A DNA stretch of 64,000 nucleotides from Spisula solida (lineage: Eukaryota; Mollusca; Bivalvia; Venerida; Mactridae). Location: assembly GCA_947247005.1 (NCBI GenBank), contig OX365955.1, positions 7,574,001-7,638,000 of the forward strand, in the 5' to 3' direction. Each line of letters starts with the position of its first letter. Positions within the stretch are counted from its first letter, which is position 1. Under the pieces are notes generated by a model that had not been told where the DNA came from, did not search any database, and saw only the letters and a list, made by a program, of their open reading frames with translations. Shown here piece by piece: positions 1-64,000 of this stretch. The position numbers were made by a program, and so were the translations under genes.

Positions 1-1842
1 AATTTCGGGACAGGCTTATATAGATTAACTAATTAGCAATACTAACTGCCCATTGCGGAAATTTGTAATTAATGTATTTTGACTTAAACGTGTTTAATGT
101 TTTTGCATTCCTGATATCTTGAGGAAGAGAATTCCATAGTTTTGGCCCAGCATATGAAATTGACTTTCTGAAGATTTATAGATTTGGTTTAGGCATGAAT
201 AAGAGATTGTTTGCTGCTGACCTTAATGTTTGATTGGGGTAATTCGTAATTTGAAATTTTGAACGAAGGTATTCATCTGGTGTCGTATTGGTCAAGCTTT
301 TATATACTAAAATTGCCTTTTTATTTTCTATTCTTTCGTAGATTGTCATCCATCTCAAGTTTTGAAAAAGCTCTGCTGGTGGTGAATCATAGTCCTTGTC
401 TAGAATAATTCTTGCAGCACGTTTCTGAAATTTGAGTAGTCTGTCAAGTAGAAGGCAAGTTGAATTTCCCCATATTGTGATACAGTAGTCAAGATGGGGA
501 AGAATATAGGAATTGAAAAAAAGTTTCCTGATTTTTTGGTCAAGATAGCATTTTATTCTCAGTAGGAGAAAGAGAAGAGAGTTACATTTTTAAGAGTCTG
601 TTCGATATGTGTATTGAAGTTAAGATTGTTATCAATATATACTCCAAGGAGTTTTTCTGTTGTGGAAAACTGCAGGTCATCATTTTGAAGGGTAAGGAGT
701 GCATGAGTGTTTTGTTTGTGAGATGCAGATATGATCATGGACTTTGTTTTTGTGCTATTTAGAATAATTGAGTTTTGATTGCACCATTCAGAAACTGCAT
801 TCAACGATTCTTGCAATTGTGCGTGTATGTCCTGGGAACTTTTCCCACATGCATAAAGTGTTGTGTCATCAGCAAACATTTTAGTTTCTGCACTGCTGAT
901 ATGTAAGAGAGGAAGGTCGTTAATGTAAAGTATAAAAAGGAGAGGTCCAAGAACAGACCCCTGTGGAACACCAGCTGTAATCAACTGAGGTGTTGAAAGC
1001 TGTCCAGATATCGAAACCTGTTGGTGCCTTTTTGACAGATAGGATTTGAACCATTGCAGAGCAAGAGGGCTACAGTGGTAAAGGACGAGTTTTTCGAGAA
1101 GAATGTTATGATTTACCATGTCAAATGCCTTGGAGAGATCAAGGAGGACAGTGCCGACATTATTGTGCTCATTTATTGCAGATAGCCAGTCATCTATGAT
1201 TGATGCTAGAGCCGTCTCACACGAATGATCTGTGCGGAATCCAGACTGATTGATATGAAGAAGTTTATGTTAATCTAGAAAAACACGAAAATGAAAGGCA
1301 ATGTGTCTTTCAAGAATCTTCGATAGCACAGGTAGAATGGAAATTGGTCTGAAGTTGTTAACATCCTGGGTTGCACCTTTCTTGTGAATTGGCGTAATTT
1401 TAGCATTCTTGAATGTTTCAGGGAATACACCTTTTCTTGTGCTTAGATTGAAAATATGAAAAAGAGGTTTGGCAATGATGTCTGCACTTAACTGTAGGAT
1501 ACGAGGCCCAAGTTCGTCCAGGCCAGTTGACTTCGTAATATCAAGGTTGTTTAATTGTTTGAGAATAAAGTCTTCAGAGATGTAAGGAATTGAATAATTC
1601 TCGTCTGAAGTTAGTTTGTCAGACGTAAAGTTTTGTATTGACTCAACATGATTTGTGCATAGTGAGTCTTGTGGTTGTGATGCTTTGAAGACATTTGCAA
1701 AGTGATTGTTGAAGAATTCTGCTGCTTCTTGATTATTTGTGATTGGATTGTCTTCGTTGTCATTGATATGAGTTTTGTTATGCACTTTTGATCTGCCAGG
1801 AAGAAGTTTCAAATTGTTCCATAGTGATGACGTTACATCCAT
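1..1842 (-). mobile_element. Decayed non-LTR retrotransposon (LINE), reverse transcriptase part
   Basis: Minus strand. Blocks in order: ITPIHKKG...NNFRPISILP at about 1410-1320, LLDLSKAFDMVNHN near 1110, AGVPQGSVLGPLLF near 980, MFADDTTLYACG near 870, LLGVYIDNNLNFNTH near 640, FQKRAARIIL near 420, RWMTIYERI near 350. These are the fingers, palm and thumb of a Jockey/CR1-like reverse transcriptase; FADD is the catalytic motif. An in-frame TAA lies at 1272-1270 and a frameshift near 575, so the copy is dead. The endonuclease part is missing: the 5' side stops at about 1842 exactly where the 47-bp minisatellite starts. The 3' side runs off the window. Confidence 0.85.
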
Positions 1843-4250
1843 TCACTTACACCACAAACAATCAGCACGCATCATGATGTTACATCCATTCACTTACACC
1901 ACAAACAATCAACACGCATCATGACGTTACATCCATTCACTTACAGCACAAACAATCAGCACGCATCATGACGTTACATCCATTCACTTACACCACAAAC
2001 AATCAGCACGCATCATGACGTTACATCCATTCACTTACACCACAAACAATCAGCACGCATCATGACGTTACATCCATTCACTTACACCACAAACAATCAG
2101 CACGCATCATGATGTTACATCCATTCACTTACACCACAAACAATCAGCACGCATCATAATGTTACATCCATTCACTTACACCACAAACAATCAGCACGCA
2201 TCATGACGTTACATCCATTCACTTACAGCACAAACAATCAGCACATATTATGACGTTACATCCATTCACTTACAGCACAAACAATCAGCACGCATCATGA
2301 CGTTACATCCATTCACTTACAGCACAAACAATCAGCACACATCATGACGTTACATTCACTGACACTACAAACAATCAGCACGCATCATGATGTTACATCC
2401 ATTCACTTACAGCACAAACAATCAGCACACATCATGACGTTACATCCATTCACTTACAGCACAAACAATCAGCACACATCATGACGTTACATCCATTCAC
2501 TTACACCACAAACAATCAGCACGCATCATGATGTTACATCCATTCACTTACACCACAAACAATCAGCACACATCGTGATGTTACATCCATTCACTTACAC
2601 CACAAACAATCAGCACACATCATGACGTTACATTCATTCACTTGCACCACAAACAATCAGCACGCATCATGATGTTACATCCATTCACTTACAGCACAAA
2701 CAATCAGCACACATCATGACGTTACATTCACTGACACTACAAACAATCAGCACGCATCATGATGTTACATCCATTCACTTACACCACAAACAATCAGCAC
2801 ACATCGTGACGTTACATCCATTCACTTACACCACAAACAATCAGCACACATCATGACGTTACATCCATTCACTTACACCCCAAACAATCACCACACATCA
2901 TGACGTTACATCCATTCACTTACACCACAAACAATCAGCACGCATCATGACGTTACATCCATTCACTTACACCACAAACAATCAGCACGCATCATGATGT
3001 TACATCCATTCACTTACACCACAAACAATCAGCACGCATCATGATGTTACATCCGTTCACTTACACCACAAACAATCAGCACGCATCATGACGTTACATC
3101 CATTCACTTACACCACAAACAATCAGCACGCATCATGACGTTACATCCATTCACTTACACCATAAAACAATCAGCACACATCGTGACGTTACATCCGTTC
3201 ACTTACACCACAAACAACCAGCACACATCATGACGTTATATCCGTTCACTTACACCACAAACAATCAGCACGCATCATGATGTTACATCCATTCACTTAC
3301 AGCACAAACAATCAGCACACATCATGACGTTACATCCATTCACGTAAACCACAAACAATCAGCACGCATCATGACGTTACATCCATTCACGTAAACCACA
3401 AACAATCAGCACGCATCATGATGTTACATCCATTCACTTACACCACAAACAATCAGCACGCATCATGATGTTACATCCGTTCACTTACACCCCAAACAAT
3501 CACCACACATCATGACGTTACATCCATTCACTTACACCACAAACAATCAGCACGCATCATGATGTTACATCCATTCACTTACACCACAAACAATCAGCAC
3601 ACATCATGACGTTACATCCATTCACTTACACCACAAACAATCAGCACACATCATGACGTTACATCCGTTCACTTACACCACAAACAACCAGCACACATCA
3701 TGACGTTACATCCGTTCACTTACAGCACAAACAATCAGCACACATCATGACGTTACATCCATTCACTTACACCACAAACAATCAGCACACATCATGACGT
3801 TACATCCGTTCACTTACACCACAAACAATCAGCACACATCATGACGTTACATCCGTTCACTTACAGCACAAACAATCAGCACACATCATGACGTTACATC
3901 CATTCACGTAAACCACAAACAATCAGCACGCATCATGACGTTACATCCATTCACTTACACCACAAACAATCAGCACACATCGTGACGTTACATCCATTCA
4001 CTTACAGCACAAACAATCAGCACACATCATGACGTTACATCCATTCACTTACAGCACAAACAATCAGCACACATCATGACGTTACATCCATTCACTTACA
4101 GCACAAACAATCAGCACACATCATGACGTTACATCCATTCACTTACACCACAAACAATCAGCACGCATCATAATGTTACATCCATTCACTTACAGCACAA
4201 ACAATCAACACACATCGTGACGTTACATCCATTCACTTACATCTCTAAAA
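1836..4250. repeat. 47-bp minisatellite, about 51 copies
   Basis: Head-to-tail copies of a 47-bp unit (plus strand begins ATGACGTTACATCCATTCAC, ends GCACGCATC). Variation is mostly C/T at the CpG (ACGTT or ATGTT), G/A at CACGC or CACAC, and C/G at ACACC or ACAGC, which suggests CpG decay plus unequal exchange. A few units are short (lacking CATTCACTTA, near 2350 and 2725). On the minus strand, which is the sense strand of the neighbouring gene, each unit contains GTAAGT, a perfect 5' splice-site core. Confidence 0.95.
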
Positions 4251-4275
4251 AATCACCACATGTAATAATAATATC

Positions 4276-4281
4276 TTTATT
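4276..4281 (-). promoter_or_regulatory. Polyadenylation signal of the ACP7-like gene
   Basis: AATAAA on the minus strand about 220 bases after the stop codon. It is the last unique sequence before the 47-bp minisatellite, so the 3' UTR probably ends within a few tens of bases of the array. Confidence 0.5.
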
Positions 4282-4500
4282 TTCTGAAGATTACATATTC
4301 AGACAAGTAAAATAGAACAATGGCATATATATATCTTATTTTCATCAAGGCATTCATCAAACAAGCTACCAAACGCAACAAACAACATTGAAAACAAGAT
4401 AAACAACACAAGACGAGAAACATCGATTATACAATGTTTAAAATTAAATAACACCCGACAAACAGACAGACATACAGTCATACAAAATTCGTTTGTCCGT

Positions 4501-4922
4501 TCAGCATATATTTTCGTCCTCCAGCAATGAATTCGCTACATCTGACGAAACTTTTGAATATTTTTTATAGTCGCTTTGCTTAAATCTTTTATATCGTTTC
4601 ACAAAGAAAAATGTACATAATATAGCGCTCGCTATCAAAAAGAACAAGCAAATTATCGCCAATGTTGTAATCTTCACAATTTTCGTTTCCAACGGCAACA
4701 CACATGAACAGTAGGACTTCACATCAGCATTGTCTTCACATGTGGCGGCCGCAACAAATGGACCATGACGTCTCTGTTCGAGTACAAACGAATCTATCGT
4801 CGAATTATCACTGGCTTCTATTTGTGAGAAACTTAAATGAGTTCTGTTGAACACTTCTAGAATTCCAAATGAATTAAAACTTCTTTCTGAAGCCTGAAAG
4901 GCTGACCAATAGGCAGGCCGTC
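4501..4922 (-). CDS. ACP7: ACP7-like exon 9: C-terminus with membrane anchor
   Basis: Acceptor TTTTTCCAG before 4922; TGA at 4503-4501. It begins RPAYWSAFQASERSFNSFGI, the usual WSAFR...YGY region, and carries NRT and NST sequons and a CxC pair. A run of about 24 hydrophobic residues (ITTLAIICLFFLIASAILCT and on) is followed by KRYKRFK, so a type I membrane topology with a tail of about 32 residues is expected. Many purple acid phosphatases are soluble, so the anchor is a notable extra. Confidence 0.88.
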
Positions 4923-7900
4923 CTGGAAAAATTAAATAAACATAATAATAAAGTAGTATGCAGTGTGACCTGACTTAAGCGGTCGGCCAATGGGTATGCA
5001 AGAAAAGCATTGCGCCCCTCTTTTTAAAAGAACAAACATTTCCATATAATGCGCCGCGCGCGACCCTCCTGATCCCCGCCACTAGTAAAGCATAATAACA
5101 ATCGGACGGAGAAGACAGTGCTCATTCAAATGGCATCAGTTAAGTATTGCTGGTGTTACTCGTATACATGCTGTATTTTATGCTCCCAGTACCGTAAGGC
5201 GTAACGTCAAAGCGTGCGTTACATAGCAACTTTACGACGTCATATCAACATCACTATCTAAAATACGGAAATTTTACATTCATTTTTTTTAAACCACTGG
5301 TTCCACCTTTTAATACAAGTGATTGCTTAATTAAAGTGAGCGCTAGCTGGTGGCACATCTTTGGCTGTACATTTAATTATTAGTGTATGGTCAGAACCGT
5401 AGTTAAGATCCTTATAATTGATATACAGGGTGTTAAAAAAGAAAGTTCGTTCTCAATGTTTAAGTTTCCATAGTTAATTATTCTGACATAAGAAGAATGT
5501 AAAATGTTCAGGTTAAATTCCAGATGATTCTTCTATTGTTTTTATCTGGCATTAAATGAAGCTATTAGAGTAATAAATAAAAAATATACAGTGTGTACAT
5601 ATCTCAGATGAATGTTAGTATGACTTCAAATTTTGAGAACAACCTTTTTTAACACCCTGTATATTTATGAAGCACCAAGGTCCATTATGAGTTTGTGATG
5701 TTTTTCTTTAAATATATGCATTATTTATCCATTGGTAATACATGTACATTTGAAGTACCTTGGCATAACAAGGTGTGTTTGTATTTAAACATGTATGTCC
5801 CCAATGACAGCCATATATAGTCATGTATGTTAAAGGTCACAGTGACCTTGACTCACTGTCCTTAAAAACAAAAAGGGATCGTTTATTGAAGGAGACAACC
5901 CCCCCCCCCCCTATAACTGAGAATAACAAGACTACGATAAAACCGGAAAAACCGCGTAAGTACAAACAAACAGTTTATCACATACTTTCCATGAGGTCAT
6001 TTCCTTCTTGTGACCCCGCAGCACCAGATGTCACGTGTACCGGGGCACGTGGGTTTGTGTAATTAAATCGTTCAACTCTCCCATCTACCATCGGATACAG
6101 ACGTTCGTAGGAATGTTCGTGTGCTTGCAAGATCATATCCACACCAAAAGCATGAAACAATGGTTCCAGCCTGAATTAAATGATAAACATAATTATAGTC
6201 TAATAACTTATGATAAATAAGACGTTTTACACAGCAAGTTAACGTGTAAATAAGACGTTTTACACAGCATGTTTAAGTTCATGCAAATACTGTTATTACT
6301 GTCATATCATTATAATAACATTATAATGTTAACGTTTTACACAGCATGTTTAAGTTCATGCAAATACTGTTATTACTGTCAAATCATTATAATAACATAT
6401 ATAATGTTAACGTGTAAATACGACGTTTTACACAGCATGTTAACGTGTAAATATGAAGTTTTACACAGCATGTTAACGTGTAAATATGAAGTTTTACACA
6501 GCATGTTAACGTGTAAATATGAAGTTTTACACAGCATGTTAACGTGTAAATATGACGTTTTACACAGCATGTCAACGTGTAAATATGAAGTTTTACACAG
6601 CATGTTAACGTGTAAATACGACGTTTTACACAGCATGTTAACGTGTAAATACGACGTTTTACACAGCATGTTAACGTGTAAATACGACGTTTTACACAGC
6701 ATGTAAACGTGTAAATACGACGTTTTACACAGCATGTTAACGTGTAAATATGAAGTTTTACACAGCATGTTAACGTGTAAATACGACGTTTTACACAGCA
6801 TGTTAACGTGTAAATACGACGTTTTACACAGCATGTTAACGTGTAAATACGACGTTTTACACAGCATGTTAACGTGTAAATATGAAGTTTTACACAGCAT
6901 GTTAGCGTGTAAATACGACGTTTTACACAGCATATGAACTTAAATAATCGCATTACACGTTGAGAACGTTGATTCACGTCCTTTAATTCTTAATTGGTTA
7001 AGCAATTGACATTAAATATTCGACTGTAAAATCGTTAAGTATTTACACGACAGGGAACCACTCTGTAGTACTATACAGTATTTGCTCTTCGGAAAATGTT
7101 CGAAAAACAATGTCCGAACAACAATGGCACCCGTAACGTCACGTCACGTGACTTACCCGGATTTAACCCATCTTCTAAATATAGTATCGGTACAATCATC
7201 TCCATCACTATTAGAACAATACATTGGTCGGTGCCCGAATGCGATTATCCACGGAGTTTTATCGCGATTCTGATTGGCTGTTTCCAAATCGCTCTTCAAC
7301 CAATCAAATTGTTGACATGCGTATTTTTCTTGGTATGTGAAATAGACTTCTGTGGAGTAACTACAATAAAAGAATAATAATTAGTAAGTATTTCATAGAT
7401 TTTGGAGAGTTTGTCCGATGTTATGAACAAGGCATGAAAACGTTGGCCATATTACATGTAAATGAATGGTATTATACTAAAACCTCTGGGCAAACGGGCC
7501 GCTTATACATGTATGGTGAAACTGTCTGAAAAGTAAACCACAGGACACGATTGGTTCTAATATAGACTTGTTTTGTACAATAAAAGTATTTTCTTTGAAA
7601 TCGGGGTCAGTAGATGCTTAATTAACTTATTTGTTTTAATCATATTTTGTTGAATGAATTTTAACAGCAGAACAAATGGTTAGCATGCATTATACTAATA
7701 AGAAGAATAGAAACATATCTTCAAAGTTAACCAGAAAAGGTTTTACAATATCACAATATCCATTGCAACAGGATCGGGCCATAAGTTATTAGATATATGA
7801 GGTAAATTAAAGTGGACACTTTGTTGTTTTTTAAATGAAGTAAAGGTAAGGCTGGATAGAAATGTGTCCTTATATTTGTTCAAGTCTAACCTCAAGATGG

Positions 7901-10900
7901 TTTTAATATTAAGCATGCTTACCTTATAAAGTGAACTAAACCAACATCGAAACTGTACCATAGCTTGTTTATTGGTATAGGCCAGTCTGTTCCTGGACTA
8001 GAAAACCGGGTACGATATGATTGAAAATCCTCATGAATTTCTGAAATACAGAAAACTACATTAATTACATATAGACGTGTTCGACTAAGAAACATAGGCA
8101 ATTCTTCAAATTAGGTACTCTTCCACCAGTTAAGGTAAATTGAAATATGTTCATTCATAAAAAATATTTTTAGGTTAGAAACCACCAAATAAATTTGCTC
8201 TTTAGTTCAATGTAAAGTTACAATGGTAGGCCCCAATTTTTTACATCTTTTAGTCTATGGCCAGCAGAAAGACATATATCATTTTAAAGAAGTACCTTTG
8301 AGCTTCAAAATAATACAATAAAAAGGGGGGGGGGTGGTCGTGTGTCTTTTAAGAAAAAGTTTGTATGGTATACCTATTTTTACACATGTCCGGACTGATT
8401 CAATTCGGGTTTACCCTATTCTACTTTCACTTTTAAAGCCTCGTGTCATATCATTTTGTCCACTCGTTTAATAAAACTAGTATGAAATGAGCACTCATGC
8501 AAGATCCTCTATTTAAACAAATTGAATTTTAATTGATACAAATATTTTTATGAATGTACATATTTCAATAAAGCATAATAATTTTGGCAGAACATTATAT
8601 TGCAGACTTGAAAAATCAAATTGTTTACTGACACTGTTTCACTGTGAAGACTTGAATTTCAGCTATGCAAATTACCTTAAACTTGTGTTTGTCTACCATA
8701 GCTCCACGAACTTCGGAGTCACGTTGAACTATCATATTTCGTTAATCAATGCGGGACTTCATTCGACGGTGAAAAAAGTGACAGACCCAAATAAACGAGT
8801 TGTTTTTATGCGAACTACTAGTATACGATACCTTTAGACCACGACAGAGTAGAGAAAGCCACGCCTTATTGTTTGTCGGACATTGCTTGACGGGCATATA
8901 CGAGCTAAACCATTGGATTATCGGCACAAAATTAAGTATGCAATATTTTCAATGTCAGGTCATCCAAAATTATATCAGCATAATTTATGATTTTATATGA
9001 CTTTTGTACACATCTTTCGTCAGGTCTATTAACCAAAAAGAGATGTTTTAATAATTCTAACAGATAAAAAAGATTACCATGGTTACCGGGGCACGTCATG
9101 TAAGGAACAGTAGACGCTATAGGCTGGATCTCATTCATAAAATTATCACCAATCTGTGAAAGAGATAATGATATAATAATCAATCAGACAGGGAAAGCAG
9201 CACTCACCAGACAGGGAAAGCAGCACTCACCAGACAGGGAAGGCAGCACTCACCAGACAGGGAAGACAGCACTCACCAGACAGGGAAGGCAGCACTCACC
9301 AGACAGGGAAAGCAGCACTCACCAGAATGGGAAAGCAGCACTCACCAGACAGGGAAGGCAGCACTCACCAGACAGGCAAAGCAGCACTCACCAGACAGGG
9401 AAAGCAGCACTCACCAGAATGGGAAAGCAGCACTCACCAGAATGGGAAAGCAGCACTCACCAGACAGGGAAAGCAGCACTCACCAGAATGGGAAAGCAGC
9501 ACTCACCAGACAGGGAAAGCAGCACTCACCAGACAGGGAAAGCAGCACTCACCAGACAGGGAAGGCAGCACTCACCAGACAGGGAAGGCATCACTCACCA
9601 GACAGGGAAAGCAGCACTCACCAGAATGGGAAAGCAGCACTCACCAGAATGGGAAAGCAGCACTCACCAGACAGGGAAAGCAGCACTCACCAGACAGGGA
9701 AAGCAGCACTCACCAGACAGGGAAAGCAGCACTCACCAGACAGGGAAAGCAGCACTCACCAGAATGGGAAAGCAGCACTCACCAGAATGGGAAAGCAGCA
9801 CTCACCAGAATGGGAAAGCAGCACTCACCAGACAGGGAAAGCAGCACTCACCAGACAGGGAAAGCAGCACTCACCAGAATGGGAAAGCAGCACTCACCAG
9901 ACAGGGAAAGCAGCACTCACCAGAATGGGAAAGCAGCACTCACCAGACAGGGAAAGCAGCACTCACCAGACAGGGAAAGCAGCACTCACAAGACAGGGAA
10001 AGCAGCACTCACCAGACAGGGAAAGCAGCACTCACCAGAATGGGAAAGCAGCACTCACCAGACAGGGAAAGCAGCACTCACCAGACAGGGAAAGCAGCAC
10101 TCACCAGAATGGGAAAGCAGCACTCACCAGAATGGGAAAGCAGCATTCACCAGACAGGGAAAGCAGCACTCACCAGACAGGGAAAGCAGCACTCACCAGA
10201 CAGGGAAAGCAGCACTCACCAGACAGGGAAAGCAGCACTTACCAGACAGGGAAAGCAGCACTCACCAGAATGGGAAAGCAGCACTCACCAGACAGGGAAA
10301 GCAGCATTCAACAGGCAGGGAAAGCAGCATTCAACAGGCAGGGAAAGCAGCACTCACCAGACAGGGAAAGCAGCACTCACCAGACAGGGAAAGCAGCACT
10401 CACCAGAATGGGAAAGCAGCATTCAACAGACAGGGAAAGCAGCACTCACCAGACAGGGAAAGCAGCACTCACCAGACAGGGAAAGCAGCACTCACCAGAA
10501 TGGGAAAGCAGCATTCAACAGACAGGGAAAGCAGCACTCACCAGAAACAGGAGAGCACGACATACAGAACAGCATAAAAGGCACGACAACCCACTCCGAC
10601 AGCTGCCGCCTCAGTCAATCAGGTCCGGAGCAAGAGTCAGACGACACAAACGGACCGAAAGTACGACCACAACCCACATATCACAAGGACACCCTACAAA
10701 CAACACTCAACACATACATGCAGTGTAAGAAAGAAGCAGCCGTATGCTGGACATTGAAATGGTAGAAGGGCAGCTACAAAATGAACACAGTTTTATAAAA
10801 AGGCACAGGAACATTTTTTTGTAATTTTCTTTTTTTAACCAAACATTGAACAATACATACATGTATATAAAATAAGGCTGACTAGTATGGGACTAAACAT

Positions 10901-13900
10901 ACATGTCGTGTAAATATGTACATCACATGCATGATCAGACGGCGATCGGATTGAATTTGTGACCCATGTTTATTATCGGATCATGTACGACAATTCTACG
11001 AGGGATGTTCAAAAATGTGTGTACTTTACTGGTTTTATAAAATAATATGATTCGTAAAAGTTTCAAATTTCCACTGACAGTCAATCAAAGTGTTCTGTGC
11101 ATGTACGCAAAATTTCATTAAGATATGTTCATAATAAAAATTCTGTTAACATTATAAAACCATATGGTTCACACGTGAGGCGCACAACGACGTCGTTATT
11201 CAATGCAGTTTGAACGTCATATTTTAAAACATTATTTTCATCCTCGAACTTCATCCTCCCTGCTGCGAGCTATATACTTACGATTGCTTAAGCCTTTGTA
11301 CCCATTTCAGGTATTTATCTTAACTCATTCCCTTTCTAATGAGCAATAAAATCATTGTGAAGCATGCATAATTTTGAAAACACATGTCTCGAAAGTATCC
11401 ATCTCCAGCGATGGTGTCTTGAGTTGACGAACATCTGTGACGTGCTCACGGGCGTTCTTCGCACTGACCTTTGATTATTTTCAATCTAATCACTCCCCGT
11501 ACTGAATCGTTTATATCACTTAAGGACGTTTGATAGGGTAATAATGTTTTTAAATGATACCAAAAATAGGCACAGTTATAGTTTAATATATACTGAAGCA
11601 ATATGTGAAATAAAAAAGGTATGTCGCGGTACTATTTAAGGGGTCACGGGCCCTTTTGCAACATCACTTTTGAAGAAAATGACCAAAAATTCTGATAGTT
11701 CGCAATGTATTAATTTTTGCATTAAAATCGATATTTTTTCTTGTTAAAATAATTTCCATGGGTTTCACGGTATCAACAAACACATATTATTCAAACATTC
11801 CGATACACTTTTGGTATTGATAAGAAAATTCACTAATTTTTGACAAAACAAGAATTGTCAAAATTTCCGAAAAATGACTGCTAAAAAGACAAAACAATGC
11901 ACAAAATCGACCGTAGCTCAAAAACGAGCTCGATGACCAATATAGTTTGTATTGCTCATTTTTTTATAAAAGTGTAGTCAATCCATATAATAAATAAAAA
12001 AGAAAGGTCACGGGACTACTTCTTGCGCTATTGTCCCCATATATCATAAAAACATTAGTGAAAATGCGTAAAAGTGACGCATTATCTGCGCGGGAAAAAA
12101 TATTCTAATACCAAAGAGTACTTAAATTTGCATATTATATACAAATGTACATAAAAGTATAGTAAATATAAATTTAGAAGAAATTGACGTGTTACAAGAA
12201 TTATTTTAGGCGCAGTTACGTGGTAATTGTGTTTCTTTGCATAGAAAATTGCCTCAAAATGGCGGTAAATTGGCGCAAAAAATGGCCAAATTAGTACATT
12301 TTGCATATATGTTTTTCTTGTAATTTTTAGTCTTGTCATAATTTATTTTTGGCTAAGGATGTTGGTTAAAGTGTACTTTATCTAGAAATTAAAATAAAAC
12401 ATAGGTTATCACGCTACACGTTGTGCTATTATGACTGAATTATCTCCCCTTTTCCCCAATTTGGCAGTGACGTCGCATTCCATATAGCAAGGGGACACAT
12501 ATGGACCCTGAATCGCTCACTTGAATAATCTTCGCAATTTTAGTAAAGAGATCATTAATTTATTCCCTATATATCAGTTAAAGGGTATATCTGTAGTCCT
12601 AGGCAATACAAATACTCATTATAAATAGGTACAGGTAACCCAAGTAATAATTTCTAATTTCACAAACAATGAACGAAAATGTAACCGCTATTTCACGTAG
12701 AGTGTTTTTATATTATTTGCTCAGGGAATTTATTTTTTACACCAGAGAACCCATATTTATACTAACCCTAGATAGTATCACGACAAACATTTTGACCAAT
12801 TTTCATGACGATCCAGTGCAAAACACGACCTTTATCTTCGTTTAATCTATATGCGCAGAAATGATGCGCATAAACAACAACTGTACCAAACGTCCTTAAA
12901 ACCCGAGTAACAAGCATTTCTCCTTACCCCCCCCCCCGAATCATGTTATAAGTCTGAGTAGTACTACATGTATTATAAAGATCAAAACATTAAAATAGCT
13001 CGCGTTCCATATACGTATTGAGCAGACGTCATTTTGACGCTAAAGAAATTCGTCTCTCTTCTTGCTAACGGATGTTGGTTCTACTGATGTAGAATGTTCA
13101 ATTGAATTAATATGTATACAGCCTTGCATATACGTCAAGCAACTTTGTCTCGGACTTTGAAGTATGTACTCATTTCGATAGTGAAAATATTTGAAGTTAA
13201 ACATTGTGTGTTACGGCAAATGTACGACGTGCGCCGGTAAACTGTAACTATAGTTACCAAAATGCAGATGCTGCTCACATAAAGAATTGAAGTAATTTTG
13301 TTTTCCTACATTCTTGTTGATATTCAAATTTGCTTGCCAGCCATATATGATATGTCAAGTTTTACTTAAGAGGTTTTCATTAAAATTACCAGTCTACGAA
13401 CGTTTTAAACATGCCTCGTACATGAAATTATGGTCATCGCAACTGCACAACATTTTGGATACTGTAGGCACCGACAGTCAAAAGCTGCACAAAAACGGCG
13501 TCAGCAACAAATCACCATGGCAAGAGTCAGACAAAGAATGAACAATCCACATCCCACCAAATAAAAAGGGATTTTAATTTATATGCTTTTATTTATCCTC
13601 GCCACCGGAAACTCATATGTACGAGTCCCCCAGAAGAGGTTAGTCAGTTTAATTTTTGGGGGATAGTGGATACAGAAGATGCCCCAGTTCCAGAAGCGTC
13701 CCTTGTTCTTTTACATGCCTGGTGTAATGCATCATACACTGGACCTCGGGTTTTTAAAATATCGACCGAAAGACTGTTAATAATTTTAGGTATGTTAGGT
13801 GGGAAACACTGACAAGCATTTCTGTTTTAATCCGGCTGGAAGCTCGAACCTACAACTTTCGGATCAGAAGTCAGTAGCTCTCACCAAATTTCCACCTAAA

Positions 13901-16900
13901 AATATTAAAAGATGGATATTTCAAGCTAATCTGTAACTATACTCACCCCACAATGGATGACTCCCTGTGGACTTGGATTTCGTGTATAATTAACCATAAA
14001 GGGAGTTAATTATAAATGGTAACCACACTTGATGTTATCTTGTACAACAGTTAACCATCATTTCTCACAATATTTATCAATTAACCAAAATTCATCACCA
14101 AATCTTTAGAAAATGTATCCCTACATGTATAATTATACAATGATAATAATCTGCCTCTTACCTTTCCGTCTTCAGAATGAAGATCATAAGCGAAGTCCCC
14201 TGCATGTATGATGGCGTCAATACGTCTCTCCTTGAGTTGTTGTTGAATGGCATCGACCGTGACGGCTGAGTGAGTGGAACCCATGTCTCCATATACTATA
14301 AACCGCACTGGACGGCTCGAATCCTGGTGCATAAAATAAAATACAAAATATATAATGTGCTTTGTATCATAGTAACGATCATTTATATTGATTATAAGTA
14401 AAGAGGTGTAGCTAAATGCAATGATAACTGATGGGCGGGTCTTAATTTTGGAATGAGTGCAATTTCTTCAATGCATGGTATTATTATTACATTCTCCTTA
14501 GTCCCATCTTGGCAAGAACTTTATGAAACAGTATATCATAGTTTCGACAATTTACACTGATGTTAAGTGAAGAGGTGTGACTAAATGCAATGAGAACTGA
14601 TTTTTCCCAGGAAGAGTGCAATTGATTCAGTGCATGGTATTATTATTGCATGCCACTGTGTCCCATCCAAGAACTAATGAAATATTATGCCACGGCACTA
14701 AACTATCCAAACACTAACTACAGACTGGTTACTGATTCACGTGAATTTCGTTCTGTAGTTTTATGAATGGCATGCCTTTGTTACAAACATCTTGTATTTA
14801 CTTGTCAATTTCTTTGGTTGAATAGTGCCGTGTCTTCATTTTAAGTGATTGGACGACTGTAATACAAGCCAGATAGCAAACTCACAAGCGGGTGCCTAAT
14901 TTTGTCTCGGGCTACACCCTCGACAAATAAGACAATCTCGCGTTTTTACTCTATCTATAACATAGTACATTTTACACAGAAAATTCAAAGCGTACCATCC
15001 GTATTCCAGGTATTAATTACACAATTACTAAATGCAATCATCAAATCTCAAATAAAATGTACAGTAAAGCCTTAAAACTGGTACATTTTTACGTCCTATC
15101 AAATTTAGGTTGAATAGACTACATACCAAAAACAAGGTAAGAACTGAAAGAATGCGCTAACAATTTTTAAATGGGCATTATCGTGAGGTAACAGAAATAA
15201 TTATTGCTGTTGCGACCGGAAAAGATGAAATTAAAAGAATACTTTACCTATATTACGTTCGTGATTTTATTTCCTTATTTTATTTCATCGCATTTGATTA
15301 TATTCAACTCGCTTTAATAAATTTAAAATGAAAAGACACATATGTAATATTATCTTTTTACCGTGGACGGATCAAGCGTCTGAAAGTTGAATATCAAACT
15401 TTGTACACGAGGCGAGTCTTTTGATGCAATCTTGCAGAAATACCGTAAACCAGGATCCAGATTCTGTAAGGATATTAAGGACAGTAATATTAGATGCTTA
15501 GGCCAAAAACAATGTTTGCTACCCTTTCCCGACCCTTCCTAATTAGGGTTAAATACTTTTATTGTCAATAATTTTTGTTTTCGTACTCTTGAATATATTT
15601 TTCACTTTTAATGACGTAAGTATTGACCACAAAACATGATTAAAACATCGAAAATCCCGCAAAAAATGCGTCCCGCTAGGTGGCGCTATTAAACACTCGG
15701 AACGTGAAAGTTCTCCATAAAACCGCAAACACTTGATACTATATCATGTATATACAAAATATCATCAAAATCCGAGTTTCAGGCGATTTTTATCGAAAAA
15801 AGTCTATTCCACCTTAAAGGGACTGCCTCACATATTGGTGTATTGCAAAAATTAAATAAAATTGTCAAATATTCGCGTAATTTTGGTATAGTTGCCTGTA
15901 TATCCCATAAACAACCACACTGACATCTAAAATAACTTGAGAAACTTCGTCATTTTGTAGTTATTTAGTATTTTTACATCAAAAATTCTATAGGGTATTA
16001 ATACCCTATAGAATTAACACTGCTATTACTTAAATTGCCTGAAATTTGTTCGCATTAGATGAAAACGAATCGAAAAACGAACTTAATACCACACTGATGT
16101 TTACGCTGTAGTTTGTTGATGTTACAGTTCAATCACATGTGAATTCCATAATTCTCAAAGCATGTTGGAAGGAAACTTAGCACTTTTTTTCAAGAAAAAA
16201 ATCAGTGGGCGATATCGAGTGGTTAAAATTGCTTATTTGCGCCAAATCTTTCATAAAGCAAACGTCAGTGGCTTACATCAATACTTGGTTATGTTGGAAA
16301 ATCACGATATACAAAATTTTTAGCCAAATCTGTGAGGCAGCACCTTTAATTTTAAACAAATTGTTAACTGGCGTTAATTTCTGTCAGTTTTGAGAAAGAA
16401 TATTACATACACACAATAAAGTACTATAATTCAACTCACGTATAAGACGGATTTGTACACAAATTGCGCAGCACGAGCATGATCGTGTGGTAATCTAGCA
16501 ACAGAACTGTTCGTCACGTGATACAATCCAGTTCGCGACATCCCATAATGCACTTGCCATTCCACGGAGTCACGTGATGACCACATGACCACAAAGCCAC
16601 TGTGACGGTCGGCATAGGAAATATGGATCTGCTCGGGAGGGGACAGACTGCCATCCGTGCCTGTAAATACGGGATAAAGTGAACAACTATATAAACAATA
16701 AGTACCCCCACCCCACCCCCTTAGAGTATATCGGACTATTACAGTCAGTAGAGCACAAGGGCTGTCCCCCGGAGACTTCGGTTCGTGTGTTAGACATGCT
16801 GTACATACTATCGTGACATTGGATATTGGAATGTTCTTCATGAATACGTGAAGAAAACGATCAACCATCTAGCGAGACATGTTATACTACAGACAAGTCG

Positions 16901-19900
16901 TAAAATATGTAGATCTATGCTCTCATTTTTTCACCAAGGGAAGAATGCAGTTTTCTGGTACACCGGTTGTGAAGTTGGCTCAAAATACGACATACGACAT
17001 TCAAAAAAGTGAATGTCGTGCAGCTCGACACACGTCATTGGACAAAAATTGAATGACGTGCAGCTCGACATACGACATTGGACGACATTCAAAAAATTAT
17101 CAGAAATCGAATGTCGTGCAGCTCAACATACGACATTGGACGACATTAAAAAAAATTGTCAAAAATCGAAAGTCGTGCAGCTCAACATACGACATTGGAT
17201 GACATTCAAAAAATTATCAGAAATCGAATGTCGTGCAGCTCGACATACGACATTGGACGACCTTCATTATAATAAAGTAATTACATGTAGTTTGAAATTA
17301 CTGATATTTTGTTCCGTTTTCACTGTTTGTCGTTAGGTTTAAACTTGCTCAGTCTATAATTTTCAGCAGCTGATGAAACAAGAGCGATGCCTGTTGTTTG
17401 TGATCTCACCATGACACTTTGTAAAAGTCTGGTCAATTAATGCCCATTTGTTACAAAGGTCATTTTCATCGTGAACATACTGTTGCGACAATAAAGCAGT
17501 AGTTGATACAGAACACAAAATCCAGAAACCATTTCGAATAACTCTATTTTTACGATAACTTATCGATGTTTCCCAAAGCATTTTAATAGGAATAGTATGT
17601 CTATCTTTATGTCTATTTATATTGTACATTACATTAACACATTTAGTTATTTAAAAGTTATATATTACTTTGCTTAACAGTTGATTGGATGATTAAAGCG
17701 CACTTCACAGACAACAGTTTCTGTACAGGAAAACTTCAAAAATAGTCGTAATATCAAAGTACTGAAAGTATTGCTACTGGGGAAAACCGCAATTCTTGGT
17801 GATATTATAGGGTTTACCTTTAATGGATTAAAAAGAACTGTGAATGTTGTGACAACTTTTCAGGAATGTCGATGACAGCCGACATATTCAAATCTCACCC
17901 AACGAACATACAAAGGCAATCCATTTCATGTAATCCTAAGCAATATGTCACTATGTATGTTCGATTCCGTGTTTTGCCGTGTTTTGCGTGTTTAACTCGC
18001 TTAATGTGAGTCGCTACCATTGCGCGACGTCATATAAAAATTGTCGACTTCGCACCGATTTATATGAAATTTTGATGGCTAAAAGTACAAAATCTGTAGT
18101 TTCCAAAGATATATAGTTTTAAAAAAATATATTGAAGAATTTTATAATTATATAACGTCCTGTACGGGTATGGCGACGTTAGCGCGTTTTGAAGGTTTTG
18201 TCAAGCGTCGGGTGTATACACTTATATACATGAGATGCTCGTAAGATGAATTATCAAAATCAATTGTGACCCGGGCCACCAAGACTTATCAGTATCGCAG
18301 GTAAAATTAATTAAAATAGAATAAAGATGTTTATAATTTTTTATCGTTGTTAACTCCCGTTCAATGCCTAGACGACCATAACTCTATAATAATAATAATT
18401 GAAATAATTGAAAATATTATACAGCTGCATTTTTACATTATGAACGTACTGGATAGGGTACGAATAGCGTGAACGAATCAGATAGAGGACGAAACAAAAA
18501 TAGACCGATATGGTTTCTACTATCGGAGGGAAAATTGTATTTAATTAATGTGCGTGGTTGTTCTGAAGAAATACGCAAAATATTTAGCTGAAGATATGTG
18601 GTAATTTAATGGATGAAACATTGATAATAGTATTAACATGGGCGCAAGAAAATGAAACAAAACTAGCAACTAAAACTTTCCTTAACTCTAGCTGCACACG
18701 AACCGGATATAGTACGAATCAGAAAGGGGATGAAACACAATTAACCGATGTGGTCTCGACACTTGACGGGAAAAATGCATGCAAAAGCAGTTGTAAAAGA
18801 GTTGCTCTAACGATAGTCGCAAAATATTTAATTATGACACCAAGAAATGTGTACAATTACCTTATTAGACATATACATGTACTGTATAAATACTGGTACT
18901 GTTCGGGACAATGAATACTATACTGTCATTGCTAATTATGTGATATTTGTTATGAAATTGCAATAACGATTATTTGCTCTAAATGTATATACGTACATGC
19001 ACATGTAGATCCTTTGCTCCGTTACATGACACGTTTTGTAAATATGTTATAACTTGTAAACATGTTTTGCTCTCCTTATTGGAGGAATAAAATGCATCTA
19101 TCTATGTGCGTTAATTTAAGGGACGAAACGTCGATTAACACTTTTAACAAATGAAAAATATTGTGAATGGTGAACAATCAGCAGATATTGTATTAGGAGT
19201 GTTTAGCTAAACTGTAATATCGACGTTACAGCGTTAGGAAACCATACACTGTAAATTTCGTCCGCTCAACCGGTTACTCTAACAGTGACATTTTTACCAC
19301 CCCTCAAAAAATCATAAGTCATTATACAGCGCGTAGGAATTTATTCGCACAAATACATTAACTCACAGAAAAAAACATCATCAATACAAACTTTTCAAAA
19401 CCGGTTTACTTTAGCTAAGGTGGTGCGGTCTATTGGCGGCGTATGAAGAAAAGTAGGTTCATCAACTAACGAGGTGCTATTGTTGAAACGGTTCTTAAAC
19501 TAGCCGTTCTTCGAACAACTTACCAGCGTTTATAACACCCGACTATTTCCCTCTCGCCCTATTAAACCATTCCATCAGTTAACTCTGGGTTGCCAGTACG
19601 TCAATTTAATGATGTTGAAATTTGAATCGCTTCTAGCTTATGAATGTTGTATGTACTGTTAATAACACCCCCAGCGACTTCATATAGGCATATACATGTA
19701 TAAATGACGTAGCATGCATGTCAAACAATGTTTTCCCGCATTTTGAAGTATGTGCAAATATGTAGTTAGTAAAAATATTTGAAGTACATTAATGTGCTTA
19801 ACAGCAAATGCACGACAAGTTGTTCTATGTTGCTATAGTTACTAACAGAAATGGGACTGAATTTAAAATGACCAGTCAACGACCTTTTTGAACACACCTC

Positions 19901-22900
19901 GTGAATGGTGGTTGCACTGAAAACAAAACATTACTTCAAGTGTTTGGCTGCCACAAGAGCAAAATATATCAAAAATAATAGTCAAAGGATCGTAGCTCAT
20001 CGGACCACAAGTAAACGGCATTTTGTAAATCTGCTGTGAACCCCAAACTCCAAGATAACTTCCAAAACTACCGCAATAAATTGATAATGTTATTATTAAG
20101 TTCTAATATGACAGGTGCATTCATGCACTAGTATAAATAATGTTAGATATACATGTATAATACATTAATAATGCCCGAATGAATTTTTCGAAACATGGTT
20201 GTTGCGAACAAGTGAAATGCGGACGTGCGTTCTTTCACGAAAGACATTAAGCGTTTCATTAGTTCCTTGGTCGTACCTCATTAGCGTCATTTGGACTCCG
20301 CAAGCAACGGAACATATGAAATATAACACATCCTATTGTTCCGCATCCCAAAACCGCGTCTGAGGGCGGACAGACGGGAAGACAGACGGTCAGAGGAAGG
20401 GTGATGCCAAAACATGGGAGACTAGCAATGATTATTATATTCTAATTTTCACCTCATCTTTACTATTTAATCGTATACTCAACCACATATTTAGCTATAA
20501 ATTGAACACTAATCACAAATGATTGAAAATCAAAACGACTGCTTCTCAGCATACGTATCTAAAGAGATTCTCTCAGTTATTCCTTAAACGAGGGTGATCA
20601 ACAAATACGCGGAAATTGCTCTGAAATCTTTACTACGTTACCAATATTGAAAAAATCGGTCGGATAATTGATTGACGTATTGCAAATACAATACTATAAA
20701 AAAAACATTAATATCAATAAAATATTTGGTCGAAAAACCTAGAAACCGTAACGTCACTATGGCTACACCGACACAACGTTATCGCGACGTCGTTACATAT
20801 AACAGTATACATACTAATTCTTGCACAATTCACAATTTATAATGCAGTGAATGGTTCTCAAAAAATAGCTGTACAACCAGATAGACTTCATAGACCTGTC
20901 AACCGAAAATCAATTTTTTCCTTTGCAACTTGCATGTAAATTTTACGAATTAGCTGCAGGAGATCATTAATAATGATGACGTAATTTGACGGTATTGACG
21001 TCGCAGAGCCCATTTGCATGTCGGCATTGTTTCACACGGCTACATATGATAGAATATACAAAACCTACACACGTGTATCGTGTACTAGTGACAAAAGTTA
21101 CATTGTGTATAATAACATGTATAGTTTTGAACCCATTACTCATCCTTGTGACAATAATACACATAACCTTGATACTGTTTTTGATGATAAAATTACCCAT
21201 GATATAAATGATTCTTATTTGAATAAGACGTCAATTCCTTCTGTTGATGGTTTTGTTTTTGACACCACAAATGTTGATGATTTTTATTCTGATATTGATA
21301 GTTTAAATAGGTCTTTACATGATGGAAATTTTGTTATGGACAGCTCTAATGTTGATATCTTTTATAATAAAATGAACTATGCTTTGCCTGTTTCCTCCTT
21401 GAATAGTTCTTCAAATTCTACTCCTGTTGATAATTCATTTAATGTTGACATGCTTAGCTCCAATTCTCAATCTTTACCTCTATATAATGCTCAAACACCA
21501 AGTACAGACAGCTGTATATCACCTCCCTCAGTCCCAAACCAACGATGGTTATCCCACAAAGGGTTACATATGGTACATCTAATTAGAATATAACCTACAT
21601 TATGAGCCAATGAAAACGCCGCATTTTCGCGGTTAAATGAAAATTTAATCATTTTAATTGTTTTCTTAACAGACTTGATGTCTTGCGTTGGCGCTAATTT
21701 CTATCGGCCAATCAGAATGCAGAATGTTATATTCTAAGTTAGTTAGAACATATTAAGTAAATTTTAATGACTAAAAAGGCCTCGCTTCGCTTCGCTCGCT
21801 CCGACCTTTTTAATCATTAAAATTTACTTAATATGTTCTAACTATAACATATTCATTATGTTTGTCCTAAACTTGACGAAATTTAGATTATAGTGTCTCA
21901 AAACTTAAATATTGACTGTTTATGCCTTTGTGGAACATTTTTAGATGAAAATGTTCTAGATTCCGAGCTTTCAATTCCTGGTTATACTCTATTTCGTAAA
22001 GATATACCATCTCATGTTGGGGGACTTATGATTTATGTTAAGGAGCATATTTGTTGTTTTTATAGAACTGATCTTGGGTCTCGTTCAGTTGAATCCCTAT
22101 GGTTAGAGTTTAAATTCACTTATTCTAAGACATTCCTTCTATGTTATGTTTATAGACCACCCTTATCTAGAGTGGAATGGCTAAATCATTTCACTGACAA
22201 CCTAGACAAATCATTCAATGAAACTAAGGAAACTATCATCATTGGAGATTTAAACTATTACTTACTTAAACAAGTATCACCTTCAAAATATTGGATGCAA
22301 ACAATGGAGCATATGAATTTCACTCAGCTTGTAAAATTTCCAACTAGAAGGACAAATAGTTCAGCAACTTTAATAGACCATGTTTTCAGTAACATTTCTA
22401 GTAACATTGTTGAAATAAATGTTCCACCATACGCATTAAGTGATCACTATCCAGTTGCTATTACAAGGAAATGTAATCACAACATACCTACAAAATCTTG
22501 CCATGATTATATTTTATACAGATCTGTCAAAAACTTCAATAAAACAGATTTTCTCAATGATCTAACCACACAAGCCTGGTTTACATTAAATAATGTTGAT
22601 GATCCTGATGAATGTGCTGATTTATTTATAGAACTGTTTGGGTCAGTTTTACAACAACATGTTCCTCTCAGACATAATAGGGTAAATAAATTAACTCAAT
22701 CAGACTGGTTCACCTCTGATATATTTCTTGCTATTAGACAAAGAAATTACTATCATAAAAACTAGGCAAGTCATGTCTAATTACAAATTGTTCAGATCAA
22801 AAGTAAAATCGCTTGTCCACAGGGCAAAATATAACCATTATAATGCCCAAATAAACTCAAATAAACACAATCCCAAACTGTTATGGAAAGGTCTCAGAGA

Positions 22901-25900
22901 GATGTCTGGTTTGGAAAGTACCAAAACTCAAACAGTTACACATTTATTTAACGACCATTTTTGTAACATTCATAAAACTGTTCCTGTTGATAAATCGAGT
23001 GTTTACAAACCTCCTGATTTATTAAAATCCTTGAATAAAGCTAGGTAAGTTAATTCTGATAAATTTACCATTCCACTATTGACTAGTGACTTTGTTGAAA
23101 CCCGATCAAAATCCCTTGATCCCACTAAATCGACAGGTACTGATAATATCAATGTCAAATACCTAAAAGTATTAGCTTCAATTATAGCACCAGCTTTAAC
23201 ATATGTACATGTATTTAATTGTAGTATAAAATCAAACAAATTCCCATTCGCCTTCAAAACAGCAATAGTAATTCCAATCTTCAAGAAGGGTGATAGACAT
23301 GATAAAAATAATTATAGACCTATTTCCATTTTACCAGTTGCTTTCTTAATACTTGAAAGACACGTTAGCAAGTGCTTAAAGTCATATCTTTCTGACATCA
23401 AACTTCTGTATGGCAGGCAATCAGGATTCCGTAAAATCACTCTTGTCAAACAGCTTTAATTAAAATGCTTGATGGCTGGATCTCAGCTGTAGATAATAAT
23501 GAAATAGTTGGAACATCGTTCATTGATTTAAGTAAAGCATTTGACTTGGTAAACCATGATATTTTATTACAGAAGCTATCACTATATGGTATGCATTGTT
23601 AAACATTAAATTGGTTTAAGTCCTATCTGAATTCAAGATCTCAAAACAACATTTATATCTGGCAAATATTCTTGTCCTGGCCATTAATTCTGAAAAATCC
23701 AAGTCTTTATTTATAACAAGTAAACGTAATAAACATCATATTGTTGGATCCAATCTCAGCATTCCTTTTCATGATAATTCAATTGAAGTTACTTCAACAG
23801 CAAAGTTATTAGGTATCACAGTTAATGATAGCCTATCATGGGCAGACCATATCAAGAATGTGATAAAGAAATGTAATTCCTATTTGTACCTGTTATCTAG
23901 AATTAAATATTTTCTTTCCATTGAAACTCGGAAGCGCTTCTATAACGCATATACTCTTCCAGATTTTGACGTTTGCTGTGTTGTAAGGGGAAATTGTACT
24001 AGCAGTCTTGAAGATAAACATATAAAATTTCAGAAAAGAGCAGCTAGGGTAATTCTTGATTGTGATTATTCAACTCCATCTACTATTCTATTTACAAAAC
24101 TCAAATGGATGACATTTCATGAACGCGTAATTTGTCAAAAAGATATTCAAATGTACAAAACTCTCAGAGGTGATGCACCAGACTATCTTAAATCTACATT
24201 TAGATTTACAGCAGATATCCATGCACGACTGTTATGTTCATCTTCTACATATCAATTATATAGACCAAAACCCAATTCCGAGTTATTTCGCCACATTTTT
24301 GCTTTCTCTGGTACCTCAATACGGAATTCTATTCCTCATTATATCAAAAATTCTTCTTCTACTCAACACTTTAAAACTTTATATCTACGCTAGGTGAAGC
24401 CGTCATATTTTGAACACCCCATGTTTCTGCTACTTAAGATATTAAATGACTGGCTTGTCATAACCACTATTTCAATATACATGTATATCCATATCTGTCT
24501 GCAGAATGACATGCAGTGTGTTTTATGTTACAATCTGTATTATGCTTTTAAAATGTCATTGTTTTAATTTACATGTTGTTATATGACATGCTGGCTCTTA
24601 TGATGTCCCTATATCTAATTAAGCTTTATAGTGATTAATTATAACTTTAATTGATTAAGTATTTAGATTTATATCTTCTTTTAATTGTAGATCCCATACA
24701 TATCGGTTTTCGCACATCTAGCTGTAACCGCAACTCGTCTATGAAATTCCCCCAATGATATATATTGTTTGTGTAATTTCGATAGGATATCTGCCGAATT
24801 CACCGTATATATAGTCTAATAGCAGCGTTTGTAGTTTTTGCATGTACACCTAGAATTTGTTTTAAGAATTTCAAATGAAAGTTTTCAATGTCTGGTGATT
24901 TATGGAAACCCCAAACTTCAGAACCATAGCATAATATTGGCATTATCATTGCATCAAACAATTTTAATTCTTCTGAGATATTCAGAGATATTACATCAAA
25001 TAATGACAAAAGTGAATACATTGCTCTATTTGCTTGATTGGAAAGAGAACGCTGTGCCTGGTAAAAATTACTATTAGACGACAACGTTACACCCAAATAA
25101 GTAAATGTTTTAACAACAGTAAGCTTGCGGCGGTTATAAAATATATCAACATTCTCCATTCTGGTTCCCTTTTTAAAAACTATAACTACTGTCTTGTTTA
25201 CATTTACTGTTATAGCACCATTCGTTACAATAACTATGTAATTCATTCAATAATAGCTGTAGGTCCTCCTTTGTATATTGCTGATGACGCGGTTCTATTT
25301 GCCCATACTCCAGAAGCGTTACAATCCTTACTCAATGATCTTCAGGACTACTGTAATACGTGGAAGTTAAACGTCAATACTAGCAAAACGAAAGTAATGA
25401 TTTTTGAAAACGGTCGCCATACAACATTTAACTTCACATTCAATAACACTACATTAGAGATGGTTAAAACCTTCAAATATCTCGGGCTATGTCTATTCAA
25501 GAATGGACAGATGGGTCGAACACAAAATAAACTTGCTCAAAAATCGTTATTCGCTCTGCATAATTTATTAATGGTTTTTAACCAAATCGAACTAGAAATA
25601 ATAAATAAATTGAAGTTATTCGATACTCTAGTAAGCTCCATCTTAAATTATGGCGCGGAAATTTTCTTTTACCTTGAATCATCGGATGTAGAGAAGGTAC
25701 ACTGTAAAGGAGAAGGTTCGCTAACTAGTAAAAATGGCCCCAAAATAATGAAAAATTAAAAATAGACGAAAAATGTTTTTTGTTATCTATTTTTAATAAC
25801 CAACCTTTATTCTTCATAAAAATGAATCTTTTCTTTAGAAAATCCGTTTTAAAGTCAGTAAAATTCCACTTGTAAGAACCCCTCTTTAGCTAAAAATGCC

Positions 25901-28900
25901 AAAATCTGCGTTTTTCGTGTAACACTTCTTTATTTGTTCATATCAGCGCACGTTTGTTCCACCTTCAAACTTGCTTAGCTTTCTGAGGAATTTCAAGTTG
26001 ATTGATAACATCACTGTTATTTTTTGGAACACGCGTTCGCTCATATCTTAAATTTAAAGTATATAAGCCGTAACGTGACATTTTTGACCAAAAAAGCAAC
26101 ATGACGTCACGCCAGCAGCAGACGACGAAGTTTCGCGCAACGGCAACGTCCTATTTGGCCGGAGCGCGATTATCGCAGTTTCTTTGTTTAACCCGCTCAT
26201 TCTGCTCAACAATACGACATGTATGGCCACTACTATTTCATTTCTTGGTTTACAATAATTTGTTTGGAATTCTTTATGTCCATCGGTCAGTCGAATTTGT
26301 TTTAAATGGAAAACGCCGTTGAACGCGTCTGTCGCATGAAAAGGTTGCAAAATAAAGCTGGTATACTATTATTTACATACACCATCATTTACCTACTTCA
26401 AAAATTCGCGACAGAAGCAGAGGTCCATTACGATCCATAGCAACGCATACATCCGACCCATAGCAACGTATACAGTAGCCGTTACGAGCGTAATGTACGT
26501 AACGAGTATAACGGGTGAACAACGCAACTATAAAACTCCGCGGCCTTACTGTCATTCCGATCAAACTGCATTGAAGCTTCTGATGTCGCCGACAATATGT
26601 ACATCACAGATTTGCCGACTGATTAGACGTTGCCGACTTACGTCGGCAATAAAAGGAAATAGAGGGAAAACTCACATCAAAGACAATTAGCCGAACTTGA
26701 TGCACATGAGAATTTTGACTGATCTATAATTAGCTCGCTTTGACATATATTGAATCTTGTTCATTTAGTATACTTCACGTAATAGACGTCGGTTGAATCG
26801 CTGTTATTGGAATAAGTCATCATTAAACATTATTTCATTGAGAAAAATAAATCGTATGAATAATGGATACATCCTTGAAGGTAGGGGCCTAATTAAAAAC
26901 GTCCCGTCTTCGCATCAAATGATTATTGGATTTATATGATTTGTGATTAAATCAAGAAGAGTCCCTGTAAAAACATACAGACAGGAACGTTTATAGTGTC
27001 TTTCTGATACATGACAAGGTCTAGCGCATTGTCTACATTCGATATAGCGGACTATTTGATAGGTGCTTTACGGGAAATCTAGGACAAAAAGTGTAAACCT
27101 TCAATTTGAACGAAAATAGATCCTCTGCATTATCAAAAATCACGATAATCAATTCAAGAGATCAAACTAGCGCTGATATTGTAGCCTTTAAAAGTCGGTT
27201 GACTATAGTCCAGATACTTGACACGACTCTCGACCTTCAACTAACATTATCTGATATACCGTCTATATTTATAATCCCGGTTGTATGTTTTCATAAGCGG
27301 AAAGTATCACGAAGACACAAATCTTAAGGACCGATATTGTACGATTTGCTAGCGGAAATTGATATATTCAACGCAAGAACCTCGTAATATATTTATGCAT
27401 AAAGGTCAGGATTATGTCAAATTCTCTGTGCTATACTAACTTGCAGAACGTACGATCCGATTTACAAAGAATTTAATGATGATCATTCTAGAAAATAGTA
27501 AGTGATAAATTATACGAGCATGATTACACGCGCAGAGAGCTATTCAGACTTATACAAACAATTTAACCGTTGTAATTATAAATAAAAGCGCAAAGTTACT
27601 ATGACGTGGCATATATAGTATGTGTCTATTCGGAGAATCGAGTCGAGTTTTCCGAAAATGATTTGACCTAGCCAGCTGAATATTTCACGTTACCTGATTG
27701 GTACTTTAATTTTGATACGTTTTATGATGGCAATTAGACATGTGTTTTGACGGTAATTAAATCATTTTACAGATTTTGAACATGTTTGATCTTTTGACGA
27801 TTCGTCCCGTAGGCAAAAATAAAAATGTCACATTGCAATATTCGTTTGCACTTTTAGAAGACAAAAGTAGTGTCCTTAACACGTTAATTTGAAGTAAATA
27901 GTCAAATGCATTATGTAGTTCGTCTACTGCTTCAAGGATAAAAAAGAGCAGATGAAGCATTATTTTCACGAGCGTAATTGGAACAACGGGTTCAAAATAA
28001 ATCAGTTGCTCACAATGTGAAATAACACCTGACTGTAAAATACAAATATTCTATTTAGTTAATGCTTAATTTAGGGTTTTCCTAAATATGTTTTTTAAAT
28101 AAAACATGGGAGTGAAATTCGAATTCTGAATTTTTGAAAACAAACTGAAAATAAGTGCATGTAAATAATAACTTGTGTATATAACGGCCAAAACACCTGT
28201 AGTTGCCTATAACAAGCATTGATGTCACGTGTAGGCCTACTATAAAGCTCTCAAGGGCAACTGATCTTCTTGTATGACGTTTTTCCAGGCCGTACAATTT
28301 GAAAATCAATTTGCATTCGCGAGTCAGGTGATGCTTGGTGAGCGGTTTAGTTTCATTTTTCTCGGTCAGTTGACTTGTGTGTTTGGGTATTTCTGTGCCG
28401 TGTGATTATGGTCTGTGTTAGTTCTGTGTTCGATGGTTTCAGTTCAGTGCTAGATCTAGCTTCCCCTTAGAATATAACCTACCTTTTTAGCCAGTGAAAA
28501 CGCCGATCTGTGCTGGTTAAATGCTACATTTAATTATGACATCATGAGTTGATCACATACTCTATCGGCCAATCAAATGCCGACTGTAACATTCTGAGTT
28601 ATTTTAATCATTAAAAGTTTGCTCTTACTAGTTGGGTTGGCGGGAATTTCTATTGGCCAGTCAAAATGACTAAAAAAGACTTCGCTTCGCTCGGTACGCT
28701 CACACCGTCCTTTTAAATCATAGACATTTGGTTTCAACTCGCCGTAAATTAATGATTTGACATAATCACTAATAGATCAGGGTATTGTAAATTTCATTAA
28801 TTTACGAAGAGTTGAAACCAAATAACAATCTTTTAATCATTAAAAACAAATAACTCACTATGTTCTATTACATAAAAATACTTCATGCTCCAACTGTCAT

Positions 28901-31284
28901 GTAATTACATGAACACGTTATGTTTCGCTGATGAATTTGAATTGCAACACGATCGTATTTATGTACAATTAGATACAGGTACCCATATACGTTCCTTTTG
29001 CTTTTGTTATCGAACTCAGATTTAACTACTTTTGCTCGTTCGTCAATTATTTTTAGAGGTTCAGTTTCTATAGCAACCACATCTTTAAATAGCAATATCA
29101 TACGAGTGTGTGTATGTCAATTATTATACTTCGCAAAAGGCTATAAGCCTCAACTTTGGAACTTCGTGAGTTATGCAACTATTCAGAAAATATCCGAAAT
29201 TTTAAGTATTTTGATTGCCATAGCAACCACAAAGTGTGTCCGATTATACATATCAAATAGTTCTGCCTTACATAATACTCAAGTTATGCCACGGTCTTGT
29301 TAAACCGGCTTTTCCCCCACTATTTTGTGTTTCCATAGCAACGCTTTCTTTAAGCAAAATCAAAATATATGGTGCATGCATATTCCCCTTATTACAACCT
29401 ATACATAAACTAAGTTCAGTAATCAAGACTTGCAAGTTGTTCGAATAGTGGCATGATTCCAGTTTTCTGTTGTTATTTTGTTCGTTTTTTACATGTTTCG
29501 TTGCCATAGCGACGTTTTCTTAGGCCTGACTGGTGAATGTATCAACATGCATTATTCCCATAATGTTCTTAAACAATATGCAACATTTTATGAGTGTCTA
29601 TGTTGAGTACTGTTTCCTTATTTCCTCGTTCATGACGCCAAAAAGATAAATAGAATGACGGATAAAATATTGTTGCCATGGCAACAGTAGATTATTTTTT
29701 TTGAATATAAGTATCATTTTCGATCATGATGCACTGTTACTTGTTACTAGTCAAATTATTATCAAATTATGTTACTGGGCCATTTTTACTAGTTAGTGAA
29801 CCTTGTCCTTTCTTCGAAAGATACTCCTTGTTAGAAAATCAACGAATTTAGACGCTATGTACTGAGACCTCGGTAGATATCCGATGAAAATACGTAGAAT
29901 GATAATCGCCATTAAATACTGGATCAAAATATTAAATCTAGACAATAATACATTATTGAAACGTACATACAATGTCCTAAAAGACGATGCCAATAATAAC
30001 ATCTCGTATTCAAATAAAAACTGGGCTTATCAAATAAAGAAATTATTAGAAGAACTAGGCTTTGCTCACTTATGGATAAATCAAGATATAGCTCATATTA
30101 ATTTCAATACAATAAAAATGCGCATATTAGATACTTATAAACAATCGTGGTACTTAAATATTAATAACTCGTCGCGTTTATCGACTTACTGCCTATACAA
30201 ACATGATTTCGAACTAGAGACATATTTGAAATGTATACGCAACGACAAATTTAAATACGCTTTAACCAAATTCAGATTTTCCGCACATAACTTAAACATA
30301 GAAACTGGACGACATTTGGGAATCGATAGGATTCATAGAAAATGCACAAAATGCAACATGAACACATTAGAAACAGAAATGCATTTCCTATTATTTTGTC
30401 CAAAATATACTAACCTTCGAAGATAAATATTTAGCCCTTATTATTGTCACTATCCAACAACTCAAAAATTTGAAAATTTATTACTATCAAAAAATTCCAA
30501 GCACATTAATAATTTAGCACGAGTTTTGTATTATGCTTTTAAAGAACGGGATTCAAATGAATAATATGAATAATCTACTATTAAATTCTCCATGTTAACG
30601 TTTAAATTAAACCAGATACTATTGACTATTTGTATAATTATCACAATATGCACTACATGATGTTGTATTTGTTTATTGGTTATAAATATGTATTTATTTT
30701 ATACCAAATAAAGATTATGTTATGTTATGTTATGTTATGTTATGTTATGTTATGTTATGTTATGTTATGTTATGTTATGTTATGTTATGTTATGTTATGT
30801 TATGTTATGTTATGTTATGTTATGTTATGTTATGTTATGTTATGTTATGTTATGTTATGTTATGTTATGTTATGTTATGTTATGTTATGTTATGTTATGT
30901 TATGTTATGTATATGCAAATAGAGCAGTGTCATCCGTCAACAATAATAAGAAATTTCTTAATTTTTCAAGAGTATACGTGTTCTGGGTTACGTTTTCTAA
31001 ATAGTCATGCATATCATTTAAAAATAATACAAACAATAACGGAGATATGTGTTCACCCTGTTTTACTCCCATTTTAATATACAAAATAATCTGATAGAGA
31101 TCCGTTGACCTTACGCATGACTTCACATTTTCGTACATACATTTCAAAATATTTATCATCTTAGATGAAACAATTTAAACCAAATCCCGTTCCGATATAC
31201 ACAATCAAAACATTTCTGAAAATCAATAAAAGAACAGTAGCTTTTTCTTCTCACTATTTAAGATTTATCAATAATTGAGGATAA

Positions 31285-31355
<71 letters not shown>

Positions 31356-34300
31356 CTACAGTACTTCGATCTTTTATAAAACCAACTGAGTCTTCGACAA
31401 AATAAAATTATCGTTTGCCCATTTTCTCAATCTTGTATCAAGAATAATTGAGAAGATTTTAGAAAATATGCTAGTCAGAGTTATCCCTCTATAATTATTA
31501 ACATCGGATTGATCTCCCTTTTTTGGTACACCGGCACAATAAATCCCTTTGTCCACGAATCAGGATAAATACAATTATCATACATAAAATTAATGGACAC
31601 GAAATCACGTGGCCTTTCACATATTATATGTACTATTATTATGAATGCAATGTGATTTCTCTCCTGGAGGTTAAAGGACAAGTTACTGCTAGTTAATAGA
31701 ATGAATAAATTTGTTTCCGTGAATAATTGATGACTATATATACATATTTCAATGTTTATTGATCCCACCCTATTTACATTTTTTTGGATTGATAATGTTC
31801 GTAATTAAAATAAAAAATAAATTTCTGTTTTAATAATAATTGCTGATCCCTTTGACCGTAGACTTGTTGTTACCATGGAAACCAGGTGATAATAGCGATG
31901 CTAAGACATGTGAATAAATACTATCAATGTAAAATATTGCCTGATAATTGACGCTCGTTCGTGATTCAGTATCAATTTACACTTCGTGTAATGTGTTAAT
32001 AAAGTCTCAGTCATATCTGGCTGCAAGATAAACTCATATAAATGTACAAGTCGTATTTCTTTGTAAACTATTGCAAAATCACAAATGTTCGCGAGGTTTA
32101 AATATCACGAATTGGTTATTCTAAAACTCGCGACGTTAAATGTTTGCGATTTTTAAACTTATAAAATCTGGTAGACAAAATCTTAAATGTACGTTTAAAT
32201 TAATAAAGGTTAAAATTAAATGCATGTTTATTAAACAGTATTTTTATAAGGCATTCGTTTTTGGACCTGTTACTTGGATCACCATGTATATACATGTACG
32301 TGTATCGATTAAATGAAGAAGTTTTATGTCAGAATAATGCTAGACCGTCTAAGTTCGAATAACAGGCTCTTAGACGGGCTCCATGGTCCAAAGATAAAAA
32401 AAATCCCATGGTCCTATGCTATCAAAATATTGTAGTTGATGTCGGAAAATGAGATACAGTAGAACTTCGATGCCTCGAACTACCTTCGGACCGGGATAAT
32501 AGTTCGAGCCATCTACCTGTTCGAGGCATCTAAGGTATACACGAGAACTATGTATTGTGCGTGTATAAGATCAAACTAATATCGATATGTGTGCCCATAA
32601 GAGTCGTGTTTATCACATTTCGTATGTGGAATGAAAAATTAATGGATTTTCATCAGTTGATGAAATATTATTCATAATAATAATAAAACATAATGATTTT
32701 GTCAAAATTGACCTAAGAAATCTTCTTCAAACTTTTCTCCCTTTCTTCCCGAAAGCTGACTTAATTATCCTCCTTTACTTTAATAAATGTTAAGAAATAG
32801 TTCACATCACTGAGGGCCCTATGGCATTATATGACCGAAGCGAAGCTGAGGTCCATATACACAACTTGGGCTGACTAGCCAGTCCATATAATGTCATTGG
32901 GCCCGAAGTGATGTGAACTATTTCTTATATTATACCGAACATTTAATATCGATAGTATAGGCCTACTTTTGTAACTAGATCTAGATACTAATAAGAAAAC
33001 ATTACATACATTTGGGTCTAAGTTGTTTATTTGCTAAAGAACTACATATCATTATAGGGAGATACGTCTATTTTGGTCTGTTTGCATATCCACCGAAATA
33101 ACCCAGAAATGTGAAAACCCGTGTTGCTATAATAAATCTATAGACAACTTTTAAGTTGTTTCAAGTATAAATCTGGAATTTCGACTTTTTGTTCATTTTT
33201 ATGCAAACTAATGCGTCTTTAGAGCTTATATTGAACTTTGTATCATAAACGCACATGAGTTGATCCATGCAATTACTGTCGACAGGACATAAATCTAATT
33301 TAAACAAAACAACGTTACGAAAAGAAAAGTTCGCACAACGTCACGCTCTATGGTAGCGTCACAGTATCCATGACGTCATGCAATAAACAAGACGTTTATT
33401 TCAGCTGCCGGTCAATATTATTTTGCCGGTCCATATTTTTTATAATATTGACCGGCTGTTGTATTTGGAACATGCAAGTCAGTCAGTCTATCGCTGGATA
33501 TATGGACCGATTAGAATAACAAAGAAACAGTTGAATGAAATTTGGGTGAGGTATAATAAATATGTTGTTCCTGAATGTTATTTAAGAAATAAAAATCTGT
33601 TCGCGTATTTTGTTCGTGACTAAAACACGGAGAGGAGTTCGGATGCGGAAAAATTAAATCACGAGTTTGCTCTATGCGTATATGGATTAATCCGCAGATC
33701 GTGTTAGGATTACGAACAAAACTTCCTTTAAGAATCCTTTACGAATTTTATTTAAGTTATAATTTCCTTGTATACAAACGTACATAAATTACCACTTCTT
33801 GTTAATCACACCTATTGTCGACTATACACCAACGAACAATAGATTTCAACAATCAATGGAAGGTGCGAAAAACTGTATTGTTCTACCCATGTACTGGTAA
33901 ATCATATCAAGGGTCCATCTATTCAGTTCTAGTGTTAGATATTATTTGAGTCATTTACTGTTTTTCAATATGAACAAAGAAGGGATTTTGTCGGGACCTT
34001 AAAACCAGTTCGAGGCATATAGGGTGTTCGAGGCAAGTACTGTTCGAGGCATCGAAGTTCTACTGTAGTTGGTACGAGTCTAGGTTCTTGGTTGATATTA
34101 TCATCACATATTCTCGACATTTAAAGCATCCATGGCGTTCTACTGTTGTCTCTTTAAACTGTGCTTTTTACTTTTACACGACGTTATGTTGAAAAACAGA
34201 ACAAGGTTTCAAACATACGGAATGCGCGATCTAAAATATTACTAGTAAACAGTATTTAAAATGTTAATAAATATCGGTCATTTCAATTAATTCAGTAAAG

Positions 34301-34751
34301 GAGTTACATAAGTTATGCCAGAGAATACTAACGTTATCAGAATTTGTTTTTATACATGTATTTGATCTTTGATTATGCTGTTTGTATAAGCATAATAAAA
34401 TTCTAAATAACATTATTTATAAAAAAGTATTGCATGTTTTTATTATACATGTACAATACATTACAAAATTGCAATAAAATAATATTATGTTTTGATTACA
34501 TTTTGCAATTCGTCTTGTACACCACATTCGTTCCTTTGATATTAAAACATGCTTTTGTATTTTTCAGACAAAGGCATAACCATTGCCGATTAAACCAATA
34601 AAACTGTAAACTGTAAAAATGTAGTTTGTAGTTATTGCTTAAATATGTATAATATATAACAAAACAATGTTACAACATATATCATTTGCCTACCTTTCAC
34701 GTAATGCAGGCAGATCCATACCAGAAAAATGCTGCTCAAGATGCTGACCAT
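4501..34751 (-). CDS. ACP7: Purple acid phosphatase, ACP7/PAPL type, membrane-anchored (9 exons)
   Basis: Metallophosphoesterase that hydrolyses phosphate monoesters at a two-metal centre, probably on the cell surface or in the secretory/lysosomal route. Minus-strand exons join in phase: 34751-34694, 16660-16440, 15463-15362, 14323-14162, 9153-9078, 8040-7923, 7360-7157, 6170-5986, 4922-4501; total 1548 nt, 515 residues plus TGA. Order: signal peptide (1-19), Fn3-like N-domain (about 25-125), catalytic domain (about 130-400), membrane segment (about 460-483), cytoplasmic tail rich in K, Y and S. Family metal ligands are all visible: D140 (GDMG), D170 and Y173 (GDFAY), N205 (GNHE), H289 (GHRPMY), H331 and H333 (AHEHSYER). 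N-glycosylation sequons occur at NSS, NYT, NRT and NST. Human ACP7 is about 438 residues (recalled); the extra length here is the C-terminal anchor. The family call is firm. The symbol is by similarity of motifs, not by search. Confidence 0.9.
5426..5659. mobile_element. Mariner-like MITE, copy 1 (234 bp)
   Basis: Ends are inverted repeats beginning CAGGGTGTTAAAAAAG and are flanked by TA on both sides, as for Tc1/mariner insertions. No coding capacity. It lies in intron 8 of the ACP7-like gene. A second copy of identical length is at 47245-47478. Confidence 0.85.
5986..6170 (-). CDS. ACP7: ACP7-like exon 8: AHEHSYER block
   Basis: 185 nt; acceptor TTTAATTCAG, donor GTATGTG. Encodes LFHAFGVDMILQAHEHSYER (H331, H333, metal-binding HxH), YPMVDGRVE, an NYT sequon and PVHVTSGAAGSQEGND, a hallmark of the family (VTGSAGCxE). 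It ends with one base over. Confidence 0.93.
6262..6410. repeat. Direct duplication preceding the 33-bp array
   Basis: About 75 bases (CGTTTTACACAGCATGTTTA ... AATAACATTATAATGTTAA) occur twice in a row, and each copy starts with the tail of the 33-bp unit. They look like degenerate, enlarged units at the edge of the array. Confidence 0.7.
6411..6934. repeat. 33-bp minisatellite, about 16 copies
   Basis: Unit begins GTTAACGTGTAAATACGACG and ends TTTTACACAGCAT. It sits in intron 7 of the ACP7-like gene. Each unit holds an inverted repeat (GTGTAAA / TTTACAC), so a single strand could fold into serial hairpins. Units alternate between TACGACG and TATGAAG forms. Because 33 is divisible by three, long open frames appear on both strands; they are artefacts. 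Confidence 0.95.
7157..7360 (-). CDS. ACP7: ACP7-like exon 7: GHRPMYCS block
   Basis: 204 nt; acceptor TTTATTGTAG, donor GTAAGTC. Reads YSTEVYFTYQ, QFDWLKSDL, TPWIIAFGHRPMYCSNSDGD (H289 is a metal ligand) and DDCTDTIFRRW. The GHRPMYCSN string with DDCT following is diagnostic for the animal ACP7 group. Confidence 0.93.
7923..8040 (-). CDS. ACP7: ACP7-like exon 6
   Basis: 118 nt; acceptor TGTATTTCAG, donor GTAAGC. Completes GNHE and encodes FQSYRTRFSSPG and LWYSFDVGLVHFIR, matching the family blocks YRxRFxMPG and LWYSFDxGxxHxIxxS. It ends with two bases of a Ser codon finished in exon 7. Confidence 0.9.
9078..9153 (-). CDS. ACP7: ACP7-like exon 5: GNHE block
   Basis: 76 nt; acceptor CTCTTTCACAG, donor GTAATC. 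Encodes IGDNFMNEIQPIASTVPYM, then TCPGNH with one base over; exon 6 supplies AA to complete Glu of GNHE. N205 is a metal ligand. A 23-bp minisatellite ends only about 28 bases upstream of the acceptor, so the branch point and pyrimidine tract are squeezed between array and exon or lie within the array. Confidence 0.9.
9180..10555. repeat. 23-bp minisatellite, about 60 copies
   Basis: Unit on the plus strand is CAGACAGGGAAAGCAGCACT plus CAC, with a second common form in which ACAGGG is AATGGG. It lies in intron 4 of the ACP7-like gene and ends about 28 bases before the exon 5 acceptor. On the gene's sense strand each unit reads CTGGTGAGTGCTGCTTTCCC, that is, a strong 5' splice-site consensus (CTG/GTGAGT) followed by a pyrimidine stretch. 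23 is not divisible by three and the unit lacks stops in any plus frame, so all three plus frames stay open for over 1.2 kb; these are not genes. Confidence 0.95.
10556..11523. other. Intron 4 stretch without a gene
   Basis: No convincing coding sequence. At about 10995 a sequence TACGAGGGATGTTCAAAAAT resembles a mariner-type terminal repeat, but no matching opposite end was found, so at most it is a relic. Confidence 0.5.
11524..12895. mobile_element. TTAA-flanked DNA element (piggyBac-like, non-autonomous), 1372 bp
   Basis: Inverted ends GGACGTTTGATA (left) and TACCAAACGTCC (right) are each flanked by TTAA, the target duplication typical of piggyBac. No transposase was seen; the interior is AT-rich with only short frames. 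It lies in intron 4 of the ACP7-like gene. The terminal repeat is short, so the superfamily is inferred from the TTAA alone. Confidence 0.65.
13080..13450. repeat. Dispersed repeat, copy 1
   Basis: Diverged but collinear with 19630-19930: shared blocks include TTTGAAGTATGT, AAAATATTTGAAGT, GCAAATG(T/C)ACGAC, TATAGTTAC and ACCAGTC(T/A)ACGA. No coding signal. Probably an old mobile element of unknown type, here in intron 4. Confidence 0.5.
13571..13900 (-). mobile_element. tRNA-headed SINE, copy 1
   Basis: On the minus strand the 5' head reads GGTGAGAGCTACTGACTTCT then TAGGTTCGAGCTTCC, that is, A-box-like and B-box-like Pol III promoter elements. The body continues through CAGAAATGCTTGTCAGTGTT and ends in an A-rich tail (GATAAATAAAAGCATATAAA). 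A second copy of the same family lies at 35595-35905 on the plus strand. Confidence 0.75.
14162..14323 (-). CDS. ACP7: ACP7-like exon 4: first metal-binding motifs
   Basis: 162 nt, phase 0 at both ends; acceptor TATGCACCAG, donor GTAAGAGG. Encodes VRFIVYGDMGS (D140) and IIHAGDFAYDL (D170, Y173), the GDxG and GDxxY blocks of purple acid phosphatases. The tyrosine gives these enzymes their purple iron-tyrosinate colour. Confidence 0.92.
14355..14700. repeat. Tandem duplication of about 170 bp
   Basis: Two diverged copies start GTAAAGAGGTGTAGCTAAAT and GTGAAGAGGTGTGACTAAAT and share the block GTGCATGGTATTATTATT or its near match. Intron 3 of the ACP7-like gene; the rest of intron 3 shows nothing codable. 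Confidence 0.7.
15362..15463 (-). CDS. ACP7: ACP7-like exon 3: end of N-terminal domain
   Basis: 102 nt (34 codons), phase 0 at both ends, acceptor CTTACAG and donor GTAAAAAG. It reads NLDPGLRYFCKIAS...FNFQTLDPST, matching the family pattern LxPGxxYxYxVGS...FxFxT. Too short to show up as an open reading frame of its own, but the join to exon 2 (KSVLY/NLDPG) is what the family requires. Confidence 0.85.
15818..16345. mobile_element. TTAA-flanked DNA element, 528 bp
   Basis: Inverted ends AGGGACTGCCTCACA and TGTGAGGCAGCACCT, both flanked by TTAA, point to a piggyBac-like MITE. It lies in intron 2, 95 bases past the exon 2 donor. It carries a perfect 32-base palindrome at 15984-16015. Confidence 0.75.
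15984..16015. repeat. Perfect 32-base palindrome
   Basis: AATTCTATAGGGTATT followed at once by its exact reverse complement, with no spacer. It could extrude as a cruciform. It sits inside the 528-bp TTAA element. Confidence 0.95.
16440..16660 (-). CDS. ACP7: ACP7-like exon 2: N-terminal Fn3-like domain
   Basis: Acceptor TATTTACAG before 16660 and donor GTGAGT after 16440. It encodes PPEQIHISYADRHSGFVVMW, the characteristic start of animal and plant purple acid phosphatases (PxQVHxSx...MxVTW), then VHYGMSR and an NSS sequon. 221 nt; it ends in phase 0. Confidence 0.9.
17008..17268. repeat. 58-bp minisatellite, about 4.5 copies
   Basis: Unit starts GAATGTCGTGCAGCTCGACA and includes CGACATTGGACGACATTC; unit starts at 17011, 17051, 17109, 17168 and 17226. 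It is rich in CGACAT/ATGTCG, so units are partly self-complementary. Intron 1. Confidence 0.9.
17269..19629. other. Intron 1 stretch without a gene
   Basis: AT-rich, no credible coding sequence. Two diverged direct copies of about 90 bases sit near 18455-18535 and 18705-18780 (shared words ACGAATCAGA, ACCGAT(A/G)TGGT, GGGAAAA). Confidence 0.5.
19630..19930. repeat. Dispersed repeat, copy 2
   Basis: Collinear with 13080-13450. Heavily diverged; no frame or terminal repeats seen. Confidence 0.45.
20986..24430 (+). mobile_element. Decayed non-LTR retrotransposon with endonuclease and reverse transcriptase
   Basis: Plus strand. An Asn/Ser-rich leader frame (21018-21593) ends at RWLSHKGLHMVHL, the usual entry to the endonuclease. 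The apurinic-type endonuclease follows (21893-22765: IIIGDLNYY, SATLIDHVFSN, YALSDHYPVAI). Reverse transcriptase blocks then appear: LLWKGLREM, AIVIPIFKKG, NNYRPISILPVAF, SFIDLSKAFDLVNH (about 23515-23560), KLLGITVNDSLSWADH, FQKRAARVIL, LKWMTFHERV. Frames break at about 22765, 23048, 23459 and 23610. The segment that should carry PQGSxLGPLLF and FADD is absent. A foldback element sits at 21583-21860. Jockey/CR1-like; dead. Confidence 0.88.
21583..21860. mobile_element. Foldback MITE inserted in the LINE, copy 1
   Basis: Begins TTAGAATATAACCTAC, and TTATATTCTAA occurs inverted at 21727-21737. The second half is a hairpin: arms of 29 perfect bases at 21742-21770 and 21814-21842 around a loop containing CTTCGCTTCGCTCGCTCC. 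It splits the LINE between the block HLN and the block PKLDEI. A relative lies at 28467-28870. Confidence 0.75.
24800..25271 (-). mobile_element. Minus-strand LINE, 3' portion (distal half of a split copy)
   Basis: Reads KEDLQLLLNELHSYCN at its 5' end, then KTFTYLGVTL, KLFDAMIMPILCYGSEVWGF and HLKFLKQILGV, the thumb and C-terminal region of a non-LTR reverse transcriptase. One frameshift near 25215. Its upstream half is at 30915-31770; the two halves join in frame once the intervening plus-strand insertion is removed. Confidence 0.8.
27250..27445. repeat. Dispersed repeat B, copy 1
   Basis: Shares blocks TATCACGAAGACAC, AAATTGATATATTCA, TAATATATT and ATAAAGGTCAGGAT, in order, with 37685-37885. 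Non-coding as far as can be seen. Confidence 0.65.
28467..28870. mobile_element. Foldback MITE, copy 2
   Basis: Begins TTAGAATATAACCTACC like the copy at 21583 and has the CTTCGCTTCGCTCGG loop motif. It also has a long hairpin with arms near 28726-28754 and 28795-28822 (ATTTGGTTTCAACTC and its complement). Nested inside the 4.1-kb DNA element. Confidence 0.7.
29672..29685. promoter_or_regulatory. Perfect palindromic X-box (RFX-type) motif
   Basis: GTTGCCATGGCAAC is the full palindromic consensus bound by RFX transcription factors. It lies near the right end of the 4.1-kb DNA element in intron 1. Function unproven; related CCATAGCAAC words nearby suggest it belongs to the repeat. Confidence 0.4.
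30718..30907. repeat. (TTATG)n microsatellite, about 38 copies, LINE tail
   Basis: An uninterrupted pentanucleotide run directly after AATAAAGA of the plus-strand LINE and directly before its target duplication. Its position shows it is the element's 3' tail, presumably lengthened by slippage. Open frames spelling MLCYV are artefacts. Confidence 0.95.
30915..31770 (-). mobile_element. Minus-strand LINE, 5' portion of the split copy
   Basis: Going down the minus strand: KKGDQSDVNNYRGITLTSIF (about 31535-31475), RKWANDNFILSKTQ, IKDRSTVDY, FIDFQKCFD-like block near 31230, GVKQGEHISPLLF (about 31070) and TDDTALFAYT (30908). It then stops at the plus-strand LINE and resumes at 25271 with KEDLQLLL. 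A (TA)n run has expanded within it. Several frame breaks; dead. Confidence 0.8.
31288..31351. repeat. (TA)n microsatellite, about 31 copies
   Basis: Pure TA run inside the minus-strand LINE, just after its DRSTVDYI block. The codons for Tyr-Ile (TAC ATA) probably seeded it. Confidence 0.95.
31869..31882. promoter_or_regulatory. X-box-like motif
   Basis: GTTACCATGGAAAC differs from the RFX palindrome at two positions. Intron 1, outside recognised elements. Weak evidence for function. Confidence 0.25.
32457..34065. mobile_element. Pogo-like DNA element, 1.6 kb, TA-flanked
   Basis: Inverted ends CAGTAGAACTTCGATGCCTC (left) and its exact complement at the right, each flanked by TA. Terminal repeats beginning CAGT and containing CTTCGAT...TCGAA are typical of pogo/Tigger-like elements in invertebrates. 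No transposase seen. It carries a nested foldback at 32791-32928 and lies in intron 1, close to exon 1. Confidence 0.8.
32791..32928. mobile_element. Small foldback element, about 138 bp
   Basis: TAAGAAATAGTTCACATCAC opens it and its complement closes it; the arms run about 50 bases with mismatches and include GGGCCC and CATTATATG. The loop carries GAAGCGAAGC, like the other foldback elements in this window. Confidence 0.75.
34694..34751 (-). CDS. ACP7: ACP7-like exon 1: start codon and signal peptide
   Basis: ATG at 34751-34749 opens 19 codons that read as a textbook signal peptide: short polar start, hydrophobic core (SIFLVWICL), then a lysine near the cleavage region. The exon ends AAAG with donor GTAGGC and one base over. 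Exon 2 begins with two bases (GC), so the split codon is GGC (Gly), giving VKGTDGS. This phase match across an 18-kb intron, with the right kind of peptide in the right place, is the reason for accepting it. No other in-frame ATG lies nearby and no TATA box was seen upstream. Confidence 0.8.
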
Positions 34752-35594
34752 TATTATTACTAATGAAAGATCATTCAGTCACTATTCTGTACGTGTTCAC
34801 GACTTTTTGATGTCGTGACAACACGATGTACCTTCACTGTGTGCACTTGTCGTTTTTTTTTTCAATAAACAAGTCTACAAGTACATTGTATATTTCATAA
34901 CTCTCAATAGCATGTATCATGTGATATAAGGTATACAAGATTCAATCGAGGGGTGATCGAAAAGTTCCCAAAAAAAGTGCTCAGATCAGAAATCTTTATT
35001 TCGTGACCGCTGAAATGATACCAGAGAACATATTGGCGTACTAATGTTACAAACCATCATGTTGCTCGTCGGATGCCCTGTTGGGGTGGCCCTTACAGTG
35101 ATAAAAGTGCCAAAATCAAGCATATCGTCGAATAATGAAGTTTGAATATTGGACACTGTCAAACCATGGTTTATTTTGTTTACCGATTACGAATGGCGTT
35201 TTTAATGTTTCTTAAAAAAAACTTTACATGGAACAAGACGCACTTACTTCATACACTGGTCGACTACATGTAAAACATAATGTTTGAACAGTTTAAACCC
35301 TGTTCACAAGAACGCATAGCAGTTTTGAACGCTCTTCGGTTCCTCCAAGATAAAATGCTAAAAATAGCACAAAGTGATAATTTGTTATGCGGATCACATC
35401 GGTCTTGATCGCATTGCAATAAAGTTCGTTTATCCCCTATGTAACTTACATGTAGTAGGAAACAGCTGTTGACATGCTTTAAAATTGATGACATGATTTA
35501 CGTAAGTATGCGTCTGGCAGCTATCAAGAATGAAGTAACCGCTGACTGCACACGGAAATCGGTTTATAATACATCTGGCCTGAAGCAGTTACTG
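34752..35594. other. Upstream region of the ACP7-like gene
   Basis: Expected promoter and 5' UTR. A small inverted repeat (TTCACGAC / GTCGTGA) lies at about 34795-34820. No TATA box or other clear promoter was seen. At about 34955 GAGGGGTGATCGAAAAGTTC resembles a mariner terminus without a visible partner. Confidence 0.35.
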
Positions 35595-35905
35595 AATAGG
35601 TGGACAAGTGGTCCAGTGGTAAGAGCTACTGACAACTGATCCGAAGGTTGTGGGTTCGGTCCTTCCTCCAGACGGTCAAAACTAGAAATGCTTTTCAGTG
35701 TTTCCAACCTAACTAACTAAAACTACTTTAAGTATTTCGGACGAGACGTTAAGCGAGGTCCCGTGTATGAAGCTTTGCATCGGCACGTAAAAGAACTGGG
35801 GCATCTTCTGTATCATGCACTAACCTCCAAAAACTAAAGTAACTAGCGTCTTCTCGTCCATATAGATTACCGGTATCGAGGATAAATAAAAGCATATAAA
35901 CTAAA
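35595..35905 (+). mobile_element. tRNA-headed SINE, copy 2
   Basis: Head GTGGTCCAGTGGTAAGAGCT (A-box-like) and GTGGGTTCGGTCCTTCC (B-box-like), body with AGAAATGCTTTTCAGTGTTT and CGGCACGTAAAAGAAC, tail GAGGATAAATAAAAGCATAT. Same family as 13571-13900. The CACGTAAAAGAAC block resembles a central domain shared by several mollusc SINEs (from memory, unchecked). Confidence 0.8.
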
Positions 35906-37163
35906 CAGTTAGTGACTAATGTACATCAAGGATTATTCATCAGTTAAAAACTTATTTTAAATGCGCTAAATAGTACAATTATAATTTTTATAGAGTTAGA
36001 AATATAATATTTATCGATTTTCGGTGTAAGATAGAATTGTATTTCACTGAGCTACGCCTCACGTGAAAATTTAGACGAGAATACAGGAAAATACTATGTG
36101 TCAACACCATACATGACACAAAACTACAAACTCTGTTTCAGTTAGCGTTGGCGAGTACGCATTTATTCGTGCTACGTGTGACAATGCATAGTTCAAATAT
36201 GTAATTACAACAGAGTACATTCATAAGGTCTATGAATTTACATAAGTACTCAAACGTTTATTCTCACATAATATTCAGTATAAAATGCAATACGGCATGA
36301 CCATGCGATAGAATGGACCAGGTGAAAACCAGAGATAAACTTTGTAAGAAAATACTCTGGAAACTGTTTCCATTCTATCGCAGCCAAATGAATTGTGATT
36401 TTAACAGTAAAACATCACAATAATTGTACAAATGATAATAATTTTAACATACATGCATCTTGACATTTCACTCTGCATGTTTCTAATAACCCTCAATAAA
36501 AACTACCATTATAATAAGACGATCTTAAAAATAAGATCACGATACATTGACTCATGTATTTCTGTTCGGTGTCGAATATTGTGCTTTTTGTGGCTTTATT
36601 GAATGATCGTGACCAGGGTATAGATAATGAATTATTTGAATAGCTCCTGTCGTGACATACCTGCATGCTCCAGAGTTCAAAAACTGAAACCTCGGTACAC
36701 TTATGAAATTCAACACTTGCCAACTATGCCAACACTAGTTGTGACGTATTATCGACGAATACTTGTAATGTATTTAAATGAATATGAATCCAGTTAAATA
36801 CGTGTAAAGACCGCACCAGGCGCCGTGTGTGTTTTCTATTAATTCTCTTCCAGCATAAACAAAGGTTCTTATTCACTAATTATTTTAGACCAAAACTCAG
36901 ACTTGACTTCATAAAGATTTAGATTTGTGTTTAAGATTGTCCGCGTTAGATACTTTTGCTCGCAATAAGTCATACAAGTTGAATTGTATAGTCTCCCAAT
37001 TATTCATTTAGCGATTAGGGTTATACGCTGTTTTATATGAGACGATATGTGCACTGTACCACAGGCAATCGTCATATGATATTCACAATTATACAAATGA
37101 CAGATACTTAGTGACAGAGTGTGATGTTTTTCTCTACTTTAGCAGACGCCAAAGTCCTGTGTA
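35906..37163. other. Intergenic stretch
   Basis: No supported gene. One imperfect hairpin at 36305-36381 is listed separately. Confidence 0.5.
36305..36381. repeat. 77-base hairpin
   Basis: Thirteen perfectly paired bases (GCGATAGAATGGA / TCCATTCTATCGC), an internal loop, then CCAGAG / CTCTGG around an AT-rich loop. The length is compatible with either a tiny MITE or a small-RNA precursor; nothing decides between them. Confidence 0.55.
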
Positions 37164-37338
37164 CAGTACAACCTCTCTAGAACAACTCCTGTGGGAAACA
37201 TTAAGTTTGTTCTTTGTACAAAGGCTTTTTCTCAGGAGAGGTAAATTTTATAGGAATTAATAATGTCTTGGTGAAACGATCATATTGAACACATGGGGTT
37301 GTTGCTCTATAAAGGGCCGCTCTGGAGAGGTTGCACTG
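37164..37338. mobile_element. Pogo-like MITE, 175 bp
   Basis: Inverted ends CAGTACAACCTCTCTAGA and CTGGAGAGGTTGCACTG, flanked by TA on both sides. No coding content. Confidence 0.8.
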
Positions 37339-37572
37339 TACAATAATATACCAAACACCTTCTAGTGATATTCGTTGTTTGTAATACTGTAACTATTGAT
37401 AGCGGGAGAAACCATGAGCAAATTATGTCACACAAAGATATCAACAGAACATATCAAATAGCAAATAAAGACAAAGAAATTATTAGCTGTTATATAAGAT
37501 ATATGGTACGGAGAGTTTGACTTGATCCTCGACCTTCTATTAGCATAGTTTAACGGTTGAAATCGTGTATCT

Positions 37573-37660
37573 AAGCCGAGCCGAGCCGAGCCGAGCCGAG
37601 CCGAGCAGAGCAGAGCAGAGCAGAGCAGAGCAGAGCAGAGCAGAGCAGAGCAGAGCAGAG
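37573..37660. repeat. Pentanucleotide microsatellite with a unit switch
   Basis: About six GAGCC units followed by about eleven GAGCA units: one base change spread through half of the array. Confidence 0.95.
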
Positions 37661-37684
37661 CTTTTATCTATAAGTTATAACCCC

Positions 37685-37885
37685 GTTGGAATGTTTTCAT
37701 AAGTGGGTAGTATCACGAAGACACTCGATGTGGAGTACAATCAAACATCTGAAAGACCGATCTTGCACGATTTACTCTCGCAAATTGATATATTCAGCAC
37801 AAGAGGCTGAGCCATGTAATATATTCATGTATAAAGGTCAGGATCAACTGAAATTCTCCGTGCTTTACGCTAGCAGTATAAACTA
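37685..37885. repeat. Dispersed repeat B, copy 2
   Basis: Collinear with 27250-27445 and starting right after the pentanucleotide run. A fragment near 40135-40180 (CATAAAGGTTAGGATCAAG) may be a third relic. Confidence 0.6.
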
Positions 37886-38394
37886 TCTTTAACTAAACAT
37901 TTATCACGCGATAATGTCACGTCAATATTGCAATGTTAACAGATGGTAAAATGTCACCATGTTAATTCATACGGTATCTAGAGCACCTAATATTATATCA
38001 TTTAGGGTCAACGGTGTCGTGGGTTCGAGTCCTATAATGAACGCACATTTCCTCCTTGATTTACTTTAATAGTGGCAGCGGTGGGAAACGTTGTGTACAG
38101 TAAGACTAACCTTACCAATCAGTCCTAGAAATACATGAATCCTCTTGACCAACCGCTAAAATTGATCGGAGTAATTTCATTTGGTCTACTTTCACCCAGG
38201 TGTTCCGAATGAACATTCATTTAAATTCGATACATTTTCGAACTTGCCAACTAAATATATTATCTTACTTCATTCCATAGGTAATTATGAATAAACACAC
38301 CTATAGTGTATACTCTTTAATTTTAACATTGCGGTCTAAGCCTTTTTCAAAATAGCAATCAAGGATTTTACTCTATAGCTATATACATGGGAAG

Positions 38395-38520
38395 CAGGCT
38401 TATTCAACCCCGAGCTTATTCAACCCCAAGCGATTTTAAGTATTATTCAACCCCAAGCTCATTCAACTCCGAACCAGGGCTCATTCAACCCCAGATATGT
38501 AAGGCTCATTCAACCCCAAT
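38395..38520. repeat. Short tandem motif, CTCATTCAACCCC
   Basis: Six or seven loosely spaced copies of (G)CT(C/T)ATTCAACCCC over 125 bases. No known function recognised. Confidence 0.7.
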
Positions 38521-38884
38521 GAAAAACAATGTTAGGTAGAGATATTCTTTAAATTTGTGTTTTGAGTTTATAAATATCATTAATATGTTAAAAGATACTG
38601 TAAATGTTTATTTCCATAACTGTGTTTTTATTTTTTAGAGATATATAGATAATTATTAATAAAAATCAATAATTATAGAAATACTTGGAAACTTATGTTT
38701 TACCTTGAATACACAGTTTAACAAACATAAGTTGGGTTAATAATTGTTAATATGTTTTTAGTTAATTTTATGTGAGTGTTGTGTTTGACAGTTTCACATG
38801 TGTTAATTATCTAGGTTAGGGAATTTATATCTATTTAAACTATAAACTACATATATATTTGTATGTTCTCTGTTCGTTTACTGT

Positions 38885-39579
38885 TTAGCTTCGGCGTACC
38901 CCAGGGATCAGTCATTGGACCCCTCCTCTTCCTGCTGTACATCAATGACCTCCCACTTCGGGCAACATCCACATCCCGCTTGTTCGCTGACGATAGTCTC
39001 TTGTACAGGACAATTCGCACTACAGAAGATGCCAAAGCCTTACAAGATGACCTGGACAGGTTACAGCAGTGGGAGCGTGATTGGTTGATGTCATTCAACC
39101 CATCCAAATGCGAGGTCATCCGCATCACCAGGAAGAGAATCCCCATCAAGACGCCATACTTCATTCACGGCAGCGAACTGCAGGTTGTGACAGGGGGCAA
39201 GTACTTGGGGGTATACATAGATGAGAAGATCTCCTTCAACACCCATGTTGCTACCACGGCAAAGAAGGCAAACAACAGTCTCGCTTTCCTGAGAAGAAAC
39301 CTGACAAGCTGTCCTCAACAGATTAAGGCACAATGCTATCAGACGTTTGTCAGGCCAACCCTTGAGTACGCCAGTACTGCCTGGGACCCGCATACGAGGT
39401 CCAGTATGAGTCAACTGGAGGCTGTCCAGCGACGCGCGGCACGATTTGTCAAAGGGGACTACCGCACTACAAACAGCACCAGCCAGATGATTGCTGATAT
39501 TGGCTGGAAACCCCTTGCCGAACGTCGTTCCAACGCAAAGCTGGTGTCCCAAAATATATGTTACAGTTTCGTAGCTTAA
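38885..39579 (+). mobile_element. LINE reverse transcriptase fragment with an intact frame
   Basis: Uninterrupted frame with GVPQGSVIGPLLFLLYINDL, RLFADDSLLY (catalytic FADD), GKYLGVYIDEKISFNTH, FVRPTLEYASTAWDPH, QRRAARFVKGDY and IGWKPLAERR. Jockey/CR1-like palm and thumb. It is GC-richer than its AT-rich surroundings. Both ends are abrupt: nothing upstream of PQGS, and nothing after AERRSNAKL where family members continue. No tail or target duplication recognised. The clean frame implies a recent copy or constraint. Confidence 0.85.
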
Positions 39580-41320
39580 TAACTTTTTTAACATTAGCAT
39601 TACATAAAATCCGGATATACCATTTTAAAGTAGAGGCTTTAAATCTTTTATGATACATCATATGCCATAATTAACATTTTTTATAAACCTCACTTCTAGA
39701 AACGTTTAAAGTGCATTTTTAAGAAAGTGACGTTTTCATGTTAGGATTTGATGGTATATTATTAAAAATTTTGAAATACATCTGTGTATGTTCTATATAC
39801 TTATCAATTTAATGCTTGATGAGTTATGAAGCAGAATAAGATGTTAAAATTGGACAATATGGTATACATTTGTGTTGCTAGACAACAAAAAACCTATGGT
39901 AAAAGGGCTTTTCATACCCATACCATTGGAGTGTACTTGTACACAAGCTGGCATCATTATCTTTGGGCCCTCAAGTGTTTTTGCCACGTCTGTAACTGCA
40001 ATGGACGAGTATTTCAACGAAAATATGTTCAAAAGGTGCAGGAAGTGCAGTTGTCATTAACAATTTAATATGTAAAGTACAGAGAATTTCTAATAGCACA
40101 ATTTAACAGCTTGTCTGTATTTATTACCCTGGTTGTCATGCATGCATAAAGGTTAGGATCAAGTCGTTATCTCCGTATTTACCATGTGATTAATAATTTT
40201 CACAAATACACTTTTCTTACTAAAGGTTGAGGAACATCACATGTCATGAGTGAGAGAGTGAACTTTTGTGATCACTTTCCGTCCGTCCACATTTCTCTTG
40301 TGTAGACAATAGAGTGAAGTTGGCACAGCAATCGATTATCAAATATCTATAACGAATATCGAGCGATGTTGAATACCGAGCCAACTTGGTAAGTGATATT
40401 AGCGAAAGTTAAAGCCCCATACCTCATTTGAATATCGAGCTTGGTCTAATATCGAGCCAGCTCAGCAATTTAGGGGTGAAATATGTAGTAGGAGTTACTT
40501 CCCTTGATATAAGGGGAGAGAATTATGTAGTGCCAGTGTGTCTTCCCTTTTTCCATGTTGGAATGTTTTCAATGGTCAACTAAATAAAACCTGTGTTTAC
40601 AAAGTGTTTGAATGGCAAGTCAAGCAATGTCATTCTTCCTGTACAGAGATTATTAGTTGATTCAATGCATTGCAATTTGTTGTAGCATTTTTTGACGTAA
40701 TATAGCTTGACCTTGGACTGGAATTACAACAAATACTCACACTCCGCACTCAAAATATTAAATAAGGAAATTCTCTTTCTTGAGGTTTAAAGTGACAATT
40801 TTGATAGCAAGAATGTGACAATGTTGGTACTCAATATTATTTGCTTTTGCTCATGTAATTTAGTATACTTTTATGCTACAATTGTATTTTGATCAGTAAC
40901 ATATCTCAAATAGTACATAGTAACAATTTACTTGCTTTTATTATCAACACTAGTTTAGCAGTCAAAGAACAAATATTTCAGTTCCGAGTGTTACCAAGTA
41001 TTGATTAATATCCCACGCCCAGAATGATGTCATTAAAGTTGCATCTGGTATGAGCTATGATGTACAGATCAAAGTGTGTAGAGCAATGATGTATAGATCA
41101 AAGTGGGTGCCAAATCATAGTTTAAACTGGAATATAATAAGTTATAGTGCGCCCATGATAATGAGAAAGGCATGAAATTTTGATGTGCTTGATTTATTAT
41201 GGATGTTTTGATAAAACACTGACCATATCTGCTTACTTTAGTAATTTGTAAAATATTTGTAAACATCACATTACCCTGGTGCACTATACTTCCCTTGTAA
41301 TCCAGTAATGTTTTCAAAAT
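39580..41320. other. Intergenic stretch
   Basis: No supported gene; short frames on both strands at 39826-40068 are mutually overlapping and unconvincing. Around 40245-40310, TTTTGTGATCACTTTCCGTCCGTCC looks like a piece of a dispersed repeat. Confidence 0.45.
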
Positions 41321-41439
41321 AACTCATAATAATGTACATTACTTTATTTTTAGCAAATTACTAGTTTGCATAAAAAACATATTTACAAAAGCAATATAAA
41401 TAGGACATCACTAACAACAAAACAAGGCAAACTAAAACA

Positions 41440-43910
41440 TAACATACATTTCCCTGTAAAAACAAAACCACTGAAGAAATCACCTAAGAAGTTTTCCTGG
41501 ACAGTTTCTTAACCAGTACTAACTTCTCTGTAAAAACAAACTTCCTTCATTGAAAAGACAACAGATGGACAACCGAGGACGGGGCTCGGTAGTCCATTTG
41601 TTGGGATCTTATCAACATAATTTATGTCATTTTATAAACTAGAACATGTATCACTTTAACTTCCACTGAAGAAATCACCTAGAAATTTTCCTGGACAGTT
41701 TCTTAACCAGTACTAACTTCCATATAAAAACAAACTTCATTCATTGAAAAGACAACAGATGGACAACCGAGGCTCGGTTGTCCATTTGTTGGGATCTTAT
41801 CAACATAATTAATGTCACTTTATAAACAAGAACATGTATCACTTTAACTTCCACAGAAGAAATCACCTAAGAAGTTTTCCTGGACAGTTTCTTAACCAGT
41901 ACTAACTTCTCTGTAAAAACAAACTTCCTTCATTGAAAAGACAACAGATGGACAACCGAGGACGGGGCTCGGTAGTCCATTTGTTGGGATCTTATCAACA
42001 TAATTTATGTCATTTTATAAACTAGAACATGTATCACTTTAACTTCCACTGAAGAAATCACCTAGAAGTTTTCCTGGACAGTTTCTTAACCAGTACTAAC
42101 TTCCATATAAAAACAAACTTCATTCATTGAAAAGACAACAGATGGACAACCGAGGCTCGGTTGTCCATTTGTTGGGATCTTATCAACATAATTAATGTCA
42201 CTTTATAAACAAGAACATGTATCACTTTAACTTCCACTGAAGAAATCACCTAGAAATTTTCCTGGACAGTTTCTTAACCAGTACTAACTTCCATATAAAA
42301 ACAAACTTCATTCATTGAAAAGACAACAGATGGACAACCGAGGCTCGGTTGTCCATTTGTTGGGATCTTATCAACATAATTAATGTCACTTTATAAACAA
42401 GAACATGTATCACTTTAACTTCCACAGAAGAAATCACCTAAGAAGTTTTCCTGGACAGTTTCTTAACCAGTACTAACTTCTCTGTAAAAACAAACTTCCT
42501 TCATTGAAAAGACAACAGATGGACAACCGAGGACGGGGCTCGGTAGTCCATTTGTTGGGATCTTATCAACATAATTTATGTCATTTTATAAACTAGAACA
42601 TGTATCACTTTAACTTCCACTGAAGAAATCACCTAGAAGTTTTCCTGGACAGTTTCTTAACCAGTACTAACTTCCATATAAAAACAAACTTCATTCATTG
42701 AAAAGACAACCGATGGACAACCGAGGCTCGGTTGTCCATTTGTTGGGATCTTATCAACATAATTAATGTCACTTTATAAACAAGAACATGTATCACTTTA
42801 ACTTCCACAGAAGAAATCACCTAAGAAGTTTTCCTGGACAGTTTCTTAACCAGTACTAACTTCTCTGTAAAAACAAACTTCCTTCATTGAAAAGACAACA
42901 GATGGACAACCGAGGCTCGGTTGTCCATTTGTTGGGATCTTATCAACATAATTAATGTCACTTTATAAACAAGAACATATGTATCACTTTAACTTCCACT
43001 GAAGAAATCACTTCAGAAGTTTTCCTGGACAGTTTCTTAACCAGTACTAACTTCCCTGTAAAAACAAACTTCATTCATTGAAAAGACAACAGATGGACAA
43101 CCGAGGACGGGGCTCGGTAGTCCATTTGTTGGGATCTTATCAACATAATTTATGTCATTTTATAAACTAGAACATGTATCACTTTAACTTCCACTGAAGA
43201 AATCACTTCAGAAGTTTTCCTGGACAGTTTCTTAACCAGTACTAACTTCTCTGTAAAAACAAACTTCCTTCATTGAAAAGACAACAGATGGACAACCGAG
43301 GCTCGGTTGTCCATTTGTTGGGATCTTATCAACATAATTAATGTCACTTTATAAACAAGAACATGTATCACTTTAACTTCCACTGAAGAAATCACCTAAG
43401 AAGTTTTCCTGGACAGTTTCTTAACCAGTACTAACTTCCCTGTAAAAACAAACTTCATTCATTGAAAAGACAACAGATGGACAACCGAGGCTCGGTTGTC
43501 CATTTGTTGGGATCTTATCAACATAATTAATGTCACTTTATAAACAAGAACATATGTATCACTTTAACTTCCACTGAAGAAATCACCTAAGAAGTTTTCC
43601 TGGACAGTTTCTTAACCAGTACTAACTTCTCTGTAAAAACAAACTTCCTTCATTGAAAAGACAACAGATGGACAACCGAGGCTCGGTTGTCCATTTGTTG
43701 GGATCTTATCAACATAATTAATGTCACTTTATAAACAAGAACATGTATCACTTTAACTTCCACTGAAGAAATCACCTAAGAAGTTTTCCTGGACAGTTTC
43801 TTAACCAGTACTAACTTCCCTGTAAAAACAAACTTCATTCATTGAAAAGACAACAGATGGACAACCGAGGACGGGGCTCGGTAGTCCATTTGTTGGGATC
43901 TTATCAACAA
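41440..43910. repeat. 190-bp satellite, about 13 copies, with a hairpin per unit
   Basis: Units of about 190-194 bp. Each holds CAACAGATGGACAACCGAG and its near-complement, a stem of about 19 pairs. Two forms exist: short (GAGGCTCGG, one-base spacer) and long (GAGGACGGGGCTCGG, with one stem mismatch). Left to right the order is L S L S S L S S L S S S L. Units also differ in CCTAAGAAG, CCTAGAAG and TTCAGAAG. Flanked on the right by a 53-bp array. Confidence 0.95.
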
Positions 43911-44640
43911 GTCTATTAACAAACATATAGAACAACATAAAAATTATAATGCACAACATTACGTAACAATTAACAATATATTAACAAACATAAAAATTAT
44001 AAAGCACAACATTACGTAACAATTAAGAATATATTAACAAACATAAAAATCATAACAAGCAACATTACGTAACAATTAAGAATATATTAACAAACATAAA
44101 AATTATAACAAGCAACATTACGTAACAATTAACAATATATTAACAAACATAAAAATCATAACGCACAACATTACGTAACAATTAACAATATATTAACAAA
44201 CATAAAAATTATAACGCACAACATTACACAACAATATATTAACAAACGTAAAAGAACAACATAAAAATTATAACACGCAAAATTACACAACAATTAACAA
44301 TATATTAACAAACATAAAAATCATAACGCACAACATTACACAACAATATATTAACAAACATAAAAGAACAACATAAAAATTATAACACGCAAAATTACAC
44401 AACAATCTAACAATATATTAACAAACATAAAAATCATAACGCACAACATTACACAACAATATATTAACAAACATAAAAGAACAACATAAAAATTATAACA
44501 CACAAAATTACACAACAATCTAACAATATATTAACAAACATAAAAATTATAATGCACAAAATTACACAACAATCAACAATATATTAACAAACATAAAAGA
44601 ACACCATAACAAACATATAACAACAACATTATAAAAATCA
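43905..44640. repeat. 53-bp AT-rich tandem array
   Basis: Unit AATATATTAACAAACATAAA through CATTACGTAACAATTA, about 53 bp, with longer variants containing AGAACAACATAAAAATT. About 13 units, directly adjoining the 190-bp satellite. Confidence 0.9.
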
Positions 44641-44659
44641 ACATTACTTAAACAAACAA

Positions 44660-44875
44660 ACATAATCTTCATGCTGGACTGTAACTTCAATAAACAGTGA
44701 AGTTTCACGTTACAACGAGAACAGTCTTCCATCGAATCCATTCTCTTCAGGTGTGCCACAGTTACTAGTAACCAGTAACATCTATTGCTCTACCAGGGAC
44801 CTTCAGTATCACCAGGTAACCAGAGACAGTTTGGTACCAACCAAGTAAACTATCCAGACTAGGTGGACCTGTAAT
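44660..44875 (-). pseudogene. Exon-like segment, duplicate A, distal piece
   Basis: Minus strand, after acceptor TATTACAG: GPPSLDSLLGWYQTVSGYLV then VPGRAIDVTGY and a stop. Same sequence, slightly different, at 58330-58490. Further down a block (HCLLKLQSSMK) resembles 48.5 kb (NCLWKLQSRLQ). Product not recognised. In this copy the upstream exon ends in another phase, and joining the two would give an early stop, so it is probably broken. Confidence 0.4.
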
Positions 44876-45029
44876 ATAGCACAGTAACAAACAATCATAA
44901 CATGATTATGTAATGCTAAAATTTTGCCAAAAAATGTGAAATATTTTACACAATATTTTAGATTATTCGTGACATTATTATTGAGTTTTTTGTAAAACAA
45001 ATCAATATTTAAAATAAACTAGAACTGTC

Positions 45030-45395
45030 ACCATTCGGCAGACTAATATACCCGGTGTGACAAAAATCATTGCAGCTAATTTTTTGCTTCATGAACAAAA
45101 TCTGTAGGAGAAGTTGTGTCCACAAGAACTGTTCACTATATTGTATAGTGCATAAAAGTACAATGGGCCATAATTCTGTCAAAAATAGTCACAGCGCAAA
45201 TTCTTTCCTTTATGCACATCTACATGTTGAGGTTGTTCATCTGTTAAAGTTTGAAGAAAATGCTGCAAAAACTGTAGGAGGAGTTAAGTCCACAAGAATG
45301 CGTCTACAGACAGACAGACTGACGGACAGACAAGCTGAATCCAGTATACCCTCCCTTACAACTTGTTGTGCGGGGGGAATAATGAACGCCGTTAG
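45030..45395 (+). repeat. Dispersed mollusc-type repeat, copy 1
   Basis: Shares with 49155-49400 the blocks GGGCCATAATTCTG, ACTGTAGGAGGAGTT, TCCACAAGAATGC, CTACAGACAGACA and CAAGCTGAATCCAGTATACC. The frame across it is not a gene. Confidence 0.75.
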
Positions 45396-45539
45396 GTGAT
45401 GGGATAAATAAGTGAATTAATAAAATTTAATGATGTTCACACTATGCTTTGGAAACCTTTGCAGCCTAGAGTTGAAGATCTATAGACAATCAGTATTAGG
45501 TACTTATTCTGCTCTCATTATCATTTACTTAAGTAAATG

Positions 45540-45780
45540 TTTAAGTAGAACATAACCTGTCCCACCTAGAGATGATCCAGCACTTTACTGAGCTAGCAGG
45601 GCTGACTAGTAGCGAATTAGGGAAACAGGCATGATTAAATCAAATGTATATCAACACAACAACTCACCATTTTGGGTCTCCTCTCAAAGGTTGACCAGGT
45701 TGATCAGGAAACCCATCCATTACTGGGACACCAACTAGTTCCATGAATCCTTGAGGTCCTGTTTCACCTGGATAACCTGT
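45540..45780 (-). pseudogene. Exon-like segment, duplicate A, collagen-like piece
   Basis: Minus strand after an acceptor at about 45779: YPGETGPQGFMELVGVPVMD then PDQPGQPLRGDPKW and donor GTGAGT. Its partner at 59310-59440 reads YQGERGPQGFMELV...PDQPGQP. Gly-Pro spacing hints at a collagen-like stretch but is too short to be sure. Compared with the partner, this copy lacks a block and ends in a different phase. The downstream region to 45540 is also shared with 59160-59290. Confidence 0.4.
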
Positions 45781-46747
45781 AAAACATATGAAGCATTTGA
45801 AACTATACAGTAAAACCTCAGTAATACGAGCAGAGATTATTTGAGCTACCGGCCTATTTCAAAACAACGGAAATTTTGAAGTCCCAGCGAATTTGCTCTA
45901 TATTATACATTAATCTATTACTCTTATTCGAGTAAAATCATAACGAGCATCGGGTCTATTTCAAGCACAGTTGTCGGTCCATTCAACAATTTTCATTGAA
46001 AATGAGTTGTGCTTTATCTGGTCAAGATTTAATTTTGTTACGGCCGTATTTTTCACACATCGAAATTATCACATTTTATGACAATAGGGTTACCCCTAAT
46101 ACTTAAATTGATTTCAGTTTTCTCGATTCAATACATTAAACACGAATAGTATTTAATTAATGAGCATGATTAAAACAACCCATGCAATTCAGAATAAGTT
46201 CAATAGACAACAATATTGGGAACTTAAACACATACACGAGAACTAGATTTATTAAATGCACCATCGTTCCTACGAACGTACTGACTCACATAGACTTAAT
46301 TATCATAAGATAAATCGACGTACATGTAGCAACTTATTTCATTATTATTCAATATTTATAGACGCCGTTCATTATAAAACTGCAATTAAAAATCAAGTAA
46401 AGAACCTTTCCGATGCCCTATTTCATGAAAACCTAAGAATGTAGGCTTACCCACAATTTCATGTTTCCAATACTGAATAAAAACAGTTTAGTAAATCAAG
46501 TCCGCGATTTAATTCTTATCAAAAAAACACGAACAAAGAAAACTTTGTCGACTTTGTAAAGTAGAAAATTAAATGTCAATTAAATCAAAATTATGCGCTG
46601 ATTGGCGAATTCATACCGCTGTTACATAATAATAATAGAACTCTGACGTAACACTATTCCCATCTCTAGCAGCAATTATTTTATGTCGCGCGCGTTTGAA
46701 GTCAGTAGACTGCCATGCTTTGATGTCCCAATTGTTGCGCACATTTC

Positions 46748-46864
46748 AACTGGAAACCACAGGGATATAACTCATTGAGTCAAAAATCAATGCCCTAAAT
46801 AACTTTTCATAAATAATACAGTGCATGTTTTATTCAATGAGCCGTATCCCTGTGCTGGAAACTG
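46748..46864. repeat. Small foldback, about 117 bp
   Basis: ACTGGAAACCACAGGGATAT and its imperfect complement (ATCCCTGTGCTGGAAACTGG end) are inverted about 50 bases apart, with CTCATTGA in both arms. Confidence 0.65.
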
Positions 46865-47244
46865 GATCAAATTTGCATCCGGGGTTTATTTTATCATGTC
46901 ATCTGATCGATTCAAAGAATTGGTTTGAAGTTGAACGAGGAGATTTTGTGTTTGGGTGTTTGTTCAAACATGTAGGATCTATCATGCACTTTGGGTAATA
47001 TTATCTTTTTGCCGGTGCTAACATCTATTACAACTGTTAAATGGAGTTAGATATTTAATGTAAAAGTATTCAATATGACTTTCATAAGCAATTTGTTGAG
47101 TTCGGCAAATGTCCTCACGATTCAAATTGCCTAAGACTTGACAATAAACAATGACGATATTCATAGTTACAACCAAATACATGAATCAAACACATTTTCA
47201 TTGTAACACAGTTACACTTAGTCATAACAACAATTCATCATATA

Positions 47245-47478
47245 CAGGGTGTTAAAAAAGTTTGTTCTCAAAATTTGAATTCATACTAAATTTTATCTGA
47301 ACCTTGTATGCAGTGTACAATTTTAATATCTTATAAAAATAAATTCAAATAATCCTCGAAAGATAAGAGCAATGGTAGAACCCTCTCGAATTTAACCTGA
47401 AAATTGTATATTCTTCTGACTTCAGAAAAATCAACTATTGAAACTAAAAATTTGAGAACGAACTTTTTTAACACCCTG
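47245..47478. mobile_element. Mariner-like MITE, copy 2 (234 bp)
   Basis: Same ends (CAGGGTGTTAAAAAAG), same TA flanks and same length as 5426-5659, with a diverged interior. Confidence 0.85.
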
Positions 47479-47769
47479 TACTTCGGATATTTCTAGCATC
47501 TGGCTTATCTCGAGCATATGGATTGTCCCAATGTGTCCTCGAGATAACAAGGTGTTATTGTATATATATCCTAAGCAGCTACTATTAATATTATCTTTTG
47601 TATATTTCAACAATAAATTCCAATACTAGTACACACTGATCCAAATAAAAGTTGACTAGCCAGCTTCAATCACAAACAAGAGTGCCAAAATGTCACAAAA
47701 TACGCCCGTCTTGGGGCATGGTGAGTCTCAGGTCATAGTGAATGAAAAAAACAAACAATCCAACATTTT

Positions 47770-48395
47770 TTTTAATTAAAGGACCATAACCCAAGAAGGC
47801 CTAGGCTGATTTGGCCTACAATTGAAATTGTCTTAGATATTATATCCATAAATATTGTCACAAAGTTTGAAGATACTCAGATGAAAACTCTTTGCACTAG
47901 AGAACAGACATTTTGGTAATTATAGGATCATAACCAAATAAGGCCTAGGCCGATTTGGCCAATAATCAAACTTGGCCTAGATATTATGCCCATAAGCATT
48001 GTCACAAAAATTGAAGATGATTGGATGAAAACTGTTTGCGTTAGAGTACAGACAAGGCCAATTTCATACTTATTTGGTAATTAATTTAGGCCCATAACCA
48101 AATGAAGCCTAGGCCAATTTGGCCTATAATCGAACTTGGCCTAGATATTATGCCCATAAGCATTGTCAGCAAGTTTGAAGATGATCGGATGAAAACTGAT
48201 AGCGTTAGAGTACAGACAATGCCAATTTCATACTTATTTGGTAATTAAAGGACCATAACCCAATAAGGCCTAGGCCGATTTGGCCTATAATCGAACTTGG
48301 CCTATAGATATTATGCCCATAAGCATTGTCAGCAAGTTTGAAGATGATCGGATGAAAAATGTTTGCGCTAGAGTACAGACAAATTACTGGACGCC
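47770..48395. repeat. About 160-bp tandem repeat, 4 copies
   Basis: Unit contains CATAACC(C/A)AATAAGGCCTA, GATTTGGCC, ATTATGCCCATAAGCATTGT, AGTTTGAAGATGAT and AGAGTACAGACA. After the last copy come GACGCCGCCGCCCGCCAAGG and a CCCGTTTTCAACGGG inverted repeat, a common end of dispersed bivalve repeats (recalled). Confidence 0.85.
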
Positions 48396-48487
48396 GCCGC
48401 CCGCCAAGGGTGTTCACATAATAAGTCCCGTTTTCAACGGGCGTATAAAAATGATACGGTGAATTACAGGATATAGCTTACCATAGT

Positions 48488-48587
48488 TTCAGCAACATTC
48501 TCTTCTTGAAGTCTGGACTGTAACTTCCATAAACAGTTAAAATTCATGGAGGTATATGGTTCAACAATGTCTTGAAGGTTAACCTGT
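48488..48587 (-). pseudogene. Exon-like segment, duplicate A, second piece
   Basis: Minus strand between TGTACAG and GTAAGC. One frame reads VNLQDIVEPYTSMNFNCLWK and on to VAETM. The partner at 59788-59888 has two stops in that frame. In the frame that follows the preceding exon (ending TG), both copies read WLT then close with NHIPP and TGA, so this may instead be a short last exon. Confidence 0.35.
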
Positions 48588-48689
48588 ACAATAAGATAAA
48601 CAATAAACATGTATAATGTATACTATATACAGTCTAACCAGAGTATATCATCAACTCAACGTATGGCTGCTAAGGCACATGACTTGTTA

Positions 48690-49135
48690 AATAAAAAAAA
48701 ACTAAATATACCAGATTTATATAGCACCTTTTTCAAGAGAACACACCTTCAAAGGCACTTAACATTGTAGTGTTGCAGCAACAAGGGTGCAGGTGCATCC
48801 TCTACCAGTGCATATACAGCATGATCTGACAAGAGGGAAAGACAGAGAAAGCCCCTGAAGGGAGAGAGAGACATTAGATACAGGCATGTCCGGCGTTGCA
48901 GAGGTGCACCTAGCTCTTATTTTGAATAAACAGCCTGGTTCTTTAATGTTCCCGGTGTATAGCACCGATACACAGCTTCCTGGAACTTCCAGATACTTTG
49001 CATTACCCACGGTAAGATATAGCGTTAACAATCAGAAATATTTCAGAAATGTCAGGTTCTGATGCCAGGGATTGAACCCACAACCTCTAGATTGAAAGTC
49101 CAGTGTGTTACCATTGAGCTAAATCCGCTTATATT
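48690..49135 (-). mobile_element. tRNA-derived SINE, family 2, copy 1
   Basis: Minus-strand head is a near-complete tRNA shape: GGATTTAGCTCAATGGTAAC, anticodon stem around CTTTCAA, then GTGGGTTCAATCCCTGGC. The body runs to about 48700 and includes AGAGCTAGGTGC and CATGCTGTAT, ending in an A/T-rich tail. The same family is at 58510-58945. The anticodon loop would read TTC here and GTC in the other copy. Confidence 0.8.
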
Positions 49136-49154
49136 ATTAACATAATTAACATTA

Positions 49155-49400
49155 CTAGAGCTGTTGCCATTTGGCAGACTAATACACCCACGCCGGCAAA
49201 GGGCCATAATTCTGCCAAAATTCATCGCAGTGCAAATTCCTTTCTTCATGCAAATTTATATGTTAAGATTGTTCATCTGAAAGTTTTAGCGAAATCCCGC
49301 CAAAACTGTAGGAGGAGTTGCGTCCACAAGAATGCCTCTACAGACAGACAAGCTGAATCCAGTATACCCCCCTTATAACTCGTTCTGCGGGGATATAATT
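49155..49400 (+). repeat. Dispersed mollusc-type repeat, copy 2
   Basis: Collinear with 45030-45395 and slightly shorter. Confidence 0.75.
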
Positions 49401-49871
49401 ATATAATATTGAAAAGGGCTTATTGTATTAGTTCTTCAATATACTGCAGCTGACCCACCAAACTTAATTCTTGGTCACAATCCTATGAAGAACCCTTCCA
49501 CTAGAAACCAGGATCTTCTCCGCTTGTGGAGGAATATAATTTTTTTACAATTTTACAGTGCTTTGGTAGATGGAATTATGAAACTATATTCATAGTCAAA
49601 ATATCTATCCATCTATACTAACAAGTTAATATTAACCAGTTAGTGTTATTTTTGGTATATTTCAATAATCAATTCCAATGCAAGAACACAATGATTCCAG
49701 TAATTTTAGCTAGCTACCTTCAATCACACCATAATTTTAATGCTAAACTAACAAACTATATTCGCACTACCTTAGATTCAGACAATGGATGTAATCATCT
49801 GTGTACATATGAACGGCTACGTCACTGTCAACAGATCCTAACTGGATTATAGTTTACAGTATATAGTTTAC

Positions 49872-49972
49872 CATGATTTCAACAATCCTATCACTTCAAT
49901 AAACTCCTCCATCCCCACTTCATCATGGTACACAAGTCCCACATCATCATGGTTCAACTCAATCTTCGCCAT
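49872..49972 (-). CDS. Exon-like segment, duplicate A, first piece with start codon
   Basis: Minus strand: ATG at 49972, MAKIELNHDDVGLVYHDEVG then MEEFIEVIGLLKS, ending TG before donor GTAAAC. The upstream context (TTTACAG, CTCTTGATTGGACTCC) is shared with 54.47 kb, and the end (GLLKSTG/GT) with 60.13 kb. An acidic, soluble-looking short exon; product not recognised. If spliced to 48587 it gives a peptide of about 46 residues ending NHIPP. Confidence 0.4.
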
Positions 49973-50079
49973 GGAGTCCAATCAAGAGCTGTAAATGCAA
50001 TACAGACATGAATTAGAACCTGAATGATAACTGTCTGTTTTTGGATGTTACTGGTTCGAATCCCGGGCCACTTCATACT

Positions 50080-53000
50080 ACTAACTAACTACTACGGTCC
50101 TCGGTTTGATGCCTGGTCTTGCCTGCCAGGAAAACTGGTTTGATATCCTGCCTCGCCAAGCCGAATAAAAATGGTTTGATTCCCGGCCTGGTCATGACAA
50201 ATAAAACTATCTACAACGGTCCCTGGTTCGATCTCTGGCCTTGCCATGCCAAAGAAAACTAACTACTACGGTCCTTGGTTTGATGTCTGGATTTGCCTGC
50301 CAGGAAAACTGGTTTGATATCCTGCCTCGCCATGCCGAATAAAAATGGTTTGATTCCCGGCCTTGTCACGACAAACAAAACTATCTACAACGGTGCCTGG
50401 TTCGATCTTCGGCCTTGCCATGCTAAAGAAAACTAACTACTACGGTCCTTGGTTTGTTGCCTGGTCTTGCCTGCCAGGAAAACTGGTTTGATATCCTGCC
50501 TCGCCATGCCGAATAAAATTGGTTTGATTCCCAGCCTTGTCACGACAAACAAAACTATCTTCAACGGTGCCAGGTTCGATCTCCGGCCTTGCCATGCTAA
50601 AGAAAACTAACTACTACGGTCCTTGGTTTGATGCCTGGTCTTGCCTGCCAGGAAAACTGGTTTGATATCCTGCCTCACCATGCCGAATAAAAATGGTTTG
50701 ATTCCCAGCTTTGTCACGACAAACAAAACTATCTTCAACGGTGCCTGGTTCGATCTCCGGTCTTGCCATGCTAAAGAAAACTAACTACTACGATCCTTGG
50801 TTTGATGCCTGGTCTTGCTGCCAGGAAAACTGGTTTGATATCCTGCCTTGCCATGCTAAAGAAAACTAACTACTACGGTCCTTGGTTCATTATATTGTTA
50901 TTATATTATTATTAGTATTATTATTATTATTATATTATATTATATTATATTATATATTATTATATTATATTATATTATATTATATTATATGATATGATAT
51001 GATATATGATATTATATTATATTATACCGGTATTATATGATACTATATGATACTATATGATATTATTATATTATTATATTATATTATTATATTATTATTA
51101 TATTATTATGTTATTATTATTATATTATTATTATTATATTCCCAGCCTCACCATGTCAAAGAAAACTATCTACACCAGTCCTTGGTTTGATCCTCGGCCT
51201 TGTCACGACAAACAAAACTATCTACAACGGTGCCTGGTTGGATCTCAGGCCTTGCCATGCTAAAGAAAACTAACTACTACGGTCCTTGGTTTGATGCCTG
51301 GTCTTGCCTGCCAGGAAAACTGGTTTGATATCCTGCCTCGCCATGCCGAATAAAAATGGTTTGATTCCCAGCCTTGTCACGACAAACAAAACTATCTACA
51401 ACGGTGCCTGGTTCGATCTCCGGCCTTGCCATGCTAAAGAAAACTAACTACTACGGTCCTTGGTTTGATGCCTGGTCTTGCCTGCCAGGAAAACTGGTTT
51501 GATATCCTGCCTCGCCATGCCGAATAAAAATGGTTTGATTCCCAGCCTTGTCACGACAAACAAAACTATCTACAACGGTGCCTGGTTCGATCTCCGGCCT
51601 TGCCATGCTAAAGAAAACTAACTACTACCCTCCGTGGTTTGATGCCTGGTCTTGCCTGCCAGGAAAACTGGTTTGATATCCTGCCTCGCCATGCCGAATA
51701 AAAATGGTTTGATTCCCAGCCATGTCACGACAAACAAAACTATCTACAACGGTGCCTGGTTCGATCTCCGGCCTTGCCATGCTAAAGAAAACTAACTACT
51801 ATGGTCCTTGGTTTGATGCCTGGTCTTGCCTGCCAGGAAAACTGGTTTGATATCCTGCCTCACCATGCCGAATAAAAATGGTTTGATTCACGGCCTTGTC
51901 ACGACAAACAAAACTATCTACAACGGTGCCTGGTTCGATCTCCGGCCTTGCCATGCTAAAGAAAACTAACTACTACGGTCCTTGGTTTGATGCCTGGTCT
52001 TGCCTGCCAGGAAAACTGGTTTGATATCCTGCCTCGCCATGCCGAATAAAAATGGTTTGATTCCCAGCCTTGTCACGACAAACAAAACTATCTACAACGG
52101 TGCCTGGTTCGATCTCCGGCCTTGCCATGCTAAAGAAAACTAACTACTACGGTCCTTGGTTTGATGCCTGGTCTTGCCTGCCAGGAAAACTGGTTTGATA
52201 TCCTGCCTCGCCATGCCGAATAAAAATGGTTTGATTCCCGGCCTTGTCATGACAAACAAAACTATCTACAACGGTCCCTGGTTCGATCTCTGGCCTTGCC
52301 ATGCCAAAGAAAACTAACTACTACGGTCCTTGATTTGATGTCTGGTCTTGCCTGCCAGGAAAACTGGTTTGATATCCTGCCTTGCCATGCCGAATAAAAA
52401 TGGTTTGATTCCCGGCCTTGTCACGACAAACAAAACTATCTACAACGGTGCCTGGTTCGATCTCCGGCCTTGCCATGCTAAAGAAAACTAACTACTACGG
52501 TCCTTGGTTTGATGCCTGGTCTTGCCTGCCAGGAAAACTGGTTTGATATCCTGCCTCGCCATGCCGAATAAAAATGGTTTGATTCCCAGCCTTGTCACGA
52601 CAAACAAAACTATCTTCAACGGTGCCTGGTTCGATCTCCGGTCTTGCCATGCTAAAGAAAACTAACTACTACGGTCCTTGGTTTGATGCCTGGTCTTGCC
52701 TGCCAGGAAAACTGGTTTGATATCCTGCCTCGCCATGCCGAATAAAAATGGTTTGATTCCCAGCCTTGTCACGACAAACAAAACTATCTTCAACGGTGCC
52801 TGGTTCGATCTCCGGTCTTGCCATGCTAAAGAAAACTAACTACTACGGTCCTTGGTTTGATGCCTGGTCTTGCCTGCCAGGAAAACTGGTTTGATATCCT
52901 GCCTCGCCATGCCGAATAAAAATGGTTTGATTCCCGGCCTTGTCACGACAAACAAAACTATCTTCAACGGTGCCTGGTTCAATCTCCGGCCTTACCATGC

Positions 53001-54355
53001 TAAAGAAAACTAACTACTACGGTCCTTGGTTTGATGCCTGGTCTTGCCTGCCAGGAAAACTGGTTTGATATCCTGCCTCGCCATGCCGAATAAAAATGGT
53101 TTGATTCCCAGCCTTGTCACGACAAACAAAACTATCTTCAACGGTGCCTGGTTCGATCTCCGGTCTTGCCATGCTAAAGAAAACTAACTACTACGGTCCT
53201 TGGTTTGATGCCTGGTCTTGCCTGCCAGGAAAACTGGTTTGATATCCTGCCTCGCCATGCCGAATAAAAATGGTTTGATTCCCAGCCTTGTCACGACAAA
53301 CAAAACTATCTTCAACGGTGCCTGGTTCGATCTCCGGTCTTGCCATGCTAAAGAAAACTAACTACTACGGTCCTTGGTTTGATGCCTGGTCTTGCCTGCC
53401 AGGAAAACTGGTTTGATATCCTGCCTCGCCATGCCGAATAAAAATGGTTTGATTCCCGGCCTTGTCACGACAAACAAAACTATCTTCAACGGTGCCTGGT
53501 TCAATCTCCGGCCTTACCATGCTAAAGAAAACTAACTACTACGGTCCTTGGTTTGATGCCTGGTCTTGCCTGCCAGGAAAACTGGTTTGATATCCTGCCT
53601 CGCCATGCCGAATAAAAATGGTTTGATTCCCAGCCTTGTCACGACAAACAAAACTATCTTCAACGGTGCCTGGTTCGATCTCCGGCCTTGCCATGCTAAA
53701 GAAAACTAACTACTACCCTCCTTGGTTTGATGCCTGGTCTTGCCTGCCAGGAAAACTGGTTTGATATCCTGCCTCACCATGCCGAATAAAAATGGTTTGA
53801 TTCCCAGCCTTGTCACGACAAACAAAACTATCTTCAACGGTGCCTGGTTCGATCTCCGGTCTTGCCATGCTAAAGAAAACTAACTACTACGGTCCTTGGT
53901 TTGATGCCTGGTCTTGCCTGCCAGGAAAACTGGTTTGATATCCTGCCTCGCCATGCCGAATAAAAATGGTTTGATTACCAGCCTTGTCACGACAAACAAA
54001 ACTATCTACAACGGTGCCTGGTTCGATCTCCGGCCTTGCCATGCTAAAGAAAACTAACTACTACGGTCCTTGGTTTGATGCCTGGTCTTGCCTGCCAGGA
54101 AAACTGGTTTGATATCCTGCCTCGCCATGCCGAATAAAAATGGTTTGATTCCCGGCCTTGTCACGACAAACAAAACTATCTACAACGGTGCCAGGTTCGA
54201 TCTCCGGCCTTGCCATGCTAAAGAAAACTAACTACTACGGTCCTTGGTTTGATGCCTGGTCTTGCCTGCCAGGAAAACTGGTTTGATATCCAGCCTCGCC
54301 ATGCCGAAATAAATGGTTTGCTTCCTGGCCTAGTCACGACAAAGAAAACTATCTA
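50080..54355. repeat. 174-bp higher-order tandem array, about 23 copies
   Basis: Each 174-bp unit is built of four diverged sub-repeats of about 35-50 bases on the pattern GGTTYGATNCC...CCTTGCCATG...AAAACT. The subunits begin GGTTTGATGCCTGG, GGTTTGATATCCTG, GGTTTGATTCCCAG and GGTTCGATCTCCGG, which resemble a tRNA T-arm (Pol III B-box GGTTCGANTCC). Just left, at about 50052, GGTTCGAATCCCGGGCC is a perfect B-box and may be the seed. Broken at 50888-51145 by an AT microsatellite. Confidence 0.95.
50888..51145. repeat. TAT/TTA-rich microsatellite inside the 174-bp array
   Basis: Mixed (TTA)n, (TATAT)n and (ATGAT)n runs replacing part of one array unit; it then returns to array sequence at CCCAGCCTCACCATG. 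Confidence 0.9.
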
Positions 54356-54389
54356 CAAACAATTAATAAAAAAAAAAGCAATAACTCCC

Positions 54390-54660
54390 CTTAAAATGGA
54401 TCCGAAATCTTCACCATGTACGTCAATCTCCATCTTAGCCCTCCATCTCAGTCCTGGTCATGGAGTCCAATCATGAGCTGTGAATGCAATAGAGACATGA
54501 ATTAGAACCTGAATGATAACCGTCTATTTTTAGATGTTAATGTTAAATAATGCCCTTCATTTTGCCTAACACACGACCAGATCCACCACTGTGTCCAGCA
54601 GTTCAATGAAGGATACACTCCAATTAGACCAAATACCAGCTATTTATGGTTGTATTCCGG
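54390..54660 (-). pseudogene. Exon-like segment, duplicate C (degenerate)
   Basis: Minus strand. Region near 54480 (GATTGGACTCC, then ATGGAGATTGACGTACATGG) matches the start region at 49972 but lacks its continuation, being cut by the 174-bp array. Upstream, about 54545-54655, SGGSGRVLGKMKG resembles SGGVSNAKVREKFGKLKG of the 60.5-kb exon but with stops before it. A third, broken copy of the duplicated block. Confidence 0.4.
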
Positions 54661-55728
54661 AAATAATTGTAATAAGAGGTGGAAAAAACTTTTTTGAAAA
54701 ACCCTTAAAATTGATCCCACAGATTTAAGCTGATGATATGCTTTACTTAAGGAAAACAATAATTTTCAACTTCAATTTGGTCAACATATCCGCTATGGAT
54801 TTTCTCATAAGAAGTGCCTTGAGATGCAGATTCCAAAGATGTATGAGTTCTAATTCTAAGCCAGTGAAATGTGCAAATATTTCCTACAAGTTTAAACCCA
54901 CATGGTCGACTAGTTGCCATTTTGAAGTAAAAATAATGAAATACACTACTACACATCATAAATACCAACGAATGAAATGTCATATCAACCGCAATACAAA
55001 ATTTAATAAATCCAGGATGGCTGCCAGTCAACAATCTCGAATTTCCATAATAACAAGAAGCAGTCACAGACAGCCATTTCCCCACCAAAGGAGAAATAAA
55101 TTAAATAATAGTACATGTACCAAAGATTATTGAATACAAAAAATAAATTTTATATCATAAGTTATGTGAAAGTTTGGTTTCAATCCCATGAAAAATGTTT
55201 GAAATATTCACAAAATATATTTTACCATATCCAAATTTATTACATACAAAATAAATATAGACAACAAGAAGCAGACATTACATAAAAACCAGGTTAACGT
55301 TCACCTTGATCCAACCAGTCCCACCTTCTATCCCAAATGTTGTCTTCACAAAAGCTACTACCTACATAAGATTCATCATGATATTGCATTCCTAACTAAA
55401 GTTATTGAGCAAAAACAATTTATCTATTTTAAGTAACTGTGACTTTAACCTCCATCAGCCCCCTGTCAATTGCAAGTGACGTGTACATATAAGCTATATT
55501 CAATTTTTAGTAACAGTGACCCTGACAACAACATTCAATCCCAAGTGTTGTCTTTTCAAACAAGCTACCTACAAAGCTAGCAAGTTTCATCATCTTATCT
55601 CAATCCTCACAAATAATTGATGCCCACAGATCCCATGTCCCATTGCATGTGCTGTCTGCACAATAACTACCAACACAGCAAGTTTCATTGTGATATCTCA
55701 TCCCAAACTTAAGTTATCCATCAGAAAC
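54661..55728. other. Stretch without a supported gene
   Basis: A 131-codon plus-strand frame (54738-55133) lacks any motif and is basic, Ser/Asn-rich and overlapped by an equally long minus frame; treated as chance. Confidence 0.4.
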
Positions 55729-56955
55729 AAACAAGAGCCGTCAGACACAGGTGATGCTCCCCATGGGGTGTTTGTCACAGAAAAAATGTTCAAAAAAAAT
55801 TTAAAGAGAGTTATTGTTCTTTGCCACTTCACCATTACTTAATGAGATTTATTTAACTATTAATTTTAAATTGATACAGTGTAATCTGAGAAAACCGACA
55901 CGTGGGAAAACCGGAATGTTGTCCAAACCGACCAAATATTTTGGTCCCGAAATTTCTCTTCTTTAACTCAATGTAAAAGCTGTTTGAAAAACCGGAACCT
56001 TGCGAAATCTGAATACCGACGGCTACTTTGTCCCCTAACTAGTAATAATACACACAAATCAACGCTTAAATACCGAACAAACAAATTACCAAACAATCAA
56101 TTTGTTAAATAACCCCAGGGAATGTGTGAAAAACTGTATAGAGAACCGTCGTAGGCCTCTGCTACGAAGGTGTTAATTGCCCATTTAAATCTTGTCGATA
56201 GAAGTGTAACGTAATAATTACGAAGGCGTGATATTTACTCTTACTCTTTACGATGAGCTCTCTTTCATGTAACAATGTGTGCTTTCAACAGAGCGTATTG
56301 AATAAAATAGTTTAACTCGCTTTTATCTTAAGTCATGCTATGAATTATTGTTTGTTCTGTAGGTCTATCGTGTTTTAATATGTCCACTTAAATTTTAGTA
56401 ATTTTCACGATGCGTTAATTTTACGATGACACTTTATTTTGTGATACTTCGGATATCATCGTTGACATTATAACGATTGGTATAAATAAAAGGTGTTTTT
56501 GTATTTATATTTGTTATTAGAAGCCCCTCATTAAACATCCGTCACATGTTATGCACATGTTGGCGCCTGATACTAAACAACACCAATCAAGGCCAACTAC
56601 AACGCATTTAAGATAACAAAACAGTTGTAGTTTCACAATACCGAACTCTTGTGAAATCCGAACAATTCAGGCGGTCCGAAGGGTGTTCGGTTTTCTCAGA
56701 TTACACTGTATATCCAAAATTGTTATTGCCCGGACTAGAGTTAAGTGTGAAAAATTACTAAGGGGAAAAGTGTTATGGTTCTTGAGCACTGCACATCCCC
56801 TAAATGGTCAATTAAAAAATCCTGACAATATGTGCTGGGAGACATCATAGTAGTTATTCTGTGAAAGTCTCGTCAAAATCCCTCAAGAAATGTAGGAGGA
56901 GTGGCACACAGAGGTTCGGACGGACAGACAGACGAAATGATGCCTACCATTAAGG
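55729..56955 (+). repeat. Dispersed repeat C, copy 1, split by a pogo-like element
   Basis: Starts ACAAGAGCCGTCAGACACAG and GTGATGCTCCCC. It ends near CGGACGGACAGACAGACGAAAT and GCGGGGGATAAAAA. Interrupted at 55877-56708. Its uninterrupted relative is at 57386-58230. Confidence 0.75.
55877..56708. mobile_element. Pogo-like DNA element, 832 bp, TA-flanked
   Basis: Inverted ends CAGTGTAATCTGAGAAAACC and its complement, flanked by TA. The intact target is seen at 57494: ATTGATATATCCAAAA; here it is split after ATTGATA and resumes TATATCCAAAA. No transposase seen. Confidence 0.88.
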
Positions 56956-57019
56956 CGGGGGATAAAAAATGTCAAACAATATATAATTTCATGAAAATAG
57001 GACCATATTGCAATATTAC

Positions 57020-57132
57020 CTGGTAGTCCATTGAGGCAGTCATTGTACAACAGGAACATGGGGACAAGGTTCTTCTGGTTGACCATTTCGACTCCAAATT
57101 CAAGCCAAGGAGCTGGGTCAGATTTGTCACCT
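57020..57132 (-). CDS. Candidate exon, unknown product
   Basis: Minus strand after TTTTCAG: DKSDPAPWLEFGVEMVNQKN then LVPMFLLYNDCLNGLPG, donor GTAATATT. It starts needing one base and ends with one base over (G), the same phase class as the 59.4-kb exon, so it could follow it. Well-formed globular-looking sequence; family not recognised. Confidence 0.5.
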
Positions 57133-57385
57133 GAAAACATTTCAATTTAACTCGATAAGCTTACATATACATTGTAACACAAAGAAGTCAATATTCCTGA
57201 TGTATTCCAACTGATGAAGAAAACCTTGCACGATTATTAAAATATCATAGTAGTCTTCTGCTAAATTGAGTCAATGTCCTCATTAACTACAAGTAACCAA
57301 TAAGCCTGCTCCAGCAGAATAAATAGCCTTGTTTCTCAAATATTTTGGTGAAATACACAAATCAGTATAACTCAAACAACATTCT

Positions 57386-58230
57386 AACAAGAGCCGTCAG
57401 AGACGGGTGATGCTCTCCGTGGGGTGTTTGTCACAGAAAAAATGCTATTTCTTGCCACAGCACTATAACTTAATGAGATTGAATTTTTAAATTGATATAT
57501 CCAAAACTATTTTGAGTTATGGCCAGGACAAGAATTATGAAAAATTACAAAAAGGAACAACTATAAAAAGGGAATAAAGAGTTATGGTTCTTGGGCACAG
57601 AACACCCTCTCAATGAGATCTATTCAGCTACGAAGTTTCAAATTGATGTCTCTTATACTGTTTGAGTTATGGCCCGGACAAGAATTAAGTGTGAATAACT
57701 CCAAAAACATGCATAAAACAGTTTTGGTTCTTGAGCACAGCACATTGCTCTCAATGAGACCTTATGATTCGCCTATGAAATTTCAAATTGATATCTCTAA
57801 TACTGTTTGAGTAATGACCCAGACAAGAGTTTAGTATATAGTTATAGTGCAAATCTTCCATCTGTGTGAATAATCAGCGAACCGGAATGTGCCGACGATA
57901 TTGGTTGTGAAGCTATCCATGACGTTTTATTTAAATCTGAGAAGTGGTTCTTAAGAAATAGCCTGAACAAGAATTAGTATATAGTTAAAGTGCAAATCTT
58001 CCAAGGGGCAAAACTGTGTGAATAATCAGTGAACCGGAAAGTGCCGACGATAAGCGCATCTCCACTTGGTAGTGAAGCTATCCATAAAGTTTTATTAAAA
58101 TCTGAGCAGAGGTTCTTGAGAAATAGCGCAGACAAGAAAGTGGCACGGACGGACGCACACACGGACGGATGGACGAACACTTTGGCAAATATATTCTCCC
58201 TCACAATTTCTTCAGGGAGCATAAAAACTG
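57386..58230 (+). repeat. Dispersed repeat C, copy 2, with internal duplication
   Basis: Begins CAAGAGCCGTCAGAGACGGG. Inside, GTTATGG(C/T)TCTTG(G/A)GCACAG and GTGAATAATCAG(C/T)GAACCGGAA occur twice. It ends with CGGACGGATGGACGAACACT and a CCCTCACAATTTCTTCAGGG inverted repeat. Confidence 0.75.
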
Positions 58231-58329
58231 ATGCTTAAAACAGCTCCAACATGGGAATAACATTTCAAAATTTACCTGGCGAACCTTCTTCATCAGGCTG
58301 TCCACTAAAAAACCAGGTAGACAATCAGG

Positions 58330-58490
58330 ACAAAACGAACAGTCGTCCATCAAATCAATCTTCTTCAGGTGCATCACAGTTACAAGTAACTAGTAGCATC
58401 TATAGCTCTACCAGGGACAATCAGCGTCACCAGGTAACCAGAGACAGTTTGATACCAACCCAGTAAACTATCCAGACTAGGTGGACCTGT
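58330..58490 (-). CDS. Exon-like segment, duplicate B, last piece
   Basis: Minus strand after acceptor TATTACAG: GPPSLDSLLGWYQTVSGYLV, TLIVPGRAIDATSYL, stop. Joins in phase (G/GT) to the 59310-59440 exon. Partner of 44660-44875. A shorter adjacent reading, GQPDEEGSPG before GTAAAT at about 58280, might be another exon. Function unknown. Confidence 0.45.
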
Positions 58491-58509
58491 AATATAGCAC
58501 ATTAACACA

Positions 58510-58945
58510 CAATCATAACATAAATAAAATAAATAAATATACCAGATTTATATAGCGCCCTTTTCATGCGAACGCACGTTCAAAGGCACTTTACATAATT
58601 GTGTTGCAGCCACAAGGGCACGGGTGCATCCTCTACCAGTGAAGATACAGCATGATCTGACCAGAAGGGACAGACTGAAAGAATGCCCCTGAAGGGAGAG
58701 AGAGACATTAGATACAGGCATGTGCGCCTAGCTCTTATTTTGAATAGATAGCCTGGTTCTTTAATATGCACGGTGTATAGCACCGTTACACAGCTTCCTG
58801 GCACTTCTAGATATTTTGCAGACCACACGGCCAGATATAGCGGGAAATATAAATATTTCAGAAATGTTGTTCCGATGCCAGGGATTGAACCCACGACCTC
58901 TGGATTGACAGCCCAGCGCGTTACCACTGAGCTAAATCCGCTTAC
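58510..58945 (-). mobile_element. tRNA-derived SINE, family 2, copy 2
   Basis: Head GGATTTAGCTCAGTGGTAAC, anticodon loop CTGTCAA (GTC), GTGGGTTCAATCCCTGGC; body and tail as in 48690-49135. It looks the less decayed of the two in the tRNA part. Confidence 0.8.
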
Positions 58946-59174
58946 AATCAGGACCATGATTTGCTACAATTTTGACCAAAAACCCATATACAGTCATTAT
59001 TATTTTGTTCGATTTAAAAAAAATCTATATTTAAATTAATTAAAAATTTGCTGTTGAGAGTTAGGCATGTTTTATAATAAAACATATAAATGTTAACACT
59101 AAACTATGAAAACCTTTGCAGCCTCAACCAGTACTAGGTAGTGATGTTGCTATCATTGTCATTTACTGAAATCA

Positions 59175-59250
59175 ATGTCTAAGTAGAACATAACCTGTCT
59201 AATCTGGTGATAATCCAGCTCTCTACCAACTGAGCTAGCAGGGGCTAGCT
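59175..59250 (-). repeat. tRNA-like relic
   Basis: Minus strand reads GCTAGCTCAGTTGGTAGAGA, an A-box-like 5' tRNA half, then continues into non-tRNA sequence (GGTTATGTTCTACTTAGAC). The duplicate near 45550-45605 has the same but decayed. Only half a tRNA, so not a gene. Confidence 0.5.
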
Positions 59251-59308
59251 ATTAGCACATTAGAGAAACAGGCATGATTAAACAATATAAACGGACACAA
59301 CGACTCAC

Positions 59309-59440
59309 CATTTTCTCTTCTGTCTCCTCTCATTGTGAAGTGTAGAGCACGGGGTTGACCAGGTTGATCAGGAAACGTATCCATAACTGGGACAACAACT
59401 AGTTCCATGAATCCTTGAGGTCCTCTTTCACCTTGATAAC
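59309..59440 (-). CDS. Exon-like segment, duplicate B, collagen-like piece
   Basis: Minus strand between TATTTACAG and GTGAGT. Reads YQGERGPQGFMELVVVPVMD, TFPDQPGQP, RALHFTMRGDRRENG. Starts needing one base and ends with one base over; joins the 58.49-kb piece in phase. Conserved with 45.7 kb, mostly by conservative changes. Not recognised; the GERGPQG run is collagen-like but brief. Confidence 0.5.
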
Positions 59441-59787
59441 CTGTAAATATATGAAGCATTTGAAACCAAATATAATGTATATCTATCTATATATCTATAC
59501 TAAGAAACTACTATGTATATCATCACACTGATCCCTGTATAACTTGAGTCAGGGTTCCTACTGAGGCAAAATGCCCAATCCTGAAATTGTTAAAATTCAA
59601 GTTATGAAATTTGAAATGACCATTACTTTCAATTCTTTGATTTTTTTATCAAATAACTTATTTTTGTGGATAAAAGTTCATTCTCTTTAGTGCAGCAAAT
59701 CCGGGTTTTCAGGTTTGTAGAACCCCTGTTGACTAGCTAGCTTCAAAATCACAAAATAATAGGGTGAATTACAGGATATAGCTTACC

Positions 59788-59888
59788 ATAGTTTAAACAA
59801 CATACTCTTCTTAAAGCCTGGACTGTAACTTCCATAAACAGTGAAGATTCATGGAGGTATATGGTTCACCGATGTCTTTAAGGTTAAC
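59788..59888 (-). pseudogene. Exon-like segment, duplicate B, second piece
   Basis: Partner of 48488-48587, with the same flanking splice-like sites, but two in-frame stops in the VNLKDIGEPYTSMNLHCLWK frame. The alternative frame closes at NHIPP, as in the partner. Confidence 0.35.
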
Positions 59889-60475
59889 CTGTAAAATAAG
59901 TTCAACAATATATTCTGACAACGAAAAGTTTACTAGTCAGTAGGAATTTATTTTCTATTTTGATTTTATCTAACATTTGAACATAATAAAAATCACTTTA
60001 CAATACAAAACTTAAATTAAAATATCTATTGGACTTAGCATAAAAGCAATGCACTGTCAGCTATGGACTATGGAATTAAGTCCTCACGAATGCCAATAGA
60101 GCCTGAGGGTATATAGCTTACCATGATTTCAACAGCCCTGTAACTTCTTTAAACACGTTCAATATACTGTCTTCAAGCCTTCCTTATTCTTCTTGTTTCT
60201 AAGCATTGACTTGTTACTTCCATATACTGTCTTTTAACATAGATCATCCCCTTCGTCCAATCAAGAGCTGTACTAACGTCTTCATTATATAACCATTAAC
60301 AACAGGAAGTAAAACTCCCTGAGTTTATGCCTATGAAGCATTGACAATTGTTCCTAACCCGCAAGTACAGGTGCTAGATTCAACAGACTGAAATCCTATA
60401 CAATGAAAAAAAGAATCTCAAAATTGTATCAGTACTCATGTCTCTTATATACATCCCGTCAATGCAATAGAGTCA

Positions 60476-60639
60476 TTAAATGGTATCTGATACCCGTCCG
60501 TTTTTGCCCTTCAGCTTGCCAAACTTTTCCCTGACTTTTGCGTTAGACACACCACCCGACCCAAATGCCAGCAAGCTATATAGAAAGGATTCCGGGAAAT
60601 GAACATGTGCACTTGTCTCTCTGCATGGTTTCTCAAAAC
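60476..60639 (-). CDS. Last exon of an unrecognised gene (gene B)
   Basis: Minus strand after TGTTTTCAG at 60640; TAA at 60478-60476. With one A carried over from the exon at 61140-61063 it reads SFEKPCRETSAHVHFPESFL, YSLLAFGSGGVSNAKVREKF, GKLKGKNGRVSDTI. Basic C-terminus. The alternative phase stays open nearly as long, so the frame is chosen on the match of phases and on the more ordinary composition. The 3' part lies in the block duplicated at 54.5 and 49.9-50.0 kb. Confidence 0.5.
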
Positions 60640-61062
60640 CTGAAAACAAAAAGACATACATAAACACTTCCTGTTCCATAATTAAACAAGAATCAAGCAA
60701 TCTTACCATGGTCACTGATTAACTGTTGGAATATCTACAGTGTCATATGAAGTTGACAGAACAACTGACAGAATCTACAACAGTATCATAGTTTTATGGA
60801 ACACAACAGTTTTGGAGTTTGATATATTAACAGCAATCAAATAAAGAACATTAATGTCATGGTAGCCATCTTGAAAACTTGTGAATTGTGTTCTGCTGAG
60901 CTTTATTTACAAATAGTTATCAACTGTTTTTTTGGGGTGATCGTAAATTAACAAATAAACTCAATTAATAAAGCAGAATTTGGCACTAACAGACAGACAG
61001 CCAACAGGGTGTATAACATTATACTTTCTTTCCAGGGTATGATAAAACTTATTAGCACTTAC

Positions 61063-61140
61063 TTTGCAATTCCTCCAAAGTGTGCTTCTCAAGCTTTTCA
61101 ACATTCTTAAAACACCCAAACATCTTGGACAGCTTACTTC
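61063..61140 (-). CDS. Internal exon of gene B
   Basis: Minus strand, 78 nt, acceptor TTGTTTGCAG, donor GTAAGT (strong). In the frame needing one base before it: SKLSKMFGCFKNVEKLEKHT then LEELQ, an amphipathic, probably helical stretch. It joins in phase to 60639. Confidence 0.55.
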
Positions 61141-61720
61141 CTGCAAACAAGGATGGTATTTGTGCATGTATTAAAGTGAACACCAACAAAATGCATTAGA
61201 TGTCATTATACAGGTTGAGTCTACAGATATTCATTAATATAAATACTAACATGAACAGTTTCTGTTCCAACAATAAATTTCATTGCACACTGATCCCATT
61301 AAAATATGGCTACTCTACATACCGATTTGCGGCTTTAGAAAAATTTGTTTCCTATATGAATTATTAATTGTTCTTTGGTGGCATCTGGAAGCTGCATGAT
61401 TGAAGCACAGACAATTGTTAAATAATGAATGTTCAGGTAAATTTAAGAACTGCAAGGCTCGAAAACATTCGTAGTTGGCTGGATACGACCCATACTTTAT
61501 ACAATTTCTATGAAATATTGTTAGCCAGAAAAGTTGGTAACCAAATACAATGTAATAGAATTTCAATAATGGTATACTTGAACAAAAATCTTCCATGTGT
61601 TGATATGGAGACAATGAACTTTATATATTTCTGAATTAAAGCATACTTTCCACAGGTGACATGGTAAAACACCTGCAACTATAATGTTTACCAGAAAATG
61701 AAGTTCAGTGATTATTAATA

Positions 61721-62654
61721 CAGTTGAAACTCGATATGTCAACATTTTTGGGACCGTCAAAGATATGTCGACAGATCAGGAGGTCGACACATCAGGAGCA
61801 ACAATTCTGATAAATTTCCGTACCCATAGAAATTCATGATATAAAAGTCCTTGAGCCTTTCTGTCGGTGCCGTTGGTACATCAGTTTGAACATACAAATA
61901 TTCGATTAAAATGGCAAAAAATTACGCCTATCACGCTTACCATTAACTTATCACCAAAATATTTGATCAAGTGTTTACGCGAGGGTCGAGTTTATAGCCT
62001 CGTTTTGAACAAGTACAGTACTGGATCAGCACCCTTACCGGTTTCGGTTATGCAACATTTTAATTGTAAACAAAAGATTCAATCAACATGCCAGACATCT
62101 GAAAGCAACGATGACACTTCATATCGTTGATATGTAGAAAAGTACATTGTTGATATGTTGAAAAGTATATTCATTTAACTGCCAGAAAAACAACAAGCAT
62201 GTTGAAATAAATTGCGAAAGCATACAAAAAGGTATTTTTTCACCTTCCCATAACCACACTAGTTCAGCAGATTCTATGTCATACTCTGAAATAGGTAACA
62301 ATTTGTTTACGCACTTCGATTTAACATCACTTAATTACATTTGCAAACTGTGAAATATTAATTGCTAACAAACAATGGTTCGAAACAAGTATTTTCACAG
62401 TCAATTAACAACTTTTCAATTTCATTTGCGTCGACATGATGTCGAAACAATGACTGTAAGGTGTGAAAATATCATTTGTGCCACAAAAATGTTGTCGACA
62501 AAAGCGAAATGTCGACACAGGCATGTCAACAAAACCATCATATTTAAGATAGCATAAATTATAGAGCAACCCAAATCCAGGATTTGAAAGTACCGGTATG
62601 TCGACATAACCGAAGTGTCGATACAACCGATGTAGACACAACGAGTTTCAACTG
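61721..62654. mobile_element. Pogo-like DNA element, 934 bp, TA-flanked
   Basis: Inverted ends CAGTTGAAACTCGATATGTC and GACACAACGAGTTTCAACTG, each next to TA. Interior ends are rich in TGTCGACA words. No transposase recognised. It spans the candidate exon at 62244-62285. Confidence 0.82.
62244..62285 (-). CDS. Candidate micro-exon of gene B inside a pogo-like element
   Basis: 42 nt on the minus strand; acceptor CTATTTCAG, donor GTGAAA. Reads YDIESAELVWLWE; takes one base from upstream and gives one G that completes Gly with exon 61140. The phase fits on both sides only if the upstream exon uses the inner donor at 62755. Short, so chance cannot be excluded. Confidence 0.3.
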
Positions 62655-62699
62655 TACATACATATAAAGAATAAAGAAGGAAATATGAGAGAAACATAC

Positions 62700-62955
62700 A
62701 GGGTGTTGTACTTGATACACATCATTGGGAACACTGGTGTTGGAAGTATATGCACCTGTTCCTCTTCTGGCCCCTACGGAGGCCCCTCTTGTAGCCCATC
62801 CTGTGGCCCATCCAATAGCACCATCTATTGCTATGTCTTCAGTAGATCCATCAGGACAATGTCTACCACCTCTATGCATCGTCCTTTTTTCAGCATTTCC
62901 AAATACAGCACACGCCGAAATAACAGCATCTTGTACATCCAGTAAAGGCTCATCT
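62700..62955 (-). CDS. Internal exon of gene B, Gly/Ala/Arg-rich
   Basis: Minus strand after acceptor CTGTATGCAG. Reads DEPLLDVQDAVISACAVFGN, AEKRTMHRGGRHCPDGSTED, IAIDGAIGWATGWATRGASV, GARRGTG. Two donors are possible: GTATGT after 62700 (phase 0) or GTGCAT after 62756 (one base over). A repeated GWAT motif stands out. Family not recognised. Confidence 0.5.
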
Positions 62956-63418
62956 CTGCATACAGTTAAGGCAAATTATAACAAGAAAACATTAATCAAG
63001 AAAACTAATAAATTAATTCCTGCTCAAAACTGCAAGTTGACTTTGATATGGAAGATGGATTTTTAAACCCAATAAGCTAACTCTTAGATTTGTAACCATG
63101 TGTCCAGGTTTTGGTTGGTCACATCCATCCATGAAAATTTGACTACAATGTAATTTTCTCCAACATAAGGAGAAGTTGTTTTCTTGTGCAAGAAAAGTAC
63201 TGATTAGGATGCAGTTCGAGAAAACTTGTTAGGTGAATTTGCCGCTGTCTATGATAAATGGGCAGTCATATATTTTTATACAGCAAAATTTGCTTACAAA
63301 CAGCATCAAACCAACAAAAAAGAAGCAAACAGACATTACACATATACCAAGTTCACAGGTGGCGGACAAAATATTCTCTTATAAAACATTCAACTTGAAA
63401 AAAGGATACACTTCACAC

Positions 63419-64000
63419 TTGGCTTGTAATAAGATCTCCAGATCATCTTGAAAACTGTGCAAACTCTCATAGTCTGCAAGGAATCCAGATTGAAAGCTGT
63501 GCAAACTCTCATGGTCTTCTTGGAATCCAGATTGAAAACTGTGCAAACTCTCATAGTCTGTTAGGAATCCAGATTGAAAACTGTACAAACTCTCATAGTC
63601 TGTTAGGAATCCAGATTGAAAACTGTGCAAACTCTCATGGTCTTCTTGGAATCCAGATTGAAAACTGTGCAAACTCTCATAGTCTGTTAGGAATCCAGAT
63701 TGAAAACTGTGCAAACTCTCATAGTCTGTTAGGAATCCAGATTGAAAACTGTGCAAACTCTCATAGTCTGTTAGGAATCCAGATTGAAAACTGTGCAAAC
63801 TCTCATAGTCTGCTAGGAATCCAGATTGAAAACTGTGCAAACTCTCATAGTCTTCTTGGAATCCAGATTGAAAACTGCGCAAACTCTCATAGTCTGTTAG
63901 GAATCCAGATTGAAAACTGTGCAAACTCTTATAGTCTGCTAGGAATCCAGATTGAAAACTGTGCAAACTCTCATAGTCTGTTAGGAATCCAGATTGAAAA
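63419..64000 (-). CDS. Candidate upstream exon of gene B with 14-residue repeats (runs off the window)
   Basis: Minus-strand open frame from the window edge. About 13 copies of a 14-residue unit (ESLHSFQSGFLTDY; variants LAD, QED), then SFQDDLEILLQAKCEV. A donor-like GTGTGA after 63419 would join in phase to 62955 (AK/DEPLLD). The donor is weak. The repeats may be a non-coding minisatellite that happens to lack stops in this frame. Confidence 0.4.
63447..64000. repeat. 42-bp tandem array, about 13 copies, continuing past the window
   Basis: Unit GAAAACTGTGCAAACTCTCA followed by TAGTCTGTTAGGAATCCAGATT. Period divisible by three; one frame per strand is open. Variation is confined to TGTTAG, TGCTAG, TTCTTG and a few single bases, which change residues in the minus-strand frame. 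Confidence 0.97.

What the first reader, a model, noticed from the sequence alone, without database searches (positions are those of the whole stretch)
24800..31770. Insertion nest resolved to the base: LINE in LINE, DNA element in that, foldback in that
A minus-strand LINE reads up to TDDTALFAYT at 30908 and resumes at 25271 with KEDLQLLL. Removing 25279-30914 joins the halves in frame (LFAYT/KEDLQ). The removed piece is a 5'-truncated plus-strand LINE with a (TTATG)n tail, bracketed by TGTATAT at 25272-25278 and 30908-30914. That LINE is itself split at VEKVHCK/FLRKILL by a 4.1-kb element with 35-base inverted ends, and a foldback MITE sits inside that. The order of four events can be read directly.
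Basis: seen in the sequence. Interest (0 to 1): 0.8.

Follow-up and report, generated by a model that had tools for sequence, protein, structure and literature searches.

The report
Three-deep nest of jumping genes
An old jumping gene was broken by a younger one, which was itself broken by a third element; that order can be checked against intact relatives in the same genome, but the supposed fourth insertion is simply part of the third element, and the whole is ordinary genome history.

Summary
The core of the finding holds. Outer LINE A (minus strand, 31593-30915 and 25278-24763) is interrupted by a 5'-truncated LINE B (plus, from 25279, (TTATG)n tail), and LINE B by a 4,100-bp inverted-repeat element (25709-29808). 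Relatives in the same genome give the empty sites: of 17 other LINE A places none holds LINE B and 13 align across the site without a gap; in 26 of 29 other LINE B places one alignment runs through the element's insertion point. Two claims fail. The foldback is not a fourth event: it sits at the same place in 24 of 24 copies of the 4.1-kb element examined, so it came with the element. And that element makes no target duplication (0 nt in 21 of 21 flank pairs) and lies between AAA and TTT (both in 18 of 21), the signature of Spy (PHIS) transposons; this copy has no recognisable transposase. So three steps can be ordered, A, B, Spy-like element; private mutation loads agree (2.76%, 0.97%; element 0.37% from its nearest copy). 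LINE A is also cut at both ends, its left end abutting another truncated LINE. New members of known kinds; ordinary.

The parts
30915..31593 (-). Outer LINE A, upstream part (RT up to TDDTALFAYT); 5' side cut at 31593
   Evidence: Matches own-genome copies, mostly at about 90-94%, starting at 31593; relatives continue upstream of that point
24763..25278 (-). Outer LINE A, downstream part (KEDLQLLL...GEFGRYP); 3' side lost beyond 24763
   Evidence: Relatives run contiguously from the upstream part into this part; L004 continues past 24763
25272..25278 (+). Left target-site duplication TGTATAT of the LINE B insertion (5 of 7 bases certain)
   Evidence: single copy in relatives, e.g. L018
30908..30914 (+). 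Right target-site duplication TGTATAT
25279..25708 (+). Inner LINE B, upstream part, 5'-truncated at the FADD motif of RT
   Evidence: Pfam PF00078; genome copies up to 99% identical that extend further upstream (16 printed)
29809..30714 (+). Inner LINE B, downstream part (C-terminal region and 3' end)
   Evidence: In 26 of 29 other LINE B places one alignment runs through the 25708/29809 point
30715..30907 (+). (TTATG)n tail of LINE B, about 40 units counting the overlap into the TSD
   Evidence: the same kind of tail starts at the same point in 14 of 14 copies printed
25709..29808 (+). 4,100-bp non-autonomous Spy-like DNA element inserted in AAA|TTT without TSD
25709..25740 (+). Left terminal inverted repeat of the 4.1-kb element
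29777..29808 (-). Right terminal inverted repeat of the 4.1-kb element
28713..28836 (.). Foldback (43-nt arms, 84%), a standing part of the 4.1-kb family, not a later insertion into this copy
31289..31350 (.). (AT)31 microsatellite inside the RT frame of LINE A
   Evidence: only a short GTATATTTG at this place in the 4 relatives printed, one with a base change

Best explanation
This is a three-step nest of transposable elements in an animal genome. LINE A, an old non-LTR retrotransposon copy, received a 5'-truncated copy of a younger, related LINE B in the opposite orientation by target-primed reverse transcription (TSD of 5-7 bp, (TTATG)n tail, 1-nt overlap at the 5' junction). A 4,100-bp non-autonomous Spy-like DNA transposon then went by cut-and-paste into an AAATTT motif of that LINE B copy without duplicating the target. 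The foldback is part of that element and arrived with it. Shown: boundaries, empty sites, AAA/TTT flanks without TSD, foldback in all copies examined, order of mutation loads. Inferred: the enzymatic routes, and mobilisation by a Spy transposase from another locus.
For: LINE A: of 17 other places none holds LINE B, 16 have no insert at the site, 13 are gap-free over it; intact reading in L004. LINE B: an alignment runs through the point in 26 of 29 other places, intact reading in L032, and none of L032-L060 holds the element's end sequence at up to 3 substitutions. 5' truncation and overlap. Element: left flank AAA in 20 of 20 copies; of 21 flank pairs (window included) AAA in 20, TTT in 18, both in 18, TSD 0 in 21; L081 full length, 99.63%, no gaps, flanked by AAA and TTT; 146 exact end matches in the genome, 0 for the reversed control. 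Private differences: LINE A 30 of 1085, LINE B 13 of 1335; element against L081 15 of 4100. Spy traits: passages of PMC4482050 and PMC11304231.
Against: No transposase was found in this copy (one zinc-ribbon match below its cut-off) or among the ORFs of a 5.36-kb and a 6.27-kb relative (no Pfam scan). No PF13359 match on contigs C1-C13 fell inside the listed end pairs (compared by eye; both lists are capped), so the link to a Spy transposase is indirect. 3 of 21 flank pairs deviate from AAA/TTT. The TSD of LINE B is short and partly merges with the tail. The private load of the window copies lies inside the range of their relatives (LINE A 0.37-7.57%, LINE B 0-1.13%), so it supports the order but does not prove it. 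The only Pfam scan of a LINE A piece gave no family. One assembly; no reads, other haplotype or species.
Confidence: 0.92

Rival explanations
1. Four readable events: the foldback is a MITE that inserted into the 4.1-kb element after it had landed in LINE B.
For: A clear foldback with 43-nt arms lies inside the element.
Against: 24 of 24 copies of the element examined at other loci hold it at the same place (20, L081 and L082, L143 and L144). These copies were picked for length (about 4.1 kb or more), so short derivatives were not looked at.
Confidence: 0.02
2. The 4.1-kb element is not Spy-like but another TIR element (ISL2EU, PIF-Harbinger or a further group) whose target duplication is hidden.
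For: No transposase in the copies read; PF13359-type DDE genes are common in this genome (150 matches).
Against: TSD length 0 in 21 of 21 flank pairs, with AAA and TTT both present in 18 of 21; the other PHIS groups make TWA, AT, ANT, CWG or TNA duplications (PMC4482050 passages).
Confidence: 0.07
3. The opposite orientation and similar breakpoints of LINE A and LINE B come from inversion or inverted-repeat recombination between two LINEs, not from insertion.
For: LINE B starts at its FADD motif and LINE A breaks about ten codons further on in its own frame, so short inverted homology lies near both ends of the inserted piece.
Against: LINE B has a 3' tail and a flanking duplication, and the LINE A site is intact in 13 of 17 relatives with one copy of the target.
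Confidence: 0.03
4. Assembly artefact.
For: Only one assembly was seen; repeats are dense.
Against: The junctions obey element rules at base level (TSD, tail, AAA|TTT), and LINE A, LINE B and the element each carry changes of their own.
Confidence: 0.02

Closest known systems
Spy group of PHIS (PIF-Harbinger/ISL2EU/Spy) DNA transposons
   Same: Terminal inverted repeats, insertion within AAATTT, no target duplication (PMC4482050 and PMC11304231, passages). Active members include cvSpy of the oyster Crassostrea virginica.
   Different: This copy has no recognisable transposase ORF; its letters were not compared with any published Spy; it carries an internal foldback.
Endonuclease-type non-LTR retrotransposons (LINEs)
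   Same: LINE B: reverse transcriptase PF00078, relatives with PF03372 endonuclease, 5' truncation, short-repeat tail, TSD. Diverse LINEs in bivalves are documented (PMC10294476, passages).
   Different: Clade not assigned; the (TTATG)n tail was not matched to a named family; LINE A is filed as a LINE by its similarity to LINE B (39.5%) and by the frame of L004, not by a domain match.
Foldback / MITE
   Same: Inverted arms with a short loop.
   Different: Fixed position in every copy of the host element examined; independent mobility was not tested.

Membership tests
Spy DNA transposon | Insertion within AAATTT (AAA on the left, TTT on the right) | tested here: met
   Window AAA|...|TTT; AAA in 20 of 20; both sides in 18 of 21 pairs
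Spy DNA transposon | No target-site duplication | tested here: met
   0 nt in 21 of 21; paralogous empty site CACTGTAAATTTCTTCG in LINE B copies
Spy DNA transposon | Terminal inverted repeats | tested here: met
   35-nt arms including 3 nt of target, 94%; 75 forward and 71 reverse end matches in the genome
Spy DNA transposon | Single ORF for a DDE transposase of about 700 aa (autonomous members) | tested here: not met
   Longest stop-to-stop ORF 120 aa; no family above its cut-off in the ten longest ORFs. At most a non-autonomous member
Spy DNA transposon | Partner transposase with the same ends in the genome | tested here: inconclusive
   No PF13359 match inside the listed end pairs on C1-C13 (by eye); 46 of 146 end places were not listed, 150 of 317 family candidates were scored, and this Pfam model may miss Spy
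Spy DNA transposon | Transposase in the Spy clade of a PHIS tree | not testable with these tools
   No transposase found to place
Non-LTR retrotransposon (LINE B) | Reverse transcriptase domain | tested here: met
   PF00078, 32.9 bits against cut-off 29.6
Non-LTR retrotransposon (LINE B) | 3' tail, TSD and 5' truncation | tested here: met
   the TSD is short
Non-LTR retrotransposon (LINE B) | Clade by RT phylogeny | not tested
MITE (foldback as an insertion into this element) | Empty site in other copies of the host element | tested here: not met
   24 of 24 copies filled
MITE (foldback as an insertion into this element) | Copies outside the 4.1-kb element | not tested
   The own-genome search did not complete

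The most novel reading that the evidence does not exclude
A recently mobile, transposase-less Spy family (at least 22 copies of about 4.1 kb: 20 end pairs, L081 and the window) amplifies in this animal genome, every examined copy keeping an internal foldback, which might be needed for transposition or transposase binding rather than being a passenger.
Probability: 0.12. Interest if true: 0.4.

Novelty: new member of a known kind. Interest (0 to 1): 0.2.

Why it matters
It is a clean worked example, with internal controls, of reading transposon chronology from one locus, and a warning: nesting inside a cut-and-paste element dates nothing until other copies of that element are checked. It also documents a non-autonomous family with AAATTT insertion and no TSD, which an annotation that demands TSDs would miss (inference; the bivalve study PMC10294476 exempts Spy from its TSD requirement, passage).

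Tried and rejected
Rejected: foldback as a fourth event. Rejected: twin priming or inversion for LINE A/LINE B (tail, TSD and empty site fit an insertion). Looked for the missing 3' part of LINE A in the window with relatives as queries: not found (other repeats in the flanks of L010, L012, L013 and L027, and one short piece of L005, did match). Looked for the missing 3' part of the neighbouring LINE: no convincing match. Looked for a transposase in 5.36- and 6.27-kb relatives: none among ORFs of 110 aa or more, judged from the listing without a Pfam scan. Paper searches (listings only) gave nothing on this nest. The original Spy paper is not held and is known to me only by recall. The LINE clade was left open; 'CR1-like' for the neighbouring LINE is a label from memory.

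Rows left out: of 29 other LINE A loci cut, 12 are second pieces of the same places, leaving 17. The private-difference counts used 9 of these 17 and 13 of 29 other LINE B copies, the long clean ones. The 20 flank pairs and 20 middle regions were chosen from the 100 of 146 listed end places for pairs 4.0-4.2 kb apart; two of the pairs also occur among the 20 left flanks, and two of those 20 are a local duplication with identical flanks.

Full report
What was checked. Junction letters, TSDs, tails and reading frames were read in the window.

LINE A and the LINE B insertion. LINE A matches genome copies from 31593 down to 30908 and from 25277 on to 24763. One search lists 61 matches (40 of 584 candidates scored); 29 loci besides the window's own were cut, which are 17 distinct places. 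An 80-nt query across the joined site aligns without a gap in 13 of 17; two have 10- and 14-nt deletions there (L027, L028); one crosses the site but stops 16 nt after it (L030); one (L014) has its own, different insert. L018 has GCATATACAAAGG with one TATACA. LINE A is filed as a LINE through its similarity to LINE B (39.5% over 129 columns, E 9e-22) and the L004 frame; the one Pfam scan of a LINE A piece gave no family.

LINE B. Its 430-nt upstream part has genome copies up to 99% identical. Sixteen printed copies extend further upstream and read ...TTATT|TGCTGATG (one with an A for the G) where the window reads ...TATAT|TGCTGATG, so the window copy is 5'-truncated, with a 1-nt overlap at 25278. 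The end CCAAATAAAGA followed by TTATG units is shared by 14 of 14 copies printed (one has TTATC as its first unit); the window tail is longer than 12 of these, L036 and L037 being long too. The TSD TGTATAT is safe only for TATAT, because TG could be tail. L032 has an open frame of at least 894 aa; relatives with PF00078, some with PF03372, exist in public data. Five of the 120 listed relatives carry names of bacteria (Candidatus Thiodiazotropha, Sedimenticola) that I recall as clam symbionts, a weak hint that the host is a bivalve.

The 4.1-kb element. It separates VEKVHCK from FLRKILL. In 26 of 29 other LINE B places one alignment runs through that point; the other three (L050-L052) are deleted or broken there. 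None of L002-L060 except the window's own L031 holds the element's end at up to 3 substitutions. Its ends were fixed by comparison: 20 of 20 copies start at GGA and are preceded by AAA. For 20 end pairs plus the window, the left flank is AAA in 20 of 21, the right flank TTT in 18 of 21, both in 18 of 21, and the direct-repeat length is 0 in 21 of 21. A preference for AAATTT and no TSD set Spy elements apart (PMC4482050, passages; found for cgSpy in human cells, PMC11304231, passages). The copy has no stop-to-stop ORF above 120 aa, and the ten longest ORFs gave no Pfam match above its cut-off (one zinc-ribbon match below it), so it is non-autonomous. There are 75 forward and 71 reverse exact end matches in the genome and none for the reversed control. 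Of 150 PF13359 matches (317 candidates), none on C1-C13 falls inside a listed end pair; C14-C20 could not be compared because their ends were not listed (by eye).

The foldback. L081 (C17, 99.63% over 4,100 nt, no gaps) contains it, as does the more diverged L082. So do 20 of 20 middle regions and the longer L143 and L144. It is thus a standing part of the family. Whether it was once a separate MITE was not tested.

Order and relative age. Differences private to the window copy: LINE A 30 of 1085 (2.76%), LINE B 13 of 1335 (0.97%); the element differs from its nearest copy at 15 of 4100 (0.37% for both branches together). These agree with A before B before element. The same count varies among relatives (LINE A 0.37-7.57%, LINE B 0-1.13%), so it supports the order and is not a clock.

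Ends of LINE A. Relatives continue upstream of 31593 with shared sequence, and L004 continues past 24763 with a frame that resembles the C-terminal part of LINE B (by eye). At 24763/24764 LINE A abuts a plus-strand, CR1-like LINE (about 20.3-20.6 to 24.76 kb; endonuclease match at 21887-22765; many copies) whose relatives also go on past that point by about 180 nt. Both are cut at one junction, which suggests a deletion or end-joining event of unknown date relative to the nest. The missing pieces were not found in the window.

Limits. One assembly, no reads, no other individuals. The genome search scores a limited number of candidates, so copy numbers are lower bounds.

Noticed in passing
L014, oriented 1865-2769 (G000:C11:45540003-45543361): Another LINE A copy has an independent roughly 0.9-kb element with inverted ends (CGAGGGG...) and apparent TSD TACA within a few bases of the same target as LINE B.
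   Followed up: partly
LINE A target TATACA; L027, L028, L030, L014: Of 13 insertions, deletions (6 nt or more) or breaks seen in 16 LINE A copies against L004 over 1,138 nt, 4 start within 18 nt downstream of the LINE B target. Noticed after the fact and with uneven coverage, so not a test.
   Followed up: partly
window 24763-24764: Junction of LINE A (3' part missing) with a CR1-like LINE (last about 180 nt missing), overlapping by 1-2 nt.
   Followed up: partly
window 31289-31350: (AT)31 inside the RT frame of LINE A; only a short AT-rich seed in the 4 relatives printed.
   Followed up: partly
window 28467-28729 and 21583-21825: A stretch of the 4.1-kb element is similar (77-84% in three pieces) to the region after the first ORF of the CR1-like LINE.
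   Followed up: no
G000:C13:46060402-46062672: Two left ends of the element 1.9 kb apart with identical flanks, probably a local tandem duplication.
   Followed up: no
L143, L144: 5.36- and 6.27-kb relatives of the element are the 4.1-kb core with extra inserted DNA and no ORF that looks like a transposase.
   Followed up: partly
window 9185-10545: A 23-bp tandem array (59 copies) leaves three plus-strand frames open over 465-553 codons, spelling QHSPDRESSTHQTGKAALTR-like repeats.
   Followed up: no
window 1827-4260, 41468-43909, 50083-54358, 63448-64000: Large tandem arrays with units of 47, 189/383, 174/348 and 42 bp.
   Followed up: no
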